Both the position numbers and the translations under genes were made by a program. The notes below the pieces were generated by a model. That model was given only the letters and a program-made list of their open reading frames with translations, searched no databases and was not told the DNA's origin. A DNA stretch of 53,239 bases, taken from assembly GCA_025351825.1 (NCBI GenBank), contig JANXVE010000037.1:1-53239 (forward strand). Reading direction: 5' to 3'. Origin of the DNA: Chamaesiphon sp. 341R_metabat_111 (GTDB taxonomy: Bacteria; Cyanobacteriota; Cyanobacteriia; Cyanobacteriales; Chamaesiphonaceae). Shown here piece by piece: positions 1 to 53,239 of this stretch. The first letter of the stretch is position 1, and every line of letters starts with the position of its first letter.

Positions 1-1
1 C

Positions 2-69
2 TGTAGGGGCGTGGTCTTGTGCCCGCCCCTACAGGTTAATTGTGTAGGGGCGTGGTCTTGTGCCCGCCC
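2..69. repeat. Two direct copies of a 27-bp GC-rich repeat
   Basis: Two identical 27-bp copies at 2-28 and 43-69, beginning TGTAGGGGCGTGG and ending TGCCCGCCC, separated by 14 bp. The ends of each copy are roughly complementary (GGGGCG / CGCCC), so each could fold as a small hairpin. Related words occur at 11160-11190 and near 18330 and 18511, so this is an interspersed intergenic family. It lies past the stop of the ABC-F gene at 127 and could act as its transcript end; that role is inferred. Confidence 0.75.
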
Positions 70-126
70 TAGATCTACACCGATCACTAATATTCTGATA
101 CCGATCCAATGTGTGAGTTAATTTAT

Positions 127-2064
127 CTAAGCAAATTCCGCCAACTCTAACCACCGTTCTGTCGTGGTATCGAGGGTTTTATTAAGTTGCTCCAATTTCT
201 TATTCAGCTCCTGAAGCTCACTGTAGCTTGCCTTGGGAGAGTTGGATAATTGATGAGCCAGTTTTACCTTATCAGCTTCTAATTTTGCAACTTGAGTTTC
301 TAGTTTTGTAAATTCCCGCTGCTCCCAGGTTGATAAACGACGTTTTTTCGCTTCTTCTTTGGGTGGTTCTAGCACTGCTACTGGAGCAGCTTTTGCGACT
401 GTCTTTAGATTAGATTGATTTTTAGCTGCCAATTTATCGGCTGTTGCTTCGGCTTGTTTGTAGTCGAGATAAACGGAATAATTGCCTGGATATTCGCGAA
501 TCTTGCCTTCAGGTTCGAGGGCAAATATTTTTTCAACAGTCCGATCGAGGAAGTAGCGATCGTGAGAAACTACAATTACGCAACCGTTAAATTCGGATAG
601 ATATTCTTCCAACACGCCTAATGTTTGAACGTCGAGATCGTTGGTTGGCTCATCGAGGATTAATACATTCGGTGTACTCATCAATACCCGCAATAGGAAC
701 AAGCGGCGTTTTTCACCACCAGAAAGTTTACTAATCGGCGTGTATTGTTGGTTGGGTGTAAATAGGAACCGCTCCAACATTTGGGACGCGCTAATTTGGC
801 TACCGTCGGCGACTTTGACGTACTCGCCCACTTCTTTGATGTAATCGATCGCGCGGAGTTGTTCTGTACCTGCTTCGAGCAAGTCTTCCGAGTGTTGATC
901 GAAGTAACCGATGTGGATGGTGGTACCGATATCTACCGTGCCGCTATCGGGCTGCAATCGTCCCGTACAGATATCCATCAGGGTGGATTTACCAGTACCA
1001 TTTTCGCCGATGATCCCAATCCGATCTTCGGGTGAAAATTCGTAGGTAAAGTCAGAGATTAAAGTGCGATCGTCATAAGCTTTCGATACACCTACAACCT
1101 CGATTACCTTCTTGCCGATTCTGCGTCCAGGAGTTGTAATATCGACCTTTCCAGTTGCCTGCTTAAATTCTTTTTCTTTGAGATCTTCCGCTCGTCCAAT
1201 TCGCGCTTTTTGCTTGGTGCTTCGAGCTTTTGCACCACGTTGAAGCCAAGCTAATTCACGCCGCAGTAGACCTGCATGTTTGCGCTGGGTGCCGACCATT
1301 GACTCTTCGGCAAGAGCTTTCTTTTCTAAGTAATAAGTATAGTTACCACTATAAGTAAAAATATCACCTTGGTCGATTTCAATGATCCGATTGGTAACTT
1401 TATCCAAGAAATATCGATCGTGGGTAATTAATAAGATTGCGCCGCGATAGCGACTCAAATATTCTTGCAACCACTCCACCGACATCGCATCCAAGTGGTT
1501 GGTAGGTTCATCCATTAATAGTGCGTCTGGCTCAGATAATAATGCCGATGCTAGAGCAATTCGTTTACGATATCCTCCCGACAGATCGCCAACTTTTGCC
1601 TCGAAATCTACAATCCCTAACTTAGTCAGAATAATCTTCGCTTTCGTCTCTACCTCCCACGCATTCAGCGCGTCCATCCGCTGCATCACATCCGATAATT
1701 TGTTCAACAATTCAGTTGATTCATTATTCTCTGGATGGGCTAATTTCTCTGATACTTCCTCATACTCCCGCACCAGTTGCATTTGTTCACCACTATCAGC
1801 AAATACCTGTTCTAGTACCGTATGATTTGGATCCATATCTGGCTGCTGGGGTAGATAGATCGTCCGCACGCCAGGATTGAGTAAAATCTGACCACCATCG
1901 ATCGGTTCCAAACCTGCGATCATCTTTAATAGCGTCGATTTACCCGATCCATTCATCCCAATCAAGCCCACTTTGTCCGCCGCATCTAAGCTAAACGATC
2001 CACCTTTGAGAATCTCTTTGATTCCAAAGTCTTTTTTAACTGATTGCAGCGTGAAAATAGTCAT
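127..2064 (-). CDS. uup: ABC-F family ATPase, Uup-type
   Basis: A soluble tandem-ATPase ABC-F protein of 645 residues. Each half has a Walker A (GMNGSGKST at about 36-44; GENGTGKST in the second half), an LSGG signature and a Walker B followed by the switch region (LLMDEPTNHLD, LILDEPTNDLD). There are no membrane segments. The inter-domain linker contains WLQRGAKARSTKQKAR, typical of the Uup branch, and the last ~80 residues are a Lys/Glu/Leu-rich coiled coil like the Uup DNA-binding tail. ABC-F proteins act on ribosomes or, for Uup, also on branched DNA intermediates; which applies here is not shown. The frame is open upstream to 2235, but homologues begin at MTIFTLQSVKKDFG, so the ATG at 2064 was chosen. 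The gene is divergent from the Uma2 gene. Confidence 0.9.
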   Translation of the reverse strand: MTIFTLQSVKKDFGIKEILKGGSFSLDAADKVGLIGMNGSGKSTLLKMIAGLEPIDGGQILLNPGVRTIYLPQQPDMDPNHTVLEQVFADSGEQMQLVREYEEVSEKLAHPENNESTELLNKLSDVMQRMDALNAWEVETKAKIILTKLGIVDFEAKVGDLSGGYRKRIALASALLSEPDALLMDEPTNHLDAMSVEWLQEYLSRYRGAILLITHDRYFLDKVTNRIIEIDQGDIFTYSGNYTYYLEKKALAEESMVGTQRKHAGLLRRELAWLQRGAKARSTKQKARIGRAEDLKEKEFKQATGKVDITTPGRRIGKKVIEVVGVSKAYDDRTLISDFTYEFSPEDRIGIIGENGTGKSTLMDICTGRLQPDSGTVDIGTTIHIGYFDQHSEDLLEAGTEQLRAIDYIKEVGEYVKVADGSQISASQMLERFLFTPNQQYTPISKLSGGEKRRLFLLRVLMSTPNVLILDEPTNDLDVQTLGVLEEYLSEFNGCVIVVSHDRYFLDRTVEKIFALEPEGKIREYPGNYSVYLDYKQAEATADKLAAKNQSNLKTVAKAAPVAVLEPPKEEAKKRRLSTWEQREFTKLETQVAKLEADKVKLAHQLSNSPKASYSELQELNKKLEQLNKTLDTTTERWLELAEFA

Positions 2065-2310
2065 AATCTGGGCTTTAGGTTTTGGTGCTCTAGGCTGTAG
2101 GTTTTGGGCAAAATAGTCAATGCTCAACACACACAATAGCTTCTCACTCAGTTTTTGAGCATGCGCCGTAAGCTGAGTGGGATAGTTATCATTGTATGTC
2201 GATCGAGCGCGTTGATGCGGGTTATTGCCTAACATCCAAGCTTACTCACCAGATCGATTCTAGGCTTGATACAATGTACTCAGTCCTCGCCATGTAGGAG
2301 TATTGCTTCG

Positions 2311-2895
2311 ATGACCTTATCAACAGTAGTAGTAACGCATCCTCGATTTGAATCTTTTGAGGAATATTTAGATTATACAGATGATAATAATCGGCTGTAT
2401 GAATTATTTAATGGGGAATTAATTGTAGTGCCGCCAGAATCAGGATTTAATATCAGCATTGCAACTAACCTGCTCATGTATTTCGCTCAGACATTCGGTC
2501 ATCTACGAGTGCGTGGACATGGCTTAGAGTTGGAGGTCAATGGCGAACCCCGCAATCGTTATCCCGATCTGACAATTATCAAAACAGAGCACATTGAACA
2601 ATTGCGCGATCGAAATACCATCAGGCTGCAAATGGTACCACCAGACTTGGTTGTAGAAGTAGTTAGTCCTGGTAATTTGCAACGAGATAGAGACTATATT
2701 GCCAAACGAAATCAATATCAGGATCGAGATATTCCTAGCTACTGGATTGTCGATCCCCAGGTCAAAGAGATTACGGTTTTAACATTGACAGCAGCAGGAT
2801 ATCAACCACAAATTTATCGAGGAAACGATCGGTTAAAATTCCAGGATACACTGCTGGAATTGAGTGCCGATGATATCCTTTCTGCTGGTTGCTAG
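2311..2895 (+). CDS. Uma2 family (DUF820) restriction-endonuclease-like protein
   Basis: A 194-residue protein of the Uma2/DUF820 family, which has a PD-(D/E)XK-like fold and is highly expanded in cyanobacteria; its cellular role is not established. Typical features are the N-terminal FEEYLDYTDDNNRLYELFNGEL block, the NRYPDLTII strand carrying the acidic active-site residue, PPDLVVEVVSPGN (Asp and Glu-Val-Val-Ser) and a YWIVDPQ motif near the end. The ATG at 2311 is preferred over the upstream in-frame start at 2266 because the family starts near MTLSTVVV and a TAGGAG ribosome site lies about 10 bases before it. Confidence 0.88.
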   Translation: MTLSTVVVTHPRFESFEEYLDYTDDNNRLYELFNGELIVVPPESGFNISIATNLLMYFAQTFGHLRVRGHGLELEVNGEPRNRYPDLTIIKTEHIEQLRDRNTIRLQMVPPDLVVEVVSPGNLQRDRDYIAKRNQYQDRDIPSYWIVDPQVKEITVLTLTAAGYQPQIYRGNDRLKFQDTLLELSADDILSAGC

Positions 2896-2926
2896 TAATT
2901 TACACAAATTGTAAAACACAAATCTT

Positions 2927-3235
2927 ATGTTAGCCTCAACTTACAAGATCTTAATAGAGCAAACCGCTGATGGACAATCTTCTGCGACGGTCTTAGAACT
3001 TCCTGATTGCAAAGTCGTTGCAATCACTCCTGAAGAAGCTATGAATCAAGTTCAGGTTCGCCTCACTGAACGATTGGCTACAGCTCAAATTGTCTCGATC
3101 GAAATTCCAGCTCCTCAGTCTCAAAATCCTTGGATTGAGTTCGCAGGTATTTTTAAGGACGATCCAGATTTCGCAGAGATTGCTCAAGCTATTAGAGAAG
3201 AACGTCTTTCAACTGAGGATGAAATCTCATCATGA
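2927..3235 (+). CDS. Putative antitoxin of a PIN-toxin pair
   Basis: A 102-residue acidic protein with no family I can name. The N-terminal part (YKILIEQTADGQSSATVLELPDC) has the alternating strand pattern of HicB-like/DUF1902 folds, and the C-terminal third (FKDDPDFAEIAQAIREERLS) is an acidic helix of the type antitoxins use to cover a toxin. Its TGA stop overlaps the ATG of the downstream PIN-domain gene (ATGA, 3232-3235), the usual coupling in toxin-antitoxin operons. The antitoxin role is inferred from this context. It lacks an obvious ribbon-helix-helix or AbrB DNA-binding motif. Confidence 0.65.
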   Translation: MLASTYKILIEQTADGQSSATVLELPDCKVVAITPEEAMNQVQVRLTERLATAQIVSIEIPAPQSQNPWIEFAGIFKDDPDFAEIAQAIREERLSTEDEISS

Positions 3236-3660
3236 GTCTTTGGATTTTAGATACTGACACTGTTTCTCTGTTTTTAGAAGGAAATTCACTTATCAGTGAA
3301 CGAGCTGGATCTAAATTTCCTGATATTGCTATTTCCATTATCACTGTCCAAGAGATTTTTAATGGTTGGGCTGGTCGGATTAATGACCCATCGCAATCAC
3401 ACCAACTGGTTTACCTCTATACTAAGCTCTGGCGAACAACAGAATTTTTTAAGAAGGTTACCATACTCAACTTTACGGAAACAGCTCAAGTCTGTCATCA
3501 AAATCTATTAATTGAACATAAACAGTTGGCAAAGAAGCGAATGGAAAAAGATCTGAGAATTGCTGCTATCGCTCTTGCTAATAATGGCATTATGGTAACT
3601 CGTAATCACAAAGATTTCTCGCTAATTCCTGGCTTGCAAACAGAAGATTGGGCAATCTGA
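3232..3660 (+). CDS. vapC: PIN-domain (VapC-type) ribonuclease toxin
   Basis: A 142-residue PIN-domain protein. The magnesium-binding acidic residues can be placed: Asp7 in WILDTDTVS, Glu41 in ITVQEIFNG, Asp107 in KDLRIAAIAL and Asp128 in TRNHKDF. VapC-type toxins cleave tRNA or rRNA and are held inactive by the partner encoded just upstream. The four-base ATGA overlap indicates translational coupling with that partner. All four catalytic positions are present and the length matches the family, so the protein looks intact. Confidence 0.88.
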   Translation: MSLWILDTDTVSLFLEGNSLISERAGSKFPDIAISIITVQEIFNGWAGRINDPSQSHQLVYLYTKLWRTTEFFKKVTILNFTETAQVCHQNLLIEHKQLAKKRMEKDLRIAAIALANNGIMVTRNHKDFSLIPGLQTEDWAI

Positions 3661-3784
3661 GATAAATTGACAGCAGCTATCGCTGAGGGCGAGCAGTGTC
3701 AAGCAATGGTTGAAAACCCACTCAATTCAAGCGAAGATATGCCGTGAACTGAATGGGTTAATTATTATTTTAGATAGATTAATC

Positions 3785-5548
3785 TCAGCCTTTACCAGTC
3801 TGTAACCACTGAGCAAATCCCGCAGGTGCTTGAACTTGGCTGAGAATGGTGCGGAGAGCGTCGCCTTCGAGGACTTCTCGATCGAGCAACGCTTTTGTAG
3901 TGGATTCTAGCAGCTCCCGATTGTGCTCCAAGATGGCTTTAGCCATGCTGTTGGCACCGTCGATCGTTTGTTTAATCAGTCGATCGATCTCAATTGCGAC
4001 ATCACCACTAACAGCCCGACGAGTATTGGTATCTCCATCTAAGAACTGGGAGTTATTGCCAGCAAAAGCAATCGGTCCCAAAGTATCGCTCATCCCGTAG
4101 AGAGTAATCGCTTTTTCGGCGAGGTTAGTTGCTTTTTGGATGTCGTCGCTGGCACCTGTAGATACTTTGCCAAACACTACAGATTCCGCCGCCCGTCCGC
4201 CCAAGAGCGTCGCGATTTGACCGCGAATTTCGTCTTCCATCATTAGGAACCGATCTTCATCTGGCATTTGCAGCGTATAACCCAGGGCACCTACACCACG
4301 GGGGACGATCGAGATTTTCTCAACTTTACCGCGTCCGGTTATCAAGGCACCGACGAGAGCATGTCCGACTTCATGATAGGCGACGGTCTGCCGTTCGATC
4401 GGATTCAATACCCGCGAACGCTTTTCTAAACCGACCAATACCCGCTCGAATGCTAGCTCAAAGTCAGCCATCAACACTGCTTGGCGATTGTTCCGCGCTG
4501 CCATCAAAGCTGCTTCATTGACAAGGTTTGCCAAATCCGCTCCGGTTAAACCCGCCGTGCGCGCTGCTAATAATTCTAGATCGACATCCTCGCCCAACTT
4601 GACATTATTGGCATGGACAGTGAGAATCTGTGCTCTACCCAATCGATCTGGGCGGTCAACCACGACTTGTCGATCGAATCGACCTGGACGGCGCAAAGCT
4701 GGATCGAGGACTTCAGGGCGATTTGTGGCGGCAATCAGGATTATACCAGTGTTGCCGTCGAAGCCGTCCATCTCGGTGAGTAATTGATTGAGAGTTTGTT
4801 CGCGCTCATCGTTACCACCACTGGGATTCATGCCATTGCCGCGTGACTTACCGATCGCATCTAGCTCATCGATGAAGATGATACAAGGAGCTTGACGCTT
4901 GGCTTTGTCAAATAAATCCCGCACTCGTGAGGCACCCACGCCGACAAACATTTCGACAAATTCCGAGCCAGACATACTCAAGAATGGCACCCCAGCCTCA
5001 CCCGCCACCGCTTTGGCGAGGAGCGTTTTGCCCGTACCTGGAGGGCCGACTAGTAATACACCTTTAGGAATTTTGGCTCCGAGACGGGTGTATTTGTCAC
5101 TATTTTTGAGAAAATCGACGACTTCTTGCAGTTCTTGCTTGGCTTCATCGACTCCAGCAACATCGGCAAATTTAACGCCAGTTTTTCCTTGAGTATAAGT
5201 TCTCGCTTTGCTTTTGCCCACGCCCATTACTCCGCTGCTACCTTCAGTGTATTTGAGCAGCAAAGCACCAGCACCAACTGCGACTAATGGTGGTAAAACA
5301 ACAGCTAGTAGTGTGCCCAACCAGGAGTCGGATGGAGGATTTTGAATTGTATATTCTACGCCATTTGCTGTTAATAGATCTGGCAAGCTTTCCGCAAGTA
5401 AATCAGGGATAGTGAAATAAGTTTCTGCACTATTTTCGTGACCAACGGTATACTCAATCCGGCTAGGGCTAATTGTTACCTTCGTAACTCGATTGGTTTT
5501 AACTGCTGCTAGAAAATCACCGTAAGCCTGTTGGGAAATAGTTGCCAT
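3785..5548 (-). CDS. ftsH: ATP-dependent zinc metalloprotease FtsH, single-membrane-segment form
   Basis: Membrane AAA+ protease that degrades damaged membrane and soluble proteins. From the ATG at 5548 it has 587 residues. In order: an FtsH extracytoplasmic-type domain (about 5-70), one hydrophobic segment (about 76-100), the AAA module with Walker A GPPGTGKT (168-175), Walker B IIFIDE (223-228) and second region of homology [21 protein letters not shown], and the peptidase with the zinc site HEVGH (392-396). The usual first membrane helix is missing: the protein starts directly with [16 protein letters not shown]. The frame is open upstream to a TTG at 5587, but the added residues ([13 protein letters not shown]) are too short for a full helix. 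It may pair with another FtsH subunit in a hetero-hexamer; that is inference. Confidence 0.93.
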
Positions 5549-5799
5549 CGTTTTATAAATAAAAGAGGAGATGGAGAGTAATACCAAATCTAGGTAACAG
5601 TTAAGCGTTCGACTATTAATGTATTCGAGATAGCTGTTGCTGATGTCTTTATATTAGGCGATGGGATGAGCCAACAGAAGTCGTGGTGCTACTCTAAATC
5701 TGGCGGTAAACCACACTAATAGAATCGCTTGGCGTACCAAGCAATTGCCTCAAGACAGTGCCAGCATTGCAAAGTATCTATTTAGCCTAGGCCTAAAGC

Positions 5800-6156
5800 C
5801 TAACTCGCATAGGTCACACTTGCAGCGACTTCATTCAACCAGGCATCTTGACTGACTGCATAAGCAATTCCAATCCCCGCAAAGGCATTTGCAACAAAAC
5901 TTTTCTCAGTAAATTTGTAATTGATATGATTGGCGATCGACCAAATAAATACCGAAAATCCAAATACAATTAATAACGTGATCGTGAACGAAAGTGCTAA
6001 AATCTGGCTATCTCCTTGATTGGCATCTGCAACCCAAATCTTTGACCAATGGGAAGCAACCTTCCAGACAAAAACTCTACTGGCAGTACAGATATAGGCA
6101 CCACTAAAGTAGGCAATGATTCCAGGGATACATTCGAGAGAACTGGGTTTAGACAT
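5800..6156 (-). CDS. Small membrane protein of unknown function
   Basis: A 118-residue protein that I do not recognise. It has hydrophobic stretches near residues 10-30 (IIAYFSGAYICTASRVFVW) and 55-78 (ILALSFTITLLIVFGFSVFIW), and a C-terminal region rich in Ala/Val. The ATG at 6156 (MSKPSSLECIPG) was chosen over the longer frame starting at 6198, whose extra residues look like read-through of the leader. It precedes the small gene group 6264-8825 on the same strand. A short GCTTGG/CCAAGC hairpin lies downstream, between this gene and ftsH. Confidence 0.5.
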   Translation of the reverse strand: MSKPSSLECIPGIIAYFSGAYICTASRVFVWKVASHWSKIWVADANQGDSQILALSFTITLLIVFGFSVFIWSIANHINYKFTEKSFVANAFAGIGIAYAVSQDAWLNEVAASVTYAS

Positions 6157-6263
6157 GAGAGTTTGGGGATATGCTCGTGTTAGAAAATAGATCCACACAG
6201 AATATAGCTATTACTTGGATCGGTAATTTCACTTACATATTATTATTCCCAAATTACTAGCTA

Positions 6264-6536
6264 CTATCGCCATCGATCGCGTTCTAGATCGTAAATAGCT
6301 TTTTCCCAATGCCAATCGGCAGATTTATCTGGATATCGGAGTCGAGATTGTTGGATTAGGCGATGAGCCGTCTTGTGCTTGCCACCCAGGAGCTTTAATA
6401 GTTTACGCTCTAGTTGTGGCTGTTGCGGCCGAAAGTTGCGACTGGTGTTGTCTCGTCTACCCAACCCGATTTGGTTACGTTGTCGCCAAGCAAAAAATAG
6501 TAAACAGATTCCGAGCAAAATCGCAGCACTAGCCAT
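6264..6536 (-). CDS. Small conserved membrane-anchored protein, hypothetical
   Basis: A 90-residue protein with a single N-terminal hydrophobic segment (ASAAILLGICLLFFAWRQR, residues 2-20). A basic, glutamine-rich cytoplasmic part follows (NFRPQQPQLERKLLKLLGG), ending in WHWEKAIYDLERDRWR. The KLLKLLGG...AHRLIQQSRLRYPDKSADWHWEKAIYDLERDR pattern resembles small cyanobacterial proteins of unknown function. It sits on the same strand between the DUF2330 gene and the 118-residue membrane protein. No function is proposed. Confidence 0.6.
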   Translation of the reverse strand: MASAAILLGICLLFFAWRQRNQIGLGRRDNTSRNFRPQQPQLERKLLKLLGGKHKTAHRLIQQSRLRYPDKSADWHWEKAIYDLERDRWR

Positions 6537-6637
6537 AAATTAAATTTTGATGTCTAAGATTAAATCCTAATGCCACAACTACTCTAGCTGAAGATCTGAG
6601 TATTCTCAATCCGTGAGAATACTCAGAGCCCCATCGA

Positions 6638-8020
6638 TTACTTATTGTTCCAAATATTCTGCCAAAATGGACTCTTGGCATCAGATTTAGGTGGGACAGT
6701 TGGAAAATCGATCTTGCTATTGATATCGCGAATACTCCATCCAGTTAGATTTGCCAGATTACTCGCTGCCTGTTCTAAGCGGGGACGCAGAGCTTGTTGA
6801 TATTTCTTACCAGCATCACAACTGAGATTGCCTTTGAATGGATGATTCATCACATAACGACCTTGGAAATTTTCTTGGTTGCCAGTTTCTTGAAACATCA
6901 GATCTTCAGGGAATTTATCGCGCGTATATCGAACGTGGATGCGGGTGATAAAAGCATTACTAGCAGGCATCGGACGGCGAAATGATGGATTTACAGGCAT
7001 ACTTTCACCATTATTTCCCCAAAATACTCCCGCATCTTTTAGTTCTGTTGCTGTTGGTGGCTCACTCGAACAAGGATCGCAGTTGCCAGTATCCCAGGCG
7101 TATTCCAAGAAGGCTACTTTCTTCTGTTCGCGCTCATATACTTTTTGGAATGCTGCTTTATAAAAGCTGCCAAACTCCGACTTAACATATTCAGGTATCT
7201 CCGTGCCAGTGGGGATTTTGACTGTCCGATAGTTAGTAAGTTCGGCACGTCCTTTGGGTGAAAGAACGTAGACAACTAAATCCTGTTCGCCACGGGAATT
7301 GATCATACCCAACCGAATTGGCAGCATGAATTTAGGCGACTGATAGGCGATTTGGAGCGGACGCAATACTTTTCCGCCAATTTTATTGAATTCTTTAATA
7401 TTTATTTTAGCAACAAAGAATTTGAGCTTTTGTTTGATATATGGACTGAGTAATTCACTGGCACCCTTGGGAATGTTATAACCACTCCGCTGTAACCATG
7501 TTTCTAGTCCATTTGATTCTTTGGCACTGAGAATGACGATCTCATATTCATTAACTTTGAAGCGGTCTTCAACTGTAACACCCAGCTCGGCACTAGATTT
7601 TTTTGCCATTGTCGCAGGTGCCGATTGTGAGTTCGGAACACCGCCAGCCAGACTATCTAAATTAACTGATTCTGCAATCGAACAAGGATCTGGGTCAAAA
7701 TATTCAACTAATCTTGGTTGGCTAAATGCATCTAATTTATCAATTGTCGAGCGTTTACCGACATGCACTTGTTCTCGTTTAATTGCTACCGGAACGGGCA
7801 CCACCATTGCAAAATCTTTGATAGCTCCTTGAAAGTCATTTGCCATCGTGAGGATGGTTTTGTCGCCATTTCGAGCAATTACTACCTGGGAAGCTTTATT
7901 AAATAATTTGGCATCGGCACCGCCAACATAAAAGCCACAAAAAGCGATCGCTTGAGTCGCACAAGTCAGCACGAGCATACAGGCAAGGCAGAGACTAATA
8001 ATGATTCTAGATATTTTCAT
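6638..8020 (-). CDS. DUF2330 domain-containing exported protein
   Basis: A 460-residue protein with a clear signal peptide (residues 1-26, ending ATQAIA before FCGFYVGG). The start of the mature part, CGFYVGGADAKLFNKASQVVIAR, is diagnostic of DUF2330, a family of exported proteins of unknown function. The central part contains VVPVPVAI and several paired cysteines (CDPCSSEPP), suggesting a folded extracytoplasmic domain with disulphides. The gene starts within the end of the RnfD-like gene (14-bp overlap, 8007-8020), so the two are almost certainly cotranscribed. This suggests the protein works next to that membrane protein, possibly in an envelope redox complex; that is inference. Confidence 0.85.
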   Translation of the reverse strand: MKISRIIISLCLACMLVLTCATQAIAFCGFYVGGADAKLFNKASQVVIARNGDKTILTMANDFQGAIKDFAMVVPVPVAIKREQVHVGKRSTIDKLDAFSQPRLVEYFDPDPCSIAESVNLDSLAGGVPNSQSAPATMAKKSSAELGVTVEDRFKVNEYEIVILSAKESNGLETWLQRSGYNIPKGASELLSPYIKQKLKFFVAKINIKEFNKIGGKVLRPLQIAYQSPKFMLPIRLGMINSRGEQDLVVYVLSPKGRAELTNYRTVKIPTGTEIPEYVKSEFGSFYKAAFQKVYEREQKKVAFLEYAWDTGNCDPCSSEPPTATELKDAGVFWGNNGESMPVNPSFRRPMPASNAFITRIHVRYTRDKFPEDLMFQETGNQENFQGRYVMNHPFKGNLSCDAGKKYQQALRPRLEQAASNLANLTGWSIRDINSKIDFPTVPPKSDAKSPFWQNIWNNK

Positions 8021-8825
8021 GTTGATTGTTGTCTGAACTTAAATACCAATTGAACTGAGGTGCTGTCCCGATCTTATCGAACAGAATTGTCAGCGGTGAG
8101 ATTGTAAACAGAGCAATAAATATTGCTTCATTAATGTAAAAGTAATTACGCAAAATAAATGCTAATCCGGCGATCGATCCAGCCCAGACAATTCGAGCCG
8201 ATCGATCGTTGGGAATCGATCGCGGGTCGGTAATCATAAACAAGGTAAATAATAGCAGCGAACCGCTCATTAGTTTATGCAGGGATACATCCCATGTCCA
8301 GCCCAGCCAGATATTTCTACCGATTTCTAGTGCTGCATATGTACTGAAAAAAGTGAGGCTAGTATCCCAGCGACCTACGCGCTTGAGCACTATGCCTCCG
8401 AAACCAATAAACAAGAGTAAATACCACCAATCATCACCCCATTGTCCTGGGGAAATCCAGGCATCAGGAGTTAAAATTAAGGCAGTAATAATCCCGAAAT
8501 TAGCTGGATTGAACCAATGTTTATTACCACTGGTAAAGATAAACTTACTGGCGATCGCTAGCATCGCAGCTAAGATCATCGTACTCACTCGATCGGCACG
8601 CAATAGCAATGCTAACCCCAGGCTAGTAATTAGGGCACTCTTGAGTGCGAGCAGAGGATTTTCGACAGGTTTAAATACAATTGTTAGGACTAGTTGGGTC
8701 AGACAACATGTTGTAATTAGAACTAGAATCAATTCTGGTCTAACCGACCAATCCCTGGTCGTAATTCCTAATCCCAAAAACGTAGCTAAAAAGAAGATCT
8801 GATAATCCCGCGAGTCGGCGAACAT
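8007..8825 (-). CDS. RnfD/NqrB-like integral membrane protein
   Basis: A 272-residue polytopic protein with about eight to nine hydrophobic segments. The NPANFGIITAL and ITDPRSIPNDRSARI motifs match the RnfD/NqrB/RnfABCDGE subunit D family, in which the second region lies by the flavin-attachment site. It is shorter than canonical RnfD (about 350 residues). No other rnf/nqr subunit is present in the window, so this is a stand-alone relative rather than a sodium-pumping complex. Its stop lies inside the DUF2330 gene downstream. The ATG at 8825 has no strong ribosome site. A transport or electron-transfer role is inferred from the family only. Confidence 0.8.
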   Translation of the reverse strand: MFADSRDYQIFFLATFLGLGITTRDWSVRPELILVLITTCCLTQLVLTIVFKPVENPLLALKSALITSLGLALLLRADRVSTMILAAMLAIASKFIFTSGNKHWFNPANFGIITALILTPDAWISPGQWGDDWWYLLLFIGFGGIVLKRVGRWDTSLTFFSTYAALEIGRNIWLGWTWDVSLHKLMSGSLLLFTLFMITDPRSIPNDRSARIVWAGSIAGLAFILRNYFYINEAIFIALFTISPLTILFDKIGTAPQFNWYLSSDNNQHENI

Positions 8826-8926
8826 ATTTTTGGTCGTGATGATGCTGTCATTTAAGATACAAGCTTTGGCGATCGAGTTCCCTAGTTATGATAAATAACT
8901 TTAGATTCCAATTTTACAGATAAGCT

Positions 8927-9430
8927 ATGGATGAATTGAGCGTAAATAATAATCCAGCCGGAGCAACTCACTCGGCTCATTTCCCAGCATTGAAACGAAT
9001 GCGCCAGTTGAGTCAATTGCTCGATGGGGCAATTGCGATTCCAGGTACCAAACAGCGAATTGGCATCGATCCAATTTTGGGATTGATTCCTGGTGGTGGC
9101 GATACGGTGAGTGCGGCATTATCTGGATACATTATTGTTGAAGCTGCCCGCATGGGCTTACCACGCAAAGCATTGATTCAGATGGTAATGAATCTGGCGA
9201 TAGATACGGTAGTTGGTTCGGTGCCAGTAGTCGGCGATATCTTCGATGTGGTTTCCAAAGCCAACTTCCGCAATATGCAAATTGTCGAAAGTCATGTAAA
9301 AATACCCCTAGTTCGCACCAAACCCGATCGATTGTTCATTGGTTTATTAATCATTGGACTAATTACTTTTGCGCTAGCTGTTGGCTTTATCACCGTTGCG
9401 ATTTGGAAGTTTGTGTTGAATTTAATCTGA
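8927..9430 (+). CDS. DUF4112 domain-containing membrane protein
   Basis: A 167-residue protein of the DUF4112 family. Family hallmarks are RMRQLSQLLDGAIAIPGT, GIDPILGLIPGGGDTVSA and MNLAIDTVVGSVPVVGDIFDVVSKAN, followed by a hydrophobic C-terminal helix (FIGLLIIGLITFALAVGFI, about 141-160). The Gly/Pro-rich loops suggest a small membrane-embedded protein; the function is unknown. It is transcribed in the same direction as the DUF2996 gene, 67 bases downstream. Confidence 0.85.
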   Translation: MDELSVNNNPAGATHSAHFPALKRMRQLSQLLDGAIAIPGTKQRIGIDPILGLIPGGGDTVSAALSGYIIVEAARMGLPRKALIQMVMNLAIDTVVGSVPVVGDIFDVVSKANFRNMQIVESHVKIPLVRTKPDRLFIGLLIIGLITFALAVGFITVAIWKFVLNLI

Positions 9431-9497
9431 GTAGTCGATCTCCCTCGCAATGGTTGCGGTAAAATAAGGGTTGAAAGTTCCTGGCAATCGATCGATT

Positions 9498-10064
9498 ATG
9501 GTAGAAGAGTCTCCAGAAAGTGTAGTCCCCGCAGCTAAAGCTAAATCCGCAGGGAAAAAAGCGAAACCAGCCGCCACCGAAGCAAGCGCACCTGCAACCG
9601 ATACTCCAAGTGCCGACACTGCCACACCCGCAGAGGCAACTCCACCCAGCGCGGAAAAGAGCGTACCTCCTAAGAAGGAGAAGCCGCCCGCAGTCGAAGC
9701 TAAACCTTTCATCGAATTTATCGAGCAAGACTATCTACCAGCACTTACTCAAGTCCTCGTCGAGAAAGGAATCACCGATCTCCACGTCGCTCTAGAGCAG
9801 GCTAAAATCGCCGTCAAGGGCTTTGAAACAGAGCCAGCTTGTAGTCAAGTGATCGGTAGTTGGGCTGACGGTAAACGTCAATTTAACATTTACTTTTTTG
9901 AGGATAATATTCAGGGGAAACGGGCGATTTCCTGTGTCGATCGAGCCAGTAAATCCAGCACGATCGAATCATTCCTGACCGACGAGCGGAAAATTACCCT
10001 AGATCTACTAGTCTCAGGATTAGTGCTGCGACTCAATAGCCAAAAATGGTTGCTGCGGAATTAG
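9498..10064 (+). CDS. DUF2996 domain-containing cyanobacterial protein
   Basis: A 188-residue protein with two parts. Residues 1-75 are a low-complexity Ala/Pro/Lys/Glu tail with repeated AKxAxKKAKPA and APATDTP words. Residues 78-188 form a compact domain (FIEFIEQDYLPALTQVLVEKG..., then RQFNIYFFEDNIQG and LLVSGLVLRLNSQKWL) that matches the cyanobacterial/plastid DUF2996 family, whose function is not established. The ATG at 9498 was preferred over the in-frame TTG at 9471. No membrane segment or signal is visible. Confidence 0.83.
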   Translation: MVEESPESVVPAAKAKSAGKKAKPAATEASAPATDTPSADTATPAEATPPSAEKSVPPKKEKPPAVEAKPFIEFIEQDYLPALTQVLVEKGITDLHVALEQAKIAVKGFETEPACSQVIGSWADGKRQFNIYFFEDNIQGKRAISCVDRASKSSTIESFLTDERKITLDLLVSGLVLRLNSQKWLLRN

Positions 10065-10379
10065 TAGATAGTAAACTGCACCCGTCTATTTCTGGGGCGG
10101 AAAGGGAGATGTGTAGGTTGGGTTGAAGAATGTTGGCGTAGCCTTTTTTGCTGAAGCAAACGCTACGCGAACGGAACGAAACAACCCAACACACCCAACC
10201 TGTTTCTTGGGCGGGAAGGGAGTAAACAAAGATAAAGCTTTACTTGTGTAAATGCCGATCTGTTAGAATCTAGGGTGTATGAGGTGTTTTGGACACAGGT
10301 AAATTGCACCAGCTTCGATCCGATCTGCCAGCTTCAACGACGCAGATCGATCGATGTCACAATTTTGGATCGGTTATTT
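10065..10379. repeat. Gap before pcyA with an interspersed GTAGGTTGGGT repeat (10112-10200)
   Basis: From 10112 to 10200 the sequence starts TGTAGGTTGGGTTGAAGAAT and ends ACACACCCAACC. The ends are inverted, and inside is a second small palindrome (GCGTAGCC...GCAAACGCTACGCG). The same outer ends recur at 11218-11374, 24259-24345, 35891-35944 and 44709-44845, so this is a member of a dispersed family. The rest of the gap must hold the pcyA promoter; no convincing -35/-10 pair was identified. Confidence 0.7.
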
Positions 10380-11114
10380 ATGATGATGGAAACTAGTACC
10401 CAGTCACTGCGATCGCGCCAGCACATTCTAATTCAGCGGCTTGCCGATGCGATCGAAACTGTCTGGGCACAGCACCTAGATCTCTCGCCCTATCATCTCC
10501 CTTCAGACTTGGGCTACGTGGAAGGGCGACTGGAAGGGGAGAAACTAGTCATCGAAAATAAGTGCTATCAAACTCCTCAATTTCGGAAACTCCATCTCGA
10601 ACTCGCTCAAGTTGGCAAGAATCTAGATATCTTGCACTGCGTGATGTTTCCGCATCCTGACTACGCACTGCCGATGTTTGGCACGGATATCGTTGCAGGG
10701 CGGGGTCAAATTAGTGCGGCAATTGCCGACTTATCGCCACTCAATGCCCAGCGAGTATTGCCTGAAAACTATCAGATTCCACTCCATCAATTACCCGCCC
10801 ACAACTTCAGTCAACCCCGCGATTTACCCGATTGGGCGGATATTTTTTCAGAGTTTTGCTTCTTTGTGCGCCCGACTAGTCCAGAGGAAGAACAGTGGTT
10901 TCTCGATCGAGTTACCGCGATGCTGACGATCCACTGTCAACAAGCGGCGGTAGCGATTCCAGTCAATAGTCAAGAACGCGCCGAGATCGTCGCCGCGCAA
11001 AATTACTACTCTACCAAGCAGCAGCAAAACGACAAAACCCGTCGGGTGTTAGAGAAAGCTTTCGGTACGGAATGGGCGGAAAACTATATGACAACAGTGC
11101 TCTTTGATAGTTAA
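10380..11114 (+). CDS. pcyA: Phycocyanobilin:ferredoxin oxidoreductase
   Basis: PcyA reduces biliverdin IXalpha by four electrons from ferredoxin to phycocyanobilin, the chromophore of phycobilisomes and many phytochromes. The 244-residue length matches the family (about 245). The catalytic residues known for PcyA are in place: Glu in [10 protein letters not shown], His in [11 protein letters not shown], and Asp in [11 protein letters not shown] within the conserved [13 protein letters not shown]...[10 protein letters not shown] block. The frame is open upstream to 10275, but the extra 35 residues are not family-like. The ATG cluster at 10380-10388 ([11 protein letters not shown]) fits the known N-terminus, although no strong ribosome site precedes it. 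Confidence 0.95.
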
Positions 11115-11158
11115 TAGACACAACAATCCTATTTGATTTACTCGTCGTAACGTTAACC

Positions 11159-11374
11159 TGTAGGGGCGGTGCTTCATGCCCGCCCTCTAGGGTTTACAGA
11201 CGGACAAATCTTTTTCGGTAGGTTTGGTTGCGGATGGAATCGCGCTGAGGTTTCCTCAGCGTGCGTTCCACCAAGCAGAAGAATGAAACCCAACATTTCT
11301 AAAGTGTTTGAGTGCTTGTTGGGTTGTCTCGTTCCGAGAGGCTTCGCCAACGCTATCGCTCTACCCAACCTACC
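11159..11374. repeat. Composite intergenic repeat between pcyA and the GT1 gene
   Basis: Two repeat families lie side by side. At 11159-11190 is a TGTAGGGGCGG...GCCCGCCCT unit like those at the window start. From 11218 to 11374 is a larger inverted element with GTAGGTTTGGTTG at one end and ACCCAACCTACC at the other. It contains the palindromic word CGAGAGGCTTCGCCAACGCT, related to the short element found inside two genes (21331-21385, 34602-34635). Short open frames here are made of repeat sequence and are not credible genes. Confidence 0.7.
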
Positions 11375-11387
11375 AATTTTGGTCGCT

Positions 11388-12701
11388 CTAGGAGTTTTGT
11401 CCGTCAATCAGGTTCACACTTGTAGTCCAAGCGGTTTTAACCGCTGACGGATCTAAACTTTCGACGATCGCATCACAAGCCACTCGGACACCATCCTCCG
11501 CTTGAATTAGCTGGCCAATTTCTGCGGCTTTAGTCGCATATTCAGGATTTTCTAACAGTACTTTTAATTCCCGAGCGACTTTTGACGCGGTGTATGCCGC
11601 ACGATCGATCGTCCGCGATGTCCCCAATCGTTCCACCCGTGCCGCATTGTCTGGCTGATCGTAACTGTAGGGTACAATTAGCGTCGGCACACCAGCGCGC
11701 AAGGCTTGAGCCGTCGTACCAATGCCGCCCTGATGGACGATCACACAGGCGTGGGGGAAAATTTGGGAGTGGGGGACATAATCGATCGCGATCGTATCTG
11801 CGGGTAAATTAACTGGTGGCGGATTCTTGCCAATTAATAACACAGCTCGACGGTTTAACTGTCTAGCTGCTGCGATACTTTCTTGGTAAAAGGTGCCAGG
11901 AATCATCACGATTGCCGAACCCAATGTAAACACAATCGGTGGTTCACCTGCGGCTAAAAATGCCTGGAGTGCTGGTGAAAGTGCCACATTCAGATCGTTG
12001 CCATCGTAAAATGGAAACCCAGCGAGTGTAGTATTCCGCTCCCAGTCTGACTGCGGCGGTGCAAATAGGCACGAAAACATTGCCAACACCAAACAGGCAG
12101 AAGATCGATCGACTAATGGATTTTGATAGATTTGGGATAATTGCAGTTCTGTTCTGAGTTGATAAATTGGTTCTGCCCAAGATTTAGTAATTGCCTTGAA
12201 TAGTTCAATCATCCGCTGATTAACTGGTCGTCCTAATCCCCGTAACTTTTCTAAAAATTGCGCCAGTGGTAGTGATGGATCTTGTGCTGAGTGAAAAGCG
12301 ATCGGGGCAAGTGCTAATGAGATCCAGGGAACACCTAATTTCTCGGCAACTAAAGGAGCTGCATAGACAATATCGCCAGCGATAATCAGATCTGCATCTT
12401 GAGCACTATCGAGCAGATCTGTATAGGTATCGCGTAAATTTGGCATCAGCAACTCTCGGACACAATATTCCGAACCTGTTTTTACGTCTTTAATGCGAGC
12501 GATCTGTGTGGGAGTATCCATAATTGTCCCATCAGGACGCATTGGATAAAATTCAAAGCCTAATTGTGTAATAAGATCTTGATATTCGGCCATGGCTGCA
12601 AACACGATCTTCTGCCCACGGTGGTGAAGTTCCCTCGCGATCGCAATTTGAGGATACAGATCTCCCAAAGAGCCAATTGTTGTGAAAACAATTTTACTCA
12701 T
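11388..12701 (-). CDS. GT1-family glycosyltransferase (UGT/MGT-like)
   Basis: A 437-residue GT-B glycosyltransferase. The N-terminal acceptor domain begins IVFTTIGSLGDLYPQIAIA, typical of the rhamnosyl/macrolide/sterol glucosyltransferase branch. The C-terminal donor domain has the nucleotide-sugar motif HQGGIGTTAQALRAGVPTL followed by PYSYDQPDNAARVERLG. No signal or membrane segment is present, so it is a cytosolic enzyme acting on a small lipophilic acceptor. It is the last gene of the minus-strand NRPS cluster, 39 bases past the TPR-glycosyltransferase. The natural inference is that it glycosylates the cluster product. The sugar donor cannot be read from the sequence. Confidence 0.87.
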   Translation of the reverse strand: MSKIVFTTIGSLGDLYPQIAIARELHHRGQKIVFAAMAEYQDLITQLGFEFYPMRPDGTIMDTPTQIARIKDVKTGSEYCVRELLMPNLRDTYTDLLDSAQDADLIIAGDIVYAAPLVAEKLGVPWISLALAPIAFHSAQDPSLPLAQFLEKLRGLGRPVNQRMIELFKAITKSWAEPIYQLRTELQLSQIYQNPLVDRSSACLVLAMFSCLFAPPQSDWERNTTLAGFPFYDGNDLNVALSPALQAFLAAGEPPIVFTLGSAIVMIPGTFYQESIAAARQLNRRAVLLIGKNPPPVNLPADTIAIDYVPHSQIFPHACVIVHQGGIGTTAQALRAGVPTLIVPYSYDQPDNAARVERLGTSRTIDRAAYTASKVARELKVLLENPEYATKAAEIGQLIQAEDGVRVACDAIVESLDPSAVKTAWTTSVNLIDGQNS

Positions 12702-12740
12702 TATTGTTTAGGTTAGTATTGTAATGTAATTTCAAGTAAG

Positions 12741-14129
12741 TTAGATTGCCCCATACAATTCACTATTTTGAAAGCTAGTTAGAAAGCAATTATCTGACAA
12801 GTTTCTTCTGGTTTGACAGTGTTTGAGATATAGATGAGTTGCTAAAATCAGGTCGGTATCCAGTGCTTTTTCGGCAGCTTCTACAAGAGTATGAAAATAC
12901 ATAGGATAGTCGTCTCCTAAATACTCCTTGACAGCAGGTAGCGGATTAATTAATAGTGGTGTCGATCGCGCAATGCATTCAACAATGGCATTATTCGCAC
13001 TAGTATCATACAAATCTATAAAAGCAATATTCATTGATAATAAATTATCGTACTCATCGTTAGAGACATAATCGATTGAGATCGTATTTGCTTGATAGAT
13101 TTGCTCTATTTCCAGCTTGTAGATTCTCGCTTCTAATTTTAGCAAGTTGGCAAATGCGGACGCTTCTAAGTCGAAGAAAGATCCAATTCGCACCTTTTGA
13201 TAGCCCAGGGGATTATTTTGAGCCAGCGGTAACTGATAAATGGAATTGAGTTTGCGTAACCACCAGCCAACCTGCACAATTTTTTTCTGGGGATTGGTGA
13301 TAAATCGATCGAAGTCAAAGATGCGATCGGGAATTTCAGTAGGATGAGTTAGTACTGAGACTGGTTTTCCAGTCTGTTCTCTCAGCCATTTAGCATGGTA
13401 GTCAGATAATGCAAACAATCCCAAACAATGTGGTATGCTAGCCTGCCAAATCTCTTTGGCAAATAACTTTTGGGGCGATCTGTGGTGATAATTAAACCAG
13501 ATCGGCATCGATTGGGGATTGTGGAGAAATCCTACCCAAGGCTGCTGATAAGGCACGAGCTTCTTTTCCACTGAGGTAGCAAATCTTTCAAATACGCCAT
13601 CTGTTCGCATTTTTGCGAGAATCCGCTCAGAACGTTGTCCCAATTGTTCATCTTGAAACAGAAAGTTGTCTTCTAAATAACCATCAAAGAAGACTCCGCG
13701 AGGATTGTGGAGGGATTTGAGGGATCCAATTGCGAAGTTCCAGCCACTGCGATGCCCGCCAAAAACTCGTTGGTTGCCAAGATCGATCTTGCCTGTAGCG
13801 GGATGAGCAGATTCAGTGGTGGCAAATGAAGTATATTCTGGTTTAATTACTTTGACCAAACCCAGATGTTGATAGTAGCAAGTCAGATCTGTTGCCTCAA
13901 AATCTAGTGAAAGCGATCGATTGTAATATTCTAGAGCTTCCTCAATTTGGTTTTGCCCTAGTAGTAAATTAGCTAATTGTTGGCAAGCAGGTAAATGATT
14001 TGGGTGCGATCGCAATATTTCTCGATAGTGAATAATTGCCTGCTCAAAGTCACCCTGGAGCTGTAAACTATGAGCTAATTCAAATTGAGGCGCAGCTAAG
14101 TTATTGTCTGAATTTGATAATCGATCCAC
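12741..14129 (-). CDS. TPR protein with a glycosyltransferase-like C-terminal domain
   Basis: A 462-residue protein. Residues about 10-85 are two to three TPR units (FELAHSLQLQGDFEQAIIHYREIL; ACQQLANLLLGQNQIEEALEYYNRSL). The rest has a GT-B-like look: VGFLHNPQSMPIWF, LFALSDYHAKWLREQTGKP, IVQVGWWLRKLNSIYQLP, and near the end NNAIVECIARSTPLLINPLPAVKEYLG, the position where GT4-like enzymes bind the sugar nucleotide. I cannot place it in a named family. The start is GTG at 14129, supported by a GGGGA ribosome site about 9 bases upstream. It lies 56 bases after the NRPS stop, so it belongs to that operon; a sugar-transfer role in the pathway is inferred. Confidence 0.7.
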   Translation of the reverse strand: MDRLSNSDNNLAAPQFELAHSLQLQGDFEQAIIHYREILRSHPNHLPACQQLANLLLGQNQIEEALEYYNRSLSLDFEATDLTCYYQHLGLVKVIKPEYTSFATTESAHPATGKIDLGNQRVFGGHRSGWNFAIGSLKSLHNPRGVFFDGYLEDNFLFQDEQLGQRSERILAKMRTDGVFERFATSVEKKLVPYQQPWVGFLHNPQSMPIWFNYHHRSPQKLFAKEIWQASIPHCLGLFALSDYHAKWLREQTGKPVSVLTHPTEIPDRIFDFDRFITNPQKKIVQVGWWLRKLNSIYQLPLAQNNPLGYQKVRIGSFFDLEASAFANLLKLEARIYKLEIEQIYQANTISIDYVSNDEYDNLLSMNIAFIDLYDTSANNAIVECIARSTPLLINPLPAVKEYLGDDYPMYFHTLVEAAEKALDTDLILATHLYLKHCQTRRNLSDNCFLTSFQNSELYGAI

Positions 14130-14185
14130 GATCTTTTCCCCAGTTACTAATCTTCAGGTAATTCTCTAACTTAAACTTAATTAGC

Positions 14186-17100
14186 TCAGTTCAGATACAA
14201 TTTCAGCTTTTCAGCCAAAACTCGAATATATGGTTCTTTTAATAAATTAGTATGATCCCCTGGCAAAGTGTGAATTTCAACTCCGTCACTGACTTGTTTA
14301 CCCCAACCCAGATCTGAATGTAATGCTCGTGCTAGTGGTTGCACACTGGCACGAAACAGCACAACTTTTCCCTGATAAGCTGCTCCGGTATAGTTCTCCG
14401 CCGCTTGAAAATTGGTGGCTAGCACTTTTAGATATTCAGGTGGCAAAGGTGTCGCCCACCGATCGAGCAGGAATTCCATATCCCTGTTTTCTCTATGCTG
14501 GTATAGTGTCCGAAACACGATTCGATCTGTAATGTATTTTATTCGTTCTGGCATTCTTAGTCGATAAAGATTCTGGAGATGAATTTCGATAACTCGAATG
14601 AATGGAGGACGAACTTCTACGAAGCTGGGTGCAGGATTATCGATCGATGCGAGTAAACCAATTGTTTCGCCTTGGCGTTCGAGCTGGCAGGCAATTTCAA
14701 AAGCTACTAATGCCCCAAAAGAATAGCCAGCCAGGAAATAAGGACCATGGGGTTGAACGGTTTGGATTTCGCGGATATAGCTAGCCGCCATATCTTCGAT
14801 CCGAGTCAATGGGCCTTGTTCGCCATCTAATCCCAAGGACTGCAAGCCATAAATCGGTTGTGCGGCCCCTAAATGGGCGGCAAGGGGATAATACTCCAAA
14901 ACATTGCCACCGACGGGATGAGCGCAGAATAAGGGCGGTTTGGAACCACGAGCGGCGATCGGGACTAGGGATGACCAGGTTGTCGATCCTGGTTGGCGCA
15001 AGATTGTCGCTAGCTGTGCGATCGTCGGTGAGTGAAACAACGTCGCTAATGGCAGATTTTGGTTAAACGTTGTGCCAATTTCAGCAAATAGCCGAACGGC
15101 TAGGAGTGAGTGCCCACCCAGGTCAAAGAAATTGTCACTGGTACCGATCGATCCAATTCCGAGCACTCGCTCCCACATTTTGGTTAGTTGCAGTTCTAAT
15201 CCATCTGTGGGGGTGACAAAGGTTGAGGCTGGTTCTAAGCTAGTTCGTTCTGGGATGGGCAGGGCGCGTCGATCGATCTTGCCATTCGCCGTGAGGGGAA
15301 GGGTTTCGAGCAGCACAAAGACTGCTGGAATCATATATTCAGGTAGTTTGTCCCTGAGGAAACTCCGGCACTCATTCGGCGTGGGAGCGGAATCTTGGTG
15401 CGGTACGATGTAGGCAATTAGGCTGCGATCGCCTGGATTTATCTCTCTCGCCATGACCACCGCTTGGCTGATGGCGGAGTGTTGGGACAAAGCTGTCTCT
15501 ATTTCGCCCAGCTCGATCCGAAAGCCCCGAATTTTGACTAAATCATCGATCCGCCCCAGAAATTCGATCTTGCCATCGCTTGAGTAGCGGGCAAGATCGC
15601 CTGTTTGATAGAGGCGGGCAGATGTTGCGGTTGAGAAAGGGTGGGAGATGAATTTCGCTGCGGTTAAGTCAGGGCGGTGGAGATAGCCTCGGCATAATCC
15701 AGCTCCACCGAGGTATAGTTCTCCAGGTACGCCAATGGGCACTGGTTGGAGTTGATGGTTGAGGATGTAAGTTTGGGTGTTGGCGATCGGTCTGCCGATC
15801 GAGATTAGTGTTTCATCACTGCTGGTTACTGACTTAGTTGCACTTACTTGGTAAATCGTAGACCAAATCGTGGTTTCAGTTGGCCCATACAGATTCCATA
15901 ATTCGCTCCCAGTTGCGAGAATTTGGTGCGCTAGTACAGCGGGTAAGGCTTCACCACCGCATAATGCCTTCAGGGGATATGAGCGATCCCATCCGCCAGC
16001 TAATAGCAATTGCCAAGTAGCTAGAGTTGCTTGCAGGATAGTAGTCTGATACTGCTGGAGCGTGGCTAAGAGTAAGTTGGCATCGATCGCAATTTCACGA
16101 GTTACGATGACTACTTTCGCCCCGACGATCAGTGGTAGATAAAGTTCGAGGGCGGCAATATCAAAGGAAATAGTCGTCACAGCCGCTAAAGTATCTTCTG
16201 GCTTGATGCCTGGAGCATGGCGCATGGATAATAAAAAGTTAACCACGTTGCGATGTTCGATCGCGACTCCTTTTGGTTGTCCGGTAGAACCAGAAGTGTA
16301 GAGCACATAGGCTAACTGCTGGGAGTGGCAACCACGGTCGATATTCTCTGGGCAATAATCTTCACCCTGCTGCCAATCGAGATCTAAGCAGACCACCTGA
16401 GCCAAATCTGACGGAATCGCCGCTAATAGCTCCGATCGAGTCACCAAAATCTCCACCCCAGCATCAGCCAACATAAAACCCAATCGAGCTGGCGGATAAC
16501 TTGGATCTAGTGGCACATAAGCCCCCCCAGCCTTCAAGATCCCCAGTAACCCCACGAGCAGCTCGATCGAGCGTTCCACCAAAATTCCCACCAGCACATC
16601 GGCAGTAACACCGATCTGGTGCAATCGATCGGCGAGTTGATTGGCTTGACAATTGAGCTGGCGATAGGTAATTTGTTTTGCTCCAAAGATCGCAGCAACG
16701 GCATTAGGCGTGCGTTCGACTTGGGCTTCAAACAATTGATGGATACAGGTGTTGGGGTAGTCGTGTTGGGTCTGATTCCACTGGACCAGAATTCGATCTT
16801 GTTCGGCTGGTGTTAGTAGCGGTAAATTGCCAATACACTGGGTGGGATTGGTGACAATATCCGTCAGTAAAATTTGGAAATGCTCAACCATTCGCTCGAT
16901 CGTCTCTGGTTCAAATAGATCGGTGTTGTACTCAATGCCGCCCTGGATGCCTGTAGTAGTTTCTTCGAGGTTGAGGGTGAGGTCGAAAGTGGAGATGCCT
17001 CTACGATGGACTTCGATCGGTGTAACGGTCACATCTGGTATCGACCAATTTTCGTTGGTGATGTGCTCGAAGATAAACATCACCTGAAATAGCGGCGAAC

Positions 17101-18247
17101 GGCTTAAGTCTCGCACTGGATTTAGAGCTTCAATTAGTCTTTCCAAGGGCAGATCTTGATGAGCATAGGCTCCTAAAGCTACTTGCTTGACCCGACCCAA
17201 TAATTCTTGAAAACTGGGATTGTGCGCGAGATTAGTTCGCATTACTAAAGTATTGATAAAACAGCCGATCGATCCTTCAATCTCCATCCGGTTGCGTCCA
17301 GAAATCGGCGTACCCACAAGGATATCTTCCTGTCCGCTGTAGCGATAGAGTAGGGTCTGAAACGCCGCCAAGCAGGTCATAAACAGGGTGACTCCCTCTT
17401 GCTGACTGAGAGATTGGAGATCTGACCACAGGGTTGGGGGTAGGGCAAACGATCGATACCGCCCTGCATAAGTCTGAACTGGAGGGCGCGGTCGATCTGT
17501 TGGTAATTGCAGAATCGGCAGGATCCCACCTAACTGCTGTTGCCAGTAATCGAGTTGAAATGCCAGGATCTCGCCCTGGAGTCGCTGACGTTGCCAGACA
17601 GCAAAGTCAGCGTACTGGATTGTTAGCTCACTCAGGGGTGATGGTCGATCGTTGGAGAAAGCTGTATAAATATTCGCCAGTTCTCGCCAAAAAATCTCGA
17701 TCGATAAACCATCGCAAATGATATGGTGGATCGCGACAATGATCTGATGAACCGCTGGCGCAAGCCGAATTAGTTTGACTCGGATCGCCGGACTTTGAGC
17801 CAAGTCAAACGGCTGTTCTGCTAGCTGCGTAAATTGTCGTCGCGCTTCAGGCTCTCGATCGATTTCTGGTAACTCTTGGAGATCGATAATTGGCAAGCTA
17901 AAAGTCAGATCTCGATCGATCGATTGGATTGATGTTCCAGCTTGAATCGGAAAAGTTGTTCTGAGAATTTCATGCCGTCGAATTAATTCACCAAAGCTGC
18001 GTTCTAGCACGCGGACATCGAGCTGCCCCTCCAAGCGAAAAGCGATCGGCAAGTTGTTGACAAAAGTACCAGGTGCTAGCTGCTCCATAAACCAAAATCG
18101 CTGCTGGGCAAAGGAAACAGGCATCACACCATCTCTTGCGACTGGCTGAATTGACGACCCTTTACGAGCAGTACTCAAAGCCGATCGAATTGTGTTCCAG
18201 AGCTGTTGCTGACTTTGGGTAGTGGGAGATCGATCGTTTGAGGACAT
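14186..18247 (-). CDS. Single-module nonribosomal peptide synthetase, C-A-T-TE
   Basis: A 1353-residue NRPS. Condensation domain (about 40-480) with active HHIICDG at 174-180. Adenylation domain (about 500-1005) with YTSGSTGQPKG, NLYGPTETT, YQTGDLARY and NGKIDRR. Thiolation domain with LGGHS, phosphopantetheine Ser1047. C-terminal thioesterase with Ser1176 in GYSFG, Asp1203 and His1332 in PGDH. Ten specificity residues aligned by eye to PheA (Asp696, Ile697, Leu700, Gln739, Leu762, Gly764, Leu786, Ile794, Trp795, Lys990) spell DILQLGLIWK, a code associated with glycine. There is no loading module, epimerase or methyltransferase. Because the protein starts with a C domain, it needs an acyl donor on another carrier; the free carrier protein at 19681-19926 is the obvious candidate. 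Confidence 0.95.
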   Translation of the reverse strand: MSSNDRSPTTQSQQQLWNTIRSALSTARKGSSIQPVARDGVMPVSFAQQRFWFMEQLAPGTFVNNLPIAFRLEGQLDVRVLERSFGELIRRHEILRTTFPIQAGTSIQSIDRDLTFSLPIIDLQELPEIDREPEARRQFTQLAEQPFDLAQSPAIRVKLIRLAPAVHQIIVAIHHIICDGLSIEIFWRELANIYTAFSNDRPSPLSELTIQYADFAVWQRQRLQGEILAFQLDYWQQQLGGILPILQLPTDRPRPPVQTYAGRYRSFALPPTLWSDLQSLSQQEGVTLFMTCLAAFQTLLYRYSGQEDILVGTPISGRNRMEIEGSIGCFINTLVMRTNLAHNPSFQELLGRVKQVALGAYAHQDLPLERLIEALNPVRDLSRSPLFQVMFIFEHITNENWSIPDVTVTPIEVHRRGISTFDLTLNLEETTTGIQGGIEYNTDLFEPETIERMVEHFQILLTDIVTNPTQCIGNLPLLTPAEQDRILVQWNQTQHDYPNTCIHQLFEAQVERTPNAVAAIFGAKQITYRQLNCQANQLADRLHQIGVTADVLVGILVERSIELLVGLLGILKAGGAYVPLDPSYPPARLGFMLADAGVEILVTRSELLAAIPSDLAQVVCLDLDWQQGEDYCPENIDRGCHSQQLAYVLYTSGSTGQPKGVAIEHRNVVNFLLSMRHAPGIKPEDTLAAVTTISFDIAALELYLPLIVGAKVVIVTREIAIDANLLLATLQQYQTTILQATLATWQLLLAGGWDRSYPLKALCGGEALPAVLAHQILATGSELWNLYGPTETTIWSTIYQVSATKSVTSSDETLISIGRPIANTQTYILNHQLQPVPIGVPGELYLGGAGLCRGYLHRPDLTAAKFISHPFSTATSARLYQTGDLARYSSDGKIEFLGRIDDLVKIRGFRIELGEIETALSQHSAISQAVVMAREINPGDRSLIAYIVPHQDSAPTPNECRSFLRDKLPEYMIPAVFVLLETLPLTANGKIDRRALPIPERTSLEPASTFVTPTDGLELQLTKMWERVLGIGSIGTSDNFFDLGGHSLLAVRLFAEIGTTFNQNLPLATLFHSPTIAQLATILRQPGSTTWSSLVPIAARGSKPPLFCAHPVGGNVLEYYPLAAHLGAAQPIYGLQSLGLDGEQGPLTRIEDMAASYIREIQTVQPHGPYFLAGYSFGALVAFEIACQLERQGETIGLLASIDNPAPSFVEVRPPFIRVIEIHLQNLYRLRMPERIKYITDRIVFRTLYQHRENRDMEFLLDRWATPLPPEYLKVLATNFQAAENYTGAAYQGKVVLFRASVQPLARALHSDLGWGKQVSDGVEIHTLPGDHTNLLKEPYIRVLAEKLKLYLN

Positions 18248-18548
18248 TGCGATATCGGTTTTAAGGAATAGGAGATAGGGGCTAGGGGATAGGCAACAAT
18301 TCCAAACTCAAACTTATTTCCATATATCGTAGGGGCGGGTATCTTGTCGTTTTTTTATGCCGAGGAAACCCCCGCATAAAAACGCAGCTTTATGCTAGAA
18401 ATACTCGCAACGCATCATTAAATGTTGAACGAACCCGCCCAACCCCACCAGCAACAATCAATTATTGGTGGGAAATCGATAAAATATCTTGACTTTGGAA
18501 TTGTCCGTTGGTAGGGGCAATTCATGAATTGCCCTACCAACTGGTGGG
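18248..18548. repeat. Intergenic spacer with two hairpins inside the NRPS cluster
   Basis: This 301-bp spacer separates the NRPS start from the upstream glycosyltransferase stop. At 18352-18360/18374-18382 is a perfect 9-bp stem (TTTTTATGC/GCATAAAAA) with a 13-base loop. At 18508-18540 is a near-perfect palindrome reading TTGGTAGGGGCAATTCA and its complement with one bulged G. GTAGGGGC words tie both to the repeat at the window start. On the minus strand the second hairpin comes just after the glycosyltransferase stop, so it could attenuate or end the first four-gene transcript before the NRPS. A separate NRPS promoter may lie here, but I could not identify one. Confidence 0.65.
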
Positions 18549-19673
18549 CTATTTAATCTTCATTTTAATCGATCTTTCCTGCAAGTTTTCCGCATAACTT
18601 TGAGCATAATTAATGGTCGATCGATCTCGATTCAAAATATTCTGATGTAGCTGTTCGAGAATACCTCGATCGTAATTCAGCTCCTTCCACTTCTCATAAG
18701 CAATCCCATAACCCAAATATTTCCAGATATCAGCATTACTTTGTTCGGCATAACCATAAGGTTCTAGTAAAATAATGGGTGTAGCCGATGCCAGTGAATC
18801 AATTAGCGTGCCACCCCCTGGCTTACTGATAATTGCTTTACTCTGCCTTATCACATCAAATAGTTCGTGATACTCTGGTCTATTTCTAAAGTTTGATGAA
18901 TTATTCACTTCACCGAACGGTGGGAATTCAGGTTGTTCATTCGGAGATTGCAGCCACGGCGACCAATTTGGATCGACCATAAAGTAGCGATTATTTGGAT
19001 TGGTGTGAGTGCTTTCGGCAACCTCATAAGCCACAATATCTAATGAAATTTCGCTCTGTTCTAATTCTGCAATTTTATTAGTATATGTACCAATGCCCCA
19101 GCCACCACCGTGGATCACAAATCGATTAGACCTTGCGGCATAAGGGATTGGCGATTCAGTCGTAACAGGCAGTTCATAGTCCAGCTTTTTCTCACTCCAA
19201 TTCCACAGCCAGATCTCTCGATCGTGTTCATTGAAATTGCTATAACTTTTAAATGTGGCTGAAACATCAGCATCAATTCGACACAGATTGACACTCACTG
19301 GTTGCGGTGCTACTTGCTGGCGATATTTTTCAATAATCGGCATCCAGAATCCAGACCACACAATAAAGTTAGATCTACTTTCAGCTTCCCAACTATTCAA
19401 AATAGCATTAACTAACTCATCATCTAGACTAAATTGAATATCTTTAGTCATCTTATGTCCCATCAAAGCCATCGCAAAGTTCTTGTGATAAGCTTGCTTG
19501 TGACTTTTGAGCTTCTGTTGACTTTCTAGTGTATAAAGATGCTCTAGGATTACAACATCTGTGTGTAGTTGCTGTTGTTGCAACTGATAATTGAGCAACA
19601 ATGCGGGAATATATACTCCGAGGGCAACCCCAGAGCAAAGAATTGTGACTGTTGGATTGGTTCGATCGAGCAT
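18549..19673 (-). CDS. GT-B (MurG/MGDG-synthase-like) glycosyltransferase-like protein
   Basis: A 374-residue protein. The N-terminus (TVTILCSGVALGVYIPALLLNYQL) resembles the first Rossmann strand and glycine loop of GT-B enzymes. The C-terminal part has SKPGGGTLIDSLASATPIILLEPYG followed by a QSNAD-type motif, as in GT28 donor-binding sites. HGGGWGIGTY in the middle is an additional glycine loop. No signal peptide is evident. It starts 7 bases past the carrier-protein stop and is therefore in the same operon. A role in sugar attachment in the cluster is inferred; the acceptor and donor are unknown. Confidence 0.72.
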   Translation of the reverse strand: MLDRTNPTVTILCSGVALGVYIPALLLNYQLQQQQLHTDVVILEHLYTLESQQKLKSHKQAYHKNFAMALMGHKMTKDIQFSLDDELVNAILNSWEAESRSNFIVWSGFWMPIIEKYRQQVAPQPVSVNLCRIDADVSATFKSYSNFNEHDREIWLWNWSEKKLDYELPVTTESPIPYAARSNRFVIHGGGWGIGTYTNKIAELEQSEISLDIVAYEVAESTHTNPNNRYFMVDPNWSPWLQSPNEQPEFPPFGEVNNSSNFRNRPEYHELFDVIRQSKAIISKPGGGTLIDSLASATPIILLEPYGYAEQSNADIWKYLGYGIAYEKWKELNYDRGILEQLHQNILNRDRSTINYAQSYAENLQERSIKMKIK

Positions 19674-19680
19674 TAGATTA

Positions 19681-19926
19681 CTAGTGAGTTTTTTTCATTT
19701 GCTGTAATACTTCGCTAAACTTTTCAATCGATTTGAGATACGAAAAATCTAGCTTTTCAAAATCAATTTCCAGATCGAGCTGACTTTCTACTTCCAGCAT
19801 GAATTCCATCATCTGTAAGGAATCTAGTCCAATATCTTCGATAATATCTGCGGAATCAGCTAGCTGTGCTGCTAAGCCAGGTACACCCTTGATTTTTTCT
19901 AAAATTAGTTTAATTTCTTGGATCAC
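19681..19926 (-). CDS. Stand-alone acyl/peptidyl carrier protein
   Basis: An 81-residue four-helix carrier protein. The phosphopantetheine attachment motif is IGLDSLQMMEF, with the serine in DSL. The protein is strongly acidic and of standard carrier length. The start is GTG at 19926 with a GAGG ribosome site about 10 bases upstream. It is tightly packed with its neighbours, 6 bases after the AMP-ligase stop and 7 bases before the glycosyltransferase start. This suggests that the ligase loads this carrier and that the carrier feeds the NRPS condensation domain. Sequence alone does not show whether it carries an amino acid or a fatty/aryl acid. Confidence 0.9.
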   Translation of the reverse strand: MIQEIKLILEKIKGVPGLAAQLADSADIIEDIGLDSLQMMEFMLEVESQLDLEIDFEKLDFSYLKSIEKFSEVLQQMKKTH

Positions 19927-19932
19927 GATCGT

Positions 19933-21534
19933 TTACCTCTGGGTGATTGGTGTTGTGGTTTGAGAGTTGGACTTTAATTGCTTGAGATCGATCTTCCCCG
20001 TTAATGTTGTGGGCAATTTTGGGTGAATTTGAACATGTTTAGGCACCATGTATTTCTCCAAGTGCAGGGAACAGTATGCTAGTATGTCTGACTCTGTTAA
20101 TGCCGATTCTACTGATAGAACTACCGCAACTTCGATCGCCTGACCTAAAAATTCATGGTCTACTCCAAACACAGCTACTCGATCGATTCCAGCTAGTTCG
20201 CACAGGATATCTTCAATTTCTTTGGGACTGACTCGCTCTCCACCTGTCTTAATTAAATCGTCTGTTCTCGCGATAAAATAAAAGTAGCCTTCCTCATCCA
20301 TTTTGAATAAATCTTGAGTGTGTAAGATTCGATCGCCTTGACTAGTTGTTTCCAAAACTTTGGCAGTTTCTTCAGGTAGATTCCAGTATCCTTTCATCAC
20401 ATTGGAACCACGGACTATCAATTCGCCGACTGTACCTGGATCGCTAATTTTGGTACCATTTTCATCGACTAAATACACTTCGGTATTGGGCATCGCTTTA
20501 CCAACAGAATTAGGTCGAGTCAGAACTTGTTCGGGTGATAAATACAGTACTCTTTTACACTCAGTCAATCCGTACATGGAGTAAATCTTAGTTTGTGGCA
20601 ATAATTTACTCAGTCTCAATAGATGGTTGGGCGGAAAGGCTTGTCCGGTGCTAGTTAGATATCTCAAGCTAGAAAAATTGTATTGCTCCAAATTTTTCAC
20701 CTGCAAGAAGATACTAATGATTGTTGGTACTAACGGCAAGCCAGTAACGCGCTCTTTATTTACCAGCCCAATTAATTGGAATGGATAAACAAATGATTTT
20801 TCGAGAACAACTGTACCGCCAAATTTAAACGGCATCAATAGATTGTAAAGACCATAATCAAAAGATAGTGGCAAACAATTTAAAATAATATCATCACAGG
20901 TATTTCCCAGGTATTCAATGATAGAATTAGCTGCTGAAACTATATTTAGATGACTCAGCATGACACCTTTGGATTTTCCTGTAGAACCAGATGTATAGAT
21001 TAAGATACATAAATCTATGTCGATCCAAGTATTTTGTGGTCGTTGAGATGAGGATCGATCGATTAACTCCCAAAAAGAATGATTAGCCAAAGTTTCAACG
21101 TTTCGATTATTGTCGATCGATATCGTCTGAAGATCGGTACAATTACCTTGATAGTTCAATCCCAACTTACTGTCAGTAATTAAAAATCTAACTTGACAAT
21201 CATTGAGGATATAGTCTAATTTTCTGGCTTTGGTTTGGGAATTAATTAATACAAATACTCCCCCAGCTTTGAGAATACCAAAAATAGAAATAACTGCTTC
21301 CACAGAGTTATCTAAGTAGATCGCTATTCGTGGGCGTTCGCGTAGCGTCTGCCCTCGCAGAAGCCTCTCCCCTGGAGAATCGAGCTTTTGCAATCCTAAC
21401 TGTAGCAAAGCATTGCCCAGCCTGTTAGCAAAGTTGTCAAGCTCCAGATAAGTCAATCGCTGCTGCTGAAAAATCAGGGCTTCTTTATTGGGTGTTCTGG
21501 CAGCAGTTTGTTCTAAAAATTCATTTACTAGCAC
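19933..21534 (-). CDS. Stand-alone acyl- or aminoacyl-AMP ligase with an in-frame repeat insertion
   Basis: A 533-residue adenylate-forming enzyme with CILIYTSGSTGKSKGVMLSH (A3), MYGLTECKR (A5), GELIVRGSNVMKGYW, HTQDLFKMDEEGYFYFIARTDDLIKTGG (A7/A8) and the catalytic lysine in TLTGKIDLKQL (A10). PLSFDYGLYNLL and SVGKAMPNTEVYLV resemble the exosortase-A-associated ligase group, a comparison from memory. It presumably activates an acid and loads it on the adjacent carrier protein. The first ATG (21579) overlaps the radical SAM gene. The GTG at 21534, 14 bases past that stop with AGGC upstream, gives the family start (VLVNEFLEQTAARTPNKEAL). About 17 residues (LDSPGERLLRGQTLRER) before RIAIYLDNS are a translated short repeat absent from the normal fold. 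Confidence 0.88.
   Translation of the reverse strand: MLVNEFLEQTAARTPNKEALIFQQQRLTYLELDNFANRLGNALLQLGLQKLDSPGERLLRGQTLRERPRIAIYLDNSVEAVISIFGILKAGGVFVLINSQTKARKLDYILNDCQVRFLITDSKLGLNYQGNCTDLQTISIDNNRNVETLANHSFWELIDRSSSQRPQNTWIDIDLCILIYTSGSTGKSKGVMLSHLNIVSAANSIIEYLGNTCDDIILNCLPLSFDYGLYNLLMPFKFGGTVVLEKSFVYPFQLIGLVNKERVTGLPLVPTIISIFLQVKNLEQYNFSSLRYLTSTGQAFPPNHLLRLSKLLPQTKIYSMYGLTECKRVLYLSPEQVLTRPNSVGKAMPNTEVYLVDENGTKISDPGTVGELIVRGSNVMKGYWNLPEETAKVLETTSQGDRILHTQDLFKMDEEGYFYFIARTDDLIKTGGERVSPKEIEDILCELAGIDRVAVFGVDHEFLGQAIEVAVVLSVESALTESDILAYCSLHLEKYMVPKHVQIHPKLPTTLTGKIDLKQLKSNSQTTTPITQR
21331..21385. repeat. Short palindromic repeat inside the AMP-ligase gene
   Basis: On the plus strand the stretch reads from GGGCGTTCGCGTAGCGTCTG through GCAGAAGCCTCTCCCCTGGA to GAATCGAG. 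The words CGTTCGCGTAGCG and GGAGAATCGAG are shared with intergenic elements (10140-10175; 44745-44765) and with the element in the multicopper oxidase gene (34602-34635). It keeps the reading frame and encodes LDSPGERLLRGQTLRER between a helix and a core strand of the ligase. Confidence 0.75.
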
Positions 21535-21548
21535 GATCTTTGCCTGTC

Positions 21549-22739
21549 TCAAATACCACGAGAATATAACAAACTGCACTTGGAGCAGACAGGCATCAAA
21601 CCGCAGGTATCGACTGTCTCTCTGACTTTGGTGAATTTATCACTATGCCAAACGTCGGCAACACTTTCAGTGGCTAAATCTCCGACGGCAAATTCTGGAA
21701 AGAATTTACAAGAAACGACTTCTCCCCCAGGGAAAATATCCATACGATTTTTGATCGCTAGACACTTCGTTTTATTTTGAGCGGGTTTATCACTGCCCAA
21801 AATAAAATCTTTGATTTCATCAATACCCACTGCGGGATTATAACGAAGCTTGACTTTCCAGGTTCTGTCATTAACTCGATTGAGTTCTGTGATTAATGGA
21901 TCGATGAGATCTGGATTGAGTTTATATTTATAAGCATACCAACTCGGCCTGCCCTGTTCGGTTGGCAAAAAGTCTAAATGATCGGTAAAATATCGATCCA
22001 TTTTACCCGAAGTTTCATCTGACAAATACCAGAGAAAGCTTAGATAAACAGTATCGACACCTTTTTTCTCCCAAAATTCTAGCAGCTCGTATAAACGATC
22101 GACCATTTGCTCGGTAATCACACAATTAATCAGGATTTCACCTTTGTATGTTCCCAGTCGCTTCTGTTCGAGCAGCAGATCGATTCCGTGCATTGTTTTG
22201 GCATAACTGCCCTTGCCTCGGATGCTATCATGCTCTGCTTCAAAGCCCTCAACGGCGATGTACATTTCGAGTTGTTCGGAAATTCTCAACAGCGATGACA
22301 ATTGCTTCTCGATCCAAATTCCATTGGTGCAAATCGATGTCCAGCGCGGATCGCGTTCGAGTAAATCGACTAATTTATCCCAGTTTTGATAAATCAACGG
22401 CTCACCACCCCAGAGAAAGACATTTGATTTAACCGATTGAGTTGCATCAAATACTTTCTCAATTACCGCCAGATCGACATCTTCATTTTGCTCGGCTTTG
22501 TCTAGATTATGATGATGCCCATCTTCATTCCATTGATAGCAATGTTGACAGCGGAGATTGCAGCGATTTGTAAGTTTAAACGCTATTTCTTCAGGGAGTG
22601 CTCTGACTGAATAATCAGATGAGATTTTGTCTCTATTGCCTGCCAAAAATCCAGGCACGATTCGCTTCATCTTTTCAAAGGCAATTCGATCGACATTGAC
22701 ATCAGATTTAGGTTTCATCGCGGCTTCCCATACTGGCAT
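21549..22739 (-). CDS. Radical SAM/SPASM domain protein
   Basis: A 396-residue radical SAM enzyme. The [4Fe-4S]/SAM motif is CNLRCQHC (Cys60, Cys64, Cys67), followed by the GGEPLIY SAM-binding motif. The C-terminal SPASM-type region has KTKCLAIKNRMDIFPGGEVVSCKFF and CGLMPVCSKCSLLY, enough cysteines for at least one auxiliary cluster. SPASM enzymes usually modify peptides or carrier-bound substrates; no small precursor peptide gene is visible nearby. The second ATG (22718) has a GGGAAG ribosome site and may be the true start. The gene is first in the minus-strand cluster, divergent from the M16 gene, with the cluster promoter presumably in 22740-22987. Confidence 0.9.
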   Translation of the reverse strand: MPVWEAAMKPKSDVNVDRIAFEKMKRIVPGFLAGNRDKISSDYSVRALPEEIAFKLTNRCNLRCQHCYQWNEDGHHHNLDKAEQNEDVDLAVIEKVFDATQSVKSNVFLWGGEPLIYQNWDKLVDLLERDPRWTSICTNGIWIEKQLSSLLRISEQLEMYIAVEGFEAEHDSIRGKGSYAKTMHGIDLLLEQKRLGTYKGEILINCVITEQMVDRLYELLEFWEKKGVDTVYLSFLWYLSDETSGKMDRYFTDHLDFLPTEQGRPSWYAYKYKLNPDLIDPLITELNRVNDRTWKVKLRYNPAVGIDEIKDFILGSDKPAQNKTKCLAIKNRMDIFPGGEVVSCKFFPEFAVGDLATESVADVWHSDKFTKVRETVDTCGLMPVCSKCSLLYSRGI

Positions 22740-22987
22740 TAGATTGACAGGGTACCAAATAGCCTAAGGTTAGCTTTGATACTTGAGTCTGAACAATAAT
22801 TTTAAATTGCAACAATGCTACCATAACAATCTAAAATTCACTGTGATCTAAGCACGTCATCAGCAATAATAGTTCGAGGATTGACCGATCGTTTCCAAAA
22901 TTTAGAGGTACGATCGACATGACAGCCCAGATATGGTGTAGCTTGGATCGTAAGTCGTGTATTTAACATTCAGTATCAGCCTCACCA

Positions 22988-24238
22988 ATGAAAAATCACC
23001 CAGTCCACCGCATCCAGTTGGCGAATGGTATTACAGTTTTGACGATCGCCAATCCGACTGCTGATATCGTCGCTGGGCGATTTTTTATTCCGGCGGGGAG
23101 TCGGTGGGAAGCACCAGCACAAGCGGGATTAGCGCAATTGCTGACATCAGTATTGATGAAGGGGACAGAGCGTTTGTCGGCGTTGGAAATTGCTGACAGG
23201 GTAGAATCCGTGGGAGCTGGACTCGGTGCAGATACAACAACTGACTACATCAAGCTGAGTCTGAAGACGGTGAAGTCAGATTTGGTGGATATCTTTAAAC
23301 TAGCGGGGGAAATCCTCAGAACGCCGAGTTTCCCCACAGCGCAGATCGAACTCGAACGCAAGCTGATCCTCCAAGCGATTAAATCCCAAACAGAGCAACC
23401 GTTTAATAATGCCTATCGTCAATTGCGAACGGCTCTGTATGGCACACATCCCTACTCCCGATCGACCCTCGGAACTGCGACAACGATGGATCGAATCACC
23501 CGTCAGGACTTGGTTGATTACCATCAGACTCATATTCGACCCGATCGACTAATCATCAGCCTTGCCGGACGAATTACCCCAGCAGAGGCGATCGATCTCG
23601 TCACAGAAGTATTTGGCGACTGGAAAGTACCTGAAACTGCACCGCCAATCCTCACACAGCAAAGTGTGACTACTATTCCCCAGTATCAAGTAGAGCAGCA
23701 ATCGACTCAACAGGCGATCGTGATGCTGGGCTACCTCGCGCCTGCTATTCAAGATCCCGACTGTATTGCCCTCAAATTAATCGATAGCTATCTCAGCAAT
23801 GGCATGTCCAGCCGTCTATTCGTCGAACTACGGGAAAAGCGGGGACTAGCTTATGATGTGTCGGCATTTTACCCCACCAGACTAGATACTTCCCACTTTG
23901 CTGTCTACATGGGCACAGCCGCCGCCAATACCCAGGTTGCAGTGAGTGGATTGCGGGCGGAAGTCGATAGGCTGTGCCTAGAAACGCTCTCAGCCGCCGA
24001 ACTCCAAACCGCCAAAGATAAGCTGCTCGGACAGTATGCACTAGGCAAACAAACTAACGGACAACTAGCCCAAACATATGGCTGGTACGAGCTACTTGGA
24101 TTAAATGTGGATTTCGATCGGGAATTCAGTGCAGCCATCCAGCAACTAACACCAACAAACATTCAAACCGTCGCTGATAGGTATCTTAGCGATCCGTATG
24201 TGTCGATCGTTAGTCCAGAAATTGCCGTAAGCAGCTAG
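22988..24238 (+). CDS. M16 family peptidase homologue, zinc site lost
   Basis: A 416-residue two-domain M16 (pitrilysin/processing-peptidase) protein. N-terminal half: RIQLANGITVLTIANPTADIVAGRFFIPAGSRWE. C-terminal half: LREKRGLAYDVSAFY, carrying the Arg/Tyr pair that positions substrate in M16 enzymes. At the place of the zinc motif HxxEH the sequence is AGLAQLLTSVLMKGT, so both histidines and the glutamate are absent. It is therefore the non-catalytic partner type, which in bacteria forms a heterodimer with an active M16 subunit. The active partner is not in this window. No signal peptide is seen. Confidence 0.9.
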   Translation: MKNHPVHRIQLANGITVLTIANPTADIVAGRFFIPAGSRWEAPAQAGLAQLLTSVLMKGTERLSALEIADRVESVGAGLGADTTTDYIKLSLKTVKSDLVDIFKLAGEILRTPSFPTAQIELERKLILQAIKSQTEQPFNNAYRQLRTALYGTHPYSRSTLGTATTMDRITRQDLVDYHQTHIRPDRLIISLAGRITPAEAIDLVTEVFGDWKVPETAPPILTQQSVTTIPQYQVEQQSTQQAIVMLGYLAPAIQDPDCIALKLIDSYLSNGMSSRLFVELREKRGLAYDVSAFYPTRLDTSHFAVYMGTAAANTQVAVSGLRAEVDRLCLETLSAAELQTAKDKLLGQYALGKQTNGQLAQTYGWYELLGLNVDFDREFSAAIQQLTPTNIQTVADRYLSDPYVSIVSPEIAVSS

Positions 24239-24258
24239 ACTCCAATATTTATTAGTAG

Positions 24259-24345
24259 CTGTAGGTTGGGTTGAAGAATGAAACCCAACATTTCTAGGGT
24301 GCTGGTGAATTAGTTGGGTTTTGCTCCGCGCAACCCAACCTACAG
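24259..24345. repeat. GTAGGTTGGGT inverted intergenic repeat
   Basis: An 87-bp element starting CTGTAGGTTGGGTTGAAGAA and ending CAACCCAACCTACAG, so the ends are inverted repeats. Internal copies of AAACCCAAC and GTTGGGTTTTG give a branched fold. It sits between the convergent M16 and PatA-like genes, where it could serve as a bidirectional terminator; that role is inferred. Confidence 0.8.
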
Positions 24346-24384
24346 ATCTGACTAATAATAAGTTTAACTATCAACTATCAATTA

Positions 24385-25611
24385 TCAACTACTCTCCAGA
24401 TATTTCCCCAGTACTCTCTGGATATCCGCATGAGCAATTGGCTTGCTGAGAAATTCATTCGCACCGATAACTTTTGCGCGCATGCGATCGAACAAACCAT
24501 CTTTTGCAGTCAAAATCACGACGGGAATATCCTTGAGTGAAGGCGTGCGCCGAATTTGTTGGCAGATTTCATAGCCATTTGCCATTGGCATTAATAAATC
24601 TAAAAAGATTAGATTTGGTTTGTGTTTGATTAAAGTGGTCATGATTTTAAGTGGATCTTGAACACCGTACGATCGATAGCCCTGCTCGGTCAAAAATTGC
24701 TCTAGATTTTTACAGATCGAGATACTATCGTCAATACAAGCAATTAATAGTTTAGATCGATCGATGGTTTGACTGGGAATTTCTTTGGAACGGATTCGAT
24801 CGAGTTGCGATTGGGGAAACAGGCAAAGATCGATCGAACCCGATTTCAACAGCGGCAAAATATCCTTGGTAAAATTCAACAAGCTTTGTCGCCGATCGAT
24901 TGCGAGATTTCGGAGCGATTTATTGCCATCGATCGATTGTAATATTGGTGATAAATTATCGATGTTTGGAAGCATGGGCAACGCTTGGGATCGATCTATG
25001 GTCGGAAATCTGCTGGGAAAATATTCGGCTAGTCCCGCATCAGACCACTCACGCCAAGATTCGATCGCCGTGACTAGGAGTGGCTGAAGATCTAATACTG
25101 GTAAATTAGGATTCAGTTTATGCTGGTCTGGATCGATCTCAATCAGTTGATAGGATAACTGACTGCTAGTACATTGACAAATCTGAATCAGATCGAATAA
25201 AACTTCGATTGTTGCCAATTTTTGGGCAAGCAAATAGGATTTGGTTAATATTTTTCCAGGCGCACTGACACTTTTGGTCGGGAGTGCCAAAGTAAAATTG
25301 GCTAGCTCCAAATTCCGTTGCCAGCGAGTAAGTGGATCGATCCCGCCACTCACCCAGGCGAGAGATCCTAGATTGAAAGAAAACATTCGACTCGGCTCAG
25401 AGTCGATTTGGACGATCGCATTGCCGCTAAATGATTTTAGTTTAATATCTTTGAATAGGTTAATTAGATCTCGGAACTTGAGCTGCTGCCGATCGACTTT
25501 TTCCAATCTATTTATACTCACTAGAATTAGATACTCCTCGATCGAAGACCGAAAATGCAGTTTTTGAATTAAAAGTTTTATACTAAAAAATTCAACAAGC
25601 TGTGAGCACAC
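24385..25611 (-). CDS. PatA-like response regulator (PATAN + REC)
   Basis: A 408-residue response regulator. The N-terminal ~250 residues look like the PATAN/DUF4388-type domain of cyanobacterial PatA regulators (KFRDLINLFKDIKLKSFSGNAIVQI, then FNLGSLAWVSGGIDPLTRWQRNL). The C-terminal ~120 residues are a receiver domain: ACIDDSISICKNLEQFL, phospho-acceptor Asp in LIFLDLLMPMANGYE, VVILTAKDG and FLSKPI. There is no output DNA-binding domain. PatA-type regulators act in phototaxis, motility and cell-pattern control. The 25611 start is GTG; the first ~30 residues are not typical of the family, so the true start may be further in. Two strong hairpins lie just upstream. Confidence 0.82.
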   Translation of the reverse strand: MCSQLVEFFSIKLLIQKLHFRSSIEEYLILVSINRLEKVDRQQLKFRDLINLFKDIKLKSFSGNAIVQIDSEPSRMFSFNLGSLAWVSGGIDPLTRWQRNLELANFTLALPTKSVSAPGKILTKSYLLAQKLATIEVLFDLIQICQCTSSQLSYQLIEIDPDQHKLNPNLPVLDLQPLLVTAIESWREWSDAGLAEYFPSRFPTIDRSQALPMLPNIDNLSPILQSIDGNKSLRNLAIDRRQSLLNFTKDILPLLKSGSIDLCLFPQSQLDRIRSKEIPSQTIDRSKLLIACIDDSISICKNLEQFLTEQGYRSYGVQDPLKIMTTLIKHKPNLIFLDLLMPMANGYEICQQIRRTPSLKDIPVVILTAKDGLFDRMRAKVIGANEFLSKPIAHADIQRVLGKYLESS

Positions 25612-25618
25612 ATTTCAC

Positions 25619-25690
25619 CACTGCATCCACCCTGACGGAATCCGTCATGCAGTGTACGATCGCTCGTTGTACTAGCTGATACAACGAGCG
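25619..25690. promoter_or_regulatory. Two adjacent hairpins in the leader of the PatA-like gene
   Basis: The first structure has an outer 8-bp stem, CACTGCAT (25619-25626) with ATGCAGTG (25647-25654), enclosing a 6-bp palindrome, GACGGA/TCCGTC (25634-25646). The second is a perfect 11-bp stem, CGCTCGTTGTA (25661-25671) with TACAACGAGCG (25680-25690), around an 8-base loop. They begin 8 bases from the GTG start on the minus strand, so they would lie in the 5' untranslated RNA. Neither is followed by a U run, so simple termination is less likely than a translational or protein-binding role. Confidence 0.6.
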
Positions 25691-26081
25691 AGTGCGGTTA
25701 AAGAAATGTGGCTGCTGGCTATGCTGGAAGACAAGTACCGTCGATAATTTCAAACTGTACTTATCTATACCCATTAAATATCAACCAGTTTCCTTGTGCA
25801 ATACTTTATGCCAAATTTGAACGGCTATATCAATCTACTTACGCATGATGCTCGATCGTTAATTTAGACTGTCAGTATATCTACATAATTAATGATTTCT
25901 TGTGTGTATTTGGCAGTTTACGAGCGATCTGTTATCTTAAATGTGACACACGCACTCAGTTACTACTCATGTTAATATATATCATTTGATATATAAATTT
26001 AATCGGCTATTAACTTAATATCAGTTTAAATTAGTCTCTAAGCCGAGATTTGGAGCAGGGTGCAATACGAGAATTAGTACA
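25691..26081. promoter_or_regulatory. Divergent promoter region, AT-rich, with a short palindrome
   Basis: This spacer lies between the minus-strand PatA-like gene and the plus-strand histidine kinase and must hold promoters for both. The only structure noticed is an 8-bp inverted repeat, TATATATC (25976-25983) with GATATATA (25988-25995), about 90 bases before the kinase ATG. No confident -10/-35 hexamers or known regulator box were identified. Confidence 0.35.
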
Positions 26082-27140
26082 ATGGACAAGTTTAATTATC
26101 CACGCCCGATTGTCGGACTCATGATTGCTGCCATCCTGGGTTTAGAAATAATTTTGCCCCATGAATATATCATCGGATATTTTTATGTGGTGCCAATTCT
26201 ATTTGCAACCTATAGAATCAATGCTCATTGGGGCAAATGGGTGACAGTAATTGCTGTCTGTCTGACACTACTATATTGTTTTGACGTTCAGCATCCACAG
26301 CTAGTGATGATTCCGGCGGTGGCATTGTTCAATCGTATCCTAGCCGTTTTGGCTTTGATTGTTGCTTATCTGCTCAGTCGAGGAGTTCGCAGCTATGGCG
26401 AACTGGTGGCCAATCACCAAGCAGAGATTGCTTTCCAAGCCAACATTGCCCAGTTGAAAACAGATTTTGCAGCTAGTCTCGTTCACGATCTCCAAACACC
26501 ATTAATCGGCGCAATCGAAACAATTAATGGATTGGCACACGGTGACTTTGGAGCCGTCACTACCGAGCAAAAACACGCTTTTGATGTTATGCGTCGATCG
26601 CATAAAACGAGCATTCATCAGCTCCAGACATTATTAGCAGTGTGCCAGGATGAACATAATGGTCTGTATCTCAACTATCAAAGTACCGATCTCGAAACGA
26701 TCGCGTTGGTAGCGATCGAAACTCTGACAGATCTGGCAAAAAGTCGTCAAATCGAAATTGAATTGGTCAATCGATGTCAAACAACTCAAATAGAATGCGA
26801 TCCAGATCGGATCGATCGAGTATTTACCAACCTGATTCTCAATGCGATCTATCAATCACCGCCTCACAGCTCGGTGGTGGTTGACCTCCAAGCAGAATCA
26901 GATCGATATCAGATTAGGATTATCGATCGTGGTAGAGGAATCGATCCAGAGGATTTACCGCGCATTTTTGCAAAATTTTATCAAGGTAGAATCGGTCGTC
27001 GATCTAGAGGTGCAGGTTTAGGATTGTATTTAGTTCAACAGATTATTGAAACACATGGTGGCACAATTCAAGTGGAATCAATAGTAGCAAAAGGTGTTAC
27101 TTTTTTATTTACCTTGCCGAAGGTAGCAAGCGGATCATAA
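26082..27140 (+). CDS. Membrane sensor histidine kinase
   Basis: A 352-residue sensor kinase. The N-terminal ~100 residues hold three to four hydrophobic segments (IVGLMIAAILGLEIIL; GYFYVVPILFATY; WVTVIAVCLTLLYCF; ILAVLALIVAYLLS) with hardly any extracytoplasmic loop, so it may sense the membrane itself. A HisKA domain follows with His135 in ASLVHDLQTPL, then HATPase: NLILNAIYQSP (N box), DRGRGI (G1), IFAKFYQG (F) and RGAGLGLYLV (G2). It has no PAS or GAF domain. The response regulator gene starts 42 bases downstream, so the two form a two-component pair. Confidence 0.9.
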   Translation: MDKFNYPRPIVGLMIAAILGLEIILPHEYIIGYFYVVPILFATYRINAHWGKWVTVIAVCLTLLYCFDVQHPQLVMIPAVALFNRILAVLALIVAYLLSRGVRSYGELVANHQAEIAFQANIAQLKTDFAASLVHDLQTPLIGAIETINGLAHGDFGAVTTEQKHAFDVMRRSHKTSIHQLQTLLAVCQDEHNGLYLNYQSTDLETIALVAIETLTDLAKSRQIEIELVNRCQTTQIECDPDRIDRVFTNLILNAIYQSPPHSSVVVDLQAESDRYQIRIIDRGRGIDPEDLPRIFAKFYQGRIGRRSRGAGLGLYLVQQIIETHGGTIQVESIVAKGVTFLFTLPKVASGS

Positions 27141-27182
27141 GATGGAATTTGTACTGGCAATCGCAATATCTCTTCCTCCAAC

Positions 27183-27860
27183 ATGTCTACGATCCGCATC
27201 CTGCTAGTTGAAGATGATGAGCTATTTCGGCTGGGATTATCAACCAGGCTGGCGCGAGAACCCGACCTGATCGTTGCCGCAGAAGCAGAAGATGGAGAAA
27301 CTGCACTCGAAATTATCAACACTGATATTGCGATCGATATCGTGATTTTAGATGTTGGCTTACCTGGAATTAATGGTTTGGAAACTTGCCAACAAATGCG
27401 ACTTTGCCGCCCAGATTTACGAATTTTGGTGTTGACATCCAATCATCAATCACAATCGATCGAGGATCTAATTGCCGCCAATGTAAATGGTTATTGTCTC
27501 AAAGGATTAGCTTCTGAGTCGATTGTTTTGGCAATTAGGTCGATCGTTGCTGGCGCGTCTTGGTGGGATAATGCCGCCAGTAATGAAATTTTTAGTGCTT
27601 TTCGCGATCCCGAACGTCAATTTCTAGCAACAACTGAGACTGAATCAACTCCAGTCCTAACCAAACGAGAACAAGAAATATTAGCCCTCGTCTCGATCGG
27701 TAAAAGTAATCAAGAAATTGCTAATGTCTTATATATTGCCACGGGTACAGTCCGCGTCCACGTTCACACGATCTTGAGTAAACTCAGCGTCCGAGATCGT
27801 ACTCAAGCCGCAATTTTAGCCATTAAGAACGGGTTAGTCGATCCGAAGTTATTGAAGTAG
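27183..27860 (+). CDS. NarL/FixJ-family response regulator
   Basis: A 225-residue regulator. Receiver domain (1-120): acidic pocket EDDELF near the N-terminus, phospho-acceptor Asp57 in IVILDVGLPGINGLE, Thr/Ser in VLTSN, and Lys in YCLKGLA. LuxR-type helix-turn-helix at about 160-225: LTKREQEILALVSIGKSNQEIA, VLYIATGTVRVHVHTIL and KLSVRDRTQAAI. The partner is the histidine kinase immediately upstream. Its target genes are not evident from the window. Confidence 0.92.
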   Translation: MSTIRILLVEDDELFRLGLSTRLAREPDLIVAAEAEDGETALEIINTDIAIDIVILDVGLPGINGLETCQQMRLCRPDLRILVLTSNHQSQSIEDLIAANVNGYCLKGLASESIVLAIRSIVAGASWWDNAASNEIFSAFRDPERQFLATTETESTPVLTKREQEILALVSIGKSNQEIANVLYIATGTVRVHVHTILSKLSVRDRTQAAILAIKNGLVDPKLLK

Positions 27861-27866
27861 TGGGTG

Positions 27867-27901
27867 GTTGATAGTTGATAGTTGATAGTTGATAGTTGAT
27901 A
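27867..27901. repeat. Tandem heptamer repeat (GTTGATA)5
   Basis: Five perfect copies of GTTGATA run from 27867 to 27901, directly after the response-regulator stop codon. The complementary words (TATCAAC/TATCAAT) occur near 24365-24390. Such heptanucleotide repeats are common between genes in cyanobacteria. They are prone to copy-number change, and no function is assigned. Confidence 0.9.
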
Positions 27902-27948
27902 GCGATAATTGTATTCTCGCACGCTCCATCTCCCAGTCCCCCAGTCCC

Positions 27949-28200
27949 CTAATCCCTAACAGTCACTTCCCGCCCTACTACCGAATTAAGTGCCCAGACG
28001 TGTTCGATCTCTACCTGCTGATTGCGACAGGTATCTTCCAGTAGTTTGTGTTGAGATAGAGCCTTGCGGAGGGTGACGATCAATTGCTGAACGCGCTCTC
28101 GGACGATCGGATCTCGATCTGCGTCGATCATCGTTTGACGTTCGAGGACTTGTAAAATCAGTTCGTAATGGACGAGAGACGGTAATTTGAGGGGATCCAT
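27949..28200 (-). CDS. DUF5340-type small cyanobacterial protein
   Basis: An 83-residue helical protein. The MDPLKLPSLVHYELILQVLE start followed by RQTM...REQ/RERVQQLIVTLRKAL fits the small cyanobacterial DUF5340 family, of unknown function. It is predicted to be mostly alpha-helical with no membrane segment. It lies 53 bases upstream (5' side) of... more precisely, its start at 28200 follows the trpC stop at 28254 on the same strand, so it is probably cotranscribed after trpC. Confidence 0.7.
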   Translation of the reverse strand: MDPLKLPSLVHYELILQVLERQTMIDADRDPIVRERVQQLIVTLRKALSQHKLLEDTCRNQQVEIEHVWALNSVVGREVTVRD

Positions 28201-28253
28201 GAAGATGTTTTCACCCGATCCCGATCGGATGGGTGATGATTGAGGTGAATAAA

Positions 28254-29138
28254 TTAGGTGCCAAACAAGTCGATAATGGCTTGTCCAGGATCGGGTTGCT
28301 TTACTAATGATTCCCCAATTAGCACTGCATCTACGCCTGCATCGACAACTATTTGGAGATCTTGGGGAGTATGTAGCCCAGATTCACTGACAATCAGAAT
28401 CTCTCGATCGATCAGTTCTTGTTGACGTGACGCAATCAGTGTCTGAGTCGTCTGCAAATCTACCTTGAAATTTGTCAGATCGCGATTATTAATCCCGATT
28501 AATTTGACACCAGTTAATTTCAAGACTCGATCGAATTCTTCGGCAGTATGCACCTCGATCAAAGCCGTCATCCCCAATACTTTGACAATCTTCAGAAAGT
28601 ATTGCAAATCGCTATCCTCTAAGATCGCGGCAATCAACAGCACCGCATCGGCACCATGAGCGCGCGCATAATAAATCTGGTAAGGATAAATCACAAATTC
28701 CTTACACAACAGCGGTAAATCTACCGCTTGACGCACAGCCGCCAGATTCTCGAAACTGCCCTGAAAAAACTTGCTATCAGTCAATACCGACAAACAACTT
28801 GCGCCACCGCGCTGATAAGCCTTGGCAATCTCCACCGCATCAAAATCTGCCCTAATCACCCCCTTACTCGGCGAAGCCTTCTTGACCTCAGCAATCAACG
28901 CTGGACGAGTCTTGCCCTGCTTCAGCGCAGCCAAGAAGTCTAACGGTGGTGCCATGACTTCGACCCGCTTCTTCAGCTTATCTAGCGGCATCTTGTCCCG
29001 CATTGGCGGGATTTCCCGTTCCTTGTACCAGACAATTTCTTCGAGAATGTGTTCGGGTTGAGAATCAGGCACGACGATCTGATACTCAAGTGGCCCAACG
29101 TTGACGGATGAACTGGGAGGACGGCGGCGAATCTTCAT
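28254..29138 (-). CDS. trpC: Indole-3-glycerol-phosphate synthase
   Basis: TrpC catalyses ring closure of 1-(o-carboxyphenylamino)-1-deoxyribulose-5-phosphate to indole-3-glycerol phosphate in tryptophan synthesis. This 294-residue (beta/alpha)8 enzyme has the active-site [14 protein letters not shown] (Glu and Lys), [43 protein letters not shown] and the phosphate-binding SESGL...VLIGESLV. The N-terminal ~45 residues ([18 protein letters not shown]) form the extension common to cyanobacterial TrpC. No other trp genes are adjacent, which is normal in cyanobacteria. Confidence 0.96.
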
Positions 29139-29139
29139 T

Positions 29140-29272
29140 TAGGCTTTAGGCTTTAGATGTTAGGCTTTGGGTATTAGGGTTTAGGGTTTAATTAGGCTTT
29201 GGAACAAGGCGAAGCGAAACCAGTTGATTTTTCCTAAAGCCTAAAGTCCAAAGCCTAACCCCTAAAAATTTG
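29140..29272. repeat. Heptamer-type repeats (TTAGGCTTTAGG) in inverted arrangement
   Basis: Several TTAGGCTTT, TTAGGGTTT and TTTAGGC words lie between 29140 and 29210, and their complements (CCTAAAGCCTAAAG, AAGCCTAACC) at 29231-29264, so the whole could fold as a long imperfect hairpin. The downstream arm reaches into the 3' end of holA and supplies its TAG stop (29255-29257). Confidence 0.75.
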
Positions 29273-30238
29273 ACACAACTCGATCGCGTGAATTTGCAGT
29301 GTAGATGTAGTTTCAGCACCACGCTTGAGACTAAATTCTAAGTCTAGCAATTTTGGGAGACTCGCCGCAAGTCGATCGGCTGTGGTAGCTTGGAGTTCTT
29401 GCCTAATGAAAAACAGGCGTTTGGGATTGCCCAGTCCAGCAGCGGTAGCAATTACTCGATCGTCTTTTTCACCAGCTTCGATTAGCATTTTCACCCACAG
29501 CCAAGTGCGAAATTGACCGACGAGGGTGGCGACTATTTTGAGTGCGGGTTCATTGTGGTCGATTAATTCGCGGATTAGGTGTAGGGTTGTCCCAACATCG
29601 CCCTGACGGATGGCGGCGGCTAGTTGGAGACTATTTTGAGTATTGGCAACTACCAAACTCGATACCATCACTCGATCGATCTGCTGTCCTTCACCACCAG
29701 CTAATAGTTGCAACTTATCTAGTTCTAGATATAGTTGGCGGGTATTATTCCCCACTGATGCGGCTAGCAGTTCAACTGCATCGGGGGTGATTTTCAAGCC
29801 CAATTCTGTGGCGACAATTTTTACCCGCTGGCTGAGTTCGGCTGTTTTCCAGGGTGGAATCAAGCCAAATTCCTGAACGTTGGCATATTTCTGAATTGTC
29901 TTAGTTGATTTTAATCTACCATCTGGTTTGTTTTTGCTAGTCAATAGCAGTACTGTCGTCGCCGGAATCTGTGGTAATGTCCGATCTAGTTCGGCGAGTA
30001 ATGCTTCTGAACATTGCTGCATCACGGTGGTATCTGCCAACCACACCATCCGCTTTCCCGTCCCAAATGGCGGAGTCATTGCGGCATCTAGTGCCGAGAT
30101 CACTGCACCTTCCCGTTCTGGGGCGATCTTTTCATAGTTAAAACTCGTCCAAGCCGGATCGAGCGACGACTGCTGAATCGCAGTTACGGCTCTGGCGATC
30201 GAAAAGTCATCATCACCCCAATACAAAATGACTGTCAT
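29255..30238 (-). CDS. holA: DNA polymerase III subunit delta
   Basis: HolA is the clamp-loader subunit that opens the beta sliding clamp. The 327-residue length and architecture match. The N-terminal part has ILYWGDDDFSIARAV and a degenerate, non-hydrolysing nucleotide fold. The middle has LLLTSKNKPDGRLKSTKTIQKYA and WVKMLIEAGEKDD, and the C-terminal helical bundle carries LLDLEFSLKRGAET. It lies upstream of trpC on the same strand with a repeat between them. The last codons and the stop overlap repeat sequence. Confidence 0.93.
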   Translation of the reverse strand: MTVILYWGDDDFSIARAVTAIQQSSLDPAWTSFNYEKIAPEREGAVISALDAAMTPPFGTGKRMVWLADTTVMQQCSEALLAELDRTLPQIPATTVLLLTSKNKPDGRLKSTKTIQKYANVQEFGLIPPWKTAELSQRVKIVATELGLKITPDAVELLAASVGNNTRQLYLELDKLQLLAGGEGQQIDRVMVSSLVVANTQNSLQLAAAIRQGDVGTTLHLIRELIDHNEPALKIVATLVGQFRTWLWVKMLIEAGEKDDRVIATAAGLGNPKRLFFIRQELQATTADRLAASLPKLLDLEFSLKRGAETTSTLQIHAIELCQIFRG

Positions 30239-30374
30239 TGAATCTGTCGATCGTAAGTAGTCAATCTCTATTCTCTCAGATTCTCGATTCCACGTAAAAT
30301 AAATCCTTAAGTGTGAACGATGGTAATTGCTGACGAATATGCAATACTATCAGAGTATTTTGGTATCGCGGTAC

Positions 30375-31226
30375 ATGACAATCTTCGCCCATGATGAATT
30401 TGCCAAGGGTTTTTTGGAAGCCTTGTTGTCACCTTTTGGTAAAGTCGAGCCATCGTCTAAAATTGCTGCTGAGGTCAGGGAAGTCGATGTCTATTTTATT
30501 CCGTCGGGGCCAGATCTCGACTGTACCGATTTGGGATTACTGGCTCAATGTGTAACTTCTCTGGTCGTTTTTGAGCCATTCCGCAATTCAGTTTCGGTGT
30601 CCGACATTCGTGCTTGTCTGTCTAAGCTCTACGATTTACACGCCAAGATTTATCGAGAAGCAAAGCGCAAGAAGCAGCCAGAACCAAAGGATGATGGATT
30701 GCCCGTGCTATGGATTCTGACACCAACTTTATCGGACAACATTTTAATAAGTCTGGGAGCTAATCTAGATGCCAAGGGAGGTGAGGGTGTGTATTTGCTT
30801 CCATTGGCATACAAGACGGGGATTATTGTGATTCACCGTTTGCCGAGGACACCAGAGACGCTGTGGTTTAGAATATTAGGTAGGGATGGGGTGCAACGGC
30901 GAGCGATTGAGGACGTGACAGCACTGCCCCAAGGACATCCTTATCGTCAGAATACGTTAGATTTACTCAGTAATTTGAAGGTGACGTTAGAGAGTCAGGA
31001 AAATATTCAACCGGAGGATCGAGATTTAATTATGCAGTTATCACCTTTATATTTGGAAAAGATTCAAGCTGCCGAAGAAAAAGGCAAACAGGAAGGAGAA
31101 CAGCAAAAGCAGCGGGAAATTGCGTTGAATTTGCTTCGTAAGAATATATCATTAGAGACGATTTCAGAAGCTACCGGATTGACAGTTTCCGAATTGGAAG
31201 GCTTTGCCAAAGACCAACTTCGATAA
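30375..31226 (+). CDS. Rpn/DUF4351-like PD-(D/E)XK family protein, probable
   Basis: A 283-residue protein starting MTIFAHDEFAKGFLEALLSP, followed by VEPSSKIAAEVREVDVYFIP. This opening is typical of a large cyanobacterial group related to Rpn/transposase_31 PD-(D/E)XK nucleases, with EVREVDVYF giving the acidic and basic active-site pattern. The C-terminus is a charged helix (EEKGKQEGEQQKQREIAL) and a short LLRKNISLETISEATGLTVSEL helix pair resembling the tail of Rpn proteins. The frame extends upstream to 30327 via a TTG, but homologues start at MTxFxHD. Function is unknown; DNA cleavage or recombination promotion is family inference. Confidence 0.72.
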   Translation: MTIFAHDEFAKGFLEALLSPFGKVEPSSKIAAEVREVDVYFIPSGPDLDCTDLGLLAQCVTSLVVFEPFRNSVSVSDIRACLSKLYDLHAKIYREAKRKKQPEPKDDGLPVLWILTPTLSDNILISLGANLDAKGGEGVYLLPLAYKTGIIVIHRLPRTPETLWFRILGRDGVQRRAIEDVTALPQGHPYRQNTLDLLSNLKVTLESQENIQPEDRDLIMQLSPLYLEKIQAAEEKGKQEGEQQKQREIALNLLRKNISLETISEATGLTVSELEGFAKDQLR

Positions 31227-31433
31227 TTACAATCAAACTCTTAATAATTCCCTAAGGGGAAGTTACGCGATCGAATCTCAAGTACGGTCGAGAAATCATG
31301 ACATAATTAAATGAGTCCAAAAATGATCGGTCAAACGCATGAATCTTTGGCGTAGAAGTGTTGAGAGGCAATTGAGTTTCTTAAATAGATATCGTATTTG
31401 ATTGTCTAATAGCCCGAATTTAGCAATGCCTTA

Positions 31434-32378
31434 TCAGCTATTTTTGGCAGGAACAGGAATTCTGTCTTGCGTGGGCTTAGGTGGATTGAGACTGCGGAAA
31501 TACATGGTACCGATCGAGATGATAAATCCAATGTAGCCGATCGCTTGCACTAAATAGAGCTTATCGGTGTAGCCAAACAACGCACTCAACAATAACCCAG
31601 GAAACTTGTCTTCTGGCATCACCTTAGTTGCATTCCAAACCAACCCACCCAGATTGCAAGAATGCATCTTGGTAAATTTCTCGTAGAAAAAGCACATTCC
31701 GGCTGACTGTCGATCGCTTTGAGCTAGAGTAGCGATCGCTGTATCGAGGTGTCCCAATGAAGATACCACCAAACCGGATACGATCAGCAGTAAAAATATC
31801 CCCATCACTTGGAAAAAACGACGGATATTAATCTTGACCCCCCATTTAAACATCAGTGCCCCAATTCCAGCCGCAACCGTCAATCCCGCCGCCGAGCCGA
31901 GGGATGGAATCAATCCCTGCTGAAACTTGGCGACAATAAATAGTACAGTTTCAAAGCCTTCTCTGAGGACTGCAAAAAATACCAGCGCAAATACGCCCCA
32001 ACCAGCATTCGTCGTCATTGCCTGCTCGACGGCTCCTTCCACTTGTCCTTTCATGAATCTGGCTTGTTTGGTCATCCAGATTAGCATCCAACTGAGCATC
32101 ACGATCGCTACCAGCCCGAAGATCGACTCTAGAAATAACTCCAGTGTCGCCGCATATGGGTTTTGCGACTGCGATAATGCCTGAGCGACTTGGGAGAGCA
32201 ACACGCCGACGATCCCACTCGCCGCAATCCCAGTCGCAACAGCAGCATATACCCACAACGTCAAGTTTCCCTGCTTGGCTCTTTTGATACATGCAAGGAC
32301 GATACCGACAACTAGCGCGGCTTCTACGCCCTCTCGGAGCGTAATTACAAAGGTTGGTATGGCTGAACTAAAATCCAC
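31434..32378 (-). CDS. FTR1-family iron permease
   Basis: A 314-residue polytopic membrane protein with seven hydrophobic segments. The two iron-binding REXXE motifs of the FTR1/EfeU family are present: REGVEAAL near residue 16 and REGFETVL at about 145. FTR1 proteins move Fe(III) produced by a partner oxidase. It uses a GTG start at 32378 with AAGGAA upstream. It is last in a three-gene minus-strand group after the multicopper oxidase and the helix-hairpin-helix lipoprotein, which is consistent with a ferroxidase-coupled iron uptake system. Confidence 0.92.
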   Translation of the reverse strand: MDFSSAIPTFVITLREGVEAALVVGIVLACIKRAKQGNLTLWVYAAVATGIAASGIVGVLLSQVAQALSQSQNPYAATLELFLESIFGLVAIVMLSWMLIWMTKQARFMKGQVEGAVEQAMTTNAGWGVFALVFFAVLREGFETVLFIVAKFQQGLIPSLGSAAGLTVAAGIGALMFKWGVKINIRRFFQVMGIFLLLIVSGLVVSSLGHLDTAIATLAQSDRQSAGMCFFYEKFTKMHSCNLGGLVWNATKVMPEDKFPGLLLSALFGYTDKLYLVQAIGYIGFIISIGTMYFRSLNPPKPTQDRIPVPAKNS

Positions 32379-32490
32379 GATCTTGATTCCTTGCGATTAG
32401 ATTTTGATTAGAGTAGACGACTAGCTGACGCTGGATTTTTTAACTGACAGAACTTAATCTGTTCTCGCAGATTAAGTTCTGTTTACCCAA

Positions 32491-33519
32491 TTACTTTGCC
32501 GCTACAGTAATTACTTTCTGGGTATTTTGTTCGATCGTTTTTATCAACTGACCAACTTCTGCAACCGTCTTAACCGGAGTTGCTGGCGGCATTGCGGCTG
32601 GCCATGCGGTAGTCAATTGCTTCAGATTATCGACGACAATTTTATGAGTAGCAGGTTGGTCTTTTTCCATGCCCGCAGCTATTTCTTTGTACAACATATT
32701 CACGTAGGTGATAAAACCTCTAGAATCTTGGTATTCAATTGCCGCCTTGAACTTACCATCTGCGATCGATGCACCATACTCAGAATTGGCTGTATCCAAC
32801 AACCCATTGATTACTTGCAATACAAATTTTGGATCTTTCCGTTGAGTTGCTGGTATTGCGGCAATTGCCGTATCGATCGAAACCATCGATTCTTTGAAAT
32901 TGGTCGTAACTTTATTATTGTCTTTCGCCCCAGCTTTTACTAAATCTTCGAGGGAAATCAAAGTGGTTTTGAATTCTTTGACTTTGCGCTCATTTAGTTG
33001 GTCGGCGACATCTGTATATATTTCTTCAACTGGATGACCGATATGGGGTTCGGCATCTTTTGGTTTTTTGAGATCGAGCAGTTCTCTAGCTACGAATAAG
33101 TGACCTTTCATTAGTCCCAATTTGACCATGTAGTCAGCATCTTTCTCGACTCCAGTGAGCACCACATCTTCAATTGTGACTAAATCTTTAATCTGGTCGA
33201 ACTGTTTTTGGTCGATGACTTTTTTGGCAACTAGGTCTTCTGGTGCTTTATAAGGACGTTCGGCTTGAATCTTGTTGGATAGAGCCGGAACCCCTAATTT
33301 AGCTTCGAGTTTATCCAGCTCTGATAAGATCGCGCTGTTAATATTAATTTTCTTGCCACCACCATGATTCATTCCGGCCATTTCTGCGGCTGGTGCCGTT
33401 GCTGCTGGAGCTGTGGTTGAGCTAGTTTCTGCGATCTTTGTAGTGTTGTTGCAGGCACTAATTACTACTGACGCGACGCAAGCAACAATAGCTACGCCAA
33501 GATATTTTTTTACGTTCAC
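32491..33519 (-). CDS. Helix-hairpin-helix (ComEA-like) lipoprotein linked to iron uptake
   Basis: A 342-residue exported lipoprotein. The signal ends in a lipobox (VVISAC, Cys near residue 22), followed by a Thr/Ala/Pro linker with a short metal-binding-like MNHGGG. Residues about 57-115 form a ComEA-type helix-hairpin-helix (KININSAILSELDKLEAKLG). The remaining ~220 residues are helical (GLMKGHLFVARELLDLKKPKD, EPHIGHPVEEIYTDV) with conserved histidines and acids. That part resembles the EfeO/imelysin type in outline only. The helix-hairpin-helix may be a protein- or metal-binding module here. Position between an FTR1 permease and a multicopper oxidase implies a periplasmic iron-handling role. 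Confidence 0.75.
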   Translation of the reverse strand: MNVKKYLGVAIVACVASVVISACNNTTKIAETSSTTAPAATAPAAEMAGMNHGGGKKININSAILSELDKLEAKLGVPALSNKIQAERPYKAPEDLVAKKVIDQKQFDQIKDLVTIEDVVLTGVEKDADYMVKLGLMKGHLFVARELLDLKKPKDAEPHIGHPVEEIYTDVADQLNERKVKEFKTTLISLEDLVKAGAKDNNKVTTNFKESMVSIDTAIAAIPATQRKDPKFVLQVINGLLDTANSEYGASIADGKFKAAIEYQDSRGFITYVNMLYKEIAAGMEKDQPATHKIVVDNLKQLTTAWPAAMPPATPVKTVAEVGQLIKTIEQNTQKVITVAAK

Positions 33520-33620
33520 AGGAATAAATTTAAAATTAAAGCTAAGAATTAATATTTTTCTCTCACCTTAATTGTGTACTTAATGATAACTACTGTCAAC
33601 TTATTTGAGACTAATTTCTA

Positions 33621-34643
33621 TTAAGTGGCTGATATAACTTTAAACGCACCCATACAGCCATTTTCAGCGATTAGATCCTGATGGGGGTGAAACATAAATT
33701 CACCTGGATACTTAAATTTAAACTCTAAAATGTGCCGTTCTGCCGTACCCATTGTAATTACATCGCTGGTATGACTGGGTTTGAGAGTCATCCCAGTGGG
33801 ATAGACATCAAACATATTTGCGTGGAGATGAAATGTCACCGCCGGATCGATTTCGATCATATTTAGGACATATAGCCGAACTAATTGATGCTGATAAATC
33901 TCGATCGGGTGCATCATATAGTAATCTGGCACACCGTTAAAAGCATACAGCTCATTTTTACCATCGTCATTGATATCATAACCACCCATGATTAGCACCA
34001 GTTCATCCGCCACTGGACGCGCTTCTGGCGGATCGATAATCAACATGCCGTACAAACCCTTGCCCACATGGCGCGTCACTGGCGCGACGTGGCAATGGTA
34101 GAGATGTACGCCGTAGGGATCTGCCTCAAACTCATAAATCATCCCTGTGCCATTCCGAATCGGCTTGATTCCATCCATTGCCGCCGGATGAAAGCCGTGA
34201 AAATGCATGGAGTGTGAGTGCCCCGCCCGATTTAGAAAAGATACTCGAATCAGCTCACCAGCTTTGGCTCTGAGCGTCGGCGCAGGCACTCTGCCATTAA
34301 AATTCCAGCTATTAAATGACACTGCTGTATTTAATTGCAGCGTAGTGTTGCCAGCAACCAATTTGAACTCTCGCACAGTCCGCCCATTTTCTTGCTTGAC
34401 GGTGCCATAGTCAAAATCTCGCAAAGTCTGCATTGGACTAAACGAGTTGCCCATCATGGGGCTATTTGCGGGGACTATGGGGATTCTCGCAGTGGGTTTG
34501 GGTTGGAGTTGCTGCCAAGCAAGTGATGCTGTTGTCAGTCCCAATCCAGCTAATCCATATTTGAGCAACTGACGACGCTGAAGGAGTGGATTGTGAAGAA
34601 ATCGTTGGCGGAGCCTTTCCGAAGGAGAATCGAGATTAGACAT
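33621..34643 (-). CDS. Two-domain multicopper oxidase, Tat-exported
   Basis: A 340-residue two-cupredoxin oxidase. A twin-arginine signal follows a short leader: QRRQLLKYGLAGLGLTTASL (Arg pair near 23-24). Copper ligands are in place: HSMHFHGFH (type 2/3), HLYHCHVAPVTRHVGKGLYGM (type 1 Cys, His, Met), HLHANMF and FHPHQDLIAENGCMGAF. Its size and two-domain layout resemble the nitrite-reductase/laccase group. Next to an FTR1 permease the likely role is ferroxidase, by analogy with yeast Fet3/Ftr1. The ATG at 34643 was chosen over a TTG at 34712. Residues 4-12 (LDSPSERLR) are encoded by a short repeat (34602-34635). Confidence 0.88.
   Translation of the reverse strand: MSNLDSPSERLRQRFLHNPLLQRRQLLKYGLAGLGLTTASLAWQQLQPKPTARIPIVPANSPMMGNSFSPMQTLRDFDYGTVKQENGRTVREFKLVAGNTTLQLNTAVSFNSWNFNGRVPAPTLRAKAGELIRVSFLNRAGHSHSMHFHGFHPAAMDGIKPIRNGTGMIYEFEADPYGVHLYHCHVAPVTRHVGKGLYGMLIIDPPEARPVADELVLIMGGYDINDDGKNELYAFNGVPDYYMMHPIEIYQHQLVRLYVLNMIEIDPAVTFHLHANMFDVYPTGMTLKPSHTSDVITMGTAERHILEFKFKYPGEFMFHPHQDLIAENGCMGAFKVISAT
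34602..34635. repeat. Short palindromic repeat inside the multicopper oxidase N-terminus
   Basis: On the plus strand the stretch contains GTTGGCGGAGCCTTTCCGAA and GGAGAATCGAG. The same GGAGAATCGAG end occurs in the AMP-ligase insertion, and GTTGGCGGAGCCTCTCC occurs in the intergenic repeat at 44744-44760. It is read in-frame as part of the N-terminal leader before the Tat motif. Confidence 0.7.
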
Positions 34644-34853
34644 CAATGCTGGTGGGAGTTGGGTGGTGAAGACTTGAATTGCTGCGGCGGGAAACACAGG
34701 AGTTATCTTCAACTAGCTATTATAACGATCGATTTAGCTAAATCATAATTATTAGCATTATGAGTAAGCCTTTCGATCGATCTAGTAGCTGATTCGAGAC
34801 TAAGTATCACGGAAGTGTCGTAAACTACCAAAAGTGAGTGAGCTTTGTACCCG

Positions 34854-35300
34854 TTGATAATTTACTTCTATAAAGTCAATGCCCCCTATGGCTGCTTCTC
34901 CAATTTTTCGCCCCACTCGATCGAACTCGGTGGCAGAAGGTGGGCAACTGTCGAACACTATTACCAGGCACACAAGTTTGAGGGGACAGAGCTAGAATAT
35001 TTGATGGCAGAAATTCACGTGGCACCGACTCCCGAACTTGCAGCTAAAATTGGACGCGCTCCCGCTCATCAACCTCATCCTGATTGGGACATCAACAAAC
35101 GCGACATCATGTATCGCGCCATCTGGCAAAAGTTTAGTTCTCACCCAGATATTGAGCATGTCTTGCTCGACACGCTGGATACGGAAATAGTGGAAGATTC
35201 ACCTGTAGATTATTTCTGGGGCTGTGGGATCGATCGATCTGGTCAAAACCAGCTCGGAAAGATTCTAATGCAGGTTAGAACAGATTTAACCTTTCAATAG
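34854..35300 (+). CDS. NADAR-family protein (YbiA-like)
   Basis: A 148-residue NADAR-domain protein. Typical motifs are YFYKVNAPYGCFSNFSPHSI, WATVEHYYQAHKF, HPDWDINKRDIMYRAIWQKF and VDYFWGCGIDRSGQNQLGKIL. NADAR proteins are N-glycosidases or ADP-ribose-processing enzymes; some remove ADP-ribose from guanosine in DNA and act as antitoxins. No ATG fits: the TTG at 34854 gives MIIYFYKVN, matching homologues. It converges with a broken toxin and hicBA on the other strand. Confidence 0.85.
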   Translation: MIIYFYKVNAPYGCFSNFSPHSIELGGRRWATVEHYYQAHKFEGTELEYLMAEIHVAPTPELAAKIGRAPAHQPHPDWDINKRDIMYRAIWQKFSSHPDIEHVLLDTLDTEIVEDSPVDYFWGCGIDRSGQNQLGKILMQVRTDLTFQ

Positions 35301-35393
35301 TCGATCGTATTCCGCATGGGTTCCAATCCAAAACCAAGCAATGTCAGTACCATCTTCCAGTGCTAGCGCACGATAGTGAATTCCAACTCTCAC
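35286..35393 (-). pseudogene. C-terminal remnant of a RelE/ParE-like toxin
   Basis: The minus-strand frame from 35393 encodes VRVGIHYRALALEDG, then IAWFWIGTHAEYDRLLKG, and stops at 35286. This is the typical end of RelE/ParE-like toxins (HYRALA...WFWIGTHAEYDRL). An in-frame TAG lies just upstream, and hicA occupies the space where the N-terminal half should be, so only about 35 codons survive. It overlaps the last bases of the NADAR gene on the opposite strand. It is probably a decayed toxin displaced by, or left beside, hicBA. Confidence 0.65.
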
Positions 35394-35407
35394 CCCCTAA
35401 ACTACTT

Positions 35408-35587
35408 TTACAATAAGCCAAGCTGTTTCCGAATTAAACGGCACAAGCTGTCCTTGATTTCAGTATGGCGTGGTACAGGGGACTTTTGTCCATTTGCGGG
35501 GTTGAGATAAATGTCATGTCTAGAGCCATGTCGATGTAAGACACAACCAGATTCTTCCAGCTCATGAATAAACTCTTTACGCTTCAT
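35408..35587 (-). CDS. hicA: HicA mRNA interferase toxin
   Basis: A 59-residue protein, read directly from the sequence: MKRKEFIHELEESGCVLHR, then HGSRHDIYLNPANGQKSPVP, then RHTEIKDSLCRLIRKQLGLL. It has the HicA double-stranded-RNA-binding-like fold, the catalytic His in GSRHDIY and the SPVPRHTEIKD motif. HicA cleaves mRNA and is neutralised by HicB. Its ATG overlaps the hicB TGA (ATGA at 35584-35587), so antitoxin comes first. The gene looks intact. Confidence 0.9.
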   Translation of the reverse strand: MKRKEFIHELEESGCVLHRHGSRHDIYLNPANGQKSPVPRHTEIKDSLCRLIRKQLGLL

Positions 35588-35787
35588 ATCTCAAGAACAA
35601 GTTCCTTGGTTTTTACTTCTGCTGGTGCAGGCTCTGCTTCCATGTTCATAAGCTGATAGGCATCGCGTATATTTTCCTCTAGCTCTGCCAGAGTTTGCCC
35701 TTGGCTAAATACTCCAGGAATGCCCTTCAATCGACCAACCAACCAATCATCATCATTCCAATACTCTAATATGAAGGATTGTGACAT
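35584..35787 (-). CDS. hicB: HicB-type antitoxin
   Basis: A 67-residue antitoxin consisting of the partial RNase-H-like HicB domain only: ILEYWNDDDWLVGRLKGIPG, FSQGQTLAELEENIRDAYQL. It ends in an acidic tail with no ribbon-helix-helix or HTH, so repression may be weak or need another factor. A GGGAGG ribosome site lies shortly before the ATG at 35787. It is translationally coupled to hicA by a 4-base overlap. Antitoxin-first order is the less common hicBA order. Confidence 0.87.
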   Translation of the reverse strand: MSQSFILEYWNDDDWLVGRLKGIPGVFSQGQTLAELEENIRDAYQLMNMEAEPAPAEVKTKELVLEI

Positions 35788-35860
35788 AGAACCTCCCAGT
35801 AAAAATTATGTTGAACTAAAAATATTGTACCGCCTGCACATTCTTTGCTGTACTTAAGAC

Positions 35861-35893
35861 ACAAACCCGACTTTTTGGAAAAGTCGGGTTTGT
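35861..35893. terminator. Strong 15-bp hairpin between hicB and the helicase gene
   Basis: A perfect 15-bp inverted repeat, ACAAACCCGACTTTT (35861-35875) and AAAAGTCGGGTTTGT (35879-35893), with a 3-base loop. On the minus strand it follows the helicase stop (35960) and precedes the hicBA start (35787). It most likely ends the helicase transcript, though no long U run follows the stem. Confidence 0.65.
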
Positions 35894-35944
35894 AGTTAGC
35901 ACTAGTTGGGTGTGTTGGGTTTCATTCTTCAACCCAACCTACAA
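35891..35944. repeat. GTAGGTTGGGT-family repeat, short copy
   Basis: This copy has TGTAGTTAGCACTAGTTGGG at one end and CTTCAACCCAACCTACA at the other, matching the ends of the copies at 24259 and 44709 but with less interior sequence. It lies directly after the helicase gene and adjoins the 15-bp hairpin. Confidence 0.7.
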
Positions 35945-35959
35945 ATCTATCAAATCAAT

Positions 35960-37588
35960 CTACACTCGTTCTTCGCTGCGGTAGCCACCGCGACCACCGT
36001 CAGCACTACCGCCGCGACTATCGCGCTCATAGCGACTGCTTTCGTTGCGAGGTGCGCTGTCACGACGATCGTAACGACCACCTCCACCGCCACCTTCACG
36101 AAGTACAGGTTTACCAGTTGCACCGCTGCCGCCGCGACGTTCGCCACCGCCACCGCCACCGCCACCACCACGAGAGCGGTAGCCACCATTACCACGATCT
36201 CCACGATCGTTACGGTCGCCACGATCCCCACGATCCCCACGGTCGTAGTCACCACCACCGCGATTTTGTGGCTCTTCCATGTCCAACCAAGCTGGACGAG
36301 TTTGGTCGTATACCAATTGAAGTGCGGCTGCTGCGACAGTATGAATGTCATACTCTTCAGCCATCTTCGCGATGATTGGCAAGAAGGATGCTACCCGTTC
36401 GCCGGATAGAGCTTCTTGAACTTTCGCTTGGATTTTGTCAACGTGCGCCGCTTCTACTTGAGAGCGGGTAGGGATTTGACAGACTGCGAGAGACTGTTTG
36501 ACCCGACGTTCGATCGCTTGTAGTTTACGACGATCGAGGGAATGAATCAAGGAGATCGCTACACCTTCTTTACCAGCACGTCCAGTCCGACCGATCCGGT
36601 GAATGTAGTTTTCTACACTGTCAGGGAGATCGTAGTTGATCACGTGGCTGAGATGGTCTACATCTAGACCCCGTGCAGCGATGTCTGTAGCGACGATCCA
36701 GCGCACTTTGTCACCACGGAATCGGGCTAGGAGACGCTCCCGTTGAGTCTGGGTCAGGTCGCCGTGATACTCATCCGCACTGTGTCCGGCTGATTGGAGT
36801 TGGTTGGTGAGTTCTGCTGCCGCTTTCCGAGTCCGGACGAAGATAATCGCTGACTCTGGTTGTTCGAGTTCCAGGATTGGTTGTAGAGCTTGGGCCTTAG
36901 TCCATCCACGCGGGATGAAGTAAACTTGCTGCTTGATTTTGGAAGGTGCTGCTTTAACTTGATCGACTGTGACGGTTACAGGATTTTTGAGGAAGCGATT
37001 GACCAATGAACGAATAGGTGGTGCCATTGTCGCCGAGAAGAACGCGGTTTGGCGTTCGGTTGGCAATTTGCTCAAGATTAGCTCGATGTCATCGATGAAG
37101 CCCATACTGAGCATTTCATCGGCTTCATCCAGTACCAACCATTCGACTTGGCCGAGGCGGAGATGACCGCGATTGATCAGGTCGATGACGCGACCAGGAG
37201 TACCGACAACGGCCGACACACCGCTCTCTAAGCGACGAATCTGAAGGTCGATCGCCTGTCCACCGTAGACAGTCAAGATCGGTGAGCGACGCTCGTTGCC
37301 GCCTAGGAAGGTCTTCATCGCTGCGGAAACCTGCATTGCTAACTCACGAGTAGGAGTTAGTACCAATGCTTGAATTACTGGACGCTGCCAGTCGATCCGC
37401 TCGATCATTGGCAGTGCGAAGGCTGCGGTTTTACCCGTTCCGGTTTGCGACTGTCCGACGACATCTTTACCCGCTAAGAGGTAAGGAATGGCTTGTTCTT
37501 GAATATTGGTTGGTTCAGTAATCCCCATCCCTTCCAGTTGTGTAACGATACGATCGGAAAGGCCAAGGCTAGAGAAAGAAACGGTCAT
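35960..37588 (-). CDS. DEAD-box RNA helicase with RGG-rich tail
   Basis: A 542-residue ATP-dependent RNA helicase. Motifs in order: Q motif (PTNIQEQAIP), SQTGTGKT, PTRELA, TPGR, DEAD (VLDEADEML), SAT, ARGLDV and HRIGRTGRAG. Residues from about 440 are a low-complexity RNA-binding tail with DRGDRGDRGDRNDRGDRG and runs of glycine with RGG. The core resembles CsdA/CrhR-type cold-shock helicases, which unwind mRNA structure and help ribosome assembly. A 399-bp leader precedes it. The tail also keeps reading frames open on the opposite strand; these are compositional artefacts. Confidence 0.95.
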   Translation of the reverse strand: MTVSFSSLGLSDRIVTQLEGMGITEPTNIQEQAIPYLLAGKDVVGQSQTGTGKTAAFALPMIERIDWQRPVIQALVLTPTRELAMQVSAAMKTFLGGNERRSPILTVYGGQAIDLQIRRLESGVSAVVGTPGRVIDLINRGHLRLGQVEWLVLDEADEMLSMGFIDDIELILSKLPTERQTAFFSATMAPPIRSLVNRFLKNPVTVTVDQVKAAPSKIKQQVYFIPRGWTKAQALQPILELEQPESAIIFVRTRKAAAELTNQLQSAGHSADEYHGDLTQTQRERLLARFRGDKVRWIVATDIAARGLDVDHLSHVINYDLPDSVENYIHRIGRTGRAGKEGVAISLIHSLDRRKLQAIERRVKQSLAVCQIPTRSQVEAAHVDKIQAKVQEALSGERVASFLPIIAKMAEEYDIHTVAAAALQLVYDQTRPAWLDMEEPQNRGGGDYDRGDRGDRGDRNDRGDRGNGGYRSRGGGGGGGGGERRGGSGATGKPVLREGGGGGGRYDRRDSAPRNESSRYERDSRGGSADGGRGGYRSEERV

Positions 37589-37987
37589 AATTTGTATGTA
37601 AGTGGATCGGATATGATTACAATCGAAAATTTAGGAGCTAATATTTAGGAATTAATCAGTAGACAAACCAAGGAAAACGTCGTACCCAATATTCAAACCA
37701 TTCAGTGTCGGGATGGGTGAGAATTAGCTGTAATTCTACACCGATAAAAGAAATACCAAATAGCTTTCAGAATGTTCGCATCAGTTGCGAGGCGGAGATT
37801 CTGTGATGAATTGTTGTCGAAATAAGTCGGTCTTTTTACTGAGTTCTAGCGGCTTCGCTCCAATCCAAAATCTAAAGATCGCTCAGATTTTGAACTTAAC
37901 AGTTGTTTTGTTAGTAGCAATCTTCGTACAGCTTAACATCAATTATTAAAAGTTGATAGTAGCGGATAACCGATCGCTCGTAACTAA
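37589..37987 (-). promoter_or_regulatory. Long leader/promoter region of the helicase gene
   Basis: 399 bp without a convincing gene separate rimO from the helicase on the same strand. Cold-shock helicase genes often have long structured leaders, so this may be one. Between 37770 and 37670 the minus strand has an open stretch without an ATG, ending HPDTEWFEYW then VRRFPWFVY and a stop. It looks protein-like but has no start codon. No recognisable promoter boxes or hairpin comparable to the neighbours were seen. Confidence 0.4.
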
Positions 37988-39307
37988 TTACTGATAGACA
38001 ATCTCACCGTGGAGATCGTAGTGGTCTGCTTCGTGAATCGTAGCGGAAACAATCGACCCGAGGCGGGCACTTCCACTAAGATACACTAGTCCGTCCACTT
38101 CTGGTGCAAATCTGGCAGATCTGCCCACCAACAACCCTGATTCTGGATGTTCCTGCTCGACGAGGACATCCACGGTTTTGCCCACTTCGAGCTGATTGCG
38201 CTTGAGTGAGATGGGTTGTTGCATTGCCATGATCCCATCCCGTCGCTCGTCCATAATTGCTTGGGGCAGGTGGTTTGGCAAGGTTGCGGCGGCGGTGCCA
38301 TCTTCGGCGGAGAAGGTAAATACCCCAACGTGATCGAATTCATGCCGCTGCAAGAATTGTTGCAGATGTTGGTAATGTTCGTCGGTTTCACCAGGGAATC
38401 CAACAATCAATGTTGTCCGCATGACGGCATCGGGGAGGGCGATTTTGAGTTGCTCGATAATGCGATCGTTTACAGCTCCTTGCCACGGACGATTCATGGC
38501 GCGGAGGATCTCAGGATGGGAATGCTGTAATGGTAAATCTAGGTACGGCAAGACATTCGCGGTTTCCTGCATGGCAGCGATTACCTTGGGAGTCAATCCC
38601 GTAGGATAAGCGTAGTGCATCCGAATCCAGGGAATGTCTACTTTGCCCAGGGCGCGGAGCAATTCCGCTAGTTTGGGCGTACCGTAAATATCTAGACCAT
38701 AGTTGGTAGTGATTTGGGAGATTAGGACTAGTTCCTTTACGCCTTCATCTGCCAATCTCTGAGCCTCTGCAACGATCGATTCAATCGTTCTCGATCGCTG
38801 TTTACCCCGCAGGTGGGGGATAATGCAAAATGCACAAGCATAGTCACAGCCTTCGGCAACTCGAAGGTAAGCAACTCCTTCTGTCGTTGTCCGATAGCGA
38901 GGCGTATGTTCGTCGGCGATATAAGTTGGCTCTGGGCTGACTTCTACGACTCGTTCGCCAGTCAGGCTGCGTTCGAGCACATCGACGATTTTGTGGTAGT
39001 CACCACTCCCGACTACAGCTACGGCTTCGGGAATTTCGGCTAATAGTTGAGCCTGAAAATGCTGCGCCATGCAGCCAGTGATCACGATCTTTTTGTCTGC
39101 TTCGGCTAGTTCTACTAGAGTGCGGATCGATTCCTCTCTGGCAGCATCAATGAAGCTACAGGTATTGACAATGACATAATCTGCTGAAGTCTCATCAGCG
39201 TCTACTTCGTAGCCTGCTTGGACTAGCAGCCCCAGCATGTGTTCGCTGTCAATTCGATTTTTTTCGCAACCTAAGTGAGAGATTGCAATTGTTGGCTTGT
39301 TGCCCAT
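37988..39307 (-). CDS. rimO: Ribosomal protein S12 methylthiotransferase RimO
   Basis: RimO adds a methylthio group to an aspartate of ribosomal protein S12. The 439-residue protein has the three domains of the family. An N-terminal UPF0004 domain carries three cluster cysteines ([30 protein letters not shown]). A radical SAM domain has [20 protein letters not shown], and a C-terminal TRAM domain ends near GLVYLSG...[20 protein letters not shown] with the TRAM domain separates it from MiaB. Confidence 0.96.
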
Positions 39308-39733
39308 GTAATCTTGAGTTTAGTTGTCTCCAACGGTAATTCAGCGATCTTTCGTCAGTTACCAGTTCAAACTTTAAGGATGATAACTGCTCACTGATTT
39401 AACGCTTTCGATAACTTTTAACCTGGTTAAAGCTAATGGAAAGCTAGATTTGAGTTGTCACAATACATTCTAGCACGACGTTTCGAGATGTGAAGGAAAT
39501 TTTGAGCATGGGGGCGTGGGGGTGTGGGAGCGTGGGATGTCTTTTCTCCCGTGCCCCGTTGCTCCGTCGCCCCGTTGCCCCACACCCCCCACACTCAAAA
39601 TTCCAACTAGCAACTTAAAGCTAATTTAATGGGTGATTCCAGCCCAATTTGTGGATAATAGTAGGAGAAGGTTTAGCCATGTCCAAGCTTGAATTGGTGC
39701 GGCAATCGCGATCCGCCTAGTTTAAAAATAAAC
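39308..39733. repeat. Gap with a G-rich/C-rich inverted repeat (39501-39599)
   Basis: In this divergent spacer between rimO and btpA, bases 39501-39540 are G-rich repeats of GCGTGGGG type, and 39545-39599 are C-rich repeats of CCCGTTGC and CCCCACAC type. TTTGAG at one end pairs with CTCAAA at the other, so the element can form a long imperfect hairpin. Related octamers lie after thiE (44635-44704). Promoters of both flanking genes should lie outside it; none is clear. Confidence 0.65.
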
Positions 39734-40582
39734 GTGAATTTACAACAAATTTTTAATACCACTCAGCCGATTATTGGCGTAGTGCATCTGTTGCCCCTGC
39801 CAACTTCGGCGCGGTGGGGTGGTAGTCTGAGTGCGATTATCGATCGAGCCGAACAAGAAGCGGTAGCACTAGCTTCGGGTGGTGTCAGTAGTATCATCGT
39901 CGAAAACTTTTTTGACGCACCGTTTCCGAAAAGTCGGGTAGATCCGGCGGTAGTTAGTGCGATGACGACGATCGTATCGCGGTTGATGGAGTTGGTATCG
40001 ATTCCGATCGGGATCAATGTCCTGCGTAATGATAGCCTGAGTGCAATGGCGATCGCTAGTTGTACGGGAGCCGCATTTATTCGGGTAAATGTCCTGTCAG
40101 GTGTAATGGCTACAGATCAGGGTTTGATTGAAGGCTGCGCTCACGAGCTACTTAGGTATCGGCGGGAATTGGGAAGTGATGTTAAAATTATTGCCGATGT
40201 CCTCGTCAAACATGCTCAACCGCTGAGTTCGAGCGATATTGACACAGCAGTGCATGAGACAATCGATCGAGGGCTAGCGGATGCGATTATATTATCTGGT
40301 ATAGCTACTGGTCATCCGCCCAGTCTGGAAGACTTAAAGCAAGCTAGAGCAGCCGCTGGGAGCACTCCGATCATTGTCGGTAGCGGTGCAGACTATCGGA
40401 ACATTAGTAGCTTCATGAAATTTGCCGATGGCGTGATTGTATCGAGTTCGCTCAAAAGACAAGGTAAAATCGAGAACTCGATCGATCCAATTCGCGTCAG
40501 TCAATTTGTCGAAGCCATGCGTCAAGATCTGGCAAGTCAATCTGTCCAACGAGCAATTGATTCGATGAAAATTCATTCTTGA
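39734..40582 (+). CDS. btpA: BtpA-family photosystem I biogenesis protein
   Basis: BtpA is a thylakoid-associated protein required to accumulate stable photosystem I. The 282-residue TIM-barrel-like protein has IIGVVHLLPLP, VSSIIVENFFDAPF, IPIGINVLRND, AAFIRVNVLSGVM, DVLVKHAQPL, DAIILSGIATG and IIVGSGAD...ADGVIVSSSLK, all typical of the family. The frame runs from a TTG at 39689, but the GTG at 39734 gives the family start (VNLQQIFNTTQPIIGV). BtpA-like proteins also occur outside photosynthetic bacteria, but the context here is cyanobacterial. Confidence 0.93.
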   Translation: MNLQQIFNTTQPIIGVVHLLPLPTSARWGGSLSAIIDRAEQEAVALASGGVSSIIVENFFDAPFPKSRVDPAVVSAMTTIVSRLMELVSIPIGINVLRNDSLSAMAIASCTGAAFIRVNVLSGVMATDQGLIEGCAHELLRYRRELGSDVKIIADVLVKHAQPLSSSDIDTAVHETIDRGLADAIILSGIATGHPPSLEDLKQARAAAGSTPIIVGSGADYRNISSFMKFADGVIVSSSLKRQGKIENSIDPIRVSQFVEAMRQDLASQSVQRAIDSMKIHS

Positions 40583-40716
40583 GTTGGGAGTTGGGAGTTC
40601 GGAGTTCGGAGAGTAGCAAGAGTTAAGAGGGCTTAAAATCTTTCTTGCCAAATTTACTCCGAGATCCTAACTCTTAGCTTCCAACTCCTAACCCCCAACT
40701 CCTAACTCCCAACTTT
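40583..40716. repeat. Heptamer repeats GAGTTGG / CCAACTC in inverted orientation
   Basis: After the btpA stop come copies of GAGTTGG and GAGTTCGG (about 40582-40610), and directly before the VKOR start come complementary copies CCAACTC/CTAACTC (about 40664-40714). The two arms could pair across the whole spacer. The right arm reaches to within 3 bases of the VKOR ATG and leaves no ribosome-binding site. Confidence 0.8.
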
Positions 40717-40717
40717 T

Positions 40718-41689
40718 ATGAAACGTCGCCAAACCCCCTGGCTCCATCAATACTCACGATTACTAATTGGCATCATTGCAATTTTAGGCATCTGCGTCAC
40801 AGCTTATCTAACCTGGGTCAAACTTGGCAATAATGGAGTTTGTGGCTCTGAAGGCTGTCAAGTTGTTCTGACTAGTCCGTTTGCCAATGTCGGTGGTTTT
40901 CCGCTGACTGGATTGGGTTTGTTGAGTTACGTCGGGGTGGCAGCGATGGCATTTGCGCCAACGCTAGTCGATCCCAAAACTAAAAAAGCGGCGCACAACC
41001 AGCTTAATCAGCTCACTTGGTTGGGGCTATTGCTGGCTGGAGTCGGCATGGCAGTATTTAGCGGCTACTTGATGTATTTGCTGGCTTTTGTGATTAAAGC
41101 CGCTTGTCCATTTTGTATTGCCTCCGCAATTTTTACCTTTGCTATTTTTGGACTGACGCTATTTGGACATGATTGGGATGATATCGGACAAGTCATATTT
41201 GTAGGGCTGGCAGCGGGACTGGTATCGCTAATAGTATCGCTAGTCCTCTACAATACATCAGTACCTCCAGGTGTGAGCTATGTAAATGGACAAGTTGAAA
41301 TCAAGTCCCTCGAACCGATTGGTGCAGCCGAACCAGGGGTTGGGTGGAAAATCCAATCTACATCTACTGCTGCGGAAATAGAACTGGCAAAGCACCTGAC
41401 GCAGAAAGGAGCAAAAATGTACAGTGCCTACTGGTGCCCACATTGCTATGAGCAAAAGCAGTTATTTGGTAAACAAGCTTGGGCTGAAGTTACCAATGTC
41501 GAATGTGCTGCTGATGCTAAGGAGAATCCACAACCGGACGCTTGTACAAAGGCGGGAATCAAAGGTTTTCCAACTTGGATGATTGACGGCAAAATAGAGC
41601 CTGGAGTCAAGAAACTTGCCAAACTTGCGGAGATGACTGGTTATAAAGGTAACACGGCATTTAAGTACGATCGATTATTTACGAGATAA
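40718..41689 (+). CDS. VKOR-thioredoxin fusion (disulphide-forming membrane enzyme)
   Basis: A 323-residue homologue of cyanobacterial VKOR, the quinone-linked enzyme that oxidises exported thiol proteins (functional equivalent of DsbB). The membrane part (1-180) has the loop pair Cys42/Cys47 (CGSEGC) and the active-site Cys130-Pro-Phe-Cys133. The C-terminal periplasmic thioredoxin-like domain has CPHC (Cys240/Cys243) plus a second pair, Cys263 and Cys276, matching the four-cysteine pattern of the Synechococcus protein. The ATG lies right at a CCAACTC repeat. It heads a three-gene folding cluster. Confidence 0.95.
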   Translation: MKRRQTPWLHQYSRLLIGIIAILGICVTAYLTWVKLGNNGVCGSEGCQVVLTSPFANVGGFPLTGLGLLSYVGVAAMAFAPTLVDPKTKKAAHNQLNQLTWLGLLLAGVGMAVFSGYLMYLLAFVIKAACPFCIASAIFTFAIFGLTLFGHDWDDIGQVIFVGLAAGLVSLIVSLVLYNTSVPPGVSYVNGQVEIKSLEPIGAAEPGVGWKIQSTSTAAEIELAKHLTQKGAKMYSAYWCPHCYEQKQLFGKQAWAEVTNVECAADAKENPQPDACTKAGIKGFPTWMIDGKIEPGVKKLAKLAEMTGYKGNTAFKYDRLFTR

Positions 41690-41889
41690 ATATGCTCGAT
41701 CCGATCGATAATTTGAGCTAGACACCATGATTAGTCAGCAATGGCGATATATTTTATTGAACTTAAATATACACATATTTGTGAGGTTCTTGTCAGTTTT
41801 TTGGGTGTTTGTGCGATTTAGAACTTGTGCAATTGACACAAATGGTTTATATATTTTAACATCACTCCAAAAACACTCAAATCTACCGA

Positions 41890-42414
41890 ATGCTTACAAA
41901 GTCCCAATTATTTCAATCTATTACCTCGATCGGCATGGCAATCGGTTCTATTGCTACTTCCTTGACACTAGTTCAAGCGAACCCATCAATTCCTAACAAC
42001 GTTCAACAAAGTACTGTAGTCTCACAATTAGCTCTAGATAATGATAGTAAACCGCGTCGATATGGTCGGAATATCGCATTGGGGGCAAAAGTAGAAACAG
42101 TCTCCGGCGCGGCAGAAATTGCCTTAGCCGAACATTTAACCACGCAGAATATTAAATTCTATGGTGCTTATTGGTGTTCCCACTGTCAACGTCAAAAATC
42201 TTACTTTGGTGCAGCGGCTGCGGCAAAATTACCATACGTTGAATGTGCGCGAGATGGTGAAAATTCTCAGCGAGAACTGTGTCGGACTAAGGATATCAAA
42301 GTATTCCCAACTTGGGTAATTAACGGTAAAAATGTCCCAGGGGCAAAAAGTTTGAAGGATCTTGCCGTACTCACTGGTTATAAAGGATCGATGAATTTTA
42401 TTACTCAACCGTAG
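41890..42414 (+). CDS. Secreted stand-alone thioredoxin, paralogue of the VKOR Trx domain
   Basis: A 174-residue protein with an N-terminal signal peptide (about 1-30, ending VQA). Its last ~105 residues match the thioredoxin domain of the preceding VKOR fusion: AYWCSHCQRQK, YVECA, KVFPTWVINGK and LAVLTGYKG. The four cysteines (96, 99, 119, 131) align with Cys240, 243, 263 and 276 of VKOR. It therefore appears to be a duplicated, freely diffusing copy of the VKOR partner domain, likely to pass oxidising equivalents to exported proteins. That function is inference. Confidence 0.85.
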   Translation: MLTKSQLFQSITSIGMAIGSIATSLTLVQANPSIPNNVQQSTVVSQLALDNDSKPRRYGRNIALGAKVETVSGAAEIALAEHLTTQNIKFYGAYWCSHCQRQKSYFGAAAAAKLPYVECARDGENSQRELCRTKDIKVFPTWVINGKNVPGAKSLKDLAVLTGYKGSMNFITQP

Positions 42415-42588
42415 GTGCTAGATGAGTTAGCTATGCTAGTCAGCAGAGACGATTAATACTTAATTTAAGTGCTCTAAACCGACCAAAAAAGCTAACTTGT
42501 CATTTCTAATTTTAACTTTTTATCTCGATCGATATATACTGCAAGCTTTTGCTGTAGTATTTCAGCTTAAATACCCTCGATTTTCGCA

Positions 42589-43488
42589 ATGAATAACTTA
42601 CTTAATCTGTGTCGATTTCCGATTCTATCACTGCTATTGTCATCGCTGTTGTTAGGTGTTCTACCTGCAAGAGCAATGACGAAGACAGTTGGAACAGATA
42701 TGGCAACAGCATCAAAATCTTTACCCCAATCGATAGAATCAAATCCCACTACAGATAGGGTAGTCAATAATTCCGACTTACCAACTAAGCTGCAAACACC
42801 ATCTAGTCAAACCTTACTCGCTCAAGCTACAAAAGTCAGCCCTCAGCTAGAAAAGCAGGTGCTAGAAGTCCTCCGCAAACATCCAGAGGTATTGCTAGAA
42901 GTCCTCCAGAAATATACGATCGAACAAGAAAAGAAACAGCAACAAGCTCAACTAGAATCACTCAAACAAGTTCGCAAAAATACCAAAGCCCTAATTGGTG
43001 ATTCGCCAGTAATGGGAGCTAGCGATCGACAAATCGTCATGCTAGTATTCTCTGACTTCCAATGTCCATTTTGTGCCACTGCTAATAAATCCCTCAAAGA
43101 ATTTATGGCAAAGAACAAGGATAAAGTTACTCTGGTTTATAAACATTTTCCGCTCACCCAAATTCACCCCGAAGCTCTACCCGCAGCGCGTGCAGCTTGG
43201 GCTGCTAATAAGCAAGGCAAATTCTGGGAATATCACGATGCTTTGTTTGCCAACCAAGCTAAACTCAGCGAAGCTTTCTATACCGAAACTGCTACTAGTT
43301 TAAAGCTAGATCTCAAAAAGTTTGATGCCGATCGTAAACTAGCTGACAATTTCATCGTCGAAGACTTCAAACTTGGTCGTAAAGTTGGCGTAGACGGTAC
43401 ACCTACATTTATCATGAACGGTGAAGTCGTCACAGGCGCAGCTTCACTAGCCGATTTAGAAAAAGCACTGGCAAAAGTGAAGAAGTAG
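42589..43488 (+). CDS. DsbA-family thioredoxin-fold protein, exported
   Basis: A 299-residue protein with a signal peptide (about 1-29, ending ARA). A linker and a helical segment follow (VLEVLRKHPEVLLEVLQKYTIEQEKKQQQ). The DsbA/Com1-like domain has FSDFQCPFCATANKSL (active-site CPFC), YKHFPLTQIHPEAL and the cis-Pro motif VDGTPTFIMNGE. The HPEVLLEVLQ region is typical of DsbA proteins of this group. Together with VKOR and the secreted Trx it forms an oxidative folding unit. Confidence 0.92.
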   Translation: MNNLLNLCRFPILSLLLSSLLLGVLPARAMTKTVGTDMATASKSLPQSIESNPTTDRVVNNSDLPTKLQTPSSQTLLAQATKVSPQLEKQVLEVLRKHPEVLLEVLQKYTIEQEKKQQQAQLESLKQVRKNTKALIGDSPVMGASDRQIVMLVFSDFQCPFCATANKSLKEFMAKNKDKVTLVYKHFPLTQIHPEALPAARAAWAANKQGKFWEYHDALFANQAKLSEAFYTETATSLKLDLKKFDADRKLADNFIVEDFKLGRKVGVDGTPTFIMNGEVVTGAASLADLEKALAKVKK

Positions 43489-43522
43489 TGGATGGTGAAT
43501 AGTGAATAGTTAGCCCACTATT

Positions 43523-43587
43523 ACTCCCACACCTCCCACACCTCCCACACCCCCCACACCCCCCACACCCCCCACACTCCCCAACCC
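43523..43587. repeat. C-rich tandem nonamer repeat before thiE
   Basis: About seven copies of a 9-base unit, ACCTCCCAC to ACCCCCCAC, run from 43523 to 43587, the base before the thiE ATG. No Shine-Dalgarno sequence lies between the repeat and the start, so thiE translation starts immediately downstream of repeat RNA. The reverse strand shows long G runs. Confidence 0.85.
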
Positions 43588-44625
43588 ATGCCCCATTCTC
43601 CAACCCTTACCCACCCCGCTGTCTGGCGAATTTTGGATGCAAATTTCGATCGAGCGCGGGAGGGATTGCGGATTATTGAGGAGTGGTGCCGATTCGCGCT
43701 CAATGATGTGGTGATGGCGAATGAGTGTAAGCAGATGCGTCAGGAGCTGGGGATGTGGCATACGCCAGAAATTCGGGCGGCACGGGATACGGTGGGAGAT
43801 GTCGGTACTGCGTTGACTCATCCACGGGAGGAGCAGCGCACGGGGATCGAGCAATTGCTGCAAGCCAATCTCTGTCGAGTGCAGGAAGCGTTGCGAGTAC
43901 TAGAAGAATATAGCAAGCTGCACTCTGCGAGTATGAGTAGCAGTTGCAAACAGATGCGGTATCGGGTGTATACATTAGAGAGCAATTTACTTGCCTACCG
44001 TCGTCGTCAGTTGCTCACCTCTGCCAAGTTGTATCTAGTGACAGCTCCAGCTCCAGACTTGTTGCAACGGGTTGAAGCCGCTTTGCAAGGTGGATTGACG
44101 TTGGTTCAATATCGGGATAAAGACAGTAATGATGTCGATCGATTGACGATCGCCAAGCAAATGTGCGAACTTTGTCATCAGTATGGCGCGTTATTTATCC
44201 TCAACGATCGAGTCGATATCGCCCTGGCTGTCAACGCAGATGGCGTGCATTTGGGGCAACAAGACATCCCCGTCGCCCTCGCCAGACAAATCCTCGGATC
44301 GCAACGAATTGTCGGTAGATCGACCACCAGCCCAGAGGAGATGGCCCTAGCACTCGCTGAAGGTGCGGACTACATCGGTGTCGGCCCAGTGTACGAAACA
44401 CCCACCAAAGCGGGCAAAGCTGCGGCAGGACTGGAGTATGTCCAGTATGCAGTCAAAAATGCCACGGTACCCTGGTTTGCGATCGGCGGGATTGATGGTG
44501 ATAATATTAGTGACGTGATCCAAGCTGGCGCGCCTGGAATTGCGATCGTTCGGGCAATTATGGCAGCCGATAATCCGACTCAGGCGGTGCAGTATTATTT
44601 GTCGGTGTTGAATCGAGTTCGGTAG
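43588..44625 (+). CDS. thiE: Thiamine-phosphate synthase, cyanobacterial long form
   Basis: ThiE joins HMP-pyrophosphate and thiazole phosphate to give thiamine phosphate. The C-terminal ~210 residues are the ThiE TIM barrel: KLYLVTAPAPD, LVQYRDKDSND, LFILNDRVDIALAVNADGVHLGQQD, GRSTTSPEEM, YIGVGPVYETPTKAG and AIGGIDG. The N-terminal ~135 residues (ILDANFDRAREGLRIIEEWC ... VQEALRVLEEY) form the helical extension found in cyanobacterial ThiE; its function is uncertain. The gene converges with thiO. Confidence 0.95.
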   Translation: MPHSPTLTHPAVWRILDANFDRAREGLRIIEEWCRFALNDVVMANECKQMRQELGMWHTPEIRAARDTVGDVGTALTHPREEQRTGIEQLLQANLCRVQEALRVLEEYSKLHSASMSSSCKQMRYRVYTLESNLLAYRRRQLLTSAKLYLVTAPAPDLLQRVEAALQGGLTLVQYRDKDSNDVDRLTIAKQMCELCHQYGALFILNDRVDIALAVNADGVHLGQQDIPVALARQILGSQRIVGRSTTSPEEMALALAEGADYIGVGPVYETPTKAGKAAAGLEYVQYAVKNATVPWFAIGGIDGDNISDVIQAGAPGIAIVRAIMAADNPTQAVQYYLSVLNRVR

Positions 44626-44634
44626 GGTGTTTAG

Positions 44635-44704
44635 GCGTGGGGCACGGGGCGTGGGGGCGTGGGGGCACGGGGGCACGGGAGCATGGGGGCGTGGGAGCGT
44701 GGGA
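44635..44704. repeat. G-rich tandem octamer repeat after thiE
   Basis: About nine copies of an 8-base unit, GCGTGGGG/GCACGGGG/GCATGGGG, run from 44635 to 44704, starting 9 bases past the thiE stop. G runs of four or five make a G-quadruplex possible on the plus strand. The complementary C-rich unit is near 39545-39590. Confidence 0.8.
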
Positions 44705-44708
44705 AGAT

Positions 44709-44845
44709 CTGTAGGTTGGGTAGAGCGGTAGTGTTGGCGGAGCCTCTCCGTCAGGAGACAACCAAACATCCGCACAAGCACCCTAGAAATGTTGGGTTGT
44801 TTCCTTCGGAAAGGCTTCGCCAACATTCTTCAACCCAACCTACAA
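44709..44845. repeat. GTAGGTTGGGT-family repeat overlapping the thiO stop
   Basis: The element starts CTGTAGGTTGGGTAGAGCGG and ends CTTCAACCCAACCTACA, with the internal palindromes GGCGGAGCCTCTCC and TTCGGAAAGGCTTCGCCAAC. Its right end overlaps thiO, so that the TAG stop (44840-44842) lies inside the repeat. Positioned between convergent thiE and thiO, it could end both transcripts. Confidence 0.78.
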
Positions 44846-45901
44846 ATTAAATCTTTCCCAGCTCAGATCTGATAACAAACCATCTGCTTTCTGATGCCAA
44901 ACCAAATCGGCGATTAACTTTGCGGTAATTGGGGTCAATAAAATACCGTTTCGATAGTGTCCGGTAGCTAGAGTTAGATTGTCATAGGCACTCGCACCCA
45001 AAATCGGTAGCTCATCGGGTGTAGCTGGACGGAAACCCCACCAGGTTTCGTGGATTGGAAAATCTTGGAGCAGCGGAAATAATCGAGTCGCAGCAGTCAA
45101 TAATTGCTGGACACCTTGAGGAGTATTTTGTGGTGCAAAGCCAACATCCTCACTGGTTGCACCGATGATGATCTTGTCATCTCGACGCGGCACGATGTAG
45201 ATTTCTTCGCCAAATAAGACTTGTTGGAGCGGTAGACGATCCCGCTGTTCGGGCGGTACTAATACCGATAACATTTGCCCCTTTCTGGGCACAACTTCGA
45301 TCGGTAACAGTTGCTGCGACCAAGCACCTGTAGCCAGGATATAATGCTGTGCGGACATACTGCCCTGACTTGTCTCTAGCTGTGTGATTCGGTTCTGACA
45401 ATGATGAATAGTCTCAACTGCGACTCCATCGACAAACTCGATCCCCAAAGACTGACTGGCACTAAAAAGCGATCGAATCAACGCACGGTTGTCAACTTGT
45501 CCATCGGCTGGATACCAATAGCCACCGACAATCGATTCACTCAATCCCGCTTGCTGGGCGTGGACTGTGGGAGCGGCTAACCATGCTGAATTTTGCTCCG
45601 TCTGAGTATAACGCGGTGCTAGGATGCCACACTGCCAATAACCCGCATTGATACCGGAAATTGACTCTATTTTCTGTACCCAACTCGGATACAACTCACG
45701 ACTAGCCAAGCACAAATCCAGCATCGATCCAGTTGGAATTTGTTCTGCCTGTGGTGCCAACATGCCTGCTGCGGCATGTCCTGCGGCAGCTTTGAAGTCT
45801 TTGCTCAAAATCGTGACTTTCGCGCCGAGTAGCCGCAATTCGATCGCAGTGGCTAAACCGATCGCACCACCGCCAATGACGATTATTTCTCTAGCTTGCA
45901 T
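44840..45901 (-). CDS. thiO: Glycine oxidase ThiO
   Basis: ThiO oxidises glycine to the imine needed to make the thiazole ring of thiamine. The 353-residue FAD enzyme has the dinucleotide fold IIVIGGGAIGLATAIEL at the N-terminus, SKDF...AAAGHAAAGMLAP, the substrate-side GGYWYPADGQVDNRALI and the C-terminal ATGHYRNGILLTPITAKL motif. It is a stand-alone ThiO rather than the ThiO-ThiG fusion seen in some cyanobacteria. It converges on thiE. Confidence 0.93.
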   Translation of the reverse strand: MQAREIIVIGGGAIGLATAIELRLLGAKVTILSKDFKAAAGHAAAGMLAPQAEQIPTGSMLDLCLASRELYPSWVQKIESISGINAGYWQCGILAPRYTQTEQNSAWLAAPTVHAQQAGLSESIVGGYWYPADGQVDNRALIRSLFSASQSLGIEFVDGVAVETIHHCQNRITQLETSQGSMSAQHYILATGAWSQQLLPIEVVPRKGQMLSVLVPPEQRDRLPLQQVLFGEEIYIVPRRDDKIIIGATSEDVGFAPQNTPQGVQQLLTAATRLFPLLQDFPIHETWWGFRPATPDELPILGASAYDNLTLATGHYRNGILLTPITAKLIADLVWHQKADGLLSDLSWERFNL

Positions 45902-46027
45902 CGATCGATTCTTGACAACGAAAGCTCAGTTTAACTCAGATTTCGATCGGATTGGTAGAAACACCGAAGCGAGGCAGAAATTATGCTGTCCTCGCTGCAA
46001 TCGGATCGACTGGGATTGGCTGTGAAT

Positions 46028-47713
46028 TTACGCAGCACTCACGAGTAATTCAGTACTTTCAACTATCGGCATCACAGCTAGCTGTGGTTCCGATCGCTGT
46101 AACGCTGCTGCTAATATTTCAGATAAGCCAATAATCCGCTGACAACTCTCAGCGTGCCAAACTTTAAAATCGCCATCAATGTTTCCGGCAACTAATGGTC
46201 CCATGATGTAGCAGTTTTTGTTAGCTCTAAAGTTCTTATCGGTGACGAATCCACGATTAGAGTCATTTGGGATACAGATCTCCCGTCTAATCAGATTCTG
46301 GATCAGAATCGAGTCAGATTTTGTGACATCCTGGAATCCAGCACAATTGATTACGATCCTAATTGGAGTATCCATTACTGGTTGAGTAATATTTTCGCTA
46401 TCCCGATATTCGCAGTTGGTACCACTAGTTGGGGCTGAATATTTAACGAATTTCCCTTTGCGAAACTCTAGCTTATTTTGGGCGATGAGATTATTGACAA
46501 CATCCAGATACTCACCGCCCGCCCGTCTTTGCAATTTACCAATATCCACAGAGTACCTAATCACAAACTGCTTTTGTTCGGCAGAATTGAGTAGATTCAA
46601 TGCTTGCATGGTGACTTTGGAAATATCACCATGTATATCTGAAACATTAATATTTTGAGAGATCGCTGCCGCTACATCTTGCTCGATCGCATTGAACATT
46701 TGTTTCGCCGTAAACGATCTAGTTTCGACTAAAGCTAGGAGATATTGAGGGCGATAATTTAGTTCGACAATTCCCTTACTAATCCGATATGGGAATGCCG
46801 CATTGGGTGAAACTATCACAAACTTGTCAATTAGGCTAACTGCTGTTTTTGAGTTGTTGATATTATATAGTGTGTCTAAGGTGCCAGCATTCGAGCCAAC
46901 CATTAGCACTTGACGTTGGGACGGAGAATCTGCTTGTTGGAGTGACTGGCAAATGCGATCGATATTAAAATCTAATGATGGTTCGTACATATTATCGATG
47001 TAGCAAACTTCGTCCGCTGACTCTTGAAATCGATCCTGTGTAAATGCGACATTTGGCGGACTTCCAATCGCTAGTACCAATTGTTTCGCTAAAAACGATC
47101 GATGCTCTGTGCCATTTAGATCGATAAGATATAGATCTTCGACATTTTGGACATCTAGAACATCTGCCGTTATCAGCTTAAACTCAATTAAGCCATTGGC
47201 TGCTGCTGTCGTCAGCACTCGATCGAGACGTTCTTTGAGATATAATCCAAATGTATGGCGGGGAATAAATAGATCGTCCCAGTGACCTTCAGACATGTCT
47301 GCTGAATTTGCTGCTAGCCATTTACGTGAAAGCTCGCCTTTATTGTATTCTGCTGGATTGAATACTCGATCGCGATTTGCAGTGAGCCAATCAGTGAAAT
47401 TCTGGCGTTCTGGCTGTTGAGGGATAAACTCGTGCAATGGCGAAATTAACAGCGCATTACGCCCCGATCTCTTACCATAGGGAAGACCAGTCCAAAACTC
47501 ATCTGATTTTTCAGTAACGATAATCCTCACAGGGGTATACTCTCGACCATCAGCAAGCTCAACTGATAATGCTTGCTGCTCCAGTCCGCTGACATAGTGA
47601 ATTAGTGTGTAGGCAGACGAAATTCCTGCGCCAACAATCGCTAAGTCATAACAGTCTAGTGCGGAGAGGTCTGCTGGTGCTTCCGTAAGCATGGTCAAGC
47701 TTGAGTATTCCAT
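46028..47713 (-). CDS. FAD/NAD(P)-binding protein, HpnW/L-ornithine-oxygenase-like fold
   Basis: A 561-residue protein with an N-terminal FAD-binding motif DLAIVGAGISSAYTLIHY (near residue 24) and WTGLPYGKRSGRNALLISP, typical of the FAD-NAD(P)-binding group related to N-hydroxylating monooxygenases. A second Rossmann motif, VLMVGSNAGTLDTLYN, lies in the middle, followed by IVINCAGFQDVTKSD and YIMGPLVAGNIDGDFKVWHAESC. Its substrate is unknown. The ATG at 47713 was preferred over a TTG at 47761, because the longer form would run through the palindrome at 47748-47770. Confidence 0.78.
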   Translation of the reverse strand: MEYSSLTMLTEAPADLSALDCYDLAIVGAGISSAYTLIHYVSGLEQQALSVELADGREYTPVRIIVTEKSDEFWTGLPYGKRSGRNALLISPLHEFIPQQPERQNFTDWLTANRDRVFNPAEYNKGELSRKWLAANSADMSEGHWDDLFIPRHTFGLYLKERLDRVLTTAAANGLIEFKLITADVLDVQNVEDLYLIDLNGTEHRSFLAKQLVLAIGSPPNVAFTQDRFQESADEVCYIDNMYEPSLDFNIDRICQSLQQADSPSQRQVLMVGSNAGTLDTLYNINNSKTAVSLIDKFVIVSPNAAFPYRISKGIVELNYRPQYLLALVETRSFTAKQMFNAIEQDVAAAISQNINVSDIHGDISKVTMQALNLLNSAEQKQFVIRYSVDIGKLQRRAGGEYLDVVNNLIAQNKLEFRKGKFVKYSAPTSGTNCEYRDSENITQPVMDTPIRIVINCAGFQDVTKSDSILIQNLIRREICIPNDSNRGFVTDKNFRANKNCYIMGPLVAGNIDGDFKVWHAESCQRIIGLSEILAAALQRSEPQLAVMPIVESTELLVSAA

Positions 47714-47747
47714 GATGGCGATGATACGTTTAGATTTGAATTTATCG

Positions 47748-47770
47748 ATTATCTTTTTCAAAAAGATAAT
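47748..47770. promoter_or_regulatory. Perfect 23-bp palindrome upstream of the FAD gene
   Basis: ATTATCTTTTT (47748-47758), one central C, then AAAAAGATAAT (47760-47770): two perfect 11-base arms. It ends 35 bases before the ATG of the flavoprotein gene on the minus strand. The ATTATC/GATAAT ends recall Fur-type boxes, but spacing and length do not match the 19-bp consensus. It could instead be an RNA hairpin in the leader. Confidence 0.6.
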
Positions 47771-48210
47771 TTTGTTTAGCTTTCCAGCTCAATCTGTCGG
47801 ATAATTTCCCTCAAACATCGCAACGACGGACGTTTGAGGAACAGATGCTTTTGTGAACCATCAACCCTGAATCTCCCCAAATATATATCCTAGATACACA
47901 AATTGAAATAGGCTAAATCAGTGATTTTAGTGTGTAAAAAACTGCCATGCAGATTGAGACAGCTCCGTATTCGACAAAATCGGTGCGAACTAGAGCAATT
48001 TTGTAGTTGGTGCGGATTTTACGTTTGGGTTTTGAGCCAATTAATTTGCCTAAAACTACCCATCAATCTCTTCATTAGGAACACCGATTACACGCTGATG
48101 ACCTGATGGATAAGGACTTTCACCGTTTATGGATCGATGTCACACAGGTTAGGTAAATCAAGTATAACCACGCATTTTTATTTCAGCAAGATCTTTGTTG
48201 TAATATGCTC
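47771..48210. other. Intergenic region with one weak inverted repeat
   Basis: About 440 bases without a credible gene. The only structure seen is CCTCAAAC (47809-47816) with GTTTGAGG (47832-47839), an 8-bp stem with a 15-base loop. The frame at 47921-48106 on the plus strand lacks any protein-like features. The rest may be promoter for the FAD gene and 3' region of the acetyltransferase gene. Confidence 0.5.
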
Positions 48211-48936
48211 TTAAAGCCGAGGTGTATTGAGATTAGAATTCAATAGACTGCCAGAGATGCTGTGGCGAGCAGCAGGTTCGATTGGAAAATTTACGATATC
48301 GAGATCCTGCCGCAATTTGATTACTCTAGCAGGATTGCCCACAGCAGTAGCAAAATCGGGAATATCTTCGATCACAACCGCACCCGCGCCAATCGTACAC
48401 CAGCGGCCAATCCGAATGCTGGGAATCACGATCGCCCCAGCTCCAATATGTGTACCCTCGCCGACCTGGACGTGACCGCACAAAGTTGCATGGGGCGAAA
48501 TGTGAGCATAGTCACCAATAGTATTGTCGTGGTCGATACTCGCGGCTGTATTAATCAGCACATGTGCGCCGATCTTTGTACCAGCTTGGACGATCGCGCC
48601 GTGCAATACAACGGTACCAACGTCGATAGTTGCTTTGTCTGAGATAATTGCCGTACCGTGAATGGCTGTGCCATAAGTTGCATCGATTAATGATGCAAGT
48701 TCTGCACGTCTGGCATTGTTGCCAACACTGATAATTAGGGGCGCGTCTAATGCTGGAAAGCCTTCGCCTAACAAGCGAATACCATCCCGTATTTCCATAG
48801 CCTTGAATCTGGCCATCGGAGGACTGTCATCAAACATCCCAATCACTGTGATACCAAGGCTATTGAGGATATCAGTGATGACCTTGGAATGTCCGCCAGC
48901 TCCATACAGATACATGTTGTTGATCGCAATACTCAT
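48211..48936 (-). CDS. NeuD/PglD-type sugar O/N-acetyltransferase
   Basis: A 241-residue two-domain acetyltransferase. The N-terminal Rossmann-like sugar-nucleotide domain has MYLYGAGGHSKVITDIL and VGNNARRAELASLI. A left-handed beta helix of hexapeptide repeats follows: GTVVLHGAIVQAGTKIGAHVLINTAASIDHDNTIGDYAHISPHATLCGHV..., split by the catalytic His in SIDHDNTIGD. NeuD/PglD enzymes acetylate amino sugars for surface glycans. The ATG at 48936 is used; a TTG would add four residues. No glycan genes are adjacent. Confidence 0.9.
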   Translation of the reverse strand: MSIAINNMYLYGAGGHSKVITDILNSLGITVIGMFDDSPPMARFKAMEIRDGIRLLGEGFPALDAPLIISVGNNARRAELASLIDATYGTAIHGTAIISDKATIDVGTVVLHGAIVQAGTKIGAHVLINTAASIDHDNTIGDYAHISPHATLCGHVQVGEGTHIGAGAIVIPSIRIGRWCTIGAGAVVIEDIPDFATAVGNPARVIKLRQDLDIVNFPIEPAARHSISGSLLNSNLNTPRL

Positions 48937-49227
48937 AATGAATGTCAATAATTAATCTTGTTTATTGGATATAAATCGTAGTTAAAATTAGAATTAGTAA
49001 TGTAATTAGATTGTGTTCGATCGAGATTTAAGCTAACGATTGATTCTGGTGTTGACGCAATCCTAAGGCATTGATGTATTTTTGGCAAGGTGTAATAACT
49101 CCAAAAAATAGCTAGTTAAGAGCAGTGAATCATTGAGTGATTTAGTATCAATCTACACATAACTATCGTCTAGAAATTATGAAGCCGATCGCTATCACAA
49201 GTAATATTTACAACACAAGGATTAGAT

Positions 49228-49458
49228 TTGTCACTTTCGATTTCTGAACTTGTCCAACCACAAGAAATTGATTTGTGTTGCTCCCCAAGTAACCCTCTGA
49301 AACGCCCTAGTTTAAATATTCCCAAAATCATGCGGGAAATGAACTATGGTTGTTGTGGCACTGCAATCATGAACGATCCGACGATAGAAGATCGCTTATT
49401 TGCCAAATTTCGCTACACTTACAGCAGGAAGAGCGATCGCCAGCAAGTTACCAGATAG
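49228..49458 (+). CDS. Possible small protein, uncertain
   Basis: A 76-codon open frame with a TTG start (49228) preceded by AAGG at a suitable distance, ending 30 bases before the TVP38 gene. The product has two Cys-Cys pairs (DLCCSPS, NYGCCGTA) but no recognisable domain. It may be real or chance. If not a gene, the whole stretch 48937-49488 is non-coding, with promoter for the downstream TVP38/MerA pair and no structure that I could identify. Confidence 0.3.
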   Translation: MSLSISELVQPQEIDLCCSPSNPLKRPSLNIPKIMREMNYGCCGTAIMNDPTIEDRLFAKFRYTYSRKSDRQQVTR

Positions 49459-49488
49459 TAAGATGATTTAATCATCCTTAGATATTAA

Positions 49489-50121
49489 ATGTTTGATTTT
49501 AATCTTCAATCATTGCTCAAAGATACTTTAGTGTGGATTGAAAGCTTGGGTTCGATCGGGGCGATTGCTTTTATCGGTATTTATGTTGTGGCAACGGTGG
49601 CATTCTTGCCTGCTTTTGTTTTAACATTGGGAGCAGGTGTCTTGTTTGGCCTGTGGTTGGGAAGTATTTATGTTTTTATTGGCGCAACATTTGGTTCGAT
49701 CGCAGCGTTTTTAGTCGGTCGTTATTTAGCCCGCGATTGGGTTGCCAAAAAAATTGCAGATAATGATAAGTTTAAGGCGATCGATCGAGCTGTTGGCAAA
49801 GAAGGTTTAAAAATTGTTTTACTTACGCGCCTCTCACCAGCTTTTCCATTCAATTTATTAAACTATGCTTTTGGGGTGACGGGAGTTTCAGCGAGGGACT
49901 ATATAATTGGTTCGATCGGGATGATTCCAGGCACGATTATGTTTGTCTATATCGGCTCCCTCGCGGGTAGTCTAGCTCTGATTGGCACCGATGCCCAACC
50001 ACCCGTTAATCCGACGCTTCAGTGGACAATTCGGATTGTCGGCTTGATTGCTACAGTTGCTGTGACTGTCTATGTGACTCGGCTGGCGAAACAAGCATTG
50101 GCGGAATCGGTGGATAATTGA
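49489..50121 (+). CDS. TVP38/TMEM64 (DedA-like) membrane protein
   Basis: A 210-residue polytopic protein with five to six hydrophobic segments. The SNARE-associated/DedA-like core is seen in FLPAFVLTLGAGVLFGLWLG, FGSIAAFLVGRYLARDWV and LKIVLLTRLSPAFPFNLLNYAFG, followed by IPGTIMFVYIGSLAG. Family members may transport or scramble lipids. It is followed 86 bases later by a MerA-like flavoprotein, a pairing seen in other bacteria and cyanobacteria. Confidence 0.92.
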   Translation: MFDFNLQSLLKDTLVWIESLGSIGAIAFIGIYVVATVAFLPAFVLTLGAGVLFGLWLGSIYVFIGATFGSIAAFLVGRYLARDWVAKKIADNDKFKAIDRAVGKEGLKIVLLTRLSPAFPFNLLNYAFGVTGVSARDYIIGSIGMIPGTIMFVYIGSLAGSLALIGTDAQPPVNPTLQWTIRIVGLIATVAVTVYVTRLAKQALAESVDN

Positions 50122-50207
50122 ATGGTGGGATGCGTAGATCTTTACCCCACCCTAGCCCTCCCCTTATAAAGGGGAGGGGATAAGAATAATTTAGACTTCT
50201 AATTCTC

Positions 50208-51728
50208 ATGATAACAATCTCGCCAATAGATGCTTACGATCGACAACTGATTGACTTTGTACATCCCCCTGACTGGATGAATCCAGAGCCTGCGGCTAGT
50301 TACGATCTGGTAGTAATTGGTGCGGGGACAGCCGGATTGGTGGTGGCGGCGGGTGCGGCGGGGTTGGGATTGGGGCTAAAAGTAGCTCTGATTGAGCGCA
50401 ATTTGATGGGCGGAGACTGCCTGAATTTTGGCTGTGTGCCATCGAAAACGATGATTCGATCGAGTCGGGTCATTGGCGAGATTTGGAGGGGTCAGGAGCT
50501 AGGTATTCGGGCAGATCGGGTAGAGATTGATTTCAGTGCGGTGATGGAGCGGATGCGGCGGATTCGGGCTGAAATCAGCCACAATGATTCAGCCATGCGA
50601 TTCCAAGAGCTGGGTGTGGATGTCTTTTTGGGTGATGGCAAGTTTACCAGCCAGGACACTATTACTGTGGAGGAGCGAGTCCTCAAATTCAAGAAAGCGG
50701 TAATCGCGACAGGTGCCAGAGCCGCAACCCCTAAAATACCTGGCTTAGTTGAAGCTGGGTATCTGACGAATGAAACGGTGTTTTCCCTAACCGAACGTCC
50801 ACAGCGGTTAGCAATTATCGGCGGCGGATCAGTCGGGTGTGAATTCGCGCAAACATTCCAGAGATTGGGCTGCGAGGTTTTTTTGTTGCACAATCACAGC
50901 CAGATTCTGAACAAGGAAGATCTGCAAGCCGCCACAATTTTGCAGCAGGTATTAACGAAGGAAGGCGTTAATCTGATTCTGGATTGCCAAGTGCAACAGG
51001 TAATGGCAACTCCACAGGGCAAGACGATTACTTACAGTACAAAAGACCAAACTGAGACGATTACCGTCGATGAAATTCTCTTAGGTGCAGGGCGGACACC
51101 CAATCTTGAAAGCCTAGATTTAAGTCAGGTTGGTGTCGATTTCGACGAGACAGGCGTGAAAGTAAATGACTACCTCCAGACAACGAACCCGCGCATTTAT
51201 GCCGCTGGCGATGTCTGCATGAAATGGCAGTTTACCCATGCTGCTGATGCTGCGGCACGGATTGTAATTAAGAATACGCTGTTTTCACCCCTGGGGTTGG
51301 GTAAAAGTAAACTGAGTGATTTAGTCATGCCGTGGGTGACTTATACAGATCCCGAAATCGCCCAAGTGGGATTATCTGAACATGATGCCCAAGTCCAGGG
51401 GCTACAAGTTGGTACTATTAAGATCGAAATGTCTACTGTCGATCGAGCGATAACGGACGGTGACACTGCTGGATTTCTGAAAGTTATTCATCGCCAAGGT
51501 AGTGACGAGATTCTGGGCGCGACAATCGTCGCCAGTCATGCAGGGGAAACGATCTCAGAACTAACCACCGCAATGGTCAATAAAATCGGTTTGAGCAAAC
51601 TCAGCAGCGTGATTCATCCCTATCCCACTCAAGCTGATTGCATCAAAAAAGCTGCCGATGCTTATCGCCGCACTTTACTTACATCCCGTACCAGAAAGCT
51701 GCTGGGATTTTTGACTAAGTTGTCTTGA
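50208..51728 (+). CDS. Mercuric-reductase-like/dihydrolipoamide-dehydrogenase-family flavoprotein
   Basis: A 506-residue pyridine nucleotide disulphide oxidoreductase. FAD site VVIGAGTAGLVVAAGAAGLG (near 35-54), redox disulphide CLNFGCVPSK (Cys71/Cys76), NAD(P)H site AIIGGGSVGCEFAQTF, second FAD motif YAAGDVC, and dimer interface IHPYPTQADCIKKAAD. It lacks the N-terminal heavy-metal domain and the C-terminal Cys pair of true MerA, so mercury reduction is doubtful. Its partner is probably the adjacent TVP38 protein. The physiological substrate is unknown. Confidence 0.88.
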   Translation: MITISPIDAYDRQLIDFVHPPDWMNPEPAASYDLVVIGAGTAGLVVAAGAAGLGLGLKVALIERNLMGGDCLNFGCVPSKTMIRSSRVIGEIWRGQELGIRADRVEIDFSAVMERMRRIRAEISHNDSAMRFQELGVDVFLGDGKFTSQDTITVEERVLKFKKAVIATGARAATPKIPGLVEAGYLTNETVFSLTERPQRLAIIGGGSVGCEFAQTFQRLGCEVFLLHNHSQILNKEDLQAATILQQVLTKEGVNLILDCQVQQVMATPQGKTITYSTKDQTETITVDEILLGAGRTPNLESLDLSQVGVDFDETGVKVNDYLQTTNPRIYAAGDVCMKWQFTHAADAAARIVIKNTLFSPLGLGKSKLSDLVMPWVTYTDPEIAQVGLSEHDAQVQGLQVGTIKIEMSTVDRAITDGDTAGFLKVIHRQGSDEILGATIVASHAGETISELTTAMVNKIGLSKLSSVIHPYPTQADCIKKAADAYRRTLLTSRTRKLLGFLTKLS

Positions 51729-51941
51729 GGGGAGCGGGGGTTTGAGAGTTAGATTAATAGTTGATAAATATTTGTTACGGACGACACGGAGTATCACCAT
51801 AATTTAGCAGCAGCTAATTTTTTAGTATTATTAGGCACAGAATATCCAATCTAAAATCGGTACTTTGCCTATTACCAGCAGTTTTAAACATACTATTTAG
51901 TTATCTCCCCAATTCCTAACTCCCAACTCCCAACTTAACCC
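51729..51941. promoter_or_regulatory. narB upstream region with CCAACTC repeats
   Basis: 213 bases ahead of narB. The last 30 are CCTAACTCCCAACTCCCAAC-type heptamers that end 5 bases before the ATG, with no ribosome site. GTA-N10-TAC at 51860-51875 resembles an NtcA box but has 10 rather than 8 spacer bases, so it is not called. Confidence 0.4.
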
Positions 51942-53239
51942 ATGACTGAAACAACTAAAACACTTTGCCCTTACTGTGGTGTCGGCTGTGGATTAGAAGC
52001 TTCGCCACCCGCGATCCCAGGGAAGTCAATCAATCGGGATAGTAGTGGGACACCGATTTGGAAAGTGATGGGCGATAAGTCGCATCCGTCGAGTCAGGGA
52101 ATGGTGTGTGTGAAAGGGGCAACCATTAGTGAATCGCTCTACAAAGATCGGTTGTCCTATCCGATGGTACGGGCTAATCTAACCGATCCATTTAGACGAG
52201 CGACATGGGAAGAGGCTTATACTTTGATTGTCGATCGAATGAAAACTGTCTTACATACTCATGGTGCCGAAGGGATCTGCATGTATGGTTCGGGGCAATT
52301 TCAGACAGAGGATTATTACACCGCTCAAAAGCTGCTCAAAGGCTGCTTGGGTACAAATAATTTTGACGCTAACTCTAGACTGTGCATGTCTTCGGCAGTA
52401 TCTGGCTATATTCAGAGCTTTGGAGCCGATGGGCCACCCTGTTGTTATGATGACATCGAAAAGACTGACTTTGCTTTCTTGATTGGGACAAATACCGCCG
52501 AATGTCACCCAATTATCTTCAATCGTCTTAGAAAATATCATAAGCAACACGATCGAGTCAAAATAGTTGTCGTCGATCCGCGTCGCACCGCTACAGCGGA
52601 AGCCGCAGATATCCATCTAGCAATTAATCCAGGTACAGATATTGACTTGCTCAATGGGATTGCTTACCTACTACTACGAGCGGGGAAAGTAGACCAACAA
52701 TTTATCGAATCCTGTACCAGCAACTTCGCCGCCTTCGCAGAGGTGATTCAACATTATCCCCCCGACGTAGTTGCGGCAAAGTGTGGCATTTCCCAAGCCG
52801 ATCTCGAACAAACAGCCAAATGGTGGGGCGCGTCCAAAAATGTGCTTTCATTCTGGTCGATGGGAGTCAACCAATCTAGTGAAGGTACTGCCAAAGTTCG
52901 CCACATTATCAACCTGCATTTGATGACCAGACAGATTGGTAGACCTGGCGCGGGGCCATTTTCCCTCACTGGACAGCCCAATGCAATGGGTGGACGGGAA
53001 GCTGGCGGACTCGCTCATATCCTCCCTGGCTACCGCCTCGTCAAAAATCCCGCTCACCGTGCCGAAATCGAGCAGCTTTGGAACTTACCCTCAGGTAGAA
53101 TTTCGGCTGAAACGGGTAAAACTGCCTGGGAAATGATTACTGGGATGGAGACTGGTTCGATCGGTTTACTATGGGTAGTAGCCACTAATCCAGCGGTGAG
53201 TATGCCCGATATCCTGCGAACGAAAGCCGCCCTGCTCAA
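51942..53239 (+). CDS. narB: Ferredoxin-nitrate reductase NarB (partial, cut by window end)
   Basis: Assimilatory nitrate reductase, a molybdenum bis-MGD enzyme reducing nitrate to nitrite with electrons from ferredoxin. 432 complete codons are in the window and the frame stays open to the end; full-length NarB is about 730 residues. The N-terminal [4Fe-4S] motif is [11 protein letters not shown] with a fourth Cys in GMVCVKG. Further signatures are [27 protein letters not shown] (Cys as likely Mo ligand), [10 protein letters not shown] and [18 protein letters not shown] at 51942. Confidence 0.93.

Follow-up and report, generated by a model that had tools for sequence, protein, structure and literature searches.

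A putative biosynthetic island of seven genes in Chamaesiphon carries a radical SAM enzyme, an AMP-forming ligase, a free carrier protein, glycosyltransferase-like proteins and a single-module NRPS

Results

We analysed a 53,239 nt stretch of DNA from Chamaesiphon sp. 341R_metabat_111 (contig JANXVE010000037.1), here called the window. Seven consecutive ORFs, all on the minus strand, occupy positions 11388-22739, and the ORF list together with family assignments from Pfam and NCBIfam bears out an earlier reading of the letters (the original prediction) in number, strand and place. The gene order is radical SAM enzyme, AMP-forming ligase, free acyl carrier protein (ACP), glycosyltransferase-like protein GTa, NRPS, TPR protein and macrolide-type glycosyltransferase. 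The ligase probably starts at the GTG at 21534, because this start fits the ligase relatives. With it, the first four genes are separated by 14, 6 and 7 bp, in line with the 6-14 bp predicted; the longest ligase ORF (start 21579) would overlap the radical SAM gene by 31 bases. The gap between GTa and the NRPS gene measures 301 bp, a detail absent from the original prediction, and holds a dispersed hairpin repeat (18507..18541). A query with this repeat gave 52 matches in the same genome, nearly all to the repeat part of the query, and many of these places are counted on both strands since the repeat is palindromic. Promoter and terminator scans gave scores no better than those of shuffled sequence.

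Comparison with the same genus delimits the block. In two genomes (G370 and G392) pcyA and an M16 peptidase gene are close neighbours, and in the window ~11.8 kb with exactly the seven genes lies between them. DNA alignable with G370 ends at position 11115 and restarts at 22962, the two blocks lying 12 bp apart in G370; for G392 the corresponding positions are 11118 and 22913, and the distance is 87 bp. The island, absent from both relatives, thus spans 11119..22912. The survey found the M16 gene in seven other genus members, with pcyA adjoining it in two; in the remaining five the fetched stretch did not include pcyA. Because the site is empty in two relatives and the gene order recurs in Nostoc sp. 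NMS8 (see below), the block is more than a chance neighbourhood. Judged by the empty site and by synteny it is one biosynthetic gene island, as the prediction of a single cluster had held.

The first gene (21549..22739) encodes a radical SAM protein of 396 residues that matches Pfam Radical_SAM and SPASM and carries the motif CxxxCxxC at residues 60/64/67. It had been called a radical SAM/SPASM enzyme, and only the first half of that name stands. SPASM domains have seven conserved C-terminal cysteines (PMC6231123), whereas four (C326, C344, C385 and C388, ligands of a predicted auxiliary cluster) are invariant in all nine aligned sequences; SPASM membership was rejected on this ground, even though the Pfam SPASM model does match. 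Because there are four such cysteines and not seven, the enzyme is classed by its sequence as twitch-type, with a truncated domain and one predicted auxiliary cluster. BtrN, the twitch radical SAM dehydrogenase of butirosin biosynthesis, also has a four-cysteine auxiliary site (PMC6231123), and its twitch part aligns in sequence with that of the window enzyme. However, BtrN belongs to another pathway, and its match to the predicted structure (Z 15.3, rmsd 3.0, 217 aligned) lies below those of DesII, BlsE, SkfB and anSME.

The best structural matches of the model (pLDDT 77) were close in score and included both peptide- and sugar-acting enzymes: DesII (Z 22.1, rmsd 4.4, 303 aligned), SkfB (Z 21.1, rmsd 3.7, 287 aligned) and BlsE (Z 21.1, rmsd 3.2, 286 aligned). 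DesII and BlsE act on nucleotide-linked sugars. Their place among the best matches speaks for a reading in which the radical SAM enzyme would act before loading, on a free substrate or a sugar nucleotide, with only its product being loaded or transferred. We consider this fairly unlikely, since the linkage to an ACP gene in all 14 loci described below fits, without proving, an ACP-bound substrate, and mitomycin biosynthesis offers a precedent for glycosylation on an ACP (PMC8621148).

The second gene (19933..21534) encodes a free-standing AMP-forming ligase (Pfam AMP-binding), and the third (19681..19926) a free ACP of 81 residues (Pfam PP-binding) with a DSL motif containing Ser36. A separate ligase and a free carrier protein thus lie in one operon, which supports the proposal that they could serve as donor for the NRPS. 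The best single-domain PDB match of the ligase is VinN, whose pocket residues D230, F231, S299, K330 and R331 (PMC11253843) align with D241, Y242, T311, K342 and R343 of the window ligase (numbered from the GTG at 21579). The pocket is therefore retained with two conservative changes, and the ligases of Nostoc and S. meliloti carry the same D/Y/T/K/R set. When motifs were counted across the fetched loci, a K-R pair after YGxTE occurred only in this ligase type, in 2 of 28 cases, and again only there (3 of 44) with another filter, one designed to let through the variant motifs present in the ligases of the window and Nostoc. Enzymes of the VinN type attach Asp-type substrates to free ACPs via the side chain (PMC11253843, PMC7756342, PMC12186527), and the VinN-like pocket points to aspartate, loaded in this way, as the likely substrate. 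Assignment to the exosortase-associated ligases of TIGR03098 was rejected (445 bits against a curated cut-off of 592.35 bits). The ligase also has an in-frame insertion of 16 residues (21331..21378) that its relatives in Nostoc and S. meliloti do not share; parts of this insertion match other places in the same genome. A VinN-like pocket also occurs at a Sinorhizobium asnB-ACP-ligase-nadE locus and is not unique to this pathway.

GTa, encoded by the fourth gene (18549..19673; 374 residues), had no Pfam match. It was assigned to the GT-B glycosyltransferases from a weak profile hit on diacylglycerol glucosyltransferase (E 3.3e-5) together with its predicted fold (pLDDT 85.7). The model matches MurG (3s2u; Z 19.8, rmsd 3.3, 281 aligned) and MGD1 (4x1t; Z 18.8, rmsd 3.6, 269 aligned), and a GT-B fold extends over the whole length in comparisons with MurG, MGD1 and UDP-glycosyltransferases (Z 18-20, 269-310 residues). 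The resemblance to a processive diacylglycerol glucosyltransferase and a galactolipid synthase, as well as the placement of the ligase near acyl-CoA ligases by NCBIfam, would suit a lipid glycosyltransferase working with a ligase for fatty or hydroxy acids; the product would then be a glycolipid or lipo-glycine instead of a modified amino acid. This is quite improbable in our view: the ligase retains the Asp with which VinN binds the amine, as well as its K-R pair, VinN chains are its best single-domain relatives of known structure, and no fatty-acid gene is found among the seven.

The fifth gene (14186..18247) encodes a single-module NRPS of 1353 residues in which Pfam finds all four domains complete (C-A-T-TE). 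The motifs HHxxxDG, LGGHSL and GxSxG can be read from its sequence, in agreement with the predicted run from an intact C domain to a TE. The pocket residues of the A domain, picked by eye, match what we take to be the glycine code; they are consistent with the glycine originally proposed, and the A domain is probably glycine-specific. Downstream lie the genes for the TPR protein (12741..14129; 462 residues, TPR by Pfam) and for a macrolide/UDP-glycosyltransferase-like protein (11388..12701; 437 residues) that matches Pfam EryCIII-like_C and UDPGT, the NCBIfam MGT match (E 3.5e-35) being below cut-off. Of the three glycosyltransferases predicted, this last protein is supported by Pfam and GTa by its weak profile match and predicted fold. 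The third is unproven, as the TPR protein has, besides its repeats, a Glyco_transf_4 match below cut-off (E 0.085) as sign of a possible glycosyltransferase domain.

Conservation was followed across phyla. The core cassette consists of a ligase, the free ACP, GTa and the twitch-type radical SAM enzyme. The ACP, GTa and radical SAM genes lie together within ~11 kb in all 14 loci with a full-length radical SAM protein, that is, the window, three other Cyanobacteria, seven Paenibacillus, one Pedobacter and two Streptomyces loci. Left out of this count were weak radical SAM matches (29-31%) in three cyanobacterial genomes (L002-L004), near which no other cassette gene was seen in ~4 kb each; two Serratia plasmids with a radical SAM match of 28%, one of which was inspected; G569, where GTa and a partial ATP-grasp gene are accompanied by no more than a remnant of the radical SAM gene; and G553, in which a contig end carries GTa and nothing else of the cassette. 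In Nostoc sp. NMS8 the order radical SAM, ligase, ACP, glycosyltransferase and NRPS start recurs, an additional gene standing between those for the ligase and the ACP. A Gfo/Idh/MocA oxidoreductase gene is present in 10 of the 14 loci, not counting a partial match of 28% in L011; the window and Nostoc are without it. Conserved co-occurrence in relatives, the absence of which the original prediction had named as grounds for giving it up, was thus found, and gene content indicates that it is the cassette of four parts, not the set of seven genes, that is conserved across phyla.

The remaining genes behave differently. Neither the TPR protein nor the macrolide-type glycosyltransferase (GT1) was matched at the cassette loci examined, and we rejected their conservation with the cassette. 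Coupling to an NRPS is not general and lies outside the conserved core, because at the seven Paenibacillus loci no NRPS match at E<=1e-3 was found in the 21 kb fetched. These loci bring up the possibility of two neighbouring pathways, in which the cassette would make a glycosylated free amino acid or cyclitol-like compound, and the NRPS with the two downstream genes another glycine product. The 301-bp gap separates the two halves, which also differ in G+C (0.354-0.418 by gene in the cassette half vs 0.408-0.494 in the NRPS half), and the closest TPR-protein relative found (66%, in G569) lies away from the cassette, as does a partial one elsewhere in G312. Yet the gap holds the dispersed repeat, which may have been inserted there, and in Nostoc the NRPS starts only 25 bp after GTa. 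In G312 and G540 the contigs that carry the cassette also contain NRPS and PKS genes, in Streptomyces and Pedobacter free-standing C domains lie next to it, and all seven genes are missing together at the empty site. Two separate pathways are therefore an unlikely reading.

In 12 of the 14 loci the place of the ligase is taken by an ATP-grasp protein, in the other two (window and Nostoc) by an AMP ligase. An ATP-grasp match (E<=1e-5) is missing genome-wide from three of the six genomes searched (G000, Nostoc and G553), and an AMP-ligase match (E<=1e-90) from six of eight. G553 has neither genome-wide.

Discussion

The explanation that we favour, and to which we give an even chance, is that the core of the island would build an unusual unit on its carrier: an aminoacyl-ACP would be glycosylated and modified by radical chemistry while attached, and then condensed with glycine to give a small molecule. 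The ligase would activate L-aspartate or a close analogue via the side-chain carboxylate and load the free ACP, and GTa would move a sugar from a nucleotide sugar onto the loaded residue. The tethered glyco-aminoacyl group would next be changed by the twitch radical SAM enzyme, an order that we infer. The C domain would pass this acyl group to the glycine carried by the NRPS, on its own carrier domain, and release by the TE would give an acyl-glycine. A late role, in the addition of further sugars or in self-protection, may fall to the macrolide-type glycosyltransferase and the TPR protein. Several observations weigh against this explanation: the VinN-like pocket of the Sinorhizobium locus, the Paenibacillus loci with no NRPS match in the 21 kb fetched, the mixed best structural matches of the radical SAM model, and the Gfo/Idh/MocA oxidoreductase gene that the window and Nostoc lack.

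A literature search for the exact set found no description among the matches listed from open-licence PMC papers. The claim of no described pathway thus holds for the exact set; mitomycin and pactamycin nevertheless share similar logic. Early mitomycin biosynthesis uses the ligase MitE, the ACP MmcB, the ACP-dependent glycosyltransferase MitB and the radical SAM enzyme MitD, proposed for C-C bond formation (PMC8621148), which by gene roles is the same four-part arrangement. It starts, however, from AHBA and GlcNAc, and the passages of PMC8621148 compared here do not mention an NRPS; the window, in contrast, combines an NRPS and a GT-B enzyme with a ligase pocket of the Asp type. Because MitB is ~33 kDa (PMC8621148) and GTa has 374 residues, the two glycosyltransferases may be unrelated.

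The pactamycin genes include the radical SAM genes ptmC/H/L/M, the glycosyltransferase gene ptmJ and the sugar-modifying ptmA/B/G/N (PMC13402214); compared by description, the likeness lies in the radical SAM genes and in the logic of ACP-bound glycosylation. Oxidoreductase, aminotransferase or carbamoyltransferase genes, as in pactamycin, lie beside some related cassettes, but by Pfam the window block has none of them, and the pactamycin acyl group is of polyketide type. In pactamycin biosynthesis, in part according to the titles of cited work, glycosylation on an ACP is followed by sugar modification on the carrier.

VinN-type ligases act in the vicenistatin, bolagladin and AFC-BC11 pathways (PMC11284099, PMC7756342, PMC12186527), where the ligase likewise stands alone and has a pocket of the D/F/S/K/R type. 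A free ACP is a further feature that vicenistatin and bolagladin share with the window, and the loaded unit of bolagladin has been proposed as the starter of an NRPS product. The residue on the ACP is decarboxylated by a PLP enzyme in vicenistatin, and a like step has been proposed for bolagladin; the window has glycosyltransferase and radical SAM genes in that position. No PLP decarboxylase is found by Pfam among the seven genes, which counts against the favoured explanation and against membership in a pathway of the vicenistatin/bolagladin type.

If the favoured explanation is right, on-carrier glycosylation followed by radical SAM chemistry would be a module present in four phyla rather than a rarity of two antitumour antibiotics, and it would sit in clusters that differ in their remaining genes and so probably in their products. 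A broader proposal, tentative and on balance doubtful, is that the unrelated ATP-grasp and AMP ligases are interchangeable at the entry of the cassette, and that the cassette would be a general, so far undescribed machine of at least four phyla. It would build glyco-amino acids rearranged by radical chemistry, such as aminocyclopentitol or C-glycosyl amino acids, on a carrier, the product being taken over by C domains or NRPSs in part of the lineages. Such a machine would be an amino-acid counterpart of mitomycin and pactamycin sugar chemistry. The compact cyanobacterial cassette offers a small set for in vitro reconstitution of the radical step, in which intact-protein mass spectrometry of the 81-residue ACP could read out each reaction.

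A tree of 28 C domains, in which bootstrap support was not settled, gave no support to a single clade of cassette-associated C domains. The window C domain groups with one on a Nostoc contig (57% identity) and one of G553 (support 86/89); very long branches lead to the C domains of Streptomyces and Pedobacter. An N-terminal extension was dropped as a mark of cassette NRPSs, as contig C139 of G553 has it beside genes whose halogenase-like label is a reading of their sequence. In Nostoc, contig C77 starts near where the NRPS of the cassette locus (L007) stops, and C8 near where C77 stops; in a sequence comparison C77 does not repeat the end of L007, and continuation of the NRPS from L007 through C77 to C8 is a guess. 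The first A domain on C77 is presumably specific for proline, not glycine.

Gene content and boundaries of the block

Seven genes occupy the whole of the minus-strand span 11388-22739. They encode, in order, a radical SAM enzyme, an AMP-forming ligase, a free ACP, a GT-B-fold glycosyltransferase candidate (GTa, 18549-19673) for which Pfam gives no match, an NRPS with the domains C-A-T-TE, a TPR protein and a macrolide-type glycosyltransferase. When the ligase is taken to start at GTG 21534, in agreement with its relatives, the first four genes are separated by 14, 6 and 7 bp, which bears out the original prediction of seven minus-strand genes with tight spacing of the first four. The NRPS gene is set 301 bp beyond these four genes, and the gap contains a hairpin repeat that is present at many other sites of the genome. 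The ligase gene carries a 16-residue in-frame insertion (21331-21378). Portions of it match elsewhere in the genome (8 matches including itself), indicating that it is probably a dispersed repeat.

The genes flanking the block, pcyA (identified as Fe_bilin_red) and an M16 peptidase gene, adjoin each other in two genomes of the same genus, G370 and G392, and in G370 the wider gene order around them is also conserved. DNA alignment with these genomes ends at 11115-11118 and restarts at 22913 or 22962; the two aligned blocks are 12 bp apart in G370 and 87 bp apart in G392. Five more genus members with the M16 gene were uninformative because pcyA fell outside the stretch fetched. GTa had no match at E<=1e-10 in any of 8 other genus members searched. 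Given this absence and the empty site in G370 and G392, the gain of the seven genes, or their loss in relatives, took place as one unit. The block genes are rare in the cyanobacteria searched: the radical SAM protein matched 4 of 292 genomes at E<=1e-30 (the window's own and three weak matches), and GTa 5 of 388 within the order, own genome included.

Conservation of a four-gene cassette

The ligase, ACP, GTa and radical SAM genes form a cassette with counterparts in distant bacteria. The radical SAM protein as query retrieved two Streptomyces plasmids, two Serratia plasmids at 28% and, in named genomes, nine loci (Nostoc sp. NMS8, seven Paenibacillus and Pedobacter hartonius). The GTa query contributed four cyanobacterial genomes, two of which (G312 and G540) have a full radical SAM gene. 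With the window included and the Serratia plasmids left out, 14 loci encode the radical SAM protein at full length; the one in Nostoc is split over two frames. Each of the 14 has ACP and GTa genes inside a stretch of about 11 kb. The ligase slot holds an ATP-grasp gene in 12 loci and an AMP ligase in the window and Nostoc. Genome-wide searches for the ATP-grasp protein gave no match in the window's own genome, Nostoc and a third genome, G553 (3 of 6 searched); the AMP ligase matched at E<=1e-90 only in the window's genome and Nostoc (8 searched). G553 had a match to neither, and the two ligase types were never found together in one genome (6 and 8 genomes searched). A Gfo/Idh/MocA oxidoreductase gene is present within the fetched stretch in 10/14 loci and a second radical SAM gene in 6/14. 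Two observations count against generality: the window and Nostoc loci are without the oxidoreductase, and no NRPS match was found in the 7 Paenibacillus loci (21 kb fetched).

The Nostoc order is as in the window, namely radical SAM, ligase, (methyltransferase-like), ACP and GTa; an NRPS gene begins 25 bp past GTa, and then the contig ends. Another Nostoc contig, G597:C8, opens part-way through an NRPS A domain; T-TE comes next, then a 2OG oxygenase, a glycosyltransferase-sulfotransferase fusion and a pyruvyl transferase. This contig is possibly the end of the counterpart cluster. The radical SAM gene in Nostoc and the ATP-grasp gene in G312 are each split over two frames, and in genome G569 the radical SAM gene is reduced to a remnant, which are signs of decay or assembly error.

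The ligase has a VinN-like pocket

The closest single-domain relatives of known structure are chains of VinN, the vicenistatin-pathway ligase. VinN residues D230, F231, S299, K330 and R331 (numbering shifted by 16 in the chain used for alignment) align with D241, Y242, T311, K342 and R343 of the ligase. The VinN pocket residues are described as recognising 3-methylaspartate as a beta-amino acid (PMC11253843). BolO of the bolagladin pathway has Asp230, Ser299 and Arg331 in common with VinN and is proposed to load Asp via its side chain onto a free ACP (PMC7756342), and for AfcQ activation of L-Asp has been demonstrated (PMC12186527). Among YGxTE-type motifs in the fetched loci the K-R pair occurred in 2 of 28, and with more loci and a different filter in 3 of 44, always in this ligase type. 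Because the third case comes from Sinorhizobium, where the ligase gene belongs to an asnB-ACP-ligase-nadE locus, the pocket marks the ligase type, and not this pathway alone. That locus lies at 6747-11552 of a Sinorhizobium meliloti megaplasmid (L109), and its ligase has the pocket residues of the window's; 124 plasmid records contain a match to the window ligase at E<=1e-80, of which L109 is the one examined.

Predicted structures of GTa and the radical SAM enzyme

For GTa a GT-B fold is predicted (model pLDDT 85.7), with matches to 7mco (Z 20.0, rmsd 3.6, 302 aligned), MurG 3s2u (Z 19.8, rmsd 3.3, 281 aligned) and MGD1 4x1t (Z 18.8, rmsd 3.6, 269 aligned). The radical SAM model (pLDDT 77) matched DesII (Z 22.1, rmsd 4.4, 303 aligned), SkfB (Z 21.1, rmsd 3.7, 287 aligned), BlsE (Z 21.1, rmsd 3.2, 286 aligned) and anSME (Z 20.9, rmsd 3.3, 279 aligned), with others close behind, and BtrN at Z 15.3 (rmsd 3.0, 217 aligned). 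As the matched enzymes act on peptides and sugars, this ranking of a predicted model leaves the substrate unsettled. The enzyme had originally been labelled SPASM. Its cysteines 326, 344, 385 and 388, invariant in 9/9 aligned sequences, instead form the twitch pattern, judged by the cysteine arrangement that distinguishes the two classes (PMC6231123), and the twitch part aligns in sequence with BtrN.

Proposed pathway

Literature searches aimed at the exact gene set showed no description of it among the open-licence papers listed, and within that scope the claim of a set without a described pathway held; mitomycin and pactamycin follow a similar logic. In pactamycin biosynthesis, glycosylation takes place on an ACP-bound substrate. 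Besides a glycosyltransferase gene and others for sugar modification, the pactamycin pathway has four radical SAM genes (PMC13402214). Early mitomycin biosynthesis comes closest among described pathways, a likeness at the level of pathway logic: AHBA is activated by MitE and carried by MmcB, on which MitB glycosylates it with UDP-GlcNAc, and formation of a C-C bond is the role proposed for the radical SAM enzyme MitD (PMC8621148).

What the analysis shows is limited to gene content, block boundaries, conservation, residues and predicted folds; by analogy, we infer that every chemical step, from loading to the late steps, would most likely run as follows. The ligase would charge the ACP with an amino acid of the Asp type, GTa would add a sugar, and the radical SAM enzyme would alter the group while it is tethered. 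Glycine would then be joined to this group by the C domain of the NRPS and the TE would release the product, with the TPR protein and the macrolide-type glycosyltransferase acting late.

Related loci with richer gene sets

Two Streptomyces linear plasmids (L005 and L006) carry radical SAM, ACP, ATP-grasp, Gfo/Idh oxidoreductase and GTa genes and a free-standing C domain; L006 additionally has an APH-type kinase, an aldolase, a DegT aminotransferase and dTDP-sugar genes. On G312:C352 and G540:C505 the cassette lies inside large clusters. These have an NRPS whose domains appear to run C-T-C-A-T, a polyketide synthase that includes a thioesterase (KS-AT-ACP-TE by Pfam in G540) and a carbamoyltransferase, as well as three radical SAM genes and several for glycosyltransferases. 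On Serratia marcescens plasmid pQC19 the 28% radical SAM relative lies immediately behind a gene annotated as ugtP glycosyltransferase, with an NRPS nearby; matches to GTa, ACP and ATP-grasp sequences were absent there at E<=1e-3. In three Paenibacillus loci (L009, L010 and L015) the cassette is followed by UDP-sugar dehydrogenase-type and epimerase-type genes, assigned by Pfam for one member of each type and by grouping for the others, and in L009 and L010 there is also an additional ACP together with a luciferase-like monooxygenase gene.
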